DNA of 39,844 bases from a virus. Location of the stretch: the IMG/VR virus record IMGVR_UViG_3300008954_000112, positions 1 to 39,844 of that record; one strand, 5' to 3'. Both the position numbers and the translations under genes were made by a program. This document shows positions 1 through 39,844 of this stretch, one piece after another. Within the stretch, counting starts at the first letter, position 1; each line of letters opens with the position of its first letter. The notes beneath the pieces are model-generated. The model searched no databases. It was given only the letters and a program-made list of their open reading frames with translations, and was not told where the DNA came from.

Positions 1-3000
1 GGTTACAAGGGCACTGACGATGACGCCGATGGTTATGGCTATGATGACCCAAACTTGGCGGCGACCACCGATGGAGCAGCCGACACCACCCTGCCGCCAG
101 TCTACAGAGAAGGCAATAGCTTTTCGGACTGGAAGGCGGTGTTGCCCTTCTCACACGATGCAAACGACACCAACCCCTCTGTGACTTCACTGAAGTTTAA
201 CTTGAACGGCGCAACAGATGAATACATGCATGGGCAAATTACTCTGTGGGATAAATACACGACCTCAACGGCAAACGACACAGACATTTACGGCGTGGCA
301 CCATTCGCCCCAATGACTGAACAAACCAAATACGACACACTCAGGGTTCCATCAGACGCAGCAGCGGGGCAACTCGCGCAAGCCCGCAAAGAATTATACT
401 CATCTGCGGTGGACACAACCCAAGGAACGCCCATGACAGTCTCCGTATGGGTGAAGCCCGAATTGACTACCTGTACTCCAGACCATGCAAGATATGATGG
501 CAACCCAGTCGGGCTTTATGTGTTCGGTCAATACGAGTTTGACGGCAACGGGGTTAGTGATGATAACCAGAAGAAGCCTCGACACTGGCGACGTGATTTG
601 TTGTCGGCAGACGGTCGCTTTGCATTATTCTCCAACTTCCCTGCACCCAACTCGCTTCTTGGCAAATATAGTACAGGAATGGGCTTGACATTTGTTATTA
701 ATAAAGAAGGCAAAGACATCGGACCGCATGAGTTGGGTTCCAAGTGTCGCCGAGCATCTGGAGGTGGGTACGATGATGACGTATCGGGAGAAGATATTTA
801 TCACTTCTTTAGGCGCGACCAACGCCCATGCGAGGGTCGCTCTGAAGACCCGTGTTCTTCTGCTGACGATAACTGGATGCCAGCCACGTTGCTGGAAGGA
901 GAGTGGAGCAATGTTGCTTTACAAATATTGCCCGCAGAGGGAAGCAAGAATCCAAAGATTAAACTAACTTTAACAGACAGGCTCACGCGCCCGAAGGGGA
1001 ATGAGAGCGATAATGTTTTATATGAGCAGGTGCTTTATGGTATCCACCGCTCTGCTTTGACAAACGGCTCTTATAAAAAGAGAGCGTACTCTACCGTGCC
1101 TGTTGGTAAGTCAGCCGCATGGGGCGCAACTTATGGAAACGTCGAGCCTACGAAATTTGGAGAAGCCTTGGGCGGGTATTGCTACGATTACAAACTGGGT
1201 AAAGGAATTTTTGCCGACAAGTTTGATGACTTGGCTTTGAGGCATCGTCGGACAAGAAACCTCAAACGCGGCGGCAAAGAAAGGTATTGGTATTTCCACG
1301 GAGAAATGGCAGAGTTTTCAATGTGGGCAGGCGTCTTGAGCGCCGAAGACATTGATTGGATTCGACAGGAACCACGAAATCTTTTAGAGGGCTATTTGAA
1401 TGGTGAAGTCCTTGGCGGGTATACGAATGCTACCAATTTTAATAATTATTGGGGCAGCGGCTCCCCAAGCGAAATATTGTCAGATAATCTGATAAATTCC
1501 ACTGGTGGTTCCAATGTTGGATATACACAGGCGGGTGTTACTATTTCCTCAGAAGCTTCCCGCTCAACGTGCAAGCTTACTACATGGCACCGCTTGGGTA
1601 TTAAGCCGACCATTAATATTACAGAGTCGTGCGAAGATTGGGATGACGAATTCTTTAACTCGTATGTTCACACGGACACTATTCAATTCTTTGATGCCAT
1701 TGTTGAAGACCACGATGCAGTGTCTGATACCCTGCGCCGAAGACTTCGTTTCAAAGTCAACGCTCTCAAGAAGTTGATTCCGTACAGAGGGTTTTACCCG
1801 CAAGATAGAACGCTTCAGTTGGCAAACTTATTTGCTCAGAAAATGACAGACAGTATTACTGGTGCCGACGAATCTGTGCTTCGTAGAGAACAGGCAATGC
1901 AGGCTGCGATGCAGCCATTCTTTGCCCCCGGTATTCTTTATAATTCAATTAAGGCTGGTGTGGCAGTAGATTGGCCCGCCTTCACCAATGCAACAGGCTT
2001 GGAGCCTGTCTATCCAAATTCACAGTGTTCACTGCCATACTATAACGAAGACGTACAGGGTCTATCCGACGATGATGAGATGCACACGAATGGTCCAGAG
2101 GTGCGGCTATCGTCGATTGCACCAAACTGGTATAATCCTAGAGCAAACCCTTCAAGCAGCACAGAGGGTCTGCTTCTGGAATATGAAGGGTTTAAATCTT
2201 CAGATGATGTTTCTGCTGATGAGATTGAAAGCCAACAGCACAACGAACTTGAAAGATTGTATAATAATCAGCCGAAGTTTTTCCAATGTATGGGTGACTC
2301 TGACTGGAGCGACTGTCCTGAGTCTGCAAACGGATATATTATTCGTCAGGAACCCAACATGAGAATTCCTTTTGAGGGTCTTGTCTCGATTGACTCCGTT
2401 CTTCCAAAAGCTAGTGATACTTATGAATCGCTTCAAGACACCATCGACGAGGGCGATTTTAAATATGTTGACCTAGAGATTTCGGGTTGGGATTGTGAAG
2501 GTGTCGAGATTACACTGACGCAACCAATTGCCAAGCTTGCCGACAGACATAATCCTGATACATATCCCGATGGCGACGAGTGGACTGACAATTTTAGTAT
2601 GACCTCAGTTTCGATTACCATCGGAGACGATGACCGTGAAATGAGCGGCGATGAATGGGATGTCGCCGTGAACTTCCAAAGACCACCGAAGGGTTTTAAG
2701 CTTCCAAGTTTTGACCAAGATGGCACTAGTGAGGATGCCGAAGCCGGTGCTTGGAACCATGGCGAAGCTCAAATCTCTTTGGACGCCATGAATGAAGAAA
2801 TTGCTGTCAAGCTTTGTCACCATATTAATTCTCGACATGATATTCATTATGTAGCAGTTCCGGGTGCCCTGCGTAAATGGGCTTACGGCACCGCATTTGA
2901 TTGGGAGGAATCAGGCGGCGGCACAACAAATGATTATGTTGCACTTAACTTCCCAGCCTGTTATCCAGAAGTGTTTGATATTGATAGAGCAGACATAGCC

Positions 3001-6000
3001 CCCCATGCTGATGCCCAAGATGCAGGGACATATGATGGTGCCTATACCATGAATCTACTGGGCAATCCCGACCTTTGGAGAACAAACGGCTCTAAAAGCC
3101 CCCCTCCCGTTGGAAAGCAACACAACGGTACTTGGCGAATCCGCTTGGTCTATGTTGGACCGCCAAAAATAAAATTGGACTTGAAGAATGTCGAGACTGC
3201 TCATACAAGCATTGCATCGGGCAATAACCGCTTCAATGTCGAAGCTGACCAAATCAAAGAATTGGGAATGCGCCCTTACAACGGCATTGGCTACACGGCT
3301 CCCGACGATGGCACCATCAAAGATTACACTTGGGAAAGAAGTGATGATTACTCCACAGAATATGATTCATCCGACTCATATCATTATAATTCAGTAAAAG
3401 CTGGCGAATCTGGGTTTATTAATTCTCAGATGCGCTGTGCCTCACCAGCTAACATCGACCTCGACGCGACCTACACTGATGACCCCAACCTCCGCATCTT
3501 CAACGACGGCATCGGCGATGGCGCAAAACTCAACTGGAAAACTTTGCACCTTATCAATCCGTTCAGGGTTTCCGGCGGTGATGGAACCTACGAGGGATTC
3601 GCGCTTGATTCTGACAGTTTTGACAGCGGGACAAACCTGCCATCAACATGGCTCCGTAAGGGAAGTATCGAGCCTTATTCCTTCTTCGACGGCGGCGGCG
3701 TACAAGCCACAGAGATGCTTAATAATGTCATGGGCGACACTTGCATGGTTTCGCTCACTCGCCACCTCGGAACACTTACGCTCTGCGAGTGGATTGACGG
3801 CTGGGGTTGGAAAGGTGAAGCAAAGTATAGTGTTGATACCGAATTGGGTGTTAGGTATGTTAACTTACGCGGCGTGACAACGAAAGGTAACGTCAATGAC
3901 CGCACAAGAACTGACCACATTCGCGGCGAGTTGATGGGTTGGTCTGAGGGTGCTTGGGAAGATGCGGGCAAAGAGATGGAAGAAGACCGCACCGTGGGCG
4001 TTGAAGAATCGCTCGAAATGCGTTACAGCGGCGGCGTAGCGGTGATGGAAGAATCAGCCAAGCCACAGCAAGGCGCATTTGGTTTATATGGAGGCTATTC
4101 AGCAGCCCTTATCACAGGCGTCCGCGTTACACCGAAGCCTCACCAAATTTATTTGATGACTCCTGAATATTATATTGGACATGGCAATGGCTCTGATGGT
4201 GGAGAGAGCAGTACCAACTGGGCTGGTCACTGGAAGAATTATTGCTATCCTTACTTTGAGTATTTAGGTAGCAATAACGACAACCGCTTTGAGATGGCTA
4301 TGCACAACTTCTTGGCAGAGGTTCCAAACTTCTTCTTGCGAGATGGGAAATTAGTATCGTTCTCGTCCAAGCCAGAGGACGAATTCAAAGTCATGACAGC
4401 GGGCAGGACTTATTATATGAATGTCTCGATGCACCAGTCCGAGAACTTCACTACGGTTGCAAGCCCCTACTCAGATATTAATGCGATTGGAAGACCAAGC
4501 ACGATTGCTTTTGGCAATACGGGCACCAGCAGGCTGACAATGGAAGGTCGCTATTTTGGACCAGCTTTCCAGTGGAAGGGCGTGAGCGAGTATAAGCCGA
4601 ATTCTGAAAATAACACGATGGAAAGGCAGATGCTTCGCGACCCCGCACAGGCTCCTTATGTCCCGCCATACCTCTACGGCAAGCAGACGGCAAGAATATC
4701 CTTCACGCCAAGTGTAACAAAACAATTTTCAGTAGAAGAAATCTTCGCTGGCGCGAAGGTGGAAAATGTCTCTGCTGAAACTTGGGCGCGTTTTACAAAG
4801 TGCGCCCAAGAAGACAATGGTAGCTTGTTTTATAATCCTCGCGAAATTTTATCTTCTCCCGCTTGGACATCGCGAACAACGGTTTCGGCTTCGATGAATT
4901 TATTTGGTAAGTCGAGCATTAAGCAGATTGAGTATACAGCCCAGCTTTCCTCACTCCGAGATGACCTCGATGAATCGTTGCAGAAGTTCGTGCCCCAGAC
5001 AGCCACGGACAGCAGCAATGATGTGTGGACAATTGGGACAAAATGGGAGTGCCCCATTCTCAATTTTTATACAGCCCCTGCCTTGAGTGCGCTGGCAATG
5101 CCTGCTCTCATAACCAATGACGGCGAGTTCGCCCCACCGAACTTGCCCGCGATGCTGAGTGGGTCACTTCAGTTTGGTGAATCAGGGAACGGCTATGTAA
5201 TTAAGGATTCTGCCACGGAGGGAGAAAACAGCGGCGGTGGAATTTGGTCATCATACGGCTCGATTCCTTCTGGTGCCACTGGGGTGTTTGTGACTGTTGA
5301 AGAATCTACCATCAGCAGTGCTACTAAAGATTCTCAAACAAATTATGGTTCGCTGGTTGATGTGTGCGGATTTACGACTGGAAAAGAAAAAGTAGGAGAA
5401 ATTTCAGAGTCCAAGGAAATTTCTGAAGCTATCGTAATGATTCCATTTATTGACAAAACATCGGAAACAACTGCGGAAACAGTTTTGGTAGATGGTAGGC
5501 ACTTCTTCAAGATTAATAAGACTTTGTTCAACATGACCAAAAATAACATAGAGGCAGGCAAGCCCGCTGTGGAAGCTGGCAAATGGGCTGGTGTCGAGTA
5601 CGATGTTCAAGAGACTTCCATTTCTAAAATGATTAGGGGAATGAAGAAATACAACATTCCTCCTAAATATGATTTTGTTCGTTACCCGATGGAGTCGAGC
5701 GATAACCCATTCGTTATGTATATTTTTGAGTTCACTCATAAACTTAATAAGCATGATTTGTCAGACATCTGGCAAGGCTTGCCACCCCGTATTGCTTTAA
5801 CAGCGGAGCATGATTCCTCCACCCTTCTCCACGACTTGAGTCCGATTGACTTCTTTGAGGAAAATACGCTTCCTCGGCATGTTCGCTGGATGACTTTCAA
5901 GATTAAGAAGCGGGCAAAAGAAAACTATTATGAATCCACAGCGCAGGGAGCCGACGATGCTAGATTTGAATTTAAATTTGAATCAGGGAAAACGCCACCC

Positions 6001-6237
6001 AAATATAGTTATAATTGGCCCTATGACTACTTTACTATGTTGGAAATGATTCAGGTTGAAGCAGGCGTTGATATTTTTGAGAACAGTATCATGCAAACTC
6101 CGCGCACCACATCTTCTCAGGATGAGATTTCATCCTCGGAAACTCAACGGCAAATTACAGGAGTGAAATTAAGTAGTTCACAGGACATAGCAGGCGCACC
6201 AACCCAGCATTCATTTGGGACAGACGAGGATAGATAA
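1..6237 (+). CDS. Giant virion protein with LamG-like domain (5' partial)
   Basis: The reading frame is open from the first base, so the true start lies outside the window; 2,078 residues are visible before TAA. The first residues include an acidic D-x-D-x-D-G loop like a calcium-binding thrombospondin type-3 repeat. Residues about 143-453 look like a concanavalin A/LamG jelly-roll: an opening SVWVKPE strand and a closing G-x-M-x-x-F-x-M-W-x-x-x-L-S-x-x-D-I pattern, both typical of that fold. The remaining 1,600 residues match no family I can name, but the C-terminal 300 residues resemble large structural proteins of marine myoviruses. The gene is followed, with one-base overlaps, by other virion genes. 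I infer a tail-tip, baseplate or host-binding role, with the lectin-like domain possibly binding surface glycans. Structural role is fairly sure; exact position in the virion is not. Confidence 0.8.
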   Translation, partial: GYKGTDDDADGYGYDDPNLAATTDGAADTTLPPVYREGNSFSDWKAVLPFSHDANDTNPSVTSLKFNLNGATDEYMHGQITLWDKYTTSTANDTDIYGVAPFAPMTEQTKYDTLRVPSDAAAGQLAQARKELYSSAVDTTQGTPMTVSVWVKPELTTCTPDHARYDGNPVGLYVFGQYEFDGNGVSDDNQKKPRHWRRDLLSADGRFALFSNFPAPNSLLGKYSTGMGLTFVINKEGKDIGPHELGSKCRRASGGGYDDDVSGEDIYHFFRRDQRPCEGRSEDPCSSADDNWMPATLLEGEWSNVALQILPAEGSKNPKIKLTLTDRLTRPKGNESDNVLYEQVLYGIHRSALTNGSYKKRAYSTVPVGKSAAWGATYGNVEPTKFGEALGGYCYDYKLGKGIFADKFDDLALRHRRTRNLKRGGKERYWYFHGEMAEFSMWAGVLSAEDIDWIRQEPRNLLEGYLNGEVLGGYTNATNFNNYWGSGSPSEILSDNLINSTGGSNVGYTQAGVTISSEASRSTCKLTTWHRLGIKPTINITESCEDWDDEFFNSYVHTDTIQFFDAIVEDHDAVSDTLRRRLRFKVNALKKLIPYRGFYPQDRTLQLANLFAQKMTDSITGADESVLRREQAMQAAMQPFFAPGILYNSIKAGVAVDWPAFTNATGLEPVYPNSQCSLPYYNEDVQGLSDDDEMHTNGPEVRLSSIAPNWYNPRANPSSSTEGLLLEYEGFKSSDDVSADEIESQQHNELERLYNNQPKFFQCMGDSDWSDCPESANGYIIRQEPNMRIPFEGLVSIDSVLPKASDTYESLQDTIDEGDFKYVDLEISGWDCEGVEITLTQPIAKLADRHNPDTYPDGDEWTDNFSMTSVSITIGDDDREMSGDEWDVAVNFQRPPKGFKLPSFDQDGTSEDAEAGAWNHGEAQISLDAMNEEIAVKLCHHINSRHDIHYVAVPGALRKWAYGTAFDWEESGGGTTNDYVALNFPACYPEVFDIDRADIAPHADAQDAGTYDGAYTMNLLGNPDLWRTNGSKSPPPVGKQHNGTWRIRLVYVGPPKIKLDLKNVETAHTSIASGNNRFNVEADQIKELGMRPYNGIGYTAPDDGTIKDYTWERSDDYSTEYDSSDSYHYNSVKAGESGFINSQMRCASPANIDLDATYTDDPNLRIFNDGIGDGAKLNWKTLHLINPFRVSGGDGTYEGFALDSDSFDSGTNLPSTWLRKGSIEPYSFFDGGGVQATEMLNNVMGDTCMVSLTRHLGTLTLCEWIDGWGWKGEAKYSVDTELGVRYVNLRGVTTKGNVNDRTRTDHIRGELMGWSEGAWEDAGKEMEEDRTVGVEESLEMRYSGGVAVMEESAKPQQGAFGLYGGYSAALITGVRVTPKPHQIYLMTPEYYIGHGNGSDGGESSTNWAGHWKNYCYPYFEYLGSNNDNRFEMAMHNFLAEVPNFFLRDGKLVSFSSKPEDEFKVMTAGRTYYMNVSMHQSENFTTVASPYSDINAIGRPSTIAFGNTGTSRLTMEGRYFGPAFQWKGVSEYKPNSENNTMERQMLRDPAQAPYVPPYLYGKQTARISFTPSVTKQFSVEEIFAGAKVENVSAETWARFTKCAQEDNGSLFYNPREILSSPAWTSRTTVSASMNLFGKSSIKQIEYTAQLSSLRDDLDESLQKFVPQTATDSSNDVWTIGTKWECPILNFYTAPALSALAMPALITNDGEFAPPNLPAMLSGSLQFGESGNGYVIKDSATEGENSGGGIWSSYGSIPSGATGVFVTVEESTISSATKDSQTNYGSLVDVCGFTTGKEKVGEISESKEISEAIVMIPFIDKTSETTAETVLVDGRHFFKINKTLFNMTKNNIEAGKPAVEAGKWAGVEYDVQETSISKMIRGMKKYNIPPKYDFVRYPMESSDNPFVMYIFEFTHKLNKHDLSDIWQGLPPRIALTAEHDSSTLLHDLSPIDFFEENTLPRHVRWMTFKIKKRAKENYYESTAQGADDARFEFKFESGKTPPKYSYNWPYDYFTMLEMIQVEAGVDIFENSIMQTPRTTSSQDEISSSETQRQITGVKLSSSQDIAGAPTQHSFGTDEDR

Positions 6238-7346
6238 TGTCATATTTTAATAAAAAAGAAGAAGTTATGCATATTGAATTGACCCAGTATGGTAAGCACT
6301 TGCTTTCCAAGGGTGACTTCAAGCCTGTATATTATTCTTTTTTTGATGATGACATTACCTACGACTGGGAATACACGGGAGACACAGCCGAAAAACAAAA
6401 CTATGCACAAGATAGAATCCTGAGCGAGACTCCATCGCCAAAGCCACAATATGTTTTTTCTGGGAGAGAGTCAAACATCACAGAAATAAACGAACTTATT
6501 CGCAATAACCGCACAGGGCTGAGGGATAAGAAAGCCCAACAAACGCCCGAGAAACACTATGCGTTATCTGCACCGCTGGGCAACTCCAGTGCTTCATCCG
6601 TTTACGCACCTTCTTGGTCGGCAAAAGCCTTGCGAGGCAGCTTCTCATCGTCTTTTCGTTACCAGCAGGCAGCACAGCCCACGTTGCACATCCCGCAACT
6701 GAATGTCGATGCCGTTAAATGCAGGAGCGAAATAAAGCTTGATGCCCCTCCAGACACTGAGGGTAGCGAGTTTGGGGGGATACACCAACCCGGAACATTC
6801 GGCTCAACTGGTACTTCAGGGGAATTGGGTTTGGCAACTCAGCAATATGAGGACGGTTCGTGGATTGAAGTCCTATCTGACCACCTTTTATTTGAAGTGG
6901 ATGAGCCAAATACAGATTGTTTAAAAGAAAATTTTGATATTGAAATCTTCCTTGTTGAAGATGTCGATATGACTGGGAAAGTGAATACGCCCGGTCGCCC
7001 AGCCGATGCACAGGGAAAGGTGGAAAAGCTTGTTCCATTAAAGTTTGGGAAAAGGTGGACAAACATTGTTAATGGGGTCTTGGTTGATGACCCTCCTGCA
7101 CCAGAGATTTATAATTACGACCCAACATTTGTTGAGCATTATTTTGACATCCGAGTCGATAAAGAGATTGAGCCACAGGTGTTGTGTGATGCCAATGTTG
7201 TGGCAGACGCTACCAAGTGTGGCGGGCTGGATGCAGGCTTCTTGAACTGCGCTGAACGCGGCGGCACCTCGACAACGGGCGGCATTTATGGAAGTTCAAC
7301 AGCCTCGGGTGACACTTCTCAGGGTCCATATGGAGATGACTGCTAA
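6237..7346 (+). CDS. Virion protein with attachment-like N-terminus
   Basis: This 369-residue protein starts at an ATG overlapping the previous stop (TAATG), with a GAGG site about ten bases upstream. Residues 12-42 read LTQYGKHLLSKG followed by FKPVYYSFFDDDITYD. That is the same plan as the N-terminus of the gene at 13654 (LTDTGRARLAKG, then a phenylalanine-rich stretch ending DDEIDY), and resembles the N-terminal domain by which many fibre proteins attach to a baseplate. The middle is rich in Ser, Pro and Ala; the C-terminus is Gly, Ser and Thr rich with several cysteines. No enzymatic motif is seen. It sits between two very large virion genes and is probably translated with them. I infer a baseplate or tail-associated structural protein; the exact role is unknown. 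Confidence 0.75.
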   Translation: MSYFNKKEEVMHIELTQYGKHLLSKGDFKPVYYSFFDDDITYDWEYTGDTAEKQNYAQDRILSETPSPKPQYVFSGRESNITEINELIRNNRTGLRDKKAQQTPEKHYALSAPLGNSSASSVYAPSWSAKALRGSFSSSFRYQQAAQPTLHIPQLNVDAVKCRSEIKLDAPPDTEGSEFGGIHQPGTFGSTGTSGELGLATQQYEDGSWIEVLSDHLLFEVDEPNTDCLKENFDIEIFLVEDVDMTGKVNTPGRPADAQGKVEKLVPLKFGKRWTNIVNGVLVDDPPAPEIYNYDPTFVEHYFDIRVDKEIEPQVLCDANVVADATKCGGLDAGFLNCAERGGTSTTGGIYGSSTASGDTSQGPYGDDC

Positions 7347-10300
7347 TGGCTATTTCACAAGAAAACTTATTGGGGATGTTAATTCCAGATATTTATATTG
7401 ATGGTATTACTTTGGAATCATCGGGAACCCCAGCAATTGAAGACAACCCTCATATCCAGCACGATAGAGAGGCACAGTCAATTGCTGATTTCAACGATGC
7501 GATGGACAATAGAACATTGCGCGTTAGTGTTGACCTTTGCCTTAAAGAACAGTTAGACAATACTCTGATTGGTTCGTGGTTTAGGGAACAAGAGTTTCAT
7601 AAGTATTTAAAAATTCAAGTGTTTCAAACGACACACAGCGGCTTAATTCAATTGTTTTCCCATAGTCAAAATATGATTAATTTTGCCACCACTGGCGTCA
7701 ATGAAGGTCACTTAACAGATGGCGAAATCGCCACGATTGTTGATACTTGTGGGAGCTATGATAACGCCGTCGCTGTCATGGAAAACCCAAACAAGTTTCA
7801 AGCAGCACTACTTTCAGTGTCGGCAGACGTTGTTGGCGACAACTCAGATTTAACACAGATTTCAAGTTCTGTTGACGAGAACGGCTATTCAATTCACGAC
7901 TTTACTTATCGAGCGGTCTTTGAATTAAGTGTGCTGGAGCCAGCAGACCTCGCTGTCTTTGCAGTTTCATATCTCGACCTTGCCGCAATGAAAGATGATT
8001 ATGATTTGGAATTTAATGTTGGCACGCTTGACCAGCAGAATGGAAAGGTTGTTTCGGAGATTGCCATTAAACGCAGCAGCATTGTGTCAACTGCAAACGT
8101 CTGGGTTACTCCTAATGGAGAATACTGGACAGGACCAGTTCACCGCTCGGGCACTTACTCTTGGGCTACTGGCAGCACGACATCTAGTTCCTCGCAGAAA
8201 TTAACCAAGCGCACGGTTCCCAATGACATTATTCAAGACTTCCGCGATGTAGCAGAGATTATGAAATACTCTTTGGATGCTGATATAAAAACAGCGATGA
8301 GCGATTTCGACAAGAACAAGTTTTGTGGCAAAGACAGACCATATATGGACAGAAAGTATTTGTACTTCTCCGACATTTGGCTGTCCAGAGATACAAGCGG
8401 CACTGCCCGTTTTATGTTTGCGTTTGACAAGAAAGAATTTTTAGCAAAGAACTCGGTATATGGTCACATGTTAGAACGGGCTATGGCATCGAATCGTAAT
8501 GCTATCTTGGACTCTGCTAACGTGCGAAAGATGACCCTCTTGAGAAGAAGGGTAAAGAGCATCCAGACTCTAAATAAGCTGGGTTCGCCCTATACTGGTG
8601 AGATTTTATTTGACAAAAATGAGCCTTATGTTAGTATTGCAATGACCGCCGAGAGCGGCGACAACTGGCTCACTGAGAGAAACACTCCCGCAGGCTCGCT
8701 AAGACAATCTGATTTAGTAACTTCTGATGGTTTACAAGGATATGGCATACAATATTATACTGGGCAAGACAAGGACATGCAATTCAAAACAGACGGGGAG
8801 TATCAGTACGGTGTTCGCATCGAAGTTGAAGACGGCATTCAAGAATACCTCCGTGACTGGACGAAGAAATTGCTTTTGGCGAAGGAAGATTTAAGCCTTT
8901 ACCTTGAACATTCGATGAAGCTGGGCATGACAAAATATTTACAAGAAGTGAGCGACCCTCATATCGACCACTCTGCCGAGAGACAAGCATCTACCTTGGA
9001 AAACTCGGGACACTATGACCCTTTAAAAAATAGATTTACCGCAAGGTTCGCAACCTTCATGGATGCCCAGTATGCCACACCAAGTTCCCCGTTCCATCAA
9101 AAGGAACCTTGGATGTGGGCTTTCTTATATTTTGAGGCGGTGATAATAATTTCTCAGGAAGCGGAATCTGCGGTGTTGTCAAGCAATCTTAATATTCCCG
9201 AACGGCTTGCAACGCTCATCTCCCCCACCACTGGCACCCCGAAGGGTATCATGGCTGTTATGAACTTGTTTGATATTTTGATTTCAAAGTATCAGAACCT
9301 GACTGGCGATGACTATCGCAATAGGGGCAGAACAAGTATGACCCCAATTCCTTCAAGTGCTGGAAGTGTTCAGCCATCACCATCGAGCATTACATCGGGC
9401 GAAAACATGCCGGGTGTTATTCTAAAGTGTGAAAATTGGTTCTTTAATAATATCTTTGATTCCGGCGCTGGAAGGACAAGCGGGCTTGATTACCTAACAA
9501 ACTTGCAGTCGAACAATCCATCTGGAGTAGCAAACCAAACCCAACAGACAGTAAACACTCAACAGGTGATGGCGAAGCATGAGTATGCCGATATTGTGTT
9601 TGGCAATGCTCAAACAAGAGGGCTAAAGATGGTTGACGGTGGGTATTGGACGCAGCGGATTCAAACGGAGACTGGGAAATTTTACCAAGATACCAACGCG
9701 CCTACTGGCGTTAGGATGGGTGGCATGGCTCTGGGCAGCGGCGGCACACTGGCAGACGCCAGCCACGGCTTCCTTTCGCCATCGGCACTCATCGCAAATG
9801 AGCAGGCGTATTCAATGCAGACAGATGCAGATTCTGACTATTACATTGAAGCTGAGGCTGCACTAATCTCTGCCAATGAGAACCAATTTCCAACAATGCC
9901 CGATAAGTCTTCTGACACAAATCAGTCTCAGAGTGCAAAAGCATACCAGTCTAGTATGGCGAATGTCTGGGCAGATTACAATATGACAATTATGCCAGCG
10001 GGCTATGCTTTGCCAACTCCGCTTTATCAAAGCCAGATGACTGATGACGCAGAACTAACACAGTGTGAAACTCAGCAGCTACAGGCTGTTGACCCATTTC
10101 CAGCGTGGACGATGGACGAGGATGGGAATATTATTACAGTGGGCGGTCATCAGACCGAAGAACCCATGGGCACTGTTAACTCGGATTATACAGACTTCTT
10201 CGCTAAGATGGCACCCGCACTGGCGGGGGATTCAGTTTTTGCAGGCAACATGGCGGGAGCAATGAGCAGTTCTACTTCTACTTCTGATGCTCTTTCTACG

Positions 10301-10912
10301 AGCAGCAAGGGGAATACCTTTTCGATGATGAGGGCTGACCAAGCGGTTGCAGCGTCTGTTGCCGTATCGAATGGCATATCTTCAGGCTCCACCGCATCAG
10401 AGGTCTACGATGCTACTCCAAACCAAGTTAAGTCTCTCATACTCGCACAGGTAAATCCCGGTCTTATCAAGCTTAATCCACAGCCAAACAATTGGGTCGA
10501 AGCGCCCGAGTTTAACATGAATTATCAATTCATCTCGATGGTAGAAAGGTTTGATGGGTGGGAAACCACGACACCAGCCTATCAAGACCAGACGGTTAAG
10601 GTCGCGGCGTTGCCGTCGATTAAAAGACCAAAGTGGGTTACGCTAACGGCAGATTATTATTCATCCATTCAAGGTCAAGAAATCTTGTGTAGACTTAAAG
10701 AGTACAGTTGCGAGCAGCTTGGAATTACTCGTCCCGAGGGCATTGATGCCCCAACATACGATGCATACTTTATTTTGACGCCATTTGAGCGTTCGCCATC
10801 AAATGAGGCGAACAATACAATTATTTTGATGGAACAAGAAGTGGCTCGGAGATTTGAAAGGTCTTTGCATGGCGCTAGTCAATATTCATCTACTAACGAA
10901 ATTCAATTTTAG
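7346..10912 (+). CDS. Large virion structural protein, 1,188 aa
   Basis: The start overlaps the preceding stop as TAATG, with GGAG ten bases upstream. The 1,188-residue product has no signal peptide, membrane segment or catalytic motif that I can recognise. Residues about 250-290 and 660-700 are Ser/Thr/Gly-rich linkers, and about 960-1040 is a long Ala/Ser/Thr-rich stretch, which suggests several folded domains joined by flexible connectors. The C-terminal 150 residues are again ordered in composition. Size, composition and position between other virion genes indicate a tail or baseplate component, possibly one needing an exact copy number in a baseplate hub or wedge. I cannot align it by eye with a T4 baseplate protein, so no symbol is given. 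Confidence 0.75.
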   Translation: MAISQENLLGMLIPDIYIDGITLESSGTPAIEDNPHIQHDREAQSIADFNDAMDNRTLRVSVDLCLKEQLDNTLIGSWFREQEFHKYLKIQVFQTTHSGLIQLFSHSQNMINFATTGVNEGHLTDGEIATIVDTCGSYDNAVAVMENPNKFQAALLSVSADVVGDNSDLTQISSSVDENGYSIHDFTYRAVFELSVLEPADLAVFAVSYLDLAAMKDDYDLEFNVGTLDQQNGKVVSEIAIKRSSIVSTANVWVTPNGEYWTGPVHRSGTYSWATGSTTSSSSQKLTKRTVPNDIIQDFRDVAEIMKYSLDADIKTAMSDFDKNKFCGKDRPYMDRKYLYFSDIWLSRDTSGTARFMFAFDKKEFLAKNSVYGHMLERAMASNRNAILDSANVRKMTLLRRRVKSIQTLNKLGSPYTGEILFDKNEPYVSIAMTAESGDNWLTERNTPAGSLRQSDLVTSDGLQGYGIQYYTGQDKDMQFKTDGEYQYGVRIEVEDGIQEYLRDWTKKLLLAKEDLSLYLEHSMKLGMTKYLQEVSDPHIDHSAERQASTLENSGHYDPLKNRFTARFATFMDAQYATPSSPFHQKEPWMWAFLYFEAVIIISQEAESAVLSSNLNIPERLATLISPTTGTPKGIMAVMNLFDILISKYQNLTGDDYRNRGRTSMTPIPSSAGSVQPSPSSITSGENMPGVILKCENWFFNNIFDSGAGRTSGLDYLTNLQSNNPSGVANQTQQTVNTQQVMAKHEYADIVFGNAQTRGLKMVDGGYWTQRIQTETGKFYQDTNAPTGVRMGGMALGSGGTLADASHGFLSPSALIANEQAYSMQTDADSDYYIEAEAALISANENQFPTMPDKSSDTNQSQSAKAYQSSMANVWADYNMTIMPAGYALPTPLYQSQMTDDAELTQCETQQLQAVDPFPAWTMDEDGNIITVGGHQTEEPMGTVNSDYTDFFAKMAPALAGDSVFAGNMAGAMSSSTSTSDALSTSSKGNTFSMMRADQAVAASVAVSNGISSGSTASEVYDATPNQVKSLILAQVNPGLIKLNPQPNNWVEAPEFNMNYQFISMVERFDGWETTTPAYQDQTVKVAALPSIKRPKWVTLTADYYSSIQGQEILCRLKEYSCEQLGITRPEGIDAPTYDAYFILTPFERSPSNEANNTIILMEQEVARRFERSLHGASQYSSTNEIQF

Positions 10913-10944
10913 TCTAATTATATGCAGCGAAGAAGGGAAATGCA

Positions 10945-13590
10945 ATGACAACAAAAGAAAAAATCATTGATGCTATTATTAACTTAAACAATATGAATAG
11001 TGTTGAGTATTTGCAGAGTTTGCGCCGCGCCGTCGAAGTTGCAACGGATACAACAGTTCGCCCTGCCTATAGGTCGCCTCAAATTGGCAAGACTTCTGTG
11101 TTTATGCTTTCTCCTGATGTTGTTGATAATGTCTTTCAGTATGGGAAATATTTAGAAGCCTCGGGCAATCGCTACGCTGCGTTGCCCAACATAACTGATA
11201 AGCTGCGGGCATCGGCAGGCTTATATTGGACTGATAAAATAACTCAATTGGGCATTGACTCTAATACAAAGAATGAAATGGGTTACATGAATAATATTCA
11301 CCCTACCATAACTCATACGGCAGTCCCGCTGAAGATGCACTTCTCCACCTTGGCACCTGCCGAAGAAGATGAACTTGGTCGAACAGTAGAATGGGTTTTG
11401 CTTGAAGCTAACAACGGCTTTGCGCCCATCTTTGACCCCAACAGTTCCGGCGGCTACGACGTTGTTGGCTCTGACGTAAACTATTTTAGTGCTGAAAAGT
11501 TTGTCAAGCACATGACTGTGGGCTATGACGATACTAGGTTAGCGGGCACGTTGACCGACTACGGCATGAGCGCCATACAGCTACCCTCCAAGTCCGATAT
11601 TGATGAGCAATATGGCGATGCGACATTCTCTTATGCAGATATTCACGGCGATTACAACTATCTCGATAGAAGATACGAAAGCACCATTGCTAGTAATGCA
11701 GTTAAGTCGAATACGCTCCCCAACATGTATGTCTTCTTCGCCTATCAGGATTCTGAAGACCCCAACCCTGCATTTAAGAAGCTGCTAAGTTTAAACAATA
11801 AAATTGATTTAACAAACCATCAAGATATGTTCTCGCTTAATTCAGCAAATCCACAGGTGCGCGTCACACCGTCCGAGAAATACTTTTCTAAATGGACAAG
11901 GGCTTACTCTAACGCTGTGGCAGACGCCGACGTGTTTCATTTGAATCGAAGTTACCAGAACATTCTATTTGCTGCCGAAGACTTGGCAAAGTTGACGCAG
12001 TATGAGGCACACAAGGAAATGTTTCCAATGTGGATGCATGTGGAATTTACGACAGATAAGATGACTGAGTTTGCAGAAACTCTCAAAGATTCTCAACTAA
12101 TGGGCATATTACAAACAAGGTTGTTTGATGCCATAAAAAACAACACACTGCCACATGTCAAGACGTTTGAAGCACGCGCAGTCCCGCTCAATTTAACCAC
12201 CGCTCAAGGCGTTGCATCTCCCGAAAAGAAGCCAATGCTGAAGCTTGTTTATGATAACAATAAGAGAAGGGTGTTTGATTTGAGCAATTGGATAGATACT
12301 GTTGATACCGATAGCGTTGGAGACAGCACGAACTTGGGGCTGGACACGTTGTACTCTACGTTTTTGGGAACATATAAGTTTGCCGATGCCATTTCCAATC
12401 ATCCAAAATATGATTTCTTCAAGAGCCTGATGGCAATTATTTTGAAAGGCAAAATAAAGAAGCTTCTTAAAAAGCACATGAGAACGGTGCAGGAGGTTTT
12501 TGAGGGACAGCCTGCCTATCATGAGACAGTGCTTTACAAGGTTTCAAAATATGCGGGAGCAAACACAAATGGTCAGCCCCTTCAAAGCTTTTACATTCCC
12601 AATTCAAATGATTTGGATGTGTTCAGATATATGGACACTCAAGTAAAATATGATAAGCAGTACACCTATTCAGTCACGGCATATGAACTTGTCGTTGGAA
12701 ATAAGTACAAGTATGAAAACCTCATAACAAAGGTTCAGTACGGAAAATGGGCGGCAGTACAAGTTATTAATGAGCCTTCTTTGAGGTTGATGGAGGTTCC
12801 AGTGTATGTCCATACAAATCGCGTCCTCGACAACCCTCCAATCCACCCCGAGGTCGAATTTGTGCCATACAAGGGCATCAATAATAAGATTAAAATCTTG
12901 GTCAATAGTGGAGTCGGTCGATACGATATCCCGTATAAAATCATTGAGTCCGAAGAACAGATACAGGTGCAGAAGCACAAGAAGGCACAGAACAAGAAGC
13001 ATCTTGATAATACGCTGATGTATGAAACGGATGACTATCCCGCTTTCTTTGAAGTCCGCAGAATAGGCAGACACCCGAAGTCGTTTAGTGATTTCGCCGG
13101 TAAGCGCACTAAACTTGTAAGCACAACACTTAAAAATTCAGATATGATTTCAGCAGGCATCGGAATCGTTGATAAAATCAAGCCCAATAGAAAGTATTAT
13201 TATTGCATAAGGGCAATCGACAATCATGGGCACATTTCGTACCCATCGCCTATTTATGAAGTAGAGATGGTCGATGACGCTGGTTCAATTTATCCGATGG
13301 TTCGGGTGGTAGAGTTCGCACCACGGTTTGAAAGTCAACAGTCAATTGGTGGAAGACGATATGTCCATATTAAGCCAGCAATGCCCCAAATGCTTGTTAA
13401 TGAAGAAGCATCGGGCTTGGTAGAGGTTGGGACTGTTGAACATTTGGAAAAATTAAAATTAAGTATTTCGGAGGAACCCTTGTGGGGCAAGAAGTTTAAA
13501 ATCAGATTGACTTCAAAATCAACTGGACGTAAAATGGATTTTAATATCTCGTTTGAACACGAACATTTGAAACTGAAGAATAGAGATTAA
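10945..13590 (+). CDS. Virion protein with fibronectin-III-like domain
   Basis: An 881-residue protein preceded by an AAGGGA ribosome site ten bases from the ATG. The N-terminal 680 residues belong to no family I recognise. Residues about 695-775 resemble a fibronectin type-III sandwich: a strand beginning AFFEVRRIG, a central KPNRKYYYCIRAID strand with the typical Y-x-Y-x-x-R-A-x-D pattern, then a G-H-x-S-x-P-S turn and a final strand. Such domains are common on phage tail and baseplate proteins and are thought to make weak contacts with cell surfaces. A short C-terminal beta-rich region follows. This is the last gene before a gap holding tandem copies of a promoter-like motif, so it may end a transcription unit, although I see no terminator hairpin there. 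Confidence 0.75.
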   Translation: MTTKEKIIDAIINLNNMNSVEYLQSLRRAVEVATDTTVRPAYRSPQIGKTSVFMLSPDVVDNVFQYGKYLEASGNRYAALPNITDKLRASAGLYWTDKITQLGIDSNTKNEMGYMNNIHPTITHTAVPLKMHFSTLAPAEEDELGRTVEWVLLEANNGFAPIFDPNSSGGYDVVGSDVNYFSAEKFVKHMTVGYDDTRLAGTLTDYGMSAIQLPSKSDIDEQYGDATFSYADIHGDYNYLDRRYESTIASNAVKSNTLPNMYVFFAYQDSEDPNPAFKKLLSLNNKIDLTNHQDMFSLNSANPQVRVTPSEKYFSKWTRAYSNAVADADVFHLNRSYQNILFAAEDLAKLTQYEAHKEMFPMWMHVEFTTDKMTEFAETLKDSQLMGILQTRLFDAIKNNTLPHVKTFEARAVPLNLTTAQGVASPEKKPMLKLVYDNNKRRVFDLSNWIDTVDTDSVGDSTNLGLDTLYSTFLGTYKFADAISNHPKYDFFKSLMAIILKGKIKKLLKKHMRTVQEVFEGQPAYHETVLYKVSKYAGANTNGQPLQSFYIPNSNDLDVFRYMDTQVKYDKQYTYSVTAYELVVGNKYKYENLITKVQYGKWAAVQVINEPSLRLMEVPVYVHTNRVLDNPPIHPEVEFVPYKGINNKIKILVNSGVGRYDIPYKIIESEEQIQVQKHKKAQNKKHLDNTLMYETDDYPAFFEVRRIGRHPKSFSDFAGKRTKLVSTTLKNSDMISAGIGIVDKIKPNRKYYYCIRAIDNHGHISYPSPIYEVEMVDDAGSIYPMVRVVEFAPRFESQQSIGGRRYVHIKPAMPQMLVNEEASGLVEVGTVEHLEKLKLSISEEPLWGKKFKIRLTSKSTGRKMDFNISFEHEHLKLKNRD

Positions 13591-13607
13591 AGTTTTTGCC
13601 GTAGAGG

Positions 13608-13637
13608 GACTATTTATACAAAATGACTATTTATTTG
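13608..13637 (+). promoter_or_regulatory. Tandem ACTATTTAT motif, candidate late promoter
   Basis: GACTATTTAT occurs twice, at 13608 and 13625, 17 bases apart, in the 63-base gap upstream of the 13654 gene. The second copy is about 28 bases from the start codon, with a GGAGG ribosome site between. The same core occurs upstream of 21925 and 37208, and as a variant upstream of 33958. A phage-specific late promoter is the simplest reading, but it has not been tested. TATTTATA at 13611 is also the reverse complement of the T4 late element TATAAATA; since no genes run leftward, I favour + strand use. Confidence 0.5.
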
Positions 13638-13653
13638 CGGAGGGAAACAATAG

Positions 13654-14616
13654 ATGGCTTTCTTAGATAACTCGGGCGACATTATTTTGGATGCTGTCCT
13701 AACTGACACAGGCAGGGCACGGCTCGCCAAGGGCGATGGAACATTCAAAATCACCAAGTTTGCGCTTGGCGACGATGAAATTGATTACAGCCTGTATAAC
13801 AAGGCGCACGCAAGTGGCTCTGCATATTATGATTTAGAAATTATGCAAACCCCGCTTCTGGAGGCGTTCACAAACAACACTTCTTCCATGAAGCACAAGC
13901 TTATCTCGCTTCCGAGAACAAATCTCCTATTTCTTCCCGAAGTTAAGCTGAACACCGTATTTGATGCGAACACAAGCATGGTAACGGGCGTTTCAGAACT
14001 AACAGGCACATTCGCCTGTGCCGTGGATAAGAAAACAGAAGATACTTTGATTGCAGCCGATGAGTTGTCAGATGGAAAGGGAATCCTGAAGGGAGAGAAC
14101 TCATCATCAGGCGCACGGGTTCGTGTTGACCAAGGACTGGACACGACACAAATTCCACCCACAATGACAATTGACCCTGACTTGGTAGAGACAAGCTATA
14201 TTGTTCAAATCGACAACAGGTTCGGAAGAATTATTGGCGCAGATTCCAACACGCCCGCAAACGTATCATATATTGATGATGACAACATTGCAAGCTATTA
14301 CTTCTCTTTTGGGTCGGAGACAGAATATGTCTCAAGCAACGATGAGACTAATGTTAGTGTAAATCAAGTTATTGACGGACCACGCGGTACATTCTTGCAG
14401 TTTAAGATTCAGTCATCGCTGGAATTGAATACCAGCACTCATTTGTTTGAAACACTGGGCGGCGGCACTACGGTTGCACCGGCAACATCACAAGACCCCG
14501 ACCCATCATATTATTACATTGACACACACGTTAGAGTTACTGGAGCAACAACAGGAAGGTCGGTAGATATTCCCGTCCGCTTCATGAAATGCAAAACAAG
14601 CTGTGTGACAACATAA
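13654..14616 (+). CDS. Tail/baseplate protein with fibre-attachment-like N-terminus
   Basis: The 320-residue product starts at an ATG with a strong GCGGAGGGA site. Its first 50 residues (DAVLTDTGRARLAKG, then FKITKFALGDDEIDY) have the plan of phage tail-fibre N-terminal attachment domains, where an L-T-x-x-G motif precedes an A-L-G-D strand. The gene at 6237 opens in a similar way. The rest is beta-rich, ending in a Cys-x-x-x-Cys pair near the C-terminus. The gene begins a run of three closely spaced structural genes (13654, 14632, 15916) downstream of the tandem promoter-like motif. From memory this N-terminus is widespread in marine myoviruses and is annotated only as structural. I infer a baseplate or tail protein; no enzyme function is suggested. 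Confidence 0.75.
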   Translation: MAFLDNSGDIILDAVLTDTGRARLAKGDGTFKITKFALGDDEIDYSLYNKAHASGSAYYDLEIMQTPLLEAFTNNTSSMKHKLISLPRTNLLFLPEVKLNTVFDANTSMVTGVSELTGTFACAVDKKTEDTLIAADELSDGKGILKGENSSSGARVRVDQGLDTTQIPPTMTIDPDLVETSYIVQIDNRFGRIIGADSNTPANVSYIDDDNIASYYFSFGSETEYVSSNDETNVSVNQVIDGPRGTFLQFKIQSSLELNTSTHLFETLGGGTTVAPATSQDPDPSYYYIDTHVRVTGATTGRSVDIPVRFMKCKTSCVTT

Positions 14617-14631
14617 GGGGATTAATAAATA

Positions 14632-15900
14632 ATGGCAAGTACATATAAAACATTTTTGAATGATGACGTGGTGACGGCACGAACGCTGTTACACGAAGCC
14701 ATTCCAATTACGGGTTCAATCGTTTATGGAACCTACGGCTATGACAACGCCACTGAAGCGCATGTCAAGAAGTTTGCTCATGCAATGTTCCAGTCTGTCT
14801 ATGATTATCCATATTTGAGTTCGTCTGCTAACCACATTTTTGATATTGCATACGGTCATCACAAGGATGACTACAATGCCCTCGGTTCGGAGAGTTTGGC
14901 GAACACATATCATTCCAAGAGAAAGAACATCTATAACCAGATGGCACAGATTTTGGTTGGTCACGATACAAGCGGCGACATCCAGAAGTTTGATGCCGAT
15001 GGCGACATCATTGCGGGCGGTGCCAAGTATACATCTTGCATCTTCCTAAACTTTGCTCGGCTCTTAAACAAAGACGAAATCAAGAAGGGTTCGTTTGAAT
15101 TGACAATGGGCGTCCACGCTTCTTACGAGGGCAGTGCCGCCGGGACAAACCACAGCACTGGCACTACCCAAGGTGAAGCCGCTGCGATGCACACTCAGTC
15201 TCTAACAATTAAAGATGACGGTGCTTCCACCGACTATCGCGTTAACTCTCCAGCAGGCGAGTACGGTATCCTGAAGATTACAGCAGACACCACATCAAGC
15301 AACTATTCTACTGATTATGCCACCGAAGCAAGGAAACGATGCGGATTAATTTATTATCAGGCAGGCGTCGTTGTGCTGGACTCAAACATTTTTGTTAAAT
15401 ATGCTGGCTCTGACAATAACAGCCTATTTGATGGGCAAGCCCATGCGAGAAAAACAGGGAAGCTTGCTGGAACGGATACGGTCGCCCATGTAGATAACGG
15501 CTCCTGTGAAGTCTTTGTTGCTTCCTCGGGCGGTAGACAGTTTACAATTGACGGAGCAATCCAGCAATCCACCTCGGTGTCCATGACAAATGACGCACTA
15601 CTAACCAGCATCAGAAAGAGGATTGCAAAAGTTTGTTTCAACAACACAACAGAGTTGAACTCAACAATTTATTTCTGCCGCGTGAACCATAATGATTTCA
15701 ATTACAGTTCTAATCCCACTTATCTGTCCTCAAGCCAGATTCGTGTTAAAAACACTCAGTCGGACGCTCCAGTTTCATATGTTACGACAGTTGGTTTGTA
15801 TTCATCTGATAACGAGATGCTTGCGGTAGCTAAACTCTCCGAGCCGCTACGCAAAGACCCGACGAATGACATTACGCTGCGCGTGAGGCTGGACTATTAA
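14632..15900 (+). CDS. Tail-associated virion protein, paralogue A
   Basis: A 422-residue protein, ATG start with an AAGGGG site upstream. It is a diverged paralogue of the next gene: both have a D/S-x-IKKG strand near the middle, an N-P-T-Y motif about 60 residues from the C-terminus, and a matching C-terminal block of the form V-G-[IL]-Y, then A-K, then P, ending in an alternating strand with a final D-[FY]. No catalytic residues or membrane segments are seen. The pair lies between a fibre-attachment-like gene and the recombination island. Tandem duplication followed by divergence is common for proteins forming hetero-oligomeric rings or wedges, so a baseplate role is a reasonable inference, but it is only an inference. 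Confidence 0.75.
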   Translation: MASTYKTFLNDDVVTARTLLHEAIPITGSIVYGTYGYDNATEAHVKKFAHAMFQSVYDYPYLSSSANHIFDIAYGHHKDDYNALGSESLANTYHSKRKNIYNQMAQILVGHDTSGDIQKFDADGDIIAGGAKYTSCIFLNFARLLNKDEIKKGSFELTMGVHASYEGSAAGTNHSTGTTQGEAAAMHTQSLTIKDDGASTDYRVNSPAGEYGILKITADTTSSNYSTDYATEARKRCGLIYYQAGVVVLDSNIFVKYAGSDNNSLFDGQAHARKTGKLAGTDTVAHVDNGSCEVFVASSGGRQFTIDGAIQQSTSVSMTNDALLTSIRKRIAKVCFNNTTELNSTIYFCRVNHNDFNYSSNPTYLSSSQIRVKNTQSDAPVSYVTTVGLYSSDNEMLAVAKLSEPLRKDPTNDITLRVRLDY

Positions 15901-15915
15901 AAGGGGGATACATTC

Positions 15916-17274
15916 ATGCCCTTATACAAGTTCAGCACGAATGACGTATTCAGAAACAGAGTAAAGACACATCCAAGGACAAAATTTCTGATTAACAACG
16001 GGACTATCGTTTATAACGGTGAGATTCCCGCTACTGGTAAGCAGGATAGCATCCCAAAGAAGATAACGCACGCGCCTTCTGGATATCTTAGTCTCTACGA
16101 AATCAACGTCGATAAAAACGAAACTGCTCACACGTTTGATGCGGCTACTGGCAACGGCGTGACGGCAATGGCTTATCCGTTCATTACGAAGGCTGGCTCA
16201 CTGACCGCTTTCAAGACAGTATCCGTTTCATCATTCCAGTCGTTTTCTTATGGCGACATCATGTCCAGCAGCTACCCTCTAACGTCCTCTGTTGCTGTTG
16301 AACACCACAGGGCTGATGGTGAGGTGCCAACGAATTGCACGCAGTACAGACGGCATATAAACTCTCTTAGGAACACCTTTGAGCATTATGCCTATATGTC
16401 TCCCCACTACGCATGGGAATCAGCCTCATCAGCTTACGGTACTTGGTCGAAGGACACACAGGAGATGGCGCTCGTGAGCGTGCCCTCAATTTTTTATGGT
16501 TCCTCAATCAAGAAGGGCACAGTTAAATTAAATTTCTATATTACAGGTAGTTTGGTTGGGCAGCTTGAAGATTCAAACAGGAACGGGGAGTTGATACAGG
16601 TTTTGCCGCAAGACGCTAACGAAGGTAAGGTCGCAGGCGTTGTTTTGTATAACGAGGGCATCATGGCGCTTACCGGCAGTTGGGACTTGGACGCCTCTTA
16701 TAAAGATTATTTTATGGCTTGCCCAGATTGCTTAACCGCACACCCCGATGGCTCGGATGGCGATAGCGACCCCGACCCAGTTGCTCCAACATGGACGTTG
16801 TGGGGGAGCCAAGGCAATCCAGACGATGATTCGTGCAACGAAGTACTAGACACGGCAGGCTCCCATTATCCAATTGATAAGGACTCGGGACCGTACAGTG
16901 TGACGCTTTGCCCCTCTGCTTCATGGGGGGTGGAATTCCAAGGGACATCTTATGTGTCTGTCTTGACGATGATGGCACACGCCCCAATGGGACAGCTAAA
17001 CCATTCTAACAATCCGACCTATGTTAAGCGTGGTCAGGCAGAGCAGCCATTGCTCGACGGCGCACAATTTGTAGAAAAAGATGAAAAAGCACTTACCAAC
17101 ATTGTAAAATCAGTGTATACTAACTACAGTGAAAGTTTTGAGAAGACCACTTACATTTCTAAGGTGGGGATTTATGATGAGGATAGAAACTTGATTGCAA
17201 TTGCTAAGGTCGCAACTCCTGTTAAGAAAACGGAAGACCGAGAATATACATTTAAAATTAAAATGGACTTTTAA
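15916..17274 (+). CDS. Tail-associated virion protein, paralogue B
   Basis: A 452-residue protein with a strong AGGGGG ribosome site 15 bases after the previous stop. Residues about 190-210 (PSIFYGSSIKKGTVKLNF) and 240-255 (VVLYNEGIMALTGSWDL) form conserved-looking beta strands. The C-terminal 60 residues match those of paralogue A. Unlike A, it carries an Asp/Pro-rich insert at about residues 273-310, with several cysteines (a C-x-x-C pair and later single cysteines) that could bind a metal or form a small knot. From memory, the central block is strongly conserved in marine myovirus structural proteins. It ends in TAATG, sharing bases with the start of the resolvase gene, so resolvase translation may depend on ribosomes that finish this gene. 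Confidence 0.75.
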   Translation: MPLYKFSTNDVFRNRVKTHPRTKFLINNGTIVYNGEIPATGKQDSIPKKITHAPSGYLSLYEINVDKNETAHTFDAATGNGVTAMAYPFITKAGSLTAFKTVSVSSFQSFSYGDIMSSSYPLTSSVAVEHHRADGEVPTNCTQYRRHINSLRNTFEHYAYMSPHYAWESASSAYGTWSKDTQEMALVSVPSIFYGSSIKKGTVKLNFYITGSLVGQLEDSNRNGELIQVLPQDANEGKVAGVVLYNEGIMALTGSWDLDASYKDYFMACPDCLTAHPDGSDGDSDPDPVAPTWTLWGSQGNPDDDSCNEVLDTAGSHYPIDKDSGPYSVTLCPSASWGVEFQGTSYVSVLTMMAHAPMGQLNHSNNPTYVKRGQAEQPLLDGAQFVEKDEKALTNIVKSVYTNYSESFEKTTYISKVGIYDEDRNLIAIAKVATPVKKTEDREYTFKIKMDF

Positions 17275-17810
17275 TGCTGCTTGGATTGGATATTTCCACT
17301 TCCATCACTGGCGCAACTGTACTGGATGAGAGCGGGAACATTGTCTTCTGTGAATCGTGGGATACGAGGAATAAAAATCATTTCCCTACGTTGTACCACA
17401 AGGCAGATTTTGTAAAAAATAAATTAAAAACACTTGACAAGCGGTTCAATATAGGTTATATTTATATAGAACAATCCTTACAGAGTTTTAGGAGTGGGTT
17501 TTCTTCTGCGAAGACGCTCTCAACTTTGTCGAGGTTTAATGGGATTGTGTCATGGACTTGCTGGGACATGTTCAAGGTAGAGCCTCAGATGCTCGCTGCA
17601 TCCTCAGCGAGAAAGAAAGTGGGTGTACCAATTAAGCGAGGTGACAATGCAAAAGAAAAAGTTTTGAATTTTTTACTTGACAACGAGCCAGAATTTGTTA
17701 TAATGTATACAAAGTATGGAAACCCAAAGCCCGAATCGTATGACAGGGCTGATAGTATCATCATCGCAAGAGCGGGGTATGAGTGTATAAAGAAAAGCTT
17801 ACCATCCTAA
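17274..17810 (+). CDS. ruvC-like: RuvC-type Holliday junction resolvase
   Basis: The 178-residue product has the RNase H-like fold signature of RuvC endonucleases, which cut four-way DNA junctions by paired metal-dependent nicks. The opening strand is LLGLDIS with D6; YIYIEQS supplies E66; the C-terminal helix carries D157-R-A-D160. This D/E/DxxD set matches the catalytic four of E. coli RuvC (D7, E66, D138, D141), and the length is close to the usual 170-190. In a phage the likely job is resolving recombination intermediates and branched DNA before packaging. No good ribosome site precedes the ATG, which overlaps the upstream stop as TAATG, so translational coupling is likely. The gene overlaps the primase by 28 bases and contains two sigma70-like promoter sequences. 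Confidence 0.85.
   Translation: MLLGLDISTSITGATVLDESGNIVFCESWDTRNKNHFPTLYHKADFVKNKLKTLDKRFNIGYIYIEQSLQSFRSGFSSAKTLSTLSRFNGIVSWTCWDMFKVEPQMLAASSARKKVGVPIKRGDNAKEKVLNFLLDNEPEFVIMYTKYGNPKPESYDRADSIIIARAGYECIKKSLPS
17434..17462 (+). promoter_or_regulatory. Sigma70-like promoter inside resolvase gene (P1)
   Basis: TTGACA at 17434-17439 and TATATT at 17457-17462 are separated by 17 bases, matching 11 of 12 consensus positions with the optimal spacer. It points toward the primase and Mre11-Rad50 genes. It lies in coding sequence, so it could be chance, but the agreement is high and a second such site follows 215 bases later. Confidence 0.5.
17677..17704 (+). promoter_or_regulatory. Consensus sigma70 promoter inside resolvase gene (P2)
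   Basis: A perfect TTGACA at 17677-17682 and a perfect TATAAT at 17699-17704 are separated by 16 bases. Transcription would start near 17711, giving the primase messenger a leader of about 70 bases. The match is to the host housekeeping promoter, not to the AT-rich motif seen upstream of virion genes, which suggests early expression of the primase and the Mre11-Rad50 fusion. Confidence 0.6.
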
Positions 17811-18715
17811 CCGATGCCCTCGGAGAGAGTTACCGCTCCGGGGATGAACACTTGTTTTTCTGTCCAAAATGTAATCACCACAAGAAAAAGATGTCGGTGA
17901 ATATTAATAAGGATAAGTTCAAGTGTTGGGTTTGTGATTATTATGGAGCATCTATACGGCGGCTCATCCGGCGCTATGGGAATTATGCCCACCAAAAGAA
18001 ATGGTCACAATACGAACCAGAATTGGAGATTAGTGGTTTTGAAGAAGCGTTCTTCGGCACTGGAGAAGAAGAAGTGGTCGAAACCCTTTCTCTGCCTCCT
18101 GAGTTTAAGCCGCTTGCGACCGTCGCCACGTCTTTGGCAGCAAAGCCTGCCCGAAGATACTTGATGGAGCGTGGCATTACCAGAGAAGATATATTGCGAT
18201 GGAAGATTGGTTATTGCCCATCGGGGGAATACGGTGGTCGAGTTGTCATACCGTCATTCAACTGCGATGGGAAGGTCAGTTACTTTGTGGGTCGCACCTA
18301 TGATGGAAACTGGAAGAAGTACATGAATCCGTCTGTTCAAAGAAATCTTGTCTTTAATGAGTTGTATGTTGATTGGCGAAGCGACCTCTCAATTGTAGAG
18401 GGAGTGTTCGACGCTATCGTTGCTGGCAACGCCGTGCCCATCTTGGGCTCTTCGCTCAGGGAAGATTCAAAGCTTATTAAGAATGTGGTGGAGAACGACA
18501 CGCCAGTTTACATCGCATTAGACCCAGACGCAGAGAAAAAAGCACTAAAATTAATAAAAAAGTTGTTGACATTTGACATTGAGTTGTATAAAGTAGACAT
18601 TAACCCATACAGTGATGTTGGGGATATGTCGAAACAGGAATACCAAAAGCGAAAGGATTCCGCTGTTTTGATGACGAACGAGTCGTTCCTCGTCAAAGCA
18701 ATCGCATCTATATAA
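17783..18715 (+). CDS. DnaG-type DNA primase (zinc finger plus TOPRIM)
   Basis: This makes the short RNA primers for lagging-strand synthesis at the phage fork, in the role of T4 gp61. The 310-residue product starts with GTG, overlapping the resolvase by 28 bases, with AGCGGGG just upstream. Residues 27-51 form a CHC2-like zinc finger (C27-P-K-C30, two His, C48-W-V-C51). A TOPRIM domain follows, with E206 in IVEG and D247-P-D249 in ALDPDAE, the residues that bind catalytic magnesium. It lacks the long C-terminal helicase-binding region of cellular DnaG and the helicase of T7 gp4, so it should need a separate helicase, not found in this window. The next gene follows after ten bases. Confidence 0.85.
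   Translation: MYKEKLTILTDALGESYRSGDEHLFFCPKCNHHKKKMSVNINKDKFKCWVCDYYGASIRRLIRRYGNYAHQKKWSQYEPELEISGFEEAFFGTGEEEVVETLSLPPEFKPLATVATSLAAKPARRYLMERGITREDILRWKIGYCPSGEYGGRVVIPSFNCDGKVSYFVGRTYDGNWKKYMNPSVQRNLVFNELYVDWRSDLSIVEGVFDAIVAGNAVPILGSSLREDSKLIKNVVENDTPVYIALDPDAEKKALKLIKKLLTFDIELYKVDINPYSDVGDMSKQEYQKRKDSAVLMTNESFLVKAIASI
18566..18592 (+). promoter_or_regulatory. Weak sigma70-like promoter upstream of Mre11-Rad50 fusion
   Basis: TTGACA at 18566-18571 and TATAAA at 18587-18592 match 11 of 12 consensus positions, but the spacer is only 15 bases, which is below the usual 16-18. It lies within the primase gene, about 134 bases before the fusion gene. It may be chance; its interest comes from lying in the same short region as P1 and P2. 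Confidence 0.25.
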
Positions 18716-18725
18716 AGGGAGAAGC

Positions 18726-21700
18726 ATGAAGTTCGCACACATAGCGGATACTCATATCCGAAATCTGAAGTTTCATTATGAATATCGAAAAGTCTTTGAG
18801 AGGTTGTATGAAATACTCAAGGAACAGGAAGTAGATTATATCGTCCACTGCGGTGATATTGCACACACTAAGACACAAATTTCACCAGAGTTTGTTGAGA
18901 TGGCGTCCAACTTCTTTACTAGTCTGGCAACCATCGCACCGACGTATATCATTCTCGGGAACCATGATGGCAATTTGAAGAACAGCAGCCGTCAGGACGC
19001 ACTGTCTCCGATTATTAATGCCTTGGATAATCCCAACCTGCACTTGCTTAAAGGCGCGGGAGAGACACTTGTGGGCAACGATTATTGCCTGAATGTGTTG
19101 AGCGTTTTTGATGAGGACAATTGGGTAAAGCCCTCTGATGATAGCAAGATTAACATTGCTTTGTATCATGGCTCAGTATCTGGCGTCGAAACGGATTCGG
19201 GCTGGGTGATGCAACACGGAGAACACCCTATTGATATTTTTGAGGGGCACGATTTCGCATTCCTTGGAGACATTCACAAGACTAATCAAATCCTTGACAC
19301 CGAAGGTCGTGTCCGGTATTGCGGTTCTACTGTACAGCAGAACCATGGAGAGTCGAATGACAAGGGGTTCTTGATTTGGGACATTCAGAACAAAGATGAT
19401 TTTGAAGTTGAACATTATGTTCTAGAAAATCCAAAGCCCTTCGTTACAATTAATTTAACCCCCAAGGGAAGAATCCCCCGTGGCACGATTGTACCTGCTG
19501 GTGCAAGGCTGCGCTTGGTGGCTAACTACGGCATCCCTCTTGACCGCCTCAAGCGGGCTGTGGACGTTGCCAAGAAGCGTTTCAAGCCTGAGTCCATTAC
19601 ATTCCTCAACAGGACAGCAGGCGACCGTGGAAGCGTCGATATGGACGGTGACCTCCAAAAAGAAAACCTCCGCGATATCGCTGTGCAAGAAGGGTTGATT
19701 AAAGAATTTTTGAGTGATTACGAGATTGAAGATGAGGTTCTTGAGCAGGTTTATAAGATTAATCAAAGGTACAATTCTATTGTAGAATCTCAAGAAGAAG
19801 TACAGAGAAATGTAAACTGGACGCTGAAGACGCTGGAGTTTGACAACCTTTTCAACTACGGGGAAGGCAACAAGGTTGAGTTTGAACACTTGGATGGCAT
19901 CGTTGGAATTTTTGGGAAGAATTTTTCTGGGAAGTCAAGTATTATTGACAGCCTCTTGTGGACTCTTTTCAATTCTACTTCCAAACGTAATCGAAAGAGT
20001 TTGGATATTATTAATCAGAATCGCGAGTACGGTCGAGGACTCGTAACAATTGAAATTGGTGGAAAGCAGTTCACTATTGAGCGACGTGCAGAGAAGTATA
20101 TTAAGAAACTCCGTGGGGAAGAATCGGTCGAAGCGAAGACAACACTAGAATTCTGGGTTGAAGATACGGTGACGGGAGAAAAGTTGTCACTGAATGGCGA
20201 GACTCGGAACAACACGGATAAGAACATTAGAAAGTATTTCGGTACACTTGAGGACTTTCTTTTGACTTCCATGTCATCCCAGCTTGATGCACTGGCATTC
20301 ATTGGTGAAGGTTCATCAAGGCGTAAGGAAATCCTTGCTAAGTTTCTTGACTTGGAATTCTTTGAGTTGAAGTATCGTCTTTGCAAGGATTCCGCTGCCG
20401 ATATGAAGGGTGCCATCAAACGTCTGGAAGAAATTGATTTTGAGGAAGGCATTAGCGAAGTAACAGGGCGGCTTGAAGCGACTCTTACCGACACTGCTGC
20501 TCAACAGTCCCGCTGTGAGGTGCTGAAGGGCGAGATAGATAGTGCAGCGGAGCAACATCGAACTCTTGTTGCAACAATCGAAGCAACGCCAACTAAGATG
20601 ATAGACATTGAAGAAGTCCGTTCCATGCTTACCAAGACCGAAGAACAGATAAAGAAGAAGGTAGACCGAAATTATATTTTGGGCAAGAACCTTAAAACGA
20701 ATATCGAAACCCTTACAAAAATTGAGAGTTTTGAACGCCAGTTTGATGTGGACTCTTATCAGGAGAAGCAGAAAAAGATTGGGGAATATCGTGAAGACTT
20801 GGACGAGTTAGACCGCCTTATTGTCAAAGCCGAAACTAAGAAGACGGTTGAGGAAAAGAAGGTTGAATTGCTCAACCAAGTGCCCTGCGGCGAAGAATTT
20901 AGCCACTGCAAGTTCATCCGCGATGCTTATGCTGCTTTAGAAAACCTTGGCATCACCAAGGATAGGATAGAGGGGCTATCTGATAAGAAGTCCGAGGCTA
21001 CTAAGGGGCTTGATGTGCTTGCTCCCGAGGTGGTGGAGGGTCATTTAGATAAATATCATCGGGTGTTGGAGAAGCGGTCGGCTCTTATAACAGAAAATGC
21101 CAAGTTTGAGGTTGAAAATGCCAAAAATAAGACAAAGATTATTAAACTGAAGACCGATGCTTCGACATTACAGGAAGAAATCACTCTTTACGAAGAAAAT
21201 AGGGAAGCGATAGAGAGCCTAGAGTCATTAATCCTTCAAAAGTCAGAACTGGAATCGGACATAAGCGATAAAAAGGTTGAAATTGAAGAATGTCAGACCG
21301 CTGTACATGAAATGTACCGTACACACGGGTTTTTACAGCAAAAGTTGGAGAATTTTATGACCCAACAGCAAGAATTAGAGAATTTGAGGGGGCAATACTC
21401 GGCAAGCGACTTGTTCATGAGTTGTATGCACTCAAACGGCATCTCCTTGGACGTTATCAAGCGAGAACTGCCAAGAATCAACGGGGAAATTGCCAAAGTG
21501 CTTGCAAATGTTGTAGATTTTGAAGTTTTCATGGAAAATGACGAAAAAAGGCTTGACATTCTGATTAAACACCCTAAGTTTGACCCACGCCCTCTGGAGA
21601 TGGGTTCTGGAGCAGAAAAAACGATAGCTGCGATGGCAATTCGCCTTGCATTGCTCAATGTGTCTTCAATGCCAAAGGGTGATGTGTTTATTCTTGATGA

Positions 21701-21875
21701 ACCGGGCACCGCGCTTGATGAAGAAAACATGGAAGGCTTTGTTCGTATCCTCGACGTTGTTAGAGCATACTATAAAACTGTTCTGCTGATTTCCCACTTG
21801 GATAGCTTGAAAGATAGCGTTGACACGCAGATTTCTATTGACAAGAAATCGAAGATGGCATATGTGAATCAGTAA
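18726..21875 (+). CDS. sbcDC-like (gp47-gp46): Fused Mre11-Rad50 (SbcD-SbcC; T4 gp47-gp46) nuclease/ATPase
   Basis: One uninterrupted 1,049-residue frame carries both halves of the DNA end-processing complex. Residues 1-340 are an Mre11/SbcD metallophosphoesterase: D8-x-H10, G43-D44, G78-N-H80-D81, H148 and G-D-x-H184. Residues 370-1049 are a Rad50/SbcC ATPase: Walker A at 397-405 (GKNFSGKSS), long coiled coils either side of a hook-like C721-x6-C728, an MGSGAEK signature in place of LSGGE, and Walker B at 987-992 (VFILDE). In T4 these are separate proteins that resect double-strand ends for recombination-dependent replication. T4 gene order, 47 before 46, is kept here. AGGGAG precedes the ATG. 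The hook is atypical, because the usual zinc hook is C-x-x-C. No stop or reinitiation site is seen between the halves. Confidence 0.9.
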   Translation: MKFAHIADTHIRNLKFHYEYRKVFERLYEILKEQEVDYIVHCGDIAHTKTQISPEFVEMASNFFTSLATIAPTYIILGNHDGNLKNSSRQDALSPIINALDNPNLHLLKGAGETLVGNDYCLNVLSVFDEDNWVKPSDDSKINIALYHGSVSGVETDSGWVMQHGEHPIDIFEGHDFAFLGDIHKTNQILDTEGRVRYCGSTVQQNHGESNDKGFLIWDIQNKDDFEVEHYVLENPKPFVTINLTPKGRIPRGTIVPAGARLRLVANYGIPLDRLKRAVDVAKKRFKPESITFLNRTAGDRGSVDMDGDLQKENLRDIAVQEGLIKEFLSDYEIEDEVLEQVYKINQRYNSIVESQEEVQRNVNWTLKTLEFDNLFNYGEGNKVEFEHLDGIVGIFGKNFSGKSSIIDSLLWTLFNSTSKRNRKSLDIINQNREYGRGLVTIEIGGKQFTIERRAEKYIKKLRGEESVEAKTTLEFWVEDTVTGEKLSLNGETRNNTDKNIRKYFGTLEDFLLTSMSSQLDALAFIGEGSSRRKEILAKFLDLEFFELKYRLCKDSAADMKGAIKRLEEIDFEEGISEVTGRLEATLTDTAAQQSRCEVLKGEIDSAAEQHRTLVATIEATPTKMIDIEEVRSMLTKTEEQIKKKVDRNYILGKNLKTNIETLTKIESFERQFDVDSYQEKQKKIGEYREDLDELDRLIVKAETKKTVEEKKVELLNQVPCGEEFSHCKFIRDAYAALENLGITKDRIEGLSDKKSEATKGLDVLAPEVVEGHLDKYHRVLEKRSALITENAKFEVENAKNKTKIIKLKTDASTLQEEITLYEENREAIESLESLILQKSELESDISDKKVEIEECQTAVHEMYRTHGFLQQKLENFMTQQQELENLRGQYSASDLFMSCMHSNGISLDVIKRELPRINGEIAKVLANVVDFEVFMENDEKRLDILIKHPKFDPRPLEMGSGAEKTIAAMAIRLALLNVSSMPKGDVFILDEPGTALDEENMEGFVRILDVVRAYYKTVLLISHLDSLKDSVDTQISIDKKSKMAYVNQ

Positions 21876-21888
21876 TTTTACCATTTCC

Positions 21889-21902
21889 CTCCTATTTATA
21901 TT
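21889..21902 (+). promoter_or_regulatory. CCTATTTATA motif, candidate late promoter for lysis genes
   Basis: CTATTTATA at 21892-21900 lies in the 49-base gap between the Mre11-Rad50 fusion and the holin-like gene, 25 bases before the start codon. It matches the core found upstream of 13654 and 37208. An AGGGAGG ribosome site lies between motif and start. Confidence 0.45.
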
Positions 21903-21924
21903 AACACATTTAGGGAGGTTTTAA

Positions 21925-22128
21925 ATGATGGATAGAGTTAAGGCATTTGCCGATAAACATGTAGAGCGATTTATTTCTAGAAAGTTTTTAGCGTGGCTGA
22001 CAGCCACCGGGCTATGCGGCTACGGTGTCGTTAGCAGCAGCGATTGGGTGGCAGTTACACTGGCATATATTGGAACACAGGCGTTGGTTGATATGGCAAC
22101 AGCTTGGAAACATGGACCGAGGGGATAG
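21925..22128 (+). CDS. Small holin-like membrane protein
   Basis: A 67-residue protein with two predicted membrane segments (about residues 21-36 and 40-57), joined by a short Ser-rich turn, with a basic amphipathic N-terminus and a short charged tail. This size and topology suit a class II holin, the protein that permeabilises the inner membrane to time lysis. The start has a strong AGGGAGG site and two adjacent ATG codons (21925 and 21928). The following genes look spanin-like, which supports a lysis role. Holin families are too diverse to identify by eye, and an unrelated small membrane protein is possible. No endolysin lies in the window. Confidence 0.5.
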   Translation: MMDRVKAFADKHVERFISRKFLAWLTATGLCGYGVVSSSDWVAVTLAYIGTQALVDMATAWKHGPRG

Positions 22129-22130
22129 AT

Positions 22131-22526
22131 TTGTTAACTTGGCTTGCAGTAAAAGAATTCTTTAAGAAGGCTTGGAAGTTTGCTGTTGACCAGTGGCTAT
22201 TTTTCTTAGCCACTGCCATCGGCGTTCTGGGATTTATCGTAGGCACACGCGGCAACAAGGCGAAGGAGGTGTTAGACCTCCGACGCCAAGCCGAAGAAGA
22301 AGAACGAGTAGCCCGACAAAACGCGCAAGAGCGAACCGAAGAAGCCATGCGGATTCTCAATGAAAAGCTTAACAGCCTCAGTGAAGAACAGCGCGAAGCT
22401 GCGGGCGCAATCATCAGAGAACACGGCGAAGACTTTGAGAAAGAAATACTTGAAAATCGAGACAAGCCGATTGGCGATGTCGTGGGTGAATTAGCTGCGA
22501 AGTATGGATTGACCAAGGTAGAATAG
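22131..22526 (+). CDS. Membrane-anchored coiled-coil protein, spanin-like (TTG start)
   Basis: I place the start at TTG 22131, two bases after the previous stop, because GAGGGG lies about seven bases before it; an in-frame TTG at 22104 would overlap the holin-like gene. The 131-residue product has one membrane segment at about 22-38, then a highly charged, Glu/Arg-rich helix (about 43-105) likely to form a coiled coil, and a compact C-terminus. This is the plan of an inner-membrane spanin such as lambda Rz, which bridges to the outer membrane after the cell wall is cut. Gene position next to a holin-like gene agrees. The orientation in the membrane is not proven, and a structural scaffold role is an alternative. 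Confidence 0.5.
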   Translation: MLTWLAVKEFFKKAWKFAVDQWLFFLATAIGVLGFIVGTRGNKAKEVLDLRRQAEEEERVARQNAQERTEEAMRILNEKLNSLSEEQREAAGAIIREHGEDFEKEILENRDKPIGDVVGELAAKYGLTKVE

Positions 22527-22539
22527 GGTAGGAGCGAAT

Positions 22540-23016
22540 ATGAGAAAATTAATTGCTATGATGACAGCGGCATCTTTATTTGTTTCCACCGTTGCCATGG
22601 CTGATGACCCAGCGGCTACACTGCCCCAGCCACCGGCTGGGTTAAGTTTAAATTTAGATTTGCGGGTGATGGATTTGAATGCAGGCGAGACTGCCCCGTT
22701 TAGCGGAATCCTTTTAACCACAGATGCAATGACAAAAATCCAATATGACCACACGCTGAGTCTGTCTCTTGCGGAGAATAATTATAGATTTTCTTTGCTG
22801 CGCGTTCAGTTACAGTTGGAGACGGAGCAAACGCTTCGCTTGTCTGAGCGGACGATGCATGAGGAAATTTTTGGTTCCCAGCTAAGAAGAATTGAATCAC
22901 TGGAGGAAATTGCGATTAGTAAGCGACCAGACTGGGTGCTACCCGTTGCGATTCTGACATCATTTGTTGTTGGTGCAGGCGTCACCGTTGGGATTACATA
23001 TGCGGTGAACCAATGA
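22540..23016 (+). CDS. Secreted protein with C-terminal membrane anchor
   Basis: The 158-residue product starts after a GGTAGGAG site. Residues 1-21 form a clear signal peptide ending AMA before DD. The mature part has a short Pro-rich segment, a G-E-x-A-P-F-S-G-I-L-L strand, then a helical region of about 60 residues, and a hydrophobic segment at about 132-156 that should anchor it in the inner membrane. The product would sit in the periplasm, tethered at its C-terminus. It follows the spanin-like gene, so a lysis or superinfection role is possible. It has no lipobox cysteine, so it is not a standard unimolecular spanin. I do not recognise a named family. Confidence 0.55.
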   Translation: MRKLIAMMTAASLFVSTVAMADDPAATLPQPPAGLSLNLDLRVMDLNAGETAPFSGILLTTDAMTKIQYDHTLSLSLAENNYRFSLLRVQLQLETEQTLRLSERTMHEEIFGSQLRRIESLEEIAISKRPDWVLPVAILTSFVVGAGVTVGITYAVNQ

Positions 23017-23399
23017 GTGAAAAAAAGAATTGGGACCGCATTGCAAAGATAGAAAAGGCAGTTAAAGAGCAGTATGGCGATGAAGCTGTAATGAACCCCA
23101 AAGCGGAATGGACTGATGAAGCCGAGATAAGTTATCTTGAGCAGTTGAAGCAGATGGCTGAGAAAGAAAGGCTCTGGCGTTCCAAGACAGAAAAGGTCGA
23201 AGTCGATGAGGGCTTTTTTGTTTCCAAGAAACTACTTAACACTGAAGACATGGCTGCTAGAGATTGCCCTGTATGCAAAAACTATTCTTTCGACCCGAAA
23301 GACGATTTGTATATGAATAAATTTCAGTGCTGCTGGTCTTGCTATATTGACCACATACAAGGAAGAGAGGAAAGATGGAATGACGGCTGGCGACCCTAA
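23013..23399 (+). CDS. Small protein with C-terminal zinc ribbon
   Basis: A 128-residue protein whose ATG overlaps the previous stop (ATGA), implying coupled translation. The first 75 residues are charged and helical. The C-terminal part holds C85-P-V-C88 and C106-C-W-S-C110, four or five cysteines arranged as two knuckles 18 residues apart, which should bind one zinc ion. No DNA-binding or enzymatic motif is evident outside the ribbon. It could be a regulator, a packaging factor or a structural adaptor. Its place just ahead of small genes that lead to the terminase does not settle this. It overlaps the next gene by 20 bases. Confidence 0.6.
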   Translation: MSEKKNWDRIAKIEKAVKEQYGDEAVMNPKAEWTDEAEISYLEQLKQMAEKERLWRSKTEKVEVDEGFFVSKKLLNTEDMAARDCPVCKNYSFDPKDDLYMNKFQCCWSCYIDHIQGREERWNDGWRP

Positions 23400-24072
23400 A
23401 TATAACATCACCCAACAACAATACGAACGGGTGGTAAAAGAAGAATTTGTTTCGATGCTCCAAGAAGAATATGGAGATAGCGTTCTGGAAGAAGGTTTCT
23501 GGGATAAGCTAAAAGGCGGTGGAAAGAAAATCGTCAAATCATATGTTAATGTTTTCAAGGCTTATGCAGAGGTGGTCGAAGACCTACTCGGGCTTGAGCC
23601 TGATGACCCGAAGATGGATGCCGTGGGAGAAGAAGTCCCAGACCCAGAAGAACTTGCACAGGATGTAGCATCTGGCGAAGGCGATGCCGCAGGCGAGGCG
23701 ATGGACGATATGGAGGCTAACCTTGACGCACTCAAGGGCAAAGCAGCCGATGACCCCGAAGCAGCCAAGAAGGTCGATGCCCTGATTGCACAGGTTCGCC
23801 AGCAGGGTGACGCCATGGCGCAAGCTTCCGGCGGCGCGTCAGGCGGTGGACCCGAAGGTGAAGGCGGGGGAGAGCCGACAGAGGACTCTCCTGCTTTATT
23901 GGATTTGCTTGACGCTGTTGCAGACGAGTGGGACGAAATTCAAGGTAAGACCAAAGACGGCAGCTTGAAGAAGGCAATGGGCTATATCGAAAAGATTGCT
24001 CTTGCTGAAATTAAACGACAGCGCGGGCTTAAAAAGCTAAGGGCTGTAAGGGAGAAAAGAAAAAATGGCTGA
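23380..24072 (+). CDS. Acidic protein with IIxEE-type N-terminal tag
   Basis: I choose ATG 23380 (230 residues) because GAGAGG lies nine bases before it; an upstream TTG at 23347 has no such site. Residues 9-22 have the form N-I-T, three residues, Y, two residues, V-V-K-E-E-F, which aligns without gaps to the N-termini of the genes at 25182 and 26499. A second E-E-G-F-W-D-K-L-K motif follows near residue 37. The centre is acidic and Ala-rich (about 70-140), then a Gly-rich linker (about 148-170), then a basic C-terminal helix. Composition and position suggest an internal head or scaffold-associated protein, but no function is recognised. It overlaps the following start by eight bases. Confidence 0.6.
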   Translation: MTAGDPKYNITQQQYERVVKEEFVSMLQEEYGDSVLEEGFWDKLKGGGKKIVKSYVNVFKAYAEVVEDLLGLEPDDPKMDAVGEEVPDPEELAQDVASGEGDAAGEAMDDMEANLDALKGKAADDPEAAKKVDALIAQVRQQGDAMAQASGGASGGGPEGEGGGEPTEDSPALLDLLDAVADEWDEIQGKTKDGSLKKAMGYIEKIALAEIKRQRGLKKLRAVREKRKNG

Positions 24073-24619
24073 AATGAGCGTATTAGATATCGTTAGAGGT
24101 ATCTCACAAGCAGTTGCAAATGTGCATGATGGTGCCCTCGACGAAGATGGAAATCCAGTTAAGATTGGGCTTCGCAGAGAAGAAGAAGTAGGCATCCGCG
24201 ACCCCCGCGTCATGGATGGCTTTCGCGTTTCTATGGTCGGCAACCAGTTACAGGTTAAATACCACAGCGAGGTCACGATGGATGAAGCCCACGATAAGAA
24301 TTTTGAATCAGACCTTGGCTCTCGGCTTGAGAACATTGCTTCATTTATTAAAAAAGAATACCGCAAGGTCACCAAGTCATCCTTAAATTTGAAGAAGGTT
24401 GGCGACATGGATGCTTATGTGCAGTCTGTCGGTGCCCACCGCAATTGGGTTCAGGCTACCTGTATTTATGAGGTTGGCTCTTTGGGCGAGGATGTTGAAC
24501 CAGCCCTTCAAGGCTCCAGCGAAGACAGGCTTGATAAGTCCATCAGAAGCTGGCTTGACCAAGGCAGAAAGGGGAAGGCTAAGAACGACAAGCGTCCTGC
24601 CGAGAAGGAGGACAAGTGA
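24065..24619 (+). CDS. Conserved phage protein of unknown function, 184 aa
   Basis: Starts at ATG 24065 inside the end of the previous gene, with a GGGAG site upstream. The product begins MSVLDIVRGISQA after four residues and includes a GLRREE motif, an R-x-M-D-G-F strand at about 46-51, a Y-H-S-E-V segment and a lysine-rich acidic tail. It looks like a compact globular alpha/beta domain with no cysteine cluster or nucleotide-binding motif. From memory, proteins with this opening are widespread in marine myoviruses, usually unnamed. A virion role, perhaps at the neck or head completion, would suit its place between small genes and the terminase, but that is only an inference from context. Confidence 0.6.
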   Translation: MAEMSVLDIVRGISQAVANVHDGALDEDGNPVKIGLRREEEVGIRDPRVMDGFRVSMVGNQLQVKYHSEVTMDEAHDKNFESDLGSRLENIASFIKKEYRKVTKSSLNLKKVGDMDAYVQSVGAHRNWVQATCIYEVGSLGEDVEPALQGSSEDRLDKSIRSWLDQGRKGKAKNDKRPAEKEDK

Positions 24620-24936
24620 TGCGAAGAAAACATAAGAAGTTTATTGACCCCCGTTACTTTATGAATGAGAAGGCTGAAATGCCTCGGTATGATGAGCAAG
24701 ATGCCCCGTATGACACGGAAGCCGAAGCGCAACATCAACAGGAAGAAGATGCAGAGGACCAAGCACAAACAGAAGCTGCAAGGCAGATTTTATCGCACCT
24801 TTCCCAGATTCAAGAGATTTTGGAATCAGACGCAGCCCGTTTTCTGGGGCAAGGGGATACACGCCCCATCATAGGAAACATCACCGCAGCCCACGACCAT
24901 TTTAAAGATTTGGTCCAATACTTGGAGAAATACTAA
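24619..24936 (+). CDS. Small protein with KKFI(D/N)PRYF N-terminal tag, copy 1
   Basis: A 105-residue protein starting at ATG 24619, overlapping the previous stop as TGATG, with an AAGGAGG site upstream. An extra GTG at 24616 is not needed. Residues 6-17 (KKFIDPRYFMNE) match the same positions of the next gene almost exactly, while the rest of the two proteins differs. The M-N-E at 15-17 resembles the [LI]-x-E sites cut by T4-type prohead proteases. The central part is very acidic and Gln-rich, and the C-terminus is helical. I infer an internal head protein delivered by a targeting tag, but this is untested. Confidence 0.55.
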   Translation: MRRKHKKFIDPRYFMNEKAEMPRYDEQDAPYDTEAEAQHQQEEDAEDQAQTEAARQILSHLSQIQEILESDAARFLGQGDTRPIIGNITAAHDHFKDLVQYLEKY

Positions 24937-24937
24937 A

Positions 24938-25171
24938 ATGAGCAGAAATAGAAAAAAGTTTATCAACCCCAGATATTTTTTGAATGAAACGGTAGAAGAG
25001 CCGCAGCAGTTTGCTGGAGATTTAGATACCGTCGCAGCGGCAAGCGAAGAAATTGAAAGAGTCCTCAATCAATTGTCCGACAGTGGGGTAGACAACGCCG
25101 GGTTAAAGGCTCTGCCCCAGAACATCATTAAGGACATTGATGATGGATTTGTTACAGGCTACATAACATAG
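24938..25171 (+). CDS. Small protein with KKFI(D/N)PRYF N-terminal tag, copy 2
   Basis: A 77-residue protein that follows the previous stop by one base; GGAG lies about 12 bases upstream. Residues 6-17 (KKFINPRYFLNE) repeat the tag of the preceding gene at the same position, with L-N-E at 15-17 as a possible prohead-protease site. After the tag the protein is acidic and helical and ends in a short V-T-G-Y-I-T. Beyond the tag I see no similarity between the pair, which suggests the tag, not the body, is the shared functional unit. It may be a scaffold accessory or an internal head protein; the function is unknown. Confidence 0.55.
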   Translation: MSRNRKKFINPRYFLNETVEEPQQFAGDLDTVAAASEEIERVLNQLSDSGVDNAGLKALPQNIIKDIDDGFVTGYIT

Positions 25172-25181
25172 GAGAACCGAC

Positions 25182-26018
25182 ATGAAAATCACCAAAGGAC
25201 GATTAAAACAAATTATCACAGAAGAAATGGGCAATCTTAGGCGCAACCCCAACGGCGGCACCTCTTTGTCTGAAGCCCAAACCCCAACCATACTCGCTGC
25301 CATTCAACTACAAAACGAGGCTAAACGTGCAGCAATGGCGCTGCTGGATGCCTCTAAGGAATTCGCACAGATGCCAAGCCATGAACCTGCAAGTTCGGTA
25401 GCCAGCTTTGTTGAAAAAAAGGCAAACCTTATTGTTGATGTGATGGTTGAGCAGGGGCGCCACCTTACTTCTTACCATAATTATCAGAATGACCTCGCTG
25501 AAGGCGATGACCATTCCAGAACAATTACTCAAATTGAAACAATCGGCGATGTCGTTCTTGAGGTCGTGGGTATGGTTGACAACCCAGAAGCTGTTGAACG
25601 GCTTGAGAGGGTTGACCAAATGGTTACTGACCTTCTCGCACAAATGCAGGGTGTGTCGCAAGGTGCCGACGCTGATGGATACAGTAAAATAGCGGGTCAA
25701 CGTCCAATGCAAGAAGACCTCGCCAGTGATACAGCCAAGGCTTATGCCAGTCTTGACAGTGCTTTGTCGCAGGCTGAACAGATGGCAGACGAATTGGTCG
25801 GCATCGAAGAATATATTAGTGACCCTGATGTTGCAGAGGTTGCTGCACAATCAACACAAGGGCTTGTTGCTGCTTTGGATGCCACCAGCACCGCTGCACA
25901 GCAGCTTGTCGGTGTGGTCGATGATGAGTTGGGGGCAGGCGATGAAAAGAAAACACAACTTCGACATGCAGGCGTACCCGGCGCAAAGTCAGTAAAAGAA
26001 ATTGAACGAGGGCGATAA
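25182..26018 (+). CDS. Helical protein with IIxEE-type N-terminal tag
   Basis: A 278-residue protein with a TAGGAG site before the ATG. Residues 1-16 read MKITKGRLKQIITEEM, the clearest example of a tag shared with the genes at 23380 and 26499. The body is almost wholly helical, Ala/Glu/Gln-rich, with long heptad-like stretches at about 40-130 and 180-250, and a basic tail ending in E-R-G-R. I recognise no catalytic site or DNA-binding motif. It could be a prohead core component or an internal protein packaged with the genome. A TerS-like role is also possible from its place ahead of the terminase, but the length and fold do not clearly fit. Confidence 0.55.
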   Translation: MKITKGRLKQIITEEMGNLRRNPNGGTSLSEAQTPTILAAIQLQNEAKRAAMALLDASKEFAQMPSHEPASSVASFVEKKANLIVDVMVEQGRHLTSYHNYQNDLAEGDDHSRTITQIETIGDVVLEVVGMVDNPEAVERLERVDQMVTDLLAQMQGVSQGADADGYSKIAGQRPMQEDLASDTAKAYASLDSALSQAEQMADELVGIEEYISDPDVAEVAAQSTQGLVAALDATSTAAQQLVGVVDDELGAGDEKKTQLRHAGVPGAKSVKEIERGR

Positions 26019-26020
26019 CG

Positions 26021-26488
26021 ATGGCGACAAAGGTTACAGTTGGAAAGCTGCAAGTTAGCGTGACCGAGGCAGTGAAGGTTAACGGAGTAGAGCATGTTTA
26101 TAACAATGTGTTTTCTGTCGCTGGCATTAACACGACCGCACAGAGAATCATCCGTGTTCCAACTTCAGCCCAGACAAGCTTAGTTACTTTTGACAACAGC
26201 GGCTCAACTGGAGCAGCGGGAACCTATGTTGCTGGCGATATTAAATATATCCGCGTTACAAACTTGGATGACACCAATTATGTGACGCTTCGGCTTGTTG
26301 ATACCAGTGCAGACACTGCATACTTTAAACTGGCTGCGGGTCAGACGATGGTATTTTATGATAACAAACTTGAGGTAAAAGCGGACGGCGGCGCATGGGC
26401 AGCTTGGGCGAACCTTGATAATATCGCTGCACAAGCAAACACTGCCTCTGTCGATGTTGAATATTTTGTTGCGTCAAAGCAATCATAG
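26021..26488 (+). CDS. Beta-rich virion protein, possible decoration protein
   Basis: The 155-residue product starts two bases after the previous stop, with GAGGGCG upstream. It is rich in Thr, Val, Ala and Asn, with alternating hydrophobic strands throughout, including a Y-I-R-V-T-N-L-D-D-x-N-Y-V-T-L-R-L strand pair at about 84-100. There are no cysteines, no signal and no catalytic motif. Such a composition is typical of small head-decoration or tail proteins. It stands among the tagged small genes just before the terminase, but lacks the tag itself. Assignment as a virion protein is an inference from composition and context. Confidence 0.55.
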   Translation: MATKVTVGKLQVSVTEAVKVNGVEHVYNNVFSVAGINTTAQRIIRVPTSAQTSLVTFDNSGSTGAAGTYVAGDIKYIRVTNLDDTNYVTLRLVDTSADTAYFKLAAGQTMVFYDNKLEVKADGGAWAAWANLDNIAAQANTASVDVEYFVASKQS

Positions 26489-26498
26489 GAGATTACAA

Positions 26499-26783
26499 AT
26501 GAAAATTAGTAAAGAACAGATTAGAAAAATTATCAGAGAAGAATATAAAGCTGTTAAAGAAGGGCTTGTTCCGAAGGAAAAGGTTAACCAAGCCGCACAA
26601 CAACTCGGGTATATGCTGGTGGGACAGCCCCCAGCAGCAGCAGCCGTGCGCGATGCCCTTGCTGAGACGTATCCTGAAGCTGCGAAAGCACTATATACTG
26701 CTTATAATAGAGCGCAATCTGAAGCCGATATGATGTACAGCGGAGACTACGACGATGATGACTATGGTGTTTCAGACATCTGA
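26499..26783 (+). CDS. Small protein with IIxEE-type N-terminal tag
   Basis: I place the start at ATG 26499, which has a TAGGAGA site; the in-frame upstream codons overlap the previous gene and lack a site. The 94-residue protein opens with MKISKEQIRKIIREEY, matching the gene at 25182 position by position, including the I-I-x-E-E core. A K-E-G-L-V-P-K segment, an Ala/Gln-rich helical middle and an acidic Asp/Tyr-rich tail follow. It is the last gene before the large terminase, where a small terminase subunit often sits, and its size is compatible, but I see no helix-turn-helix. I leave it as a tagged head-associated protein of unknown function. Confidence 0.55.
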   Translation: MKISKEQIRKIIREEYKAVKEGLVPKEKVNQAAQQLGYMLVGQPPAAAAVRDALAETYPEAAKALYTAYNRAQSEADMMYSGDYDDDDYGVSDI

Positions 26784-26823
26784 GCCGACGAATACAAATA
26801 AAAAAGAAGAAGTAGAGTAATGA

Positions 26824-28410
26824 ATGCCACACCCGTTAACAAAGCAACAAATATTAAAAGAGATTGTCCATTGTGGCAAAGACCCTGCTTATTTTTTAAA
26901 TAATTACGCAAAAATTTCTCACCCAATGCACGGGCTAATCCCCTTCCGCACATATGGCTTTCAAGACCAGCTTCTCACAGATTTTAACGACCACCGCTTT
27001 AATGTAATTTTAAAAGCCCGACAGCTTGGTATCTCGACTATCACTGCGGGCTATGTTGTTTGGATGATGCTGTTTCACCGAGACAAGAATGTCTTGGTCA
27101 TGGCAACGAAGTTTGGCACAGCAGCCAACCTAGTTAAAAAAGTTAAAAACATTATGCGGCATTTGCCCAACTGGATTAAGATAGCGACTATTTCTGTTGA
27201 CAACCGCACATCTTTTGAGTTATCAAATGGTTCTCAAATTAAAGCATCTTCTACCAGTGCTGATGCTGGACGTTCAGAAGCCTTGTCTCTCCTTGTGATT
27301 GATGAGGCTGCACACGTTGAGGGGCTTGATGAGTTGTGGACTGGTCTATACCCCACGCTGTCAACTGGTGGTCGCTGCATTGCCCTTTCAACACCAAATG
27401 GCGTTGGTAACTGGTTCCACCAAGCTTATGTCGGAGCAGAGGAACAGTCAAATGACTTTTACCCAACCAAGTTGCCGTGGGATGTCCATCCAGATAGAGA
27501 TTTTGCTTGGTTTGAAAATGAGACAAAGAACATGTCTCGCAGACAGATTGCACAGGAACTTGAGTGTAACTTCAACATGTCAGGCGAAACTGTTATTCAT
27601 TCTGATGACATTGCCAAGCTTCAAGAGGCTGCGGAGACACCTCGACACCGCGCTGGCTTCGATAGAAACCTGTGGCTTTGGGACGAATACAATCCAGAAC
27701 ACTCTTACTTGCTTGTTGCCGACGTTGCCCGAGGCGACGGTCGAGATTATTCAGCATTTCACGTTATTGACATCACAGAGATGAAGCAGGTTGCTGAATA
27801 TCAGGGTAAAGTTGAATTGGATATGTATGCTATGTTTCTTTCTGACACGGGAAAACAATTTGGGAATGCAATGATAGTCGTGGAAAATAATAATGTTGGC
27901 TACGCAGTGTTGACTAAATTAGAAGATATGCAATATGCACATCTCTACTATTCGACCAAGGGAAGTCACGAATATGTTGACTCATATGCCGCCCGCAGCC
28001 ACTCCAACGCAGTGCCGGGATTCACTACGTCGATGAAAACTCGCCCTCTTATTATCGCAAAGCTGGAAGAATTCATTCGTAACGACCTAATTACTATTAG
28101 GTCTTCAAGACTACTTAATGAATTAAAAACCTTTGTGTGGAACAATGGGAAGCCCGAGGCAATGAAGGGATATAACGATGACCTTGTTATGTCGCTGGCA
28201 ATTGGGTGCTGGGTGAGGGACACTGCCTTGGTTTCAAATCAAAGAGATGTGGAGTATAGAAAAGCTTTTATGAATGCCATGACAAAAACAAATTCAACAC
28301 TTAACACAAAGATATCAGGTATGATAGGATATGATGGTACAAAGTACGAAGCAGAAGCAAAGCAGACCGAAGAATTAATGAAACAATTTCCGAGTTTATT
28401 TAAGGGGTAA
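26824..28410 (+). CDS. terL: Terminase large subunit (T4 gp17-like)
   Basis: The packaging motor: it cuts concatemeric DNA and drives it through the portal by ATP hydrolysis. The 528-residue product has an N-terminal ATPase with a non-classical Walker A at 64-72 (KARQLGIST), Walker B LLVIDE with D160-E161, and a coupling motif S189-T-P-N-G. The C-terminal RNase H-like nuclease has D300 (ADVARGDGRDYS), E354 (VVENNN) and D452-D453 (YNDDLV). It is shorter than T4 gp17 (610 residues). No recognised small terminase lies upstream, though several small genes there could be candidates. The ATG has only a weak purine-rich site. The portal gene follows after seven bases, the usual arrangement. Confidence 0.95.
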   Translation: MPHPLTKQQILKEIVHCGKDPAYFLNNYAKISHPMHGLIPFRTYGFQDQLLTDFNDHRFNVILKARQLGISTITAGYVVWMMLFHRDKNVLVMATKFGTAANLVKKVKNIMRHLPNWIKIATISVDNRTSFELSNGSQIKASSTSADAGRSEALSLLVIDEAAHVEGLDELWTGLYPTLSTGGRCIALSTPNGVGNWFHQAYVGAEEQSNDFYPTKLPWDVHPDRDFAWFENETKNMSRRQIAQELECNFNMSGETVIHSDDIAKLQEAAETPRHRAGFDRNLWLWDEYNPEHSYLLVADVARGDGRDYSAFHVIDITEMKQVAEYQGKVELDMYAMFLSDTGKQFGNAMIVVENNNVGYAVLTKLEDMQYAHLYYSTKGSHEYVDSYAARSHSNAVPGFTTSMKTRPLIIAKLEEFIRNDLITIRSSRLLNELKTFVWNNGKPEAMKGYNDDLVMSLAIGCWVRDTALVSNQRDVEYRKAFMNAMTKTNSTLNTKISGMIGYDGTKYEAEAKQTEELMKQFPSLFKG

Positions 28411-28417
28411 GAAATAA

Positions 28418-30358
28418 ATGGCTGAAGACAATATCAATAACAATCAGAATATCAAGAATGAACAATCAGCACTCTTTAAGAGGCTAACAAGATTGTTCTC
28501 TGGTCCTATTGTAAATCGCAGACAACAGAACCGCAGAAAGTTTAGAAGAAAGGCTCTCGACAACTACGCCACTCGATTTGTGTCAGCGTCTGGAAAGCAA
28601 TTCCAGAAAACGCACTATAATCCGTTTGAGCAAATCACGTCCGAGGCGATGAACAACCGGCTTAGAAATGAGCGGTATGTTGATTTCGACCAGATGGAGT
28701 ATGAACCCATTATTGCGTCCGCACTCGATATTTATGCAGACGAAATGACATACCACAATGAGTTAAAACCCATTATTAATATTGAATGTACCAATGAGGA
28801 AATCAAGTCAACGCTTTCTGCTCTTTATAAGAGCGTGTTGAATATTGAATTCAATCTTTATGGATGGTGCCGCACCATGTGCAAATATGGTGATTATTTT
28901 TTGTATGTGGATATTGACGAGACAACTGGTGTCAAATCGTTTGTGCCCATGCCTGTTTCCGAGGTGGAAAGGATTGAGGGCGAAGACCCAACAAACCCCA
29001 ACTATGTTCAGTTTCAGTGGAACTCTGCTGGGTTGACATTTGAAAATTGGCAGGTTGCCCACTTTCGTATTTTAGGTAATGACCGATACGCTCCATACGG
29101 TACGTCTATTTTAGAGCCAGCCCGACGAATCTGGCGTCAGCTACATCTTCTTGAAGATGCTATGATGAGTTATCGCATTACCCGCTCACCCGAACGACGG
29201 GCGTTTTATATTGACATCGGGAATATTGCCCCGCAGGATGTTGAGCAGTACATGCAGAAGGTCATGACCCAGATGAAGCGTTCGCAGATTGTGGATAGCA
29301 GCACAGGTCGCGTTGACCTCCGATACAACCCCATGAGCATTGACGAGGACTATTTTATTCCTGTCCGTGGCGGGGAGTCTTCAAGAATTGAATCTTTGCC
29401 GGGTGGAAGCTATACTGGTGACATTGATGATGTAAAATACTTGAGAGATAAGCTTTTTGCTGCCCTCAAGGTTCCACAATCTTATCTTTCCCGTGGCGAA
29501 GGCGCTGACGAGGATAAGACTACACTTGCTCAGAAAGATATTCGCTTTGCACGCACAATCCAGCGCCTTCAACGCTCGGTTGTCGCAGAACTTGAAAAGA
29601 TTGGCATCATTCACCTCTATACGCTGGGCTATCGTGGCGATGACTTGGTGGCATTCCGTTTGAAGCTTAACAACCCTTCTCAAATTGCAGCGATGCAAGA
29701 GTTGGAACATCTTCGCACAAAGTTTGACGTTGCAGGTGCCGCCACAGAAGGTTACTTTTCCAAGCAATGGGTGTATCGGAATATCTTTGCGCTCTCGGAA
29801 GAAGAAGTGTTGCGAGTGCAGCGTGAAATGTTTTATGATAAGAAGTTTGAAGCGCAGCTTGAGAAAGCAGCCGAAGAAGACGAACCATCTGAGGAAGAAG
29901 GTGGTGGTGAAGAAGGCGGCGACATGGGTGGCGATGACCTCGGCGCCGACGGCGGCGGTGACGATGGAGGTGGTCTTGGAGGCGACCTCGGTGGCGACGA
30001 AGAAGGTGGAGAGGAAGAAGAACCAGAGACTGGCGACCTTCTTGCTGCACCAGCCAAGCGCGAGACATATACAACCCCCGGAGCAAAGGGCAAGATGTAT
30101 ACCAAGGTTACTGACGATACAAGAGACATGGGTGCCCGCAAACGCTCTATCCGCTCAAAGTGGGCGTATGATAGCACGCAGAATACAACCCAAAATGTTT
30201 TCAAGGGCTTGGGCGACCTAGTTTCTTTATCAAAAGGGATTTCGGAAACTATTTACGGTGAGGATGATGAAAAACTTCTTTTGGAAGTTAATCGGGAACT
30301 TTCAACTCAGGAAGTTCAAAATCTGATTGATGGCTTAGACAACAAGCACGGAGAATAA
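28418..30358 (+). CDS. Portal protein (T4 gp20-like) with acidic Gly-rich insert
   Basis: The 646-residue protein should form the dodecameric ring at one head vertex through which DNA is packaged and ejected. It follows terL directly and begins with a polar Asn-rich tail; the core contains the typical portal features R-R-I-W-R-Q-L-H-L-L-E-D-A-M-M near residue 238, followed by an R-x-x-R-S-P-E-R-R stretch and an S-Y-L-S-R-G-E-G-A segment. Residues about 485-543 form a run of Glu, Asp and Gly (over 85 percent of the stretch) absent from T4 gp20, followed by a more ordinary C-terminal region of about 100 residues. A similar run occurs in the scaffold at 37208. AAGGGG precedes the ATG. Confidence 0.9.
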   Translation: MAEDNINNNQNIKNEQSALFKRLTRLFSGPIVNRRQQNRRKFRRKALDNYATRFVSASGKQFQKTHYNPFEQITSEAMNNRLRNERYVDFDQMEYEPIIASALDIYADEMTYHNELKPIINIECTNEEIKSTLSALYKSVLNIEFNLYGWCRTMCKYGDYFLYVDIDETTGVKSFVPMPVSEVERIEGEDPTNPNYVQFQWNSAGLTFENWQVAHFRILGNDRYAPYGTSILEPARRIWRQLHLLEDAMMSYRITRSPERRAFYIDIGNIAPQDVEQYMQKVMTQMKRSQIVDSSTGRVDLRYNPMSIDEDYFIPVRGGESSRIESLPGGSYTGDIDDVKYLRDKLFAALKVPQSYLSRGEGADEDKTTLAQKDIRFARTIQRLQRSVVAELEKIGIIHLYTLGYRGDDLVAFRLKLNNPSQIAAMQELEHLRTKFDVAGAATEGYFSKQWVYRNIFALSEEEVLRVQREMFYDKKFEAQLEKAAEEDEPSEEEGGGEEGGDMGGDDLGADGGGDDGGGLGGDLGGDEEGGEEEEPETGDLLAAPAKRETYTTPGAKGKMYTKVTDDTRDMGARKRSIRSKWAYDSTQNTTQNVFKGLGDLVSLSKGISETIYGEDDEKLLLEVNRELSTQEVQNLIDGLDNKHGE

Positions 30359-30364
30359 AAGAAG

Positions 30365-31213
30365 ATGGGCACAAATACGGGTCGATATCGGCACAACAAG
30401 AAAAGAAATACGGCGTTTTTATTTGAGGCGTTGATTAAAGAGATGGCGAAGTGTGTGTTAACCAAGGACACTGCGCGACAAGCAAAGGTCGCACAAATTA
30501 TCAAGAAGCATTACGCAAAAGATACAGCACTCTATAAAGAGTTGCAACTTTATAGGGCAATCAATGAGACGAAGGAAGCTTCTCAGGATGTGGCTAGAAG
30601 AATTATAATTGAGGCTAGACATCAGGCATCAAGATTGAATTCCAAGCACATATTCAAGGAACAGTCTGATTTGATTAGGCAGATTAATCATAATATAGGC
30701 ACAGGCGTCTATGCAAATTTCGTGCCAAATTATAAAAGTTTAGCCAGCATCGCTCAGTTATTTTCTGATGCAACGACGGTGAAGAAAACTGTTCTTTTAG
30801 AAGATTCTTTGATTGAGATGATGGTTGTAAAGCCCGTTGAAGATGTGCAAGTTAAAGCTATGGAGCCAATTGATAATTTGGTTTTTAAAACATTCGCTTC
30901 TAAGTTTAATGAGCAATATTCTGGTCATCTCCGCGACGAACAGCGCGAAGTGTTGACAAGGTTTGTTTATTCAATTTCGGATAACGGCATCAGCCTCAAG
31001 GCTTACTTGAACGAAGAAGTTGACCGACTCCGAGAGGCAGTGAAGCGGTCATATGAGGCTAAAGAAATCCGCAAGGACGAAAGAATGCTATCTAATGCAC
31101 GCCGGGTTGTCGAATATTTGGACTCTCTGCACAAGACCCCACTTACAGAAAAAGAAGTTAAGAAGATATTAAAAATTCAAGAGTTGGTTTGGGAGGTCGA
31201 AGAAAATGGCTGA
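30365..31213 (+). CDS. Conserved helical protein after portal, unknown function
   Basis: A 282-residue, almost wholly helical, basic protein starting seven bases after the portal stop with only a weak GAAG site. It opens with a NKKRNTAFLFEALIKEM segment near residue 11 and has evenly spaced charged helices to the end. No catalytic motif, cysteine cluster or membrane segment is seen. In T4 the small core genes 67 and 68 lie between gene 20 and gene 21; this gene has the same place but is larger, and I cannot align it with either. From memory, similar proteins follow the portal in marine myoviruses. A prohead core or neck role is an inference from order only. Confidence 0.65.
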   Translation: MGTNTGRYRHNKKRNTAFLFEALIKEMAKCVLTKDTARQAKVAQIIKKHYAKDTALYKELQLYRAINETKEASQDVARRIIIEARHQASRLNSKHIFKEQSDLIRQINHNIGTGVYANFVPNYKSLASIAQLFSDATTVKKTVLLEDSLIEMMVVKPVEDVQVKAMEPIDNLVFKTFASKFNEQYSGHLRDEQREVLTRFVYSISDNGISLKAYLNEEVDRLREAVKRSYEAKEIRKDERMLSNARRVVEYLDSLHKTPLTEKEVKKILKIQELVWEVEENG

Positions 31214-31808
31214 TGGTATCCAAATTGCAGTCGGTGATGACGCCGAAAAAGTCCGTCGTGGCGAACCAGTAGGCGCTCAAAAGCCCCCACCCCCACCCGC
31301 TCCCAAAGCAAGAATGGATATGCGTAAAACCATGAATGGAGACTACGCAATCAACGACCATTATGACTTGGACATCGTTGTAATCCCAGCCAGCAAGAAA
31401 ATTCTTGCTATGCCAAAAAATGAAATGTGCGACGAAGTGTATGGCGCACAAGATAGGCTTTTTACTTATCTAAGAAAAAAGGGTGTAATTGTAGAAGACT
31501 CTGTTCATTCAGGAAATGTCTATGGCTCCATGCAGGGTAAGTATCCTGATACACAGGTTGGCGGTGATGCAGACCAGATTGTCCTGTTATCAATTGGCAA
31601 GTTTCTTGAAGAAGAAAAGCCATACTATGCACACGATGTTGCTCTTGAAGCAGAGTTAACAAAAAGAATTACGGAACCCGAAGAACCGGATAAAACTGAG
31701 TTGGGTGATGTGCCACAAGCTGCCGAAAAGGGAAGTGTTGATGTGTTCCCGGCAATGAAGTCTTATTATAGAGTGTATGAATCCAAGCGTCGAGGCAAGA
31801 ATGATTGA
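31206..31808 (+). CDS. Conserved phage protein of unknown function, 200 aa
   Basis: Starts at ATG 31206 inside the end of the previous gene, with a GGGAGG site upstream. The N-terminus holds a Pro run (about residues 23-30) and is probably flexible. The middle, about 50-145, is a compact alpha/beta domain with a D-L-D-I-V-V-I-P strand, an R-L-F-T-Y-L-R-K-K-G helix and an S-V-H-S-G-N-V-Y-G-S-M strand. The C-terminus is acidic, then basic (SKRRGKND). No known active site is visible. It lies among prohead genes and is likely cotranslated with both neighbours; it overlaps the next gene by eight bases. Confidence 0.6.
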   Translation: MADGIQIAVGDDAEKVRRGEPVGAQKPPPPPAPKARMDMRKTMNGDYAINDHYDLDIVVIPASKKILAMPKNEMCDEVYGAQDRLFTYLRKKGVIVEDSVHSGNVYGSMQGKYPDTQVGGDADQIVLLSIGKFLEEEKPYYAHDVALEAELTKRITEPEEPDKTELGDVPQAAEKGSVDVFPAMKSYYRVYESKRRGKND

Positions 31809-32145
31809 ACTAGTAACTTTTGTTGCTACCGCTTATGGGCTAACTCAAATTTTAGTATACGGCAGTATCTTTGACCGTGTTCGACCGACTGAGGGCAAAT
31901 TAGGGGAATTATTCCATTGCCCTATGTGTCTTGGGTTTTGGGTTGGGCTGATTTTGTGGGGGGCAAATAATCAAACAGAACTATTTACTTATGACTACAA
32001 CCCTGTGACTGGATTTTTGCTTGGCTGCTTGAGTTCGGGAACATCTTATGCGTTGAGCATGGTATTTGGGGATTGCGGTTTTAAAGTAGAACACAAATTT
32101 TTAGGAGGATGCCAAAATGTCGTTAATTGCGAAGATGATGAATGA
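31801..32145 (+). CDS. DUF1360-like small membrane protein
   Basis: I choose ATG 31801 (114 residues) over the upstream in-frame ATG 31777, because GAGGC lies just before it and it overlaps the previous stop in the compact style seen here. Residues 40-49 read CPMCLGFWVG, the signature of the DUF1360 family, preceded by a VYGSIFDRVRP segment and flanked by two to three hydrophobic segments. Family members are small membrane proteins of unknown function found in phages and Bacillus. Finding one inside a head operon is unexpected, as no membrane role is needed for head building. A further cysteine-rich tail (GDCGF and GGC) may bind metal. It overlaps the small frame at 32117. Confidence 0.65.
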   Translation: MIELVTFVATAYGLTQILVYGSIFDRVRPTEGKLGELFHCPMCLGFWVGLILWGANNQTELFTYDYNPVTGFLLGCLSSGTSYALSMVFGDCGFKVEHKFLGGCQNVVNCEDDE

Positions 32146-32212
32146 GATGGTAGACGTTATGACTGGCAAGTGGATGTTGCAGCCTGTACGTCGTTGTTGC
32201 AAAGGGAGTTAA
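32117..32212 (+). CDS. Short 31-residue frame before terminator
   Basis: An ATG at 32117 follows a perfect AGGAGG site (32103-32108) at an ideal eight-base distance. The frame runs 31 codons, with seven Met and a basic C-terminus (R-R-C-C-K-G-S), and ends at TAA 32210, three bases before a terminator hairpin. It overlaps the last 29 bases of the DUF1360-like gene in another frame. The ribosome site is as strong as any in the window, which supports translation. The product, possibly amphipathic, matches no family I know. Confidence 0.5.
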   Translation: MSLIAKMMNEMVDVMTGKWMLQPVRRCCKGS

Positions 32213-32214
32213 CT

Positions 32215-32242
32215 CGGGCGGGTAACGCCCGCTAATTTTTTT
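32215..32242 (+). terminator. Intrinsic terminator after the small frame
   Basis: CGGGCG at 32215-32220 pairs with CGCCCG at 32226-32231 around a five-base loop, followed by CTAA and a run of seven T (32236-32242) and then further T-rich sequence. A stem of six GC pairs with a U-tract is a standard intrinsic terminator. It separates the portal-region genes from the protease operon. Confidence 0.7.
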
Positions 32243-32270
32243 AAGTTTTTAAACAAAGGATAAGGAGCCA

Positions 32271-32573
32271 GTGGCTTTGGATAAATATAGGGTTCCCGCA
32301 GGGGTCAAGATAAGACCCTCACAAGTGGGGCATTACAACTTTTGGTATCCGCATGAGAAGCAAGAATATGTTTCAGGGGATTCGTTTGTCTGCGAAGGTT
32401 TATCTTGGCAGGGTTCGGGCAACTGGCAAGCCATCGCCGTTTCTTTTGAAGAAGCTATCACATATCATTCGCCCATTAGGGTACTTTGGGTAGAAAAGAA
32501 TCTATTTAAAAACATGAGAAAGGCTCCGCTGATTAGGGAGCAACTAAAAGCGAGGGCAGATAGCGATGAGTGA
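32271..32573 (+). CDS. Small protein of unknown function (GTG start)
   Basis: A 100-residue protein with GTG at 32271 preceded by AAGGAG (32262-32267). The first 70 residues look beta-rich, with several Trp and Tyr residues (FWYPHEKQEY, then SWQGSGNWQAI), which suggests a small barrel or SH3-like fold. The C-terminus is basic and helical. It is the first gene after a terminator and overlaps the prohead protease gene by eight bases. I recognise no family; a role in head assembly is inferred from position alone. Confidence 0.6.
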   Translation: MALDKYRVPAGVKIRPSQVGHYNFWYPHEKQEYVSGDSFVCEGLSWQGSGNWQAIAVSFEEAITYHSPIRVLWVEKNLFKNMRKAPLIREQLKARADSDE

Positions 32574-33165
32574 GAAAGTGCTTCTAAGAGAATATTACGA
32601 ATTATGTGAAGGTGGCGTCTGTCAGGACTTCTTGACAGAAGATGAAAAGGCGTTTGTTGTGGCTGGTGGTATGTACCTAACTGGTGTCATGCAACGTGCC
32701 GACGCACAAAATGGCAATGGCAGGGTCTACCCCAAGCGTGTCCTCGACCGAGAATTAATGAACTATGCCAAGTTGGTTGAAGAAAACCGCGCCTTGGGCG
32801 AGTTAGACCACCCAGAGGACTCGGTTATTAATTTAAAGAACGCCTCGCACATGGTTACTAAAGTTTGGTGGGATGGCAATGATGTGATGGGGAAGGTTAA
32901 GATTCTTAATACTCCCTCTGGTCAGATTCTCCGTTCTCTTGTAGACTCTGGCGTGAAGCTGGGGATTTCTTCCCGTGGTCTTGGCTCTGTCCATGAGGAC
33001 GCAGGCTCCACTGTGGTTGAAGATGACTTCCAGCTTATTTGTTTTGATTTCGTTTCGGAACCATCCACACAGGGTGCCTACATGATGAAGGAAAATAAAG
33101 AGCCAAACATCTTTACCAAAGCAGACCGTCTTAATCGCTTGCTGAATGAGATTGTCGAGGATTAA
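32566..33165 (+). CDS. Prohead maturation protease (T4 gp21-like)
   Basis: A 199-residue serine protease that in T4 relatives cleaves the scaffold, core and capsid proteins inside the prohead, mostly after [LI]-x-E. The sequence shows the S78/U9-type layout: G78-E-L-D-H82 as the catalytic His site, G133-I-S-S136-R-G as the nucleophile region, and an acidic strand (D-F-Q-L-I-C-F-D) downstream that may supply the third residue. The N-terminal part includes an N-G-N-G-R-V-Y-P motif before the first helix, also typical of the family. It starts inside the previous gene; GAGGGCAG serves as the ribosome site. Its presence gives support to reading [LI]-x-E motifs in neighbouring proteins as cleavage sites. 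Confidence 0.9.
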   Translation: MSEKVLLREYYELCEGGVCQDFLTEDEKAFVVAGGMYLTGVMQRADAQNGNGRVYPKRVLDRELMNYAKLVEENRALGELDHPEDSVINLKNASHMVTKVWWDGNDVMGKVKILNTPSGQILRSLVDSGVKLGISSRGLGSVHEDAGSTVVEDDFQLICFDFVSEPSTQGAYMMKENKEPNIFTKADRLNRLLNEIVED

Positions 33166-33166
33166 G

Positions 33167-33640
33167 ATGAAAAAAGAAGAATTGAAAAAGATGCTGAAGC
33201 CTATCGTCAAAGAATGTATTAATGAGTCTTTGTATGAGAGTGGCTTACTCAGTTCAATCATTGCCGAGGTTGTGCAAGGCGTGGTGTCTGGAAACCAGAC
33301 TGTTATTACAGAAGCAAAAGCTTCTGAGCGTGCCCCCGCACCCGCCCGTGCGAGAACAAATGAAAATAAGAATTCTCAACGAGCGGCAGATAAGAAAAGA
33401 GCAGAGTTACGACAAACCAAAAAGAATCTTTTGGATTCGATTGGGCAAGGGGCTTATAATGGTGTCGATTTGTTTGAAGGAACAACGCCACTTAAATCAG
33501 GTGGCTCCCCCAGAGGCGGCGGCTCAACTCAGGGACCACTTAGTGGTATCGACCCAAGTGACCCCGGCGTGAACATTGATTCCCTTACAGAGCAGCTTGG
33601 TGGCGTCTGGAAGAAATTGGCAGAAGGTGGTAAGAAATAA
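33167..33640 (+). CDS. Conserved protein following the protease, unknown function
   Basis: I choose ATG 33167 (157 residues), one base after the protease stop, because GAGG lies at 33157-33160; an upstream ATG at 33146 is less well placed. Residues 1-50 are strongly helical (MKKEELKKMLKPIVKECINE), ending in S-S-I-I-A-E. This has some likeness to the IIxEE tags but is not a clear match. The centre is basic and Ala/Pro-rich, and the C-terminus is Gly/Ser-rich, thus probably flexible. It could be a small prohead core protein, and an [IV]-x-E site near residue 16 would be available to the protease. The function is unknown. Confidence 0.6.
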   Translation: MKKEELKKMLKPIVKECINESLYESGLLSSIIAEVVQGVVSGNQTVITEAKASERAPAPARARTNENKNSQRAADKKRAELRQTKKNLLDSIGQGAYNGVDLFEGTTPLKSGGSPRGGGSTQGPLSGIDPSDPGVNIDSLTEQLGGVWKKLAEGGKK

Positions 33641-33642
33641 TT

Positions 33643-33906
33643 ATGGGATTGTATGTAAGAGCAAGGCGAGGCGAATCAAGCGAGCAGGTTATCCGACGCT
33701 TCTTGAGAAAGCAGCGTAATTCAAAAGCGATGGACGAGATTAAAGACCCCGTTCATGGAACCCCTGAGTGTCGAAAGGTTTCAAAGAAAAGTTTGAAAAA
33801 GAGGCACAAGCATGACCAAGCAGCACGCCGCAGAAGAAGCGAAGCTTATCGGGCATTAAAGCGCAAACTGAAGCGTGAAGCAAGAATGAGAAAACAGAGA
33901 AGATAA
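33643..33906 (+). CDS. Ribosomal protein S21-like basic protein
   Basis: An 87-residue, very basic protein. The N-terminus aligns by eye with bacterial bS21: a V-R-x-R-x-G-E-x-x-E-x-x-I-R-R-F-x-R-K pattern (about residues 5-23), where E. coli has V-R-E-N-E-P-F-D-x-A-L-R-R-F-K-R. Further on there is the same Lys/Arg-rich helical tail. It starts three bases after the previous stop with AGGTGG upstream. Phages encoding S21 are known, and the protein could alter host ribosomes late in infection. An alternative is a small DNA- or core-binding protein of the prohead, which its place next to the protease would suit. Confidence 0.5.
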   Translation: MGLYVRARRGESSEQVIRRFLRKQRNSKAMDEIKDPVHGTPECRKVSKKSLKKRHKHDQAARRRRSEAYRALKRKLKREARMRKQRR

Positions 33907-33920
33907 ATTGAGTTTATCAG

Positions 33921-33930
33921 ACTATTTAAA
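33921..33930 (+). promoter_or_regulatory. ACTATTTAAA motif, weak candidate late promoter
   Basis: ACTATTTAAA lies in the 51-base gap before the 33958 gene, 28 bases from its ATG. It is one base off the ACTATTTAT core seen elsewhere. It may drive the decoration and fibre genes, but the match is weaker than the other copies. Confidence 0.3.
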
Positions 33931-33957
33931 GGTAAGCCCAACAAGAGGATTTAAAAA

Positions 33958-34716
33958 ATGGCAAGAAGTTTTATATTAGGTGGTGTAGCGGGCACTAGTC
34001 TGGCGACTGGTAAACCCTACTTTAAAAGAATTATCCGTGAAGGCGGTGCGGCTGCTGGACCCACACGGGCAGATGGCTTGACGTGCAAGGTTATTGCTTC
34101 TGGCGATAACCAAGGTGCTTTAAGTTTTGCGACCACTGCTTCAGCGGCAGGCACAGCGACAACAGACGGTAAAGGTACTGACTGGGGCGCAGCCGTAGGC
34201 GAATTGCTTTTTGTTGAATTCCCTTCCACCACAAGAACCTTGTCGGTCCAGTTTGAAGAAATGCATTGCGCTACCTCAAATCATGAAGTCCGCGCCCGCA
34301 TCATGTTGGTGGCTGAAGGTCAGCGTGTTAACGCTTCTTCATCTGGCACGGCTGTTTATGCCACGCCCGTAACGAACAATAACTTTATCGAGATTTCTGA
34401 AGGCGACACAGCAACAATTAATGCTAGAACTAAAGGTGTCTTTATTCAGATTTTCAACGTAAACCTTGAGGGTGCAGGCTCAGGTGCCCAAGCTTCTGGT
34501 TCGGTTTTGGATAACGCAGGTAATTATACTATCATTCCCGGCACAGGCACGGGGAGTGCCAACGACGCCGCAGTATTCTTGGTTACGGCAGTGTTGGACC
34601 AAGACAATAGAAGTGCAGCATCGGTTGACTTCTCAACGGCGACCATCGGCACCGCAGGAACAGTAAATGGTGCCAAGCTTACAAAGATTTGGGGTAACAT
34701 CGACGGCGTTGGATAG
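33958..34716 (+). CDS. Beta-rich virion protein, head decoration or fibre-like
   Basis: A 252-residue protein with an AAGAGG site before the ATG. It is rich in Ala, Gly, Thr and Ser with long beta-forming runs, no signal peptide and only two cysteines. The first residues M-A-R-S-F-I-L-G-G-V-A-G look like an N-terminal anchor strand. The repeated G-T-x-G-x-A and S-A-x-x-A patterns resemble those of fibre shafts or decoration proteins. It begins the cassette between protease-region genes and scaffold, and may be under the weak promoter-like motif before it. No known family is recognised; a virion surface role is inferred. Confidence 0.6.
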   Translation: MARSFILGGVAGTSLATGKPYFKRIIREGGAAAGPTRADGLTCKVIASGDNQGALSFATTASAAGTATTDGKGTDWGAAVGELLFVEFPSTTRTLSVQFEEMHCATSNHEVRARIMLVAEGQRVNASSSGTAVYATPVTNNNFIEISEGDTATINARTKGVFIQIFNVNLEGAGSGAQASGSVLDNAGNYTIIPGTGTGSANDAAVFLVTAVLDQDNRSAASVDFSTATIGTAGTVNGAKLTKIWGNIDGVG

Positions 34717-34733
34717 TCAGGGAGATATTGGCT

Positions 34734-35117
34734 ATGTCAACAGGTAAAAACTCTGGCGGTTCCACCGGAAAGAATATTACTGGCGGCGGCAGCGGTCGTG
34801 ACCCAAATGCGATTGGTGATATTAAGATTATCAATGGCGAGATTATTATCGTCAAAAGAAGTGGTGCTACCGTAAACCTTGGAGCCACCAGCACACGCGC
34901 CCAAGAATTAATGACGCACTCTATTAATGTCGGCATCGGTGAAGACCAAGAGGTCGAGATTACACACAATTTGGGAACAAAGAGTGTCATGTATCAGGTG
35001 TTCGATTCCAGCGACAACGCTGTCGAGGTTCCTTCGATTCGTTACGAAAATAAAATTAAATTATTTTTTGGCACCACAGAAGACGCAGCCGCATATACGG
35101 TGGTTATTGCCAACTAG
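34734..35117 (+). CDS. Small fibre-tip-like protein
   Basis: I use ATG 34734 (127 residues), ten bases after an AGGGA site; a TTG at 34728 in the same frame is possible but closer than usual. The first 25 residues are Gly/Ser/Thr-rich and probably flexible. The C-terminal 65 residues show a beta domain of the kind found at the ends of phage fibres: E-I-T-H-N-L-G-T-K-S-V, then a V-F-D-S-S turn, an N-x-I-K-L-F-F strand and a final A-Y-T-V-V-I. I infer a fibre or head-spike protein working with its neighbours. The next gene is fibre-like too, and a terminator lies between. Confidence 0.6.
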   Translation: MSTGKNSGGSTGKNITGGGSGRDPNAIGDIKIINGEIIIVKRSGATVNLGATSTRAQELMTHSINVGIGEDQEVEITHNLGTKSVMYQVFDSSDNAVEVPSIRYENKIKLFFGTTEDAAAYTVVIAN

Positions 35118-35167
35118 TCGGGCGAACCCCACAGATTTTAGCATAATTTGAAACTAATTACTCCTGA

Positions 35168-35196
35168 ACGCATATTCGGAAGCGAATGGCGTTTTT
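35168..35196 (+). terminator. Probable intrinsic terminator before fibre gene
   Basis: ACGC-TATTCG (35168-35178, with A at 35172 bulged) pairs with CGAATGGCGT (35183-35192) around a GAAG loop, then T residues run to 35196. The stem contains a bulge and one wobble pair, so it is weaker than the other two terminators. Confidence 0.5.
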
Positions 35197-35226
35197 CATA
35201 AAATATCATTCGGGAGGAAAAAAATT

Positions 35227-37023
35227 ATGAGTAAAAAATTATTTGGGAAACACGAAGTCCCAGCAGGAGCGACTCTAGATGTAGACGGTACGCTCGACAT
35301 CGACGGAACACTTGATGTGACGGGAGCCACCATTACGGGAACGCTCGCAATGGGCGCCAACACCATCACAACCAGCAGCACTGTTGACGGCAGAAATGTC
35401 AGCAGTGACGGTACGAAGCTTGACGGCATTGAGGCGAACGCAACTGCTGACCAAACCGCTGCTGAAATCAGAACATTGGTTGGTTCTGCAACCGATTCAA
35501 ACGTCTTCACAGACGCTGAGAAAACCAAGCTAAATGCTATCGAAGCAAGTGCTGATGTAACTGACGCAACAAACGTTGGCGATGCAGGTGCTTTGATGAA
35601 ATCCGTTGGAGGTGCCATGACAGGTGCAATCACTATGGGTGTTGACGGGACTGGTGTAGACTTTACACTCTACTCTGACACTGAGGGCGACCATGCTGTT
35701 TGGGATGCTTCGGAAAAAACATTGACTTTTACCGACTCCACTATTGCAATGGGAAGCAACAAAATTACTGGTTTGGGTTCACCCTCTGACGCTACCGATG
35801 CTTCAACCAAGGCTTATGTTGATGGTGCAGTTCAGGGTCTTACCATTAAAAACTCTGTTAAATGTGCGACAACGGCGAATGTAGCCGCCATCTACGCCAA
35901 CGGGACATCCGGCGTTGGTGCCACATTGACAAAGGCATCGAGCGGAGCCTTCGGCACTCACGATGGAATTACCCCATCAAACGGTGACAGGATTCTTGTC
36001 AAAGCCCAGACAGCGACAGCGGAGAATGGTATTTATACACTGACCACTGCTGGTTCTGCCGGTGCCCCTTTCGTTCTTACGAGAGCCACTGACCACGACC
36101 AAGTTGCTGACGTTGATAAAATGCCATTCGTCTTCGTTGAGCAAGGTACTGCCAACGCAGACTGCGGCTTTGTGCAAAGCACTGAAGTTGCTACAATTGG
36201 TACTGATGCTATGACATGGACTCAGTTCTCAAATGCTGGTGTTATCGTTGCTGGTGATGGTCTTACCAAAACTGGTGTTACTCTGGACGTTGTTGGTGGT
36301 GTGGGTATTACTGCCCTCGATAACTCAATCGCTATTGACACTTCCACCGTTGCTACGGTGAATGGCGAGCAGACCTTGGCTAACAAGACTCTGACTACGG
36401 TCATTCTTGGAACTCCTGCAAGTGGTACTCTAACAAACTGCACTGGTCTTCCAATCGCATCCGGTGTTTCCGGTCTTGCGGATAACGTGGCAGCAGCTTT
36501 GGCTACTCCGAGCAGTGCAAATCTCCGTTTGGCTGTTACTGACGAAACGGGTACAGGCTCTTTGGTTTTTGCCACAAGTCCAACGCTGATTACTCCAGCC
36601 CTTGGAATTCCAACATCTGGTACTCTTACCAACGCAACGGGTCTTCCAGTCACGACTGGTTTGGCTAACCGCATCAGTGCTGTGACTCGGAAAATCGAGG
36701 TGGAGTTCGATGCTGACGGCATCGCCAGCAGCAGCGTTGGCGACCAGCCCGACGAGGCATACGCACAAATTAACGCGGATACCTACGATTTGGAGGTTGA
36801 CGGAGAGGACTCCGACTTGTTGAACGGCGATGAAGGGGGTCTTATCTCTTACAAGCTTCAGATGTTAGTCGGTACGAGTCCTGACGTTTGGGCAGATTTT
36901 TCTTGTCCAGCCGAGCAAGGCGAAGACGGTGTGGCGTATGACCTCACTGGTGCAGCGGTGAGCGACTCGAAGATGTTCCGCGTCATGATGACGAGAATGT
37001 TCCAAGCCCACGCTGAAGAATAA
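35227..37023 (+). CDS. Fibre protein with GTP-x-SGTLTN repeats
   Basis: A 598-residue protein with a CGGGAGG site. The N-terminal 70 residues are D-G-T-L-D-x repeats of the triple-stranded beta type. Two T-K-L-x-x-I-E-A-x-A units follow, at about residues 62 and 100. Residues 235-330 form a domain common in phage fibres: G-D-R-I-L-V-K-A-Q-T, then N-G-I-Y-T-L, then an L-T-R-A-T-D strand. At about 391-415 and 455-480 stand two copies of the L-G-x-P-x-S-G-T-L-T-N-x-T-G-L-P repeat. The C-terminal 110 residues lack repeats and may be a tip. It sits between protease and scaffold, not with the tail genes, so it may decorate the head or be an unlinked tail fibre. Confidence 0.8.
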   Translation: MSKKLFGKHEVPAGATLDVDGTLDIDGTLDVTGATITGTLAMGANTITTSSTVDGRNVSSDGTKLDGIEANATADQTAAEIRTLVGSATDSNVFTDAEKTKLNAIEASADVTDATNVGDAGALMKSVGGAMTGAITMGVDGTGVDFTLYSDTEGDHAVWDASEKTLTFTDSTIAMGSNKITGLGSPSDATDASTKAYVDGAVQGLTIKNSVKCATTANVAAIYANGTSGVGATLTKASSGAFGTHDGITPSNGDRILVKAQTATAENGIYTLTTAGSAGAPFVLTRATDHDQVADVDKMPFVFVEQGTANADCGFVQSTEVATIGTDAMTWTQFSNAGVIVAGDGLTKTGVTLDVVGGVGITALDNSIAIDTSTVATVNGEQTLANKTLTTVILGTPASGTLTNCTGLPIASGVSGLADNVAAALATPSSANLRLAVTDETGTGSLVFATSPTLITPALGIPTSGTLTNATGLPVTTGLANRISAVTRKIEVEFDADGIASSSVGDQPDEAYAQINADTYDLEVDGEDSDLLNGDEGGLISYKLQMLVGTSPDVWADFSCPAEQGEDGVAYDLTGAAVSDSKMFRVMMTRMFQAHAEE

Positions 37024-37067
37024 GCAAAGGTAAATAAAATAGAATACAAACCCTCGGGTTTAATTCG

Positions 37068-37108
37068 GCGGCAGGTTCTTCACGGAGCCTGCCGCTTTCT
37101 TTTTATTT
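37068..37108 (+). terminator. Strong intrinsic terminator after fibre gene
   Basis: GCGGCAGGTTC (37068-37078) pairs with GAGCCTGCCGC (37085-37095) over 11 positions, including one G-U wobble, around a six-base loop. A T-rich tract (TTTCTTTTTATTT) follows. This is the best terminator in the window and separates the fibre cassette from scaffold and capsid genes. Confidence 0.85.
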
Positions 37109-37134
37109 CAATTTTGGTGTTTACTCATTAAGGA

Positions 37135-37144
37135 ACTATTTATT
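37135..37144 (+). promoter_or_regulatory. ACTATTTATT motif, candidate late promoter for scaffold and capsid
   Basis: ACTATTTAT at 37135-37143 lies just after the strong terminator and 64 bases before the scaffold start, in a 184-base gap. It repeats the core seen before 13654 and 21925. A strong late promoter is expected at this point, because scaffold and capsid protein are needed in the largest amounts. Confidence 0.5.
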
Positions 37145-37153
37145 TTAGAAAAT

Positions 37154-37170
37154 TGAATCATTTTGATTCA
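37154..37170 (+). repeat. Perfect 7-bp inverted repeat in scaffold leader
   Basis: TGAATCA (37154-37160), TTT, TGATTCA (37164-37170). The arms are perfect inverted repeats. It lies between the promoter-like motif and the ribosome site of the scaffold gene. It could be a regulator-binding site or a small RNA hairpin; the short AT-rich arms also allow chance. Confidence 0.5.
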
Positions 37171-37207
37171 GACAACATATATTAGAAATTGATAAGGAGA
37201 ATTCTTA

Positions 37208-38254
37208 ATGTCCAGCATGTTAGAGCAAGCCATTGTGGATGCCAAGGCTCTTAGAGAAGCCGCAGTAAAGAGTGCCGAGTCGGAGTTACTTGAAAAGTAT
37301 GCCGACGAAATGAAACAAGCAGTAACAAACTTGCTTGAAGTAGAGGCAGACTTTGGTCTGGGCGGCGAAGAAGCTATTGCCCCAGACGAGGCAACAGCAG
37401 CTTATGCCGATGGCGAAAATGTCTGCCCATGCCCCGATGAGGGTCAGGAAATAGAAATTGATTTTAGCGAATTAAGGGCACAAGCTGAAGAAGCTTCGGA
37501 CGAAGGTGAAAAAGGCGGGCTTGGCATGGGTCTTGGTGGAGAAGAAGACCTTGGCGGCGGGCTTGGTGACGAACTCGGCGGCGAAGAAGAAGGCGGTCTT
37601 GGTCTTGGCGATGAAGAAGGCGAAGAAGAAGAATTATCTCTCCAAGAGCAAGAAATGCTTGAAAAGATTTTTAGTGAAGATGTTATTTTAGATATGATGA
37701 AAGAAGCAGATGACGAAGAAGAAAAAGAAGAAGCCGATAGTGATGATGCAGATGACGATGAGTCCAAGGAAGAATCCGAGGAAGATGTTGATGCACTCAA
37801 GGCTGGTTTCCAAGCAAGAGAGGAATCTCTAATGCGAACAATTGCAAAACTTTCTGAAAATTTGAAGCAACAAGGAAAAACAAACACAAAATACAAAAAT
37901 GTCATCTCTAAGGTGACTAGTAGATTAGCCGAGGTCAATCTGTCCAACGCTAAACTACTTTATACGAACCGAGTATTGAACAATACCTCCCTGAATGAGC
38001 GGCAAAAAAATAAAATTGTCGAATCTATTGGAAAAGCTGGTTCTGTTGGTGAGGCGAAAACTATTTTTGAGACACTTCAAAATGCCGTGTCGGGGTCATC
38101 TTCCAGAAGTGGAAGAAGAAGCCCTAATACATTGAGCGAAGCTGTTAGACGAAACAGTTCACCTTACGCACTTCGTGGCAACTCTAAGGAGCCACAAAAC
38201 GCAAACGATGCTTTCTCAGAGAGAATGCGTCGATTAGCAGGAATAAATAAATAA
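37208..38254 (+). CDS. Prohead core scaffold (T4 gp22-like), acidic
   Basis: The 348-residue protein should form the internal core on which the capsid shell assembles and which the protease then degrades. It stands just before the major capsid gene, as gene 22 does before 23 in T4. The N-terminal third is helical; residues about 95-150 are Gly/Leu/Glu repeats (G-L-G-x-G and G-G-E-E), then a run of Glu/Asp to about residue 200, then a basic helical C-terminus with a likely coiled coil. Several [LI]-x-E sites are available for processing. A C-P-C-P motif near residue 74 is odd. AAGGAG precedes the ATG. Sequence match to gp22 is weak, so the call rests on position and composition. Confidence 0.8.
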   Translation: MSSMLEQAIVDAKALREAAVKSAESELLEKYADEMKQAVTNLLEVEADFGLGGEEAIAPDEATAAYADGENVCPCPDEGQEIEIDFSELRAQAEEASDEGEKGGLGMGLGGEEDLGGGLGDELGGEEEGGLGLGDEEGEEEELSLQEQEMLEKIFSEDVILDMMKEADDEEEKEEADSDDADDDESKEESEEDVDALKAGFQAREESLMRTIAKLSENLKQQGKTNTKYKNVISKVTSRLAEVNLSNAKLLYTNRVLNNTSLNERQKNKIVESIGKAGSVGEAKTIFETLQNAVSGSSSRSGRRSPNTLSEAVRRNSSPYALRGNSKEPQNANDAFSERMRRLAGINK

Positions 38255-38256
38255 AC
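38241..38256 (+). promoter_or_regulatory. AATAAATAAATAAA, possible T4-type late promoter element
   Basis: The last codons of the scaffold and its stop form AATAAATAAATAAAC, which contains ATAAATA, close to the T4 late element TATAAATA. It is about 30 bases ahead of the capsid start, with AGGAGG between, so a promoter here would give a short leader. AT-rich chance is equally possible. Confidence 0.25.
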
Positions 38257-38282
38257 AAACATTCTAGGAGGAATTAAAAAAA

Positions 38283-39844
38283 ATGTCTATTCTTAACAAA
38301 CTAACTGAAGGTATTGTTAATCGTGACCTCTCCCGTGAAGGCGCGGCTATTCTCACAAAGTGGGAAAAAACCGGACTTCTTGAGGGACTCGATGACTACA
38401 GTCAGAACACAATGGCGGTTCTACTTGAGAACCAAGCCAAGGAACTTCTTCGGGAGTCCAACTCAATGGCAGGAGGCGATGTCGAAGGCTTCGCTGCTGT
38501 CGCTTTCCCAATTGTTCGCCGTGTATTCGGTGGGCTACTTGCTCAGAAGCTTGTATCCGTACAGCCCATGAGCCTACCCAGTGGTCTTATCTTCTTCATG
38601 GATTTCGTGAAGCAGACCCCCAACATGAGTCATGCTGACAGTGCATATGCTGCTGGTGATGTTCGCTCAGAAATGGACGGTCGTTCAACTGGCGTTGCCG
38701 GTGACCAGCCTTCCGTCTATGGTGGGCAAATCAGTGGTCGTTCGGTTCTCACCTCTGGTGTTGAACTTGACCCCGAAGCCCGTGGTGCAGGTGTTCCTTC
38801 ACCCCAGTTCCAAGACTTGGTTCAAGGTTTCTCACATGCCCGTGGTGTGTGTGTTGCCGAGAACGAGACTTTGGCAAACGGTGGACTTCGCGTTGCGGTT
38901 GAATTCGCCCTTGATGGCGACCTAACCGATGCTCAAGCCCGTGCCATTCAGTTCGACCCAGACCTTATGGCTCGTTCTTCTGGACGAATTCTCATTTTGC
39001 GTGGTCTTTTGAAGGACGCCTCTGGAGACGCCATCGGTTTGGCTACTACCACAGGCGATGCAAACAGCAACAACGGCGGTCACCCTCTCGGTGTTGCTGA
39101 CCGTATTGATATTCTTCGAATGGTTCAGCCTGATGTTCGTCACGTTGACTTGCAAGACGAAGATGGCACGCCTTTGGCTGGTGCGCTCACACTTGCGCCT
39201 GCTGACGTTATGATGGTTCGCCGTCTGAGTCGCGTTGTCAAGGTCACTGCTGCAAACCAGAACGCAGGCTTGCTCACAGGTACTGGTGCAATCACTAACA
39301 CCAACTTCTTGGGCGCAACTTACTTGGAATTGGTGCTTTATAGCCCCAGTACAGGTTTCAGTACTCCTGCTGTTGACGCTGCATTGGGTGGTCAGCTTGC
39401 AATTACGTTCGCAATGAGCGACAACATTGACGAGTCTACCGACCAGTCCAATAGCGACACTCTTGGTGCCCTTGTTGGTTCAACCGCTTGGGAAATGGAA
39501 GGCTCAGTTGACCTCCCCGAAATCAGCATCAAAGTTGATTCCGTGGCTGTCACGGCTGTGACTCGTAAGCTGAAGGCTTCTTGGACTCCAGAATTGGCGC
39601 AAGATTTGAATGCTTATCACAACTTGGATGCAGAGGTTGAGTTGACTGGAATTCTTTCAGAGCAGATTGCTTTGGAAATTGACCAAGAGATTCTTGGTGA
39701 CCTCATCGCAGGTGCCAAGGCTTCCACTCTTTACTGGTCACGCCGTCCCGGTCTTTTCGTTACCCGCACAACGGGTGCCGATGCGACCAGCTTGGCTGCA
39801 CCTCCCGACTTCACGGGTTCCGTGAGTGAGTGGTACGAGACTCT
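38283..39844 (+). CDS. Major capsid protein (T4 gp23-like), 3' partial
   Basis: The frame is open from ATG 38283 to the window end (520 codons), so the C-terminus is missing. Residues about 72-105 read FPIVRRVFGGLLAQKLVSVQPM followed by a P-S-G-L-I-F strand, the hallmark region of T4-type HK97-fold capsid proteins. Near the end of the window stands R-K-L-K-A-S-W-T-P-E-L-A-Q-D-L-N-A-Y-H followed by D-A-E-V-E-L, another strong gp23 signature. A possible prohead-protease site, L56-R-E58 before SNSM, lies in the expected N-terminal region; T4 gp23 is cut near residue 65. The AGGAGG site is 11 bases before the start. The product forms the hexamers of the head shell. Confidence 0.92.
   Translation, partial: MSILNKLTEGIVNRDLSREGAAILTKWEKTGLLEGLDDYSQNTMAVLLENQAKELLRESNSMAGGDVEGFAAVAFPIVRRVFGGLLAQKLVSVQPMSLPSGLIFFMDFVKQTPNMSHADSAYAAGDVRSEMDGRSTGVAGDQPSVYGGQISGRSVLTSGVELDPEARGAGVPSPQFQDLVQGFSHARGVCVAENETLANGGLRVAVEFALDGDLTDAQARAIQFDPDLMARSSGRILILRGLLKDASGDAIGLATTTGDANSNNGGHPLGVADRIDILRMVQPDVRHVDLQDEDGTPLAGALTLAPADVMMVRRLSRVVKVTAANQNAGLLTGTGAITNTNFLGATYLELVLYSPSTGFSTPAVDAALGGQLAITFAMSDNIDESTDQSNSDTLGALVGSTAWEMEGSVDLPEISIKVDSVAVTAVTRKLKASWTPELAQDLNAYHNLDAEVELTGILSEQIALEIDQEILGDLIAGAKASTLYWSRRPGLFVTRTTGADATSLAAPPDFTGSVSEWYET

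Follow-up and report, generated by a model that had tools for sequence, protein, structure and literature searches.

The stretch of DNA analyzed here, 39,844 nt long and referred to below as the window, encodes a T4-like portal and terminase and comes from a marine tailed phage; it covers only part of the replication module. On its plus strand, positions 18726–21875 form one ATG-started open reading frame (ORF) of 1,049 codons, without an internal stop, in which an Mre11-type (SbcD) nuclease is joined to a Rad50-type (SbcC) ATPase. The fusion is genuine and intact. Pfam places Metallophos at residues 1–159 (5.6e-13), AAA_23 at 371–569 (1.1e-8) and SMC_N at 367–1040 (9.3e-11); PHROG places an SbcD family at 1–352 (2.5e-36) and an SbcC family at 207–1047 (1.9e-46). 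Matches of one chain to both SbcD and SbcC profiles are the mark by which Mre11/Rad50 fusions have been recognized before (PMC3175470). The initial annotation had described a single frame with both halves and no stop, nuclease first as in T4; the ORF and the domain matches of both halves bear out the one statement, and the positions of the domains the other.

Immediately upstream lies a gene for a DnaG-type primase (17783–18715, plus strand; PHROG 47, 2.1e-44) that matches gp21.95 of SPO1, primases of Staphylococcus and Listeria phages, and those of huge phage LR756508 and Microcystis phage Mel-JY01. A phmmer-detectable copy of this primase is found no more than 900 bp upstream in 81 of the 153 related loci with enough flank. 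Ahead of it, a weak match points to a RuvC-like resolvase (17274–17810, plus strand; PHROG 159, 9.2e-5). The remaining upstream DNA, from 55 to 17274, contains seven long frames (2060, 369, 1188, 881, 320, 422 and 452 aa) with no PHROG match, five of which (1188, 881, 320, 422 and 452 aa) were also run against Pfam and matched nothing. A DNA-level search for upstream genes in named phages gave no match, either.

The domains of the fused protein are all encoded on the plus strand. The nuclease and capping domains occupy residues 1–312 (18726–19661), and when the model of residues 1–302 is compared with known structures it aligns with Staphylococcus aureus SbcD (7dog: Z 24.5, 273 residues aligned, rmsd 3.6) and Thermotoga maritima Mre11 (3tho: Z 24.3). 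Next comes a predicted helix–loop–helix (HLH; residues 318–355, 19677–19790), the Rad50-binding element of Mre11, assigned from its position and its two predicted helices, and then a predicted linker between the halves (residues 356–363, 19791–19814). The N-terminal ATPase lobe of Rad50 (residues 364–543, 19815–20354), with Walker A at 19914–19940, is separated from the C-terminal lobe (residues 928–1049, 21507–21872), with the signature SGAE and Walker B at 21684–21701, by a predicted coiled coil (residues 544–927, 20355–21506). Modeled, the Rad50 part (365–1049) aligns with the head of Escherichia coli SbcC (7yzo_D: Z 30.8, 351 residues aligned, rmsd 3.3). The closest predicted fold in BFVD is a Tupanvirus repair protein (21% identity). 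Repair proteins of Harvfovirus, Yasminevirus and Catovirus and a protein of Terrestrivirus are also among the top matches, and the phage protein that comes next is from Tenacibaculum phage pT24.

The junction is shorter than it first appears. Two AlphaFold models were made, one of the full-length protein (mean pLDDT 82, with a pTM of 0.50 that makes the packing of head against nuclease unreliable) and one of residues 1–364 (pLDDT 84, pTM 0.76). In these models, the nuclease and capping domain runs to about residue 300, helices follow at 318–329 and 336–355/361, and the first Rad50 strand starts at 364. A linker of 30–60 residues had been proposed, but the two predicted helices occupy the place of the Rad50-binding HLH of Mre11, so that most of this region would be HLH—an identity that rests on helix prediction and position, because the structural alignments end near residue 302—and only about eight residues would be left. 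The protein thus appears to have kept the capping and HLH regions and to pass by a short linker into Rad50; for such fusions a linker of 9–12 residues was predicted from the T. maritima structure (PMC3175470). Nor does fusion fix the stoichiometry at 1:1, as had been suggested, since separate M2R2 complexes are 1:1 already; what it contributes is covalent pairing in cis, and co-translation.

The residues listed in the initial annotation for the nuclease—D8, H10, D44, N79, H80, D81, H148 and H184—are all present in the Mre11 half. That 'all Mre11 motifs' are present goes too far, however: the canonical G-H-x-H (H206/H208 in Pyrococcus furiosus) reads G-D182-I-H184 in the window, and has D in 149 of 149 members of its clade. 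The canonical set of metal ligands is incomplete in this one respect, D182 standing in for H206, and the others are kept. Because D182 replaces a metal-ligand histidine, the protein may depart from canonical Mre11 in its nuclease activity or in the metal that it prefers. The Walker A and B motifs claimed for the Rad50 half hold up: Walker A (GKNFSGKS), the signature, and Walker B with its D-loop (FILDEPGTALD) flank an antiparallel coiled coil, the hallmark of Rad50/SbcC. Among the 149 clade members, the catalytic sites of the nuclease half and the Walker A, Walker B and signature sites of the ATPase half are invariant or nearly so, where sequence reaches.

Relatives are plentiful. A first scan of IMG/VR found 128, the best 80 of which nearly all cover the whole query at 49–86% identity; a profile-based scan raised the number to at least 588 contigs, and the best 80 of these are full length or clipped by the contig end. 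Searches elsewhere were less productive: no fused relative was found among the cellular matches L085–L089, and none of the plasmid relatives was full-length. The window is a single uncurated virus contig, and two genes joined by an error of assembly or sequencing—a lost stop, or a frameshift—might have given the same picture. That chance is negligible, since the same full-length single frame occurs in 180 of 183 related loci, a count that takes in the window's own copy (L081) and one with an extra, duplicated tail (L166), and these independent contigs rule out an assembly join around the junction, as the initial annotation had advised checking. The length of the junction, too, is identical in 148 of 149 clade members, and codon-level purifying selection runs through it. 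Measured against the closest relative (L001, 86% identical), dN/dS is 0.027 for Mre11, 0.034 for HLH plus linker, and 0.022 and 0.013 for the two Rad50 lobes, although synonymous substitutions have nearly saturated. Both halves are under strong purifying selection, and the fused gene is conserved and probably functional.

The three exceptions among the 183 loci are L084, L091 and L112, and none of the 183 is broken at the Mre11/Rad50 boundary. L084, on a WOR-3 MAG scaffold, seems truncated, but its sequence gives way to a run of N, beyond which unrelated genes are joined to it; we reject it as a real truncated copy and regard it as an assembly gap. L091, from the 484-kb phage LR756508, is interrupted directly behind its GDIHK codons by an ORF (6665–7582) with matches to HNH endonucleases, and in L112 (3304–6544) the fused gene is in two pieces, split within the nuclease domain at the same site. 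An insertion at this metal-binding motif has the look of a homing event aimed at a conserved part of the active site; no Rfam intron family scored above threshold at the L091/L112 break. In L166, the duplicated tail repeats the ∼60 C-terminal residues of the fused protein and lies after the gene, at 8150–8359.

Some phage genes have internal starts, and the Rad50 half could in principle also be made on its own from such a start, giving a mixed complex with the fused protein. This is very improbable here: across residues 345–366 of the 149 members there is no conserved ATG, GTG or TTG, and even at the position where start codons are commonest, just 14 members have one. We reject a separate Rad50 from a junction start on these grounds.

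Fusions of this kind are not new, although the initial annotation had presented this one as such: essentially all relatives are fused, and such fusions have been in print since 2011. Yoshida, Claverie & Ogata described Mre11/Rad50 fusions in Mimivirus (R555), Bacillus phage 0305phi8-36, plasmids, bacteria and eukaryotes, together with R555-like genes on 249 ocean-metagenome scaffolds, some beside phage primases like those of SPO1 (gp21.95), Twort, G1 and A511; many of these metagenome genes were argued to be of phage origin (PMC3175470). R555, as described there, resembles the window protein in its domain order, retained HLH and short linker, and in two departures from canonical motifs, GDxxH for GDxxD and GDxH for GHxH (PMC3175470). 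It differs in size (1,351 aa), in its longer coil, and in its owner, a eukaryotic giant virus rather than a tailed phage. The ocean scaffolds share with the window the proximity of phage primase genes. With the same GDxxH and GDxH variants, the window gene probably belongs to the R555-like viral family. The assignment of its nuclease half to Mre11/SbcD rests on fold and profile, and R555, too, has D in place of the first H of GHxH.

A search of phage proteins for single SbcD–SbcC chains, as had been recommended, finds many, also in cultured phages, and those in deposited phages have gone unremarked. The AAA-domain protein of Mel-JY01 (PP395634; ∼30% identity) and the protein of LR756508 (∼29%) are full-length relatives with a primase directly or nearly directly upstream; that of huge phage LR756501 (21–25%) is also full-length, with a longer coil than the window protein. 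All three differ from it in having a CxxC hook, and the LR756508 copy in being interrupted by the HNH endonuclease ORF. The Rhizobium phage RHph_Y65 group, IME392, Ab1-TPeters, Vibrio phages Va2 and 1.031.O, Cobetia phage Carin-5 and Thermus phage phiLo have single chains as well, whose deposited labels name one subunit, or read 'hypothetical' or 'coil containing protein'. These fusions form a separate, well supported branch, with a SGGQ-type signature and a CxxC hook. Xanthomonas phage XacN1 has a single chain, too, but sits inside the T4/RaK2 branch beside split pairs from jumbo phages. A XacN1-type gene in Stenotrophomonas phage RAS14 (L196, 1444–4807) is in two overlapping frames, with the break inside the nuclease domain, which may be a sequencing error, a real break or frameshifting; the related phage CM1 matches in two pieces as well.

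How did the two genes come together? A tree of 28 fused proteins and eight split pairs places the window, Mel-JY01 and huge-phage groups together in a starred set whose 20 members are all fused, the Rhizobium/IME392/Vibrio/Thermus fusions in another, and fused XacN1 within the split T4/RaK2 branch. The starred branches force three changes between the fused and split states, so that within this sample of phages the two forms have been exchanged three times or more; as the tree is unrooted, three fusions and fewer fusions with some later splits would account for it alike. The position of XacN1 beside split jumbo-phage pairs suggests that its fusion was independent. Loss of an intergenic stop is a plausible route in this case, and easy to picture, because the split relatives of XacN1 have gaps of only 9–12 bp between the genes. 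For the window lineage, the same simple origin had been read from the gene order of T4, and it does not carry over: in T4, genes 46.2 and 46.1 intervene between 47 and 46, which are thus non-adjacent, and our search for a split sister of the window lineage found none.

We consider it likely, with a probability of about 85%, that the window encodes a single-chain Mre11–Rad50 (SbcDC) enzyme that belongs to the R555-like viral family, dimerizes with itself, and resects and tethers DNA ends for recombination-dependent replication and repair. Observed here are the architecture, the intact active-site and ATPase motifs, purifying selection, and, in near-full-length relatives, sole-copy status and a RecA-like gene; its dimeric form, nuclease activity and role in replication we infer. 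Five relatives of 186–204 kb are near-full-length, although IMG/VR does not certify these records as complete: the fused ORF is the sole AAA_23 gene in all five and the sole Metallophos gene in four, a RecA-family gene is present in all five, and a search of the five for separate partner genes found none, barring an extra short metallophosphatase in G003. Two copies of the protein would dimerize through their Mre11 halves and, with ATP bound, through their Rad50 halves, too, to form an (MR)2 clamp, in which each nuclease would be tethered to its own ATPase by the HLH and some eight residues. ATP-driven engagement of the Rad50 heads would gate the Mre11 active sites; DNA ends and hairpins would be bound and trimmed, exposing 3' single strands; and the coiled coil would bridge DNA ends, a bridging that, at an apex without CxxC, is only putative where a zinc hook is concerned. 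The exposed strands would then feed the RecA-like recombinase of the phage, and through it repair and recombination-dependent replication, much as with T4 gp46/47. T4 gp47/gp46 and E. coli SbcCD have folds and a likely mechanism in common with the window protein, but each is two separate polypeptides, and the T4 pair belongs to a replication gene cluster with the clamp and clamp loader downstream, whereas the window has a single chain beside a primase.

Alternatively, the fusion might have been repurposed, to tether DNA structurally, to degrade host DNA with little nuclease activity, or to act as a counter-defence factor. D182 and the very fast evolution of the apex and coil would suit such a change, but the remaining metal ligands are all retained, D occupies the same site in the Mre11 of T5-like phage PSTCR5 and in other fusion groups, and the gene is the sole copy in near-full-length relatives. 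We think repurposing unlikely, and favor the end-processing enzyme.

Single-chain Mre11–Rad50, sporadic in the reports of 2011, is fixed and apparently the only form in a large clade of marine phages—at least 588 contigs have a relative, and those examined are fused—and the window fusion illustrates well what is already known, being standard in its large virus group. At ∼120 kDa, with a short coil, it would lend itself to structural and single-molecule studies of communication between Mre11 and Rad50.

The fusion being known already, the most promising lead is the variability of the coil apex. In the window the apex is C721-x6-C728 (20886–20909, plus strand), with CX6C instead of the canonical CxxC zinc hook. 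Among 149 clade members, 115 have CX6-7C, 25 (about one in six) CxxC, five CxC and four something else, and well supported FastTree branches require the CX6C state to have switched 17 times or more. Tentatively, repeated switching among CX6C, CxxC and CxC could mean diversifying selection on hook compatibility—with the phage's own MR complexes as against foreign ones, met in the host or during co-infection—or exchange of apices, a reading that we hold to be possible but doubtful; pS is high throughout, so exchange looks the same as fast evolution. Two pairs of relatives, L036/L073 and L062/L079, have heads that are 95–97% identical and apices that are 25–55% identical.

Follow-up and report, generated by a model that had tools for sequence, protein, structure and literature searches.

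An N-terminal tag on otherwise unrelated proteins of T4-like environmental phages as a probable counterpart of the T4 capsid targeting sequence

Three proteins encoded upstream of the terminase gene in a 39,844-nucleotide stretch of viral DNA (the window; IMG/VR record IMGVR_UViG_3300008954_000112) share an N-terminal segment, here called tag A. We interpret tag A as probably directing proteins to the head and marking them for processing, as the T4 capsid targeting sequence (CTS) does. That the tag binds the scaffold and is cleaved, and that the tagged proteins reach the virion and are ejected, is inferred; virion protein data are lacking for the tagged phages. The initial annotation had described the common pattern and proposed a modular head-delivery signal like that of T4. 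The pattern matches exactly in the 23380, 25182 and 26499 proteins, each time where it had been placed, and the proposal, nearly all of whose sequence-level predictions were borne out, gains support from the unrelated bodies, the encoded protease, the spacing of T4 IPIII, the sites after the tag, tag exchange and the position next to the head module. The tagged genes and the head genes of the window are as follows.

23380..24072, + strand: tagged protein 1, 230 amino acids; no confident family match; four relatives
23407..23448, + strand: tag A copy in the 23380 protein, residues 10-23, ITQQQYERVVKEEF, with the spacing Y15-x2-V18-V19-x-E21; from sequence, conserved in relatives
23485..23496, + strand: second protease-like site of the 23380 protein, L36-E-E38/G39, then FWDKLKG; from relatives
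25182..26018, + strand: tagged protein 2, 278 amino acids, predicted mostly helical (low confidence)
25182..25226, + strand: tag A of the 25182 protein, MKITKGRLKQIITEE
25266..25277, + strand: second protease-like site of the 25182 protein, L29-S-E31/A32; from sequence and site statistics
26499..26783, + strand: tagged protein 3, 94 amino acids, four predicted helices
26499..26543, + strand: tag A of the 26499 protein, MKISKEQIRKIIREE
26553..26564, + strand: second protease-like site of the 26499 protein, V19-K-E21/G22; from sequence and site statistics
26824..28410, + strand: T4-type large terminase (PF03237)
28418..30358, + strand: T4-type portal gp20 (PF07230, E 2.9e-80)
32566..33165, + strand: T4-type prohead protease gp21/Peptidase_S77, the proposed processing enzyme (PF03420, E 4e-34; phrog_207, E 8e-56)
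37208..38254, + strand: gp22-like scaffold or core candidate; acidic product, gene immediately before that of the major capsid protein, function inferred from position alone
38283..39844, + strand: major capsid protein gp23, truncated where the contig ends, with ELLRE/S as the expected protease site

The consensus of tag A in the 25182 and 26499 proteins is M-K-[IL]-[TS]-K-x2-L-x2-I-I-x-E-E (residues 1-15), with the typical form MKITKxQLKxIIKEE, and the pattern first noted starts at residue 3 in both (ITKGRLKQIITEEM and ISKEQIRKIIREEY, respectively). The tag of the 23380 protein sits seven residues further in than usual. Its position is the same in the relatives of this protein (42-88% identical), among which I10, Y15 and K20-E21-E22-F23 of the tag and L36, E38 and G39 of the second site are invariant. 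A plausible Shine-Dalgarno sequence precedes each of the three genes. No T4 internal protein (IP) family was found among the Pfam and PHROG matches of the three proteins; the 23380 protein matched a PHROG called internal head protein only weakly (E 0.005).

In T4 IPIII (MKTYQEFIAE/A), residues 4 and 7 serve targeting and residues 8 and 10 serve processing, as mapped by experiment (PMC9026906). Tag A residues L8, I11, I12 and E14 reproduce this 4-7-8-10 spacing, as a CTS should; the search pattern itself demanded E14, which is therefore invariant by construction. In T4 itself, Phi-x2-Phi-Phi-x-E starting within the first 20 residues occurs in five of ten known gp21 substrates (ipII, ipIII, alt, 24 and 68) versus 6 of 73 other proteins examined (p 0.003). 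The IP/Alt CTSs of T4 are likewise N-terminal, 10-20 residues long, built on this spacing and joined to unrelated bodies, and the window, like T4, encodes a T4-type S77 protease, a gene in the scaffold position, a portal and a capsid protein. In IPI, too, the tag (MKTFKEF) lies apart from the cut-type site (TITE/A). However, tag A has a different and longer consensus, E usually follows its first site and a second site is often added downstream. The tagged phages also carry far more cargo genes each than T4, and direct evidence of cleavage or packaging is lacking. Nor do the tagged bodies show homology to T4 IPI, IPII or IPIII.

Tag A recurs far beyond chance. A search of related phages, for which the initial annotation had called, placed it on about 330 non-redundant proteins. 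A loose form of the motif gave 65 matches in 84 loci (985 kb; nearly all retrieved by portal homology, with L001-L002 being pieces of the window itself); 45 of these follow an ATG at precisely residue 3, and the coding-sense strand holds 61. A degenerate DNA form matched at least 120 stretches in the IMG/VR viral_contigs, whereas its codon-order-reversed control matched none. A looser form of the tag matched 1-17 times in each of 23 large contigs (control, 0) and not at all in 14 random large contigs. The number of tagged genes per record reached 17, in a 135-kb record. A tblastn search of GenBank phages with the tag consensus and the 26499 protein found none, but the low-complexity filter may hide short tags, so the absence of tag A from isolates is not established. 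We found no published description of tag A in a literature search. Matches also appeared in bacterial genomes. The two genomes with many tags both hold an S77 protease, in one case on the same contig, and the matches therefore do not seem to be cellular; a lone match in a 2.8-Mb chromosome looks like chance.

The tag is all that these roughly 330 proteins have in common, as would be expected of a CTS, a short N-terminal segment on unrelated bodies. That the bodies are unrelated, as first claimed, held on the larger set: 318 tagged bodies fell into 262 clusters, of which 238 were singletons. Among 138 tagged proteins, a Pfam scan returned five families with one member each (two GNAT models, FliG_C, FliD_C and DUF6321), none of them a T4 IP family, and the PHROGs matched by the 138 bodies had no function. 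In principle, gene conversion could have spread such a shared start as a 45-bp recombination cassette or as an expression element at the 5' end, with no role at the protein level. Tagged genes do stand in tandem, a median of 539 bp apart, and a single contig can hold genes whose starts are nearly identical. Yet synonymous codons at the conserved tag residues vary freely, indicating that the amino acids are what is conserved. The tag is also kept across very diverged phages, and the 23380 copy is conserved at residue 10 rather than at the start codon. We regard a purely nucleotide-level element as very improbable.

Sites of the protease type are concentrated at and just after the tag. Residues 16-28 contain the motif [LIVMF]-x-E in 74% of tagged proteins, compared with 23% of same-length body windows. 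After the tag, E is enriched 2.4-fold and D falls to 0.5-fold. Near the tag, [LIVMF]-x-E tends to be followed by G, A or S at P1' (odds ratio 2.46, p 5e-8); the bodies show no such preference (0.79). The tag thus ends as a CTS does, with a cut-type site ([LI]-x-E, then a small residue), although not in every member: in roughly one tagged protein in four, residues 16-28 contain no second [LIVMF]-x-E. The initial annotation had read the [IV]-x-E core as the protease site. This stands insofar as protease-type, E-specific sites are present; the exact cut may often be at the second [LIVMF]-x-E, a few residues past the tag, because E occupies P1' of the first site (I-I-x-E) in 88% of tags. At the T4 N-terminal sites examined P1' is A, S or D, and E there is untypical of T4 gp21. 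The extended motif seldom (27 of 306) recurs in exact tandem form at residues 16-22, so the short [LIVMF]-x-E rule describes the second site better.

Two adjacent proteins of the window share a second N-terminal tag (tag B, KKFI[DN]PRYF[ML]NE), which was absent from the initial annotation.

24619..24669, + strand: tag B of the 24616-24936 protein, MRRKHKKFIDPRYFMNE
24938..24988, + strand: tag B of the 24938-25171 protein, MSRNRKKFINPRYFLNE

Tag B takes forms such as KFINPRYFLNE, with the general form KKFI[DN]PRYF[ML]xE. A third tag (tag C, MK[LI]hMEN[WF][RK]KFLxE, typically MKLLxENWRKFLxE) resembles the T4 CTS and usually has W8, F11, L12 and E14, which is the register of tag A. These tags exchange on homologous bodies. 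The 24938 protein of the window has tag B where its orthologues from L008 and L011 have tag A, and tags A and C alternate between L106 and both L103 and L096, and between L155 and L099. Exchange with other CTSs is a further property of a CTS; here it is evolutionary, not experimental, and tags B and C are only presumed to be CTSs.

Tag A might instead be a helix for oligomerisation or docking in general, serving a host target or a phage structure other than the head, with the [LIVMF]-x-E sites as by-products of an amphipathic helix. Residues 5-20 are predicted to be helical in the structure models of both the 26499 protein (moderate, mean pLDDT 70) and the 25182 protein (poor, mean pLDDT 48), and hydrophobic residues recur at positions 8, 11, 12, 16, 19 and 20 of tagged proteins. 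Helix composition would leave unexplained the E enrichment with D depletion, the G/A/S bias, the exchange with a T4-CTS-like tag on homologous bodies and the position beside the protease gene, and we consider this explanation improbable. A dimerisation helix, which had been named as grounds for refuting a head role, agrees with the amphipathic helix predicted for the tag; for that reason it can coexist with head targeting and does not count against it.

The S77 protease is encoded in 18 of the 23 large tagged contigs, in line with the expectation that a CTS is accompanied by its protease. As half of the random large contigs (7/14) also encode one, co-occurrence discriminates only weakly, and we rejected it as evidence for a head role on its own. 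Four of the protease-less contigs also lack the portal, and their head module is probably outside the fragment; in contig G006, a T4-type portal and a single tag are present, with no S77 protease detected in its 125 kb. In contigs below 200 kb, 48 of 70 tagged genes lie no more than 15 kb from the protease gene (17 expected), and of the 51 found within 20 kb, 48 precede it. The largest records, of 240-290 kb, have their clusters of tagged genes far from the head genes; the ip genes of T4 are likewise far from gene 21. Where the protease would be expected to cut, the capsid proteins of relatives read ELL[RK]E/[AS], matching ELLRE/S of the window.

Clustering with head genes would also suit tagged proteins that are core components like T4 gp67 and gp68: tag A would bind the scaffold or core, and the proteins would help assembly and then be degraded, with nothing injected. 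Both gp67 and gp68 have [LIVF]-x-E sites near the N-terminus, and the tagged proteins of the window are small and predicted to be helical. However, the tagged bodies vary enormously and change from one close relative to the next, which conserved core-module proteins such as the 33167 family do not, and some are enzyme-like, such as the GNAT acetyltransferase. It is the stretch after the tag, not the body as a whole, that is enriched in protease-type sites, and up to 17 unrelated core proteins in one phage would be implausible. A role confined to the core is therefore unlikely, though less so than the alternatives above.

If tag A is a head-targeting signal, its amphipathic segment, which spans residues 3-15 and has L8 and I11 on the same face, would bind the scaffold core during prohead assembly and carry the attached protein into the prohead. 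The S77 prohead protease would then cut after E in the [LIVMF]-x-E context, at I12-x-E14 or, more often, at the second site some 5-15 residues on. With the tag removed, the body would remain in the head, be packaged with the DNA and probably be ejected into the host. We lean slightly towards a broader reading, in which a large group of environmental T4-like phages, jumbo-sized ones included, uses a few interchangeable tags (A, B and C) as a common head-loading code. The proteins so loaded would form a large, rapidly changing repertoire, numbering up to 17 or more in a phage and mostly lacking known relatives, and would enter the host with the DNA. Most genes in these phages have no assigned role. 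A true head-loading signal would mean that a 15-residue pattern turns hundreds of relative-less proteins into predicted virion cargo, names their processing enzyme and makes the injected proteins of uncultured phages partly predictable from sequence. As with T4 Alt and IPI, roles in host take-over and counter-defence could then be considered for the tagged proteins, and the tags would offer natural means of putting proteins into phage heads.

Comparable signals are known from other phages. The head and ejection propeptides of SPN3US and phiKZ are also N-terminal and cut after x-x-E by a gp21-related protease, with several sites each, and gp53 and gp54 of SPN3US have identical N-termini on diverged proteins (PMC5694885). 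Those propeptides differ in being mostly longer than 100 residues and in their cut context, and the tag A phages, unlike SPN3US and phiKZ, have T4-type portal, protease and capsid genes. The signal of P1 DarB is an N-terminal segment as well, and the first 30 residues are enough for a foreign protein to enter the head (PMC9024508). The Dar proteins differ in having no common consensus, no demonstrated dependence on a T4-type protease and an unrelated sequence. The cultured T4-like relative Flavobacterium phage immuto (160 kb) carries its own tag, MENFDLKKFLVENKLTxNSxxLxE, on four proteins; a literature search found no published description of it. The immuto tag differs in sequence from tag A but has the same Phi-x2-Phi-Phi-x-E core, with a second L-x-E site in some of the proteins, and one protein bearing the FDLKKFLVE-type tag starts MKKSQLRQIIKEAL.

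The IMG/VR record, all 39,844 bases of which are covered by the window, encodes a T4-type head module, upstream of which seven genes lie between 23380 and 26783. The motif that the initial annotation had described on the proteins starting at 23380, 25182 and 26499 is present and matches the proposed pattern exactly. We call it tag A (M-K-[IL]-[TS]-K-x2-L-x2-I-I-x-E-E); two adjacent small proteins, 24616 and 24938, carry a different sequence, tag B.

Tagged proteins and head module of the window
23380 protein, residues 10-23: tag A motif, displaced, ITQQQYERVVKEEF
24619-24669 and 24938-24988: tag B, KKFI[DN]PRYF[ML]NE, on the 24616 and 24938 proteins
25182 protein: tag A motif, MKITKGRLKQIITEEM
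26499 protein: tag A motif, MKISKEQIRKIIREEY
26824-28410: large terminase, T4-type
28418-30358: portal, T4-type
32566-33165: S77 prohead protease
37208-38254: scaffold-like gene
from 38283: gp23-type major capsid protein, start only, truncated by the contig end

Immediately before the tagged cluster lies a well-conserved gene of unknown function (24065-24619). Its homologues occur at about 100 loci with identity up to 72%, and it is a useful marker of the module.

Judged from sequence, tag A recurs more often than expected by chance. A loose form of the motif was counted 65 times in 84 loci, nearly all of them retrieved via portal homology; in 45 cases it stood precisely at residue 3 following an ATG. 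The DNA form was found in at least 120 stretches in viral_contigs (reversed-codon-order control, 0), and each of 23 large contigs contained 1 to 17 matches to a looser pattern, on a single strand within each record, with no control matches and none in 14 random large contigs. The pattern recurs at N-termini in related phages, in about 330 non-redundant tagged proteins, among which conservation is limited to about residues 1-16. An alignment of 138 of these proteins had a mean column identity of 6%; its consensus is MKITKxQLKxIIKEE, with hardly any conservation after that. E14 and the hydrophobic positions are invariant by construction, since the search pattern demanded them; it left residues 2, 5-7, 9, 10, 13 and all after 15 free and set residues 4 and 15 loosely. 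The bodies (proteins minus the tag) proved unrelated, since 318 of them formed 262 clusters, 238 of which were singletons; synonymous codons were mixed at the conserved tag residues of this set. Relatives of 23380 keep the displaced tag copy and a later L-[ED]-E-G-F. Exact tag A was not found in phage isolates, in a search whose filter may hide short tags.

Many tagged genes were also observed on contigs filed as bacterial MAGs: NHDW01000006.1 (L356, L361, L363), PBIO01000025.1 (L357, L359) and DJKT01000043/44 (L364, L358). Such contigs look like misbinned phage contigs, because a 306-kb Methylococcaceae contig filed in this way also encodes an S77 prohead protease alongside its tagged genes.

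In the T4 internal protein IPIII (MKTYQEFIAE|A), suppressor tests assigned targeting mainly to residues 4 and 7 and processing to residues 8 and 10, and gp21 cleaves after L/I-x-E (PMC9026906). Tag A residues L8, I11, I12 and E14 have spacing identical to IPIII 4/7/8/10. The extended motif, Phi-x2-Phi-Phi-x-E, starts at or before residue 20 in T4 ipII, ipIII, alt, 24 and 68; among the 73 other T4 proteins examined, 6 have it. A second [LIVMF]-x-E site occurs in residues 16-28 of 74% of tagged proteins, against 23% of body windows. Two residues after L/I near the tag, E is enriched 2.36-fold and D depleted (0.48-fold), versus 0.97-fold for E in bodies; G/A/S directly follows E with an odds ratio of 2.46 near the tag (p 5e-8) versus 0.79 in bodies. 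The relatives' capsid proteins contain the same site type, ELL[RK]E|[AS]. At the first site (I12-x-E14), E follows directly in 88% of tags, which counts against a head-targeting role. The window's head-region protein at 33958-34716 has the same extended protease-type motif, FKRIIRE|G, at residues 22-28, but away from the extreme N-terminus.

Tag A thus appears to work like the T4 capsid targeting sequence (CTS), a reading that rests on sequence features alone: all those that can be tested are met, and cleavage and sufficiency are untested. The T4-like head-delivery signal proposed in the initial annotation stands in this form, with the cut probably often at the second site and not at the first. 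Structure models of 25182 and 26499 (low and moderate confidence) make the tag helical at residues 5-20, and both place an unstructured stretch between tag and body. Most likely, the tag would attach its protein to the scaffold core while the prohead assembles; cleavage by the S77 protease would follow, after the E of an [LIVMF]-x-E sequence, and the body would remain with the DNA. Docking, cutting and ejection are all inferred by analogy with T4 (PMC9026906, PMC3012670, PMC5694885), without protein evidence.

Homologous bodies carry different tags, a further argument for head targeting. The body of 24938 (tag B) has orthologues in L008:8179 and L011:8023, both of which have tag A and the same placement after a 24065 homologue. 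A tag A body at locus L106 has homologues at L103 and L096 (pairwise E about 1e-25 or better) that start MKILMENFKKFLHED and MSKHKLIMENWRKFLAED, respectively, both examples of tag C. L155 and L099 form another homologous pair, with tag A versus tag C, and in a weaker case the L021 homologue of the L075 body starts MKTIMEGWRKFESLIEKAD. In the 25182 family, L012 fuses tag A straight onto the body part starting at window residue 105. Tag C (MK[LIQ]hhENW[RN][KN][FY][LI]xE) is N-terminal in 31 of 35 occurrences, with one offset for 22; its W8, F11, L12 and E14 lie in register with tag A, and it resembles the T4 CTS.

Tag B was also seen at N-termini at L117, L122, L126, L128, L152, L182 and L383, on mostly different bodies. 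Tag C, as MKLLxENWRKFLxE, is close to the T4 internal-protein targeting sequence and occurs on many unrelated proteins of related contigs.

Examples of tag C
L103:5404
L096, 6432-7328, minus strand
L041, L023, L354 and others

Gene location is another line of evidence for head targeting. Where contigs shorter than 200 kb encode the protease, 48 of their 70 tagged genes are no more than 15 kb away from it, against 17 expected; up to 20 kb away, 48 are upstream and 3 downstream. Their median spacing is 539 bp, versus 9.5 kb at random. In records of 240-290 kb, tagged clusters are mostly distant from the protease, which counts against it. Co-occurrence discriminates only weakly: 18 of the 23 large contigs with tags encode S77 protease, but so do 7 of 14 random ones. 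It was not found in the other five; four of these also lack a portal, so their head module is probably outside the fragment. In the fifth, the 125-kb record G006, a T4-type portal is present (L374, G006:88000-106000) and no S77 protease was detected. The G006 portal adjoins split DNA polymerase genes, which are separated by a homing-endonuclease-like ORF.

The idea of CTSs as a means by which T4-like phages load varied proteins has already been proposed (PMC9026906). A literature search for the tag strings returned one unrelated text and, among the papers covered, none containing them; tag A itself, its scale and the natural tag-to-tag exchange are new here. The tagged bodies are not members of the T4 internal protein families; looser parallels exist in the SPN3US/phiKZ propeptides and in the P1 DarB signal. 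Among cultured relatives, the closest one with such a device is Flavobacterium phage immuto, four of whose proteins carry MENFDLKKFLVENKLTxNSxxLxE.

Tagged proteins of phage immuto (MW353176.1; L369, L371-L373)
about 1.8 kb
about 103.8 kb
about 117.6 kb
about 118.6 kb

As a cultured T4-like phage with its own N-terminal tag, immuto is a ready system for virion proteomics.
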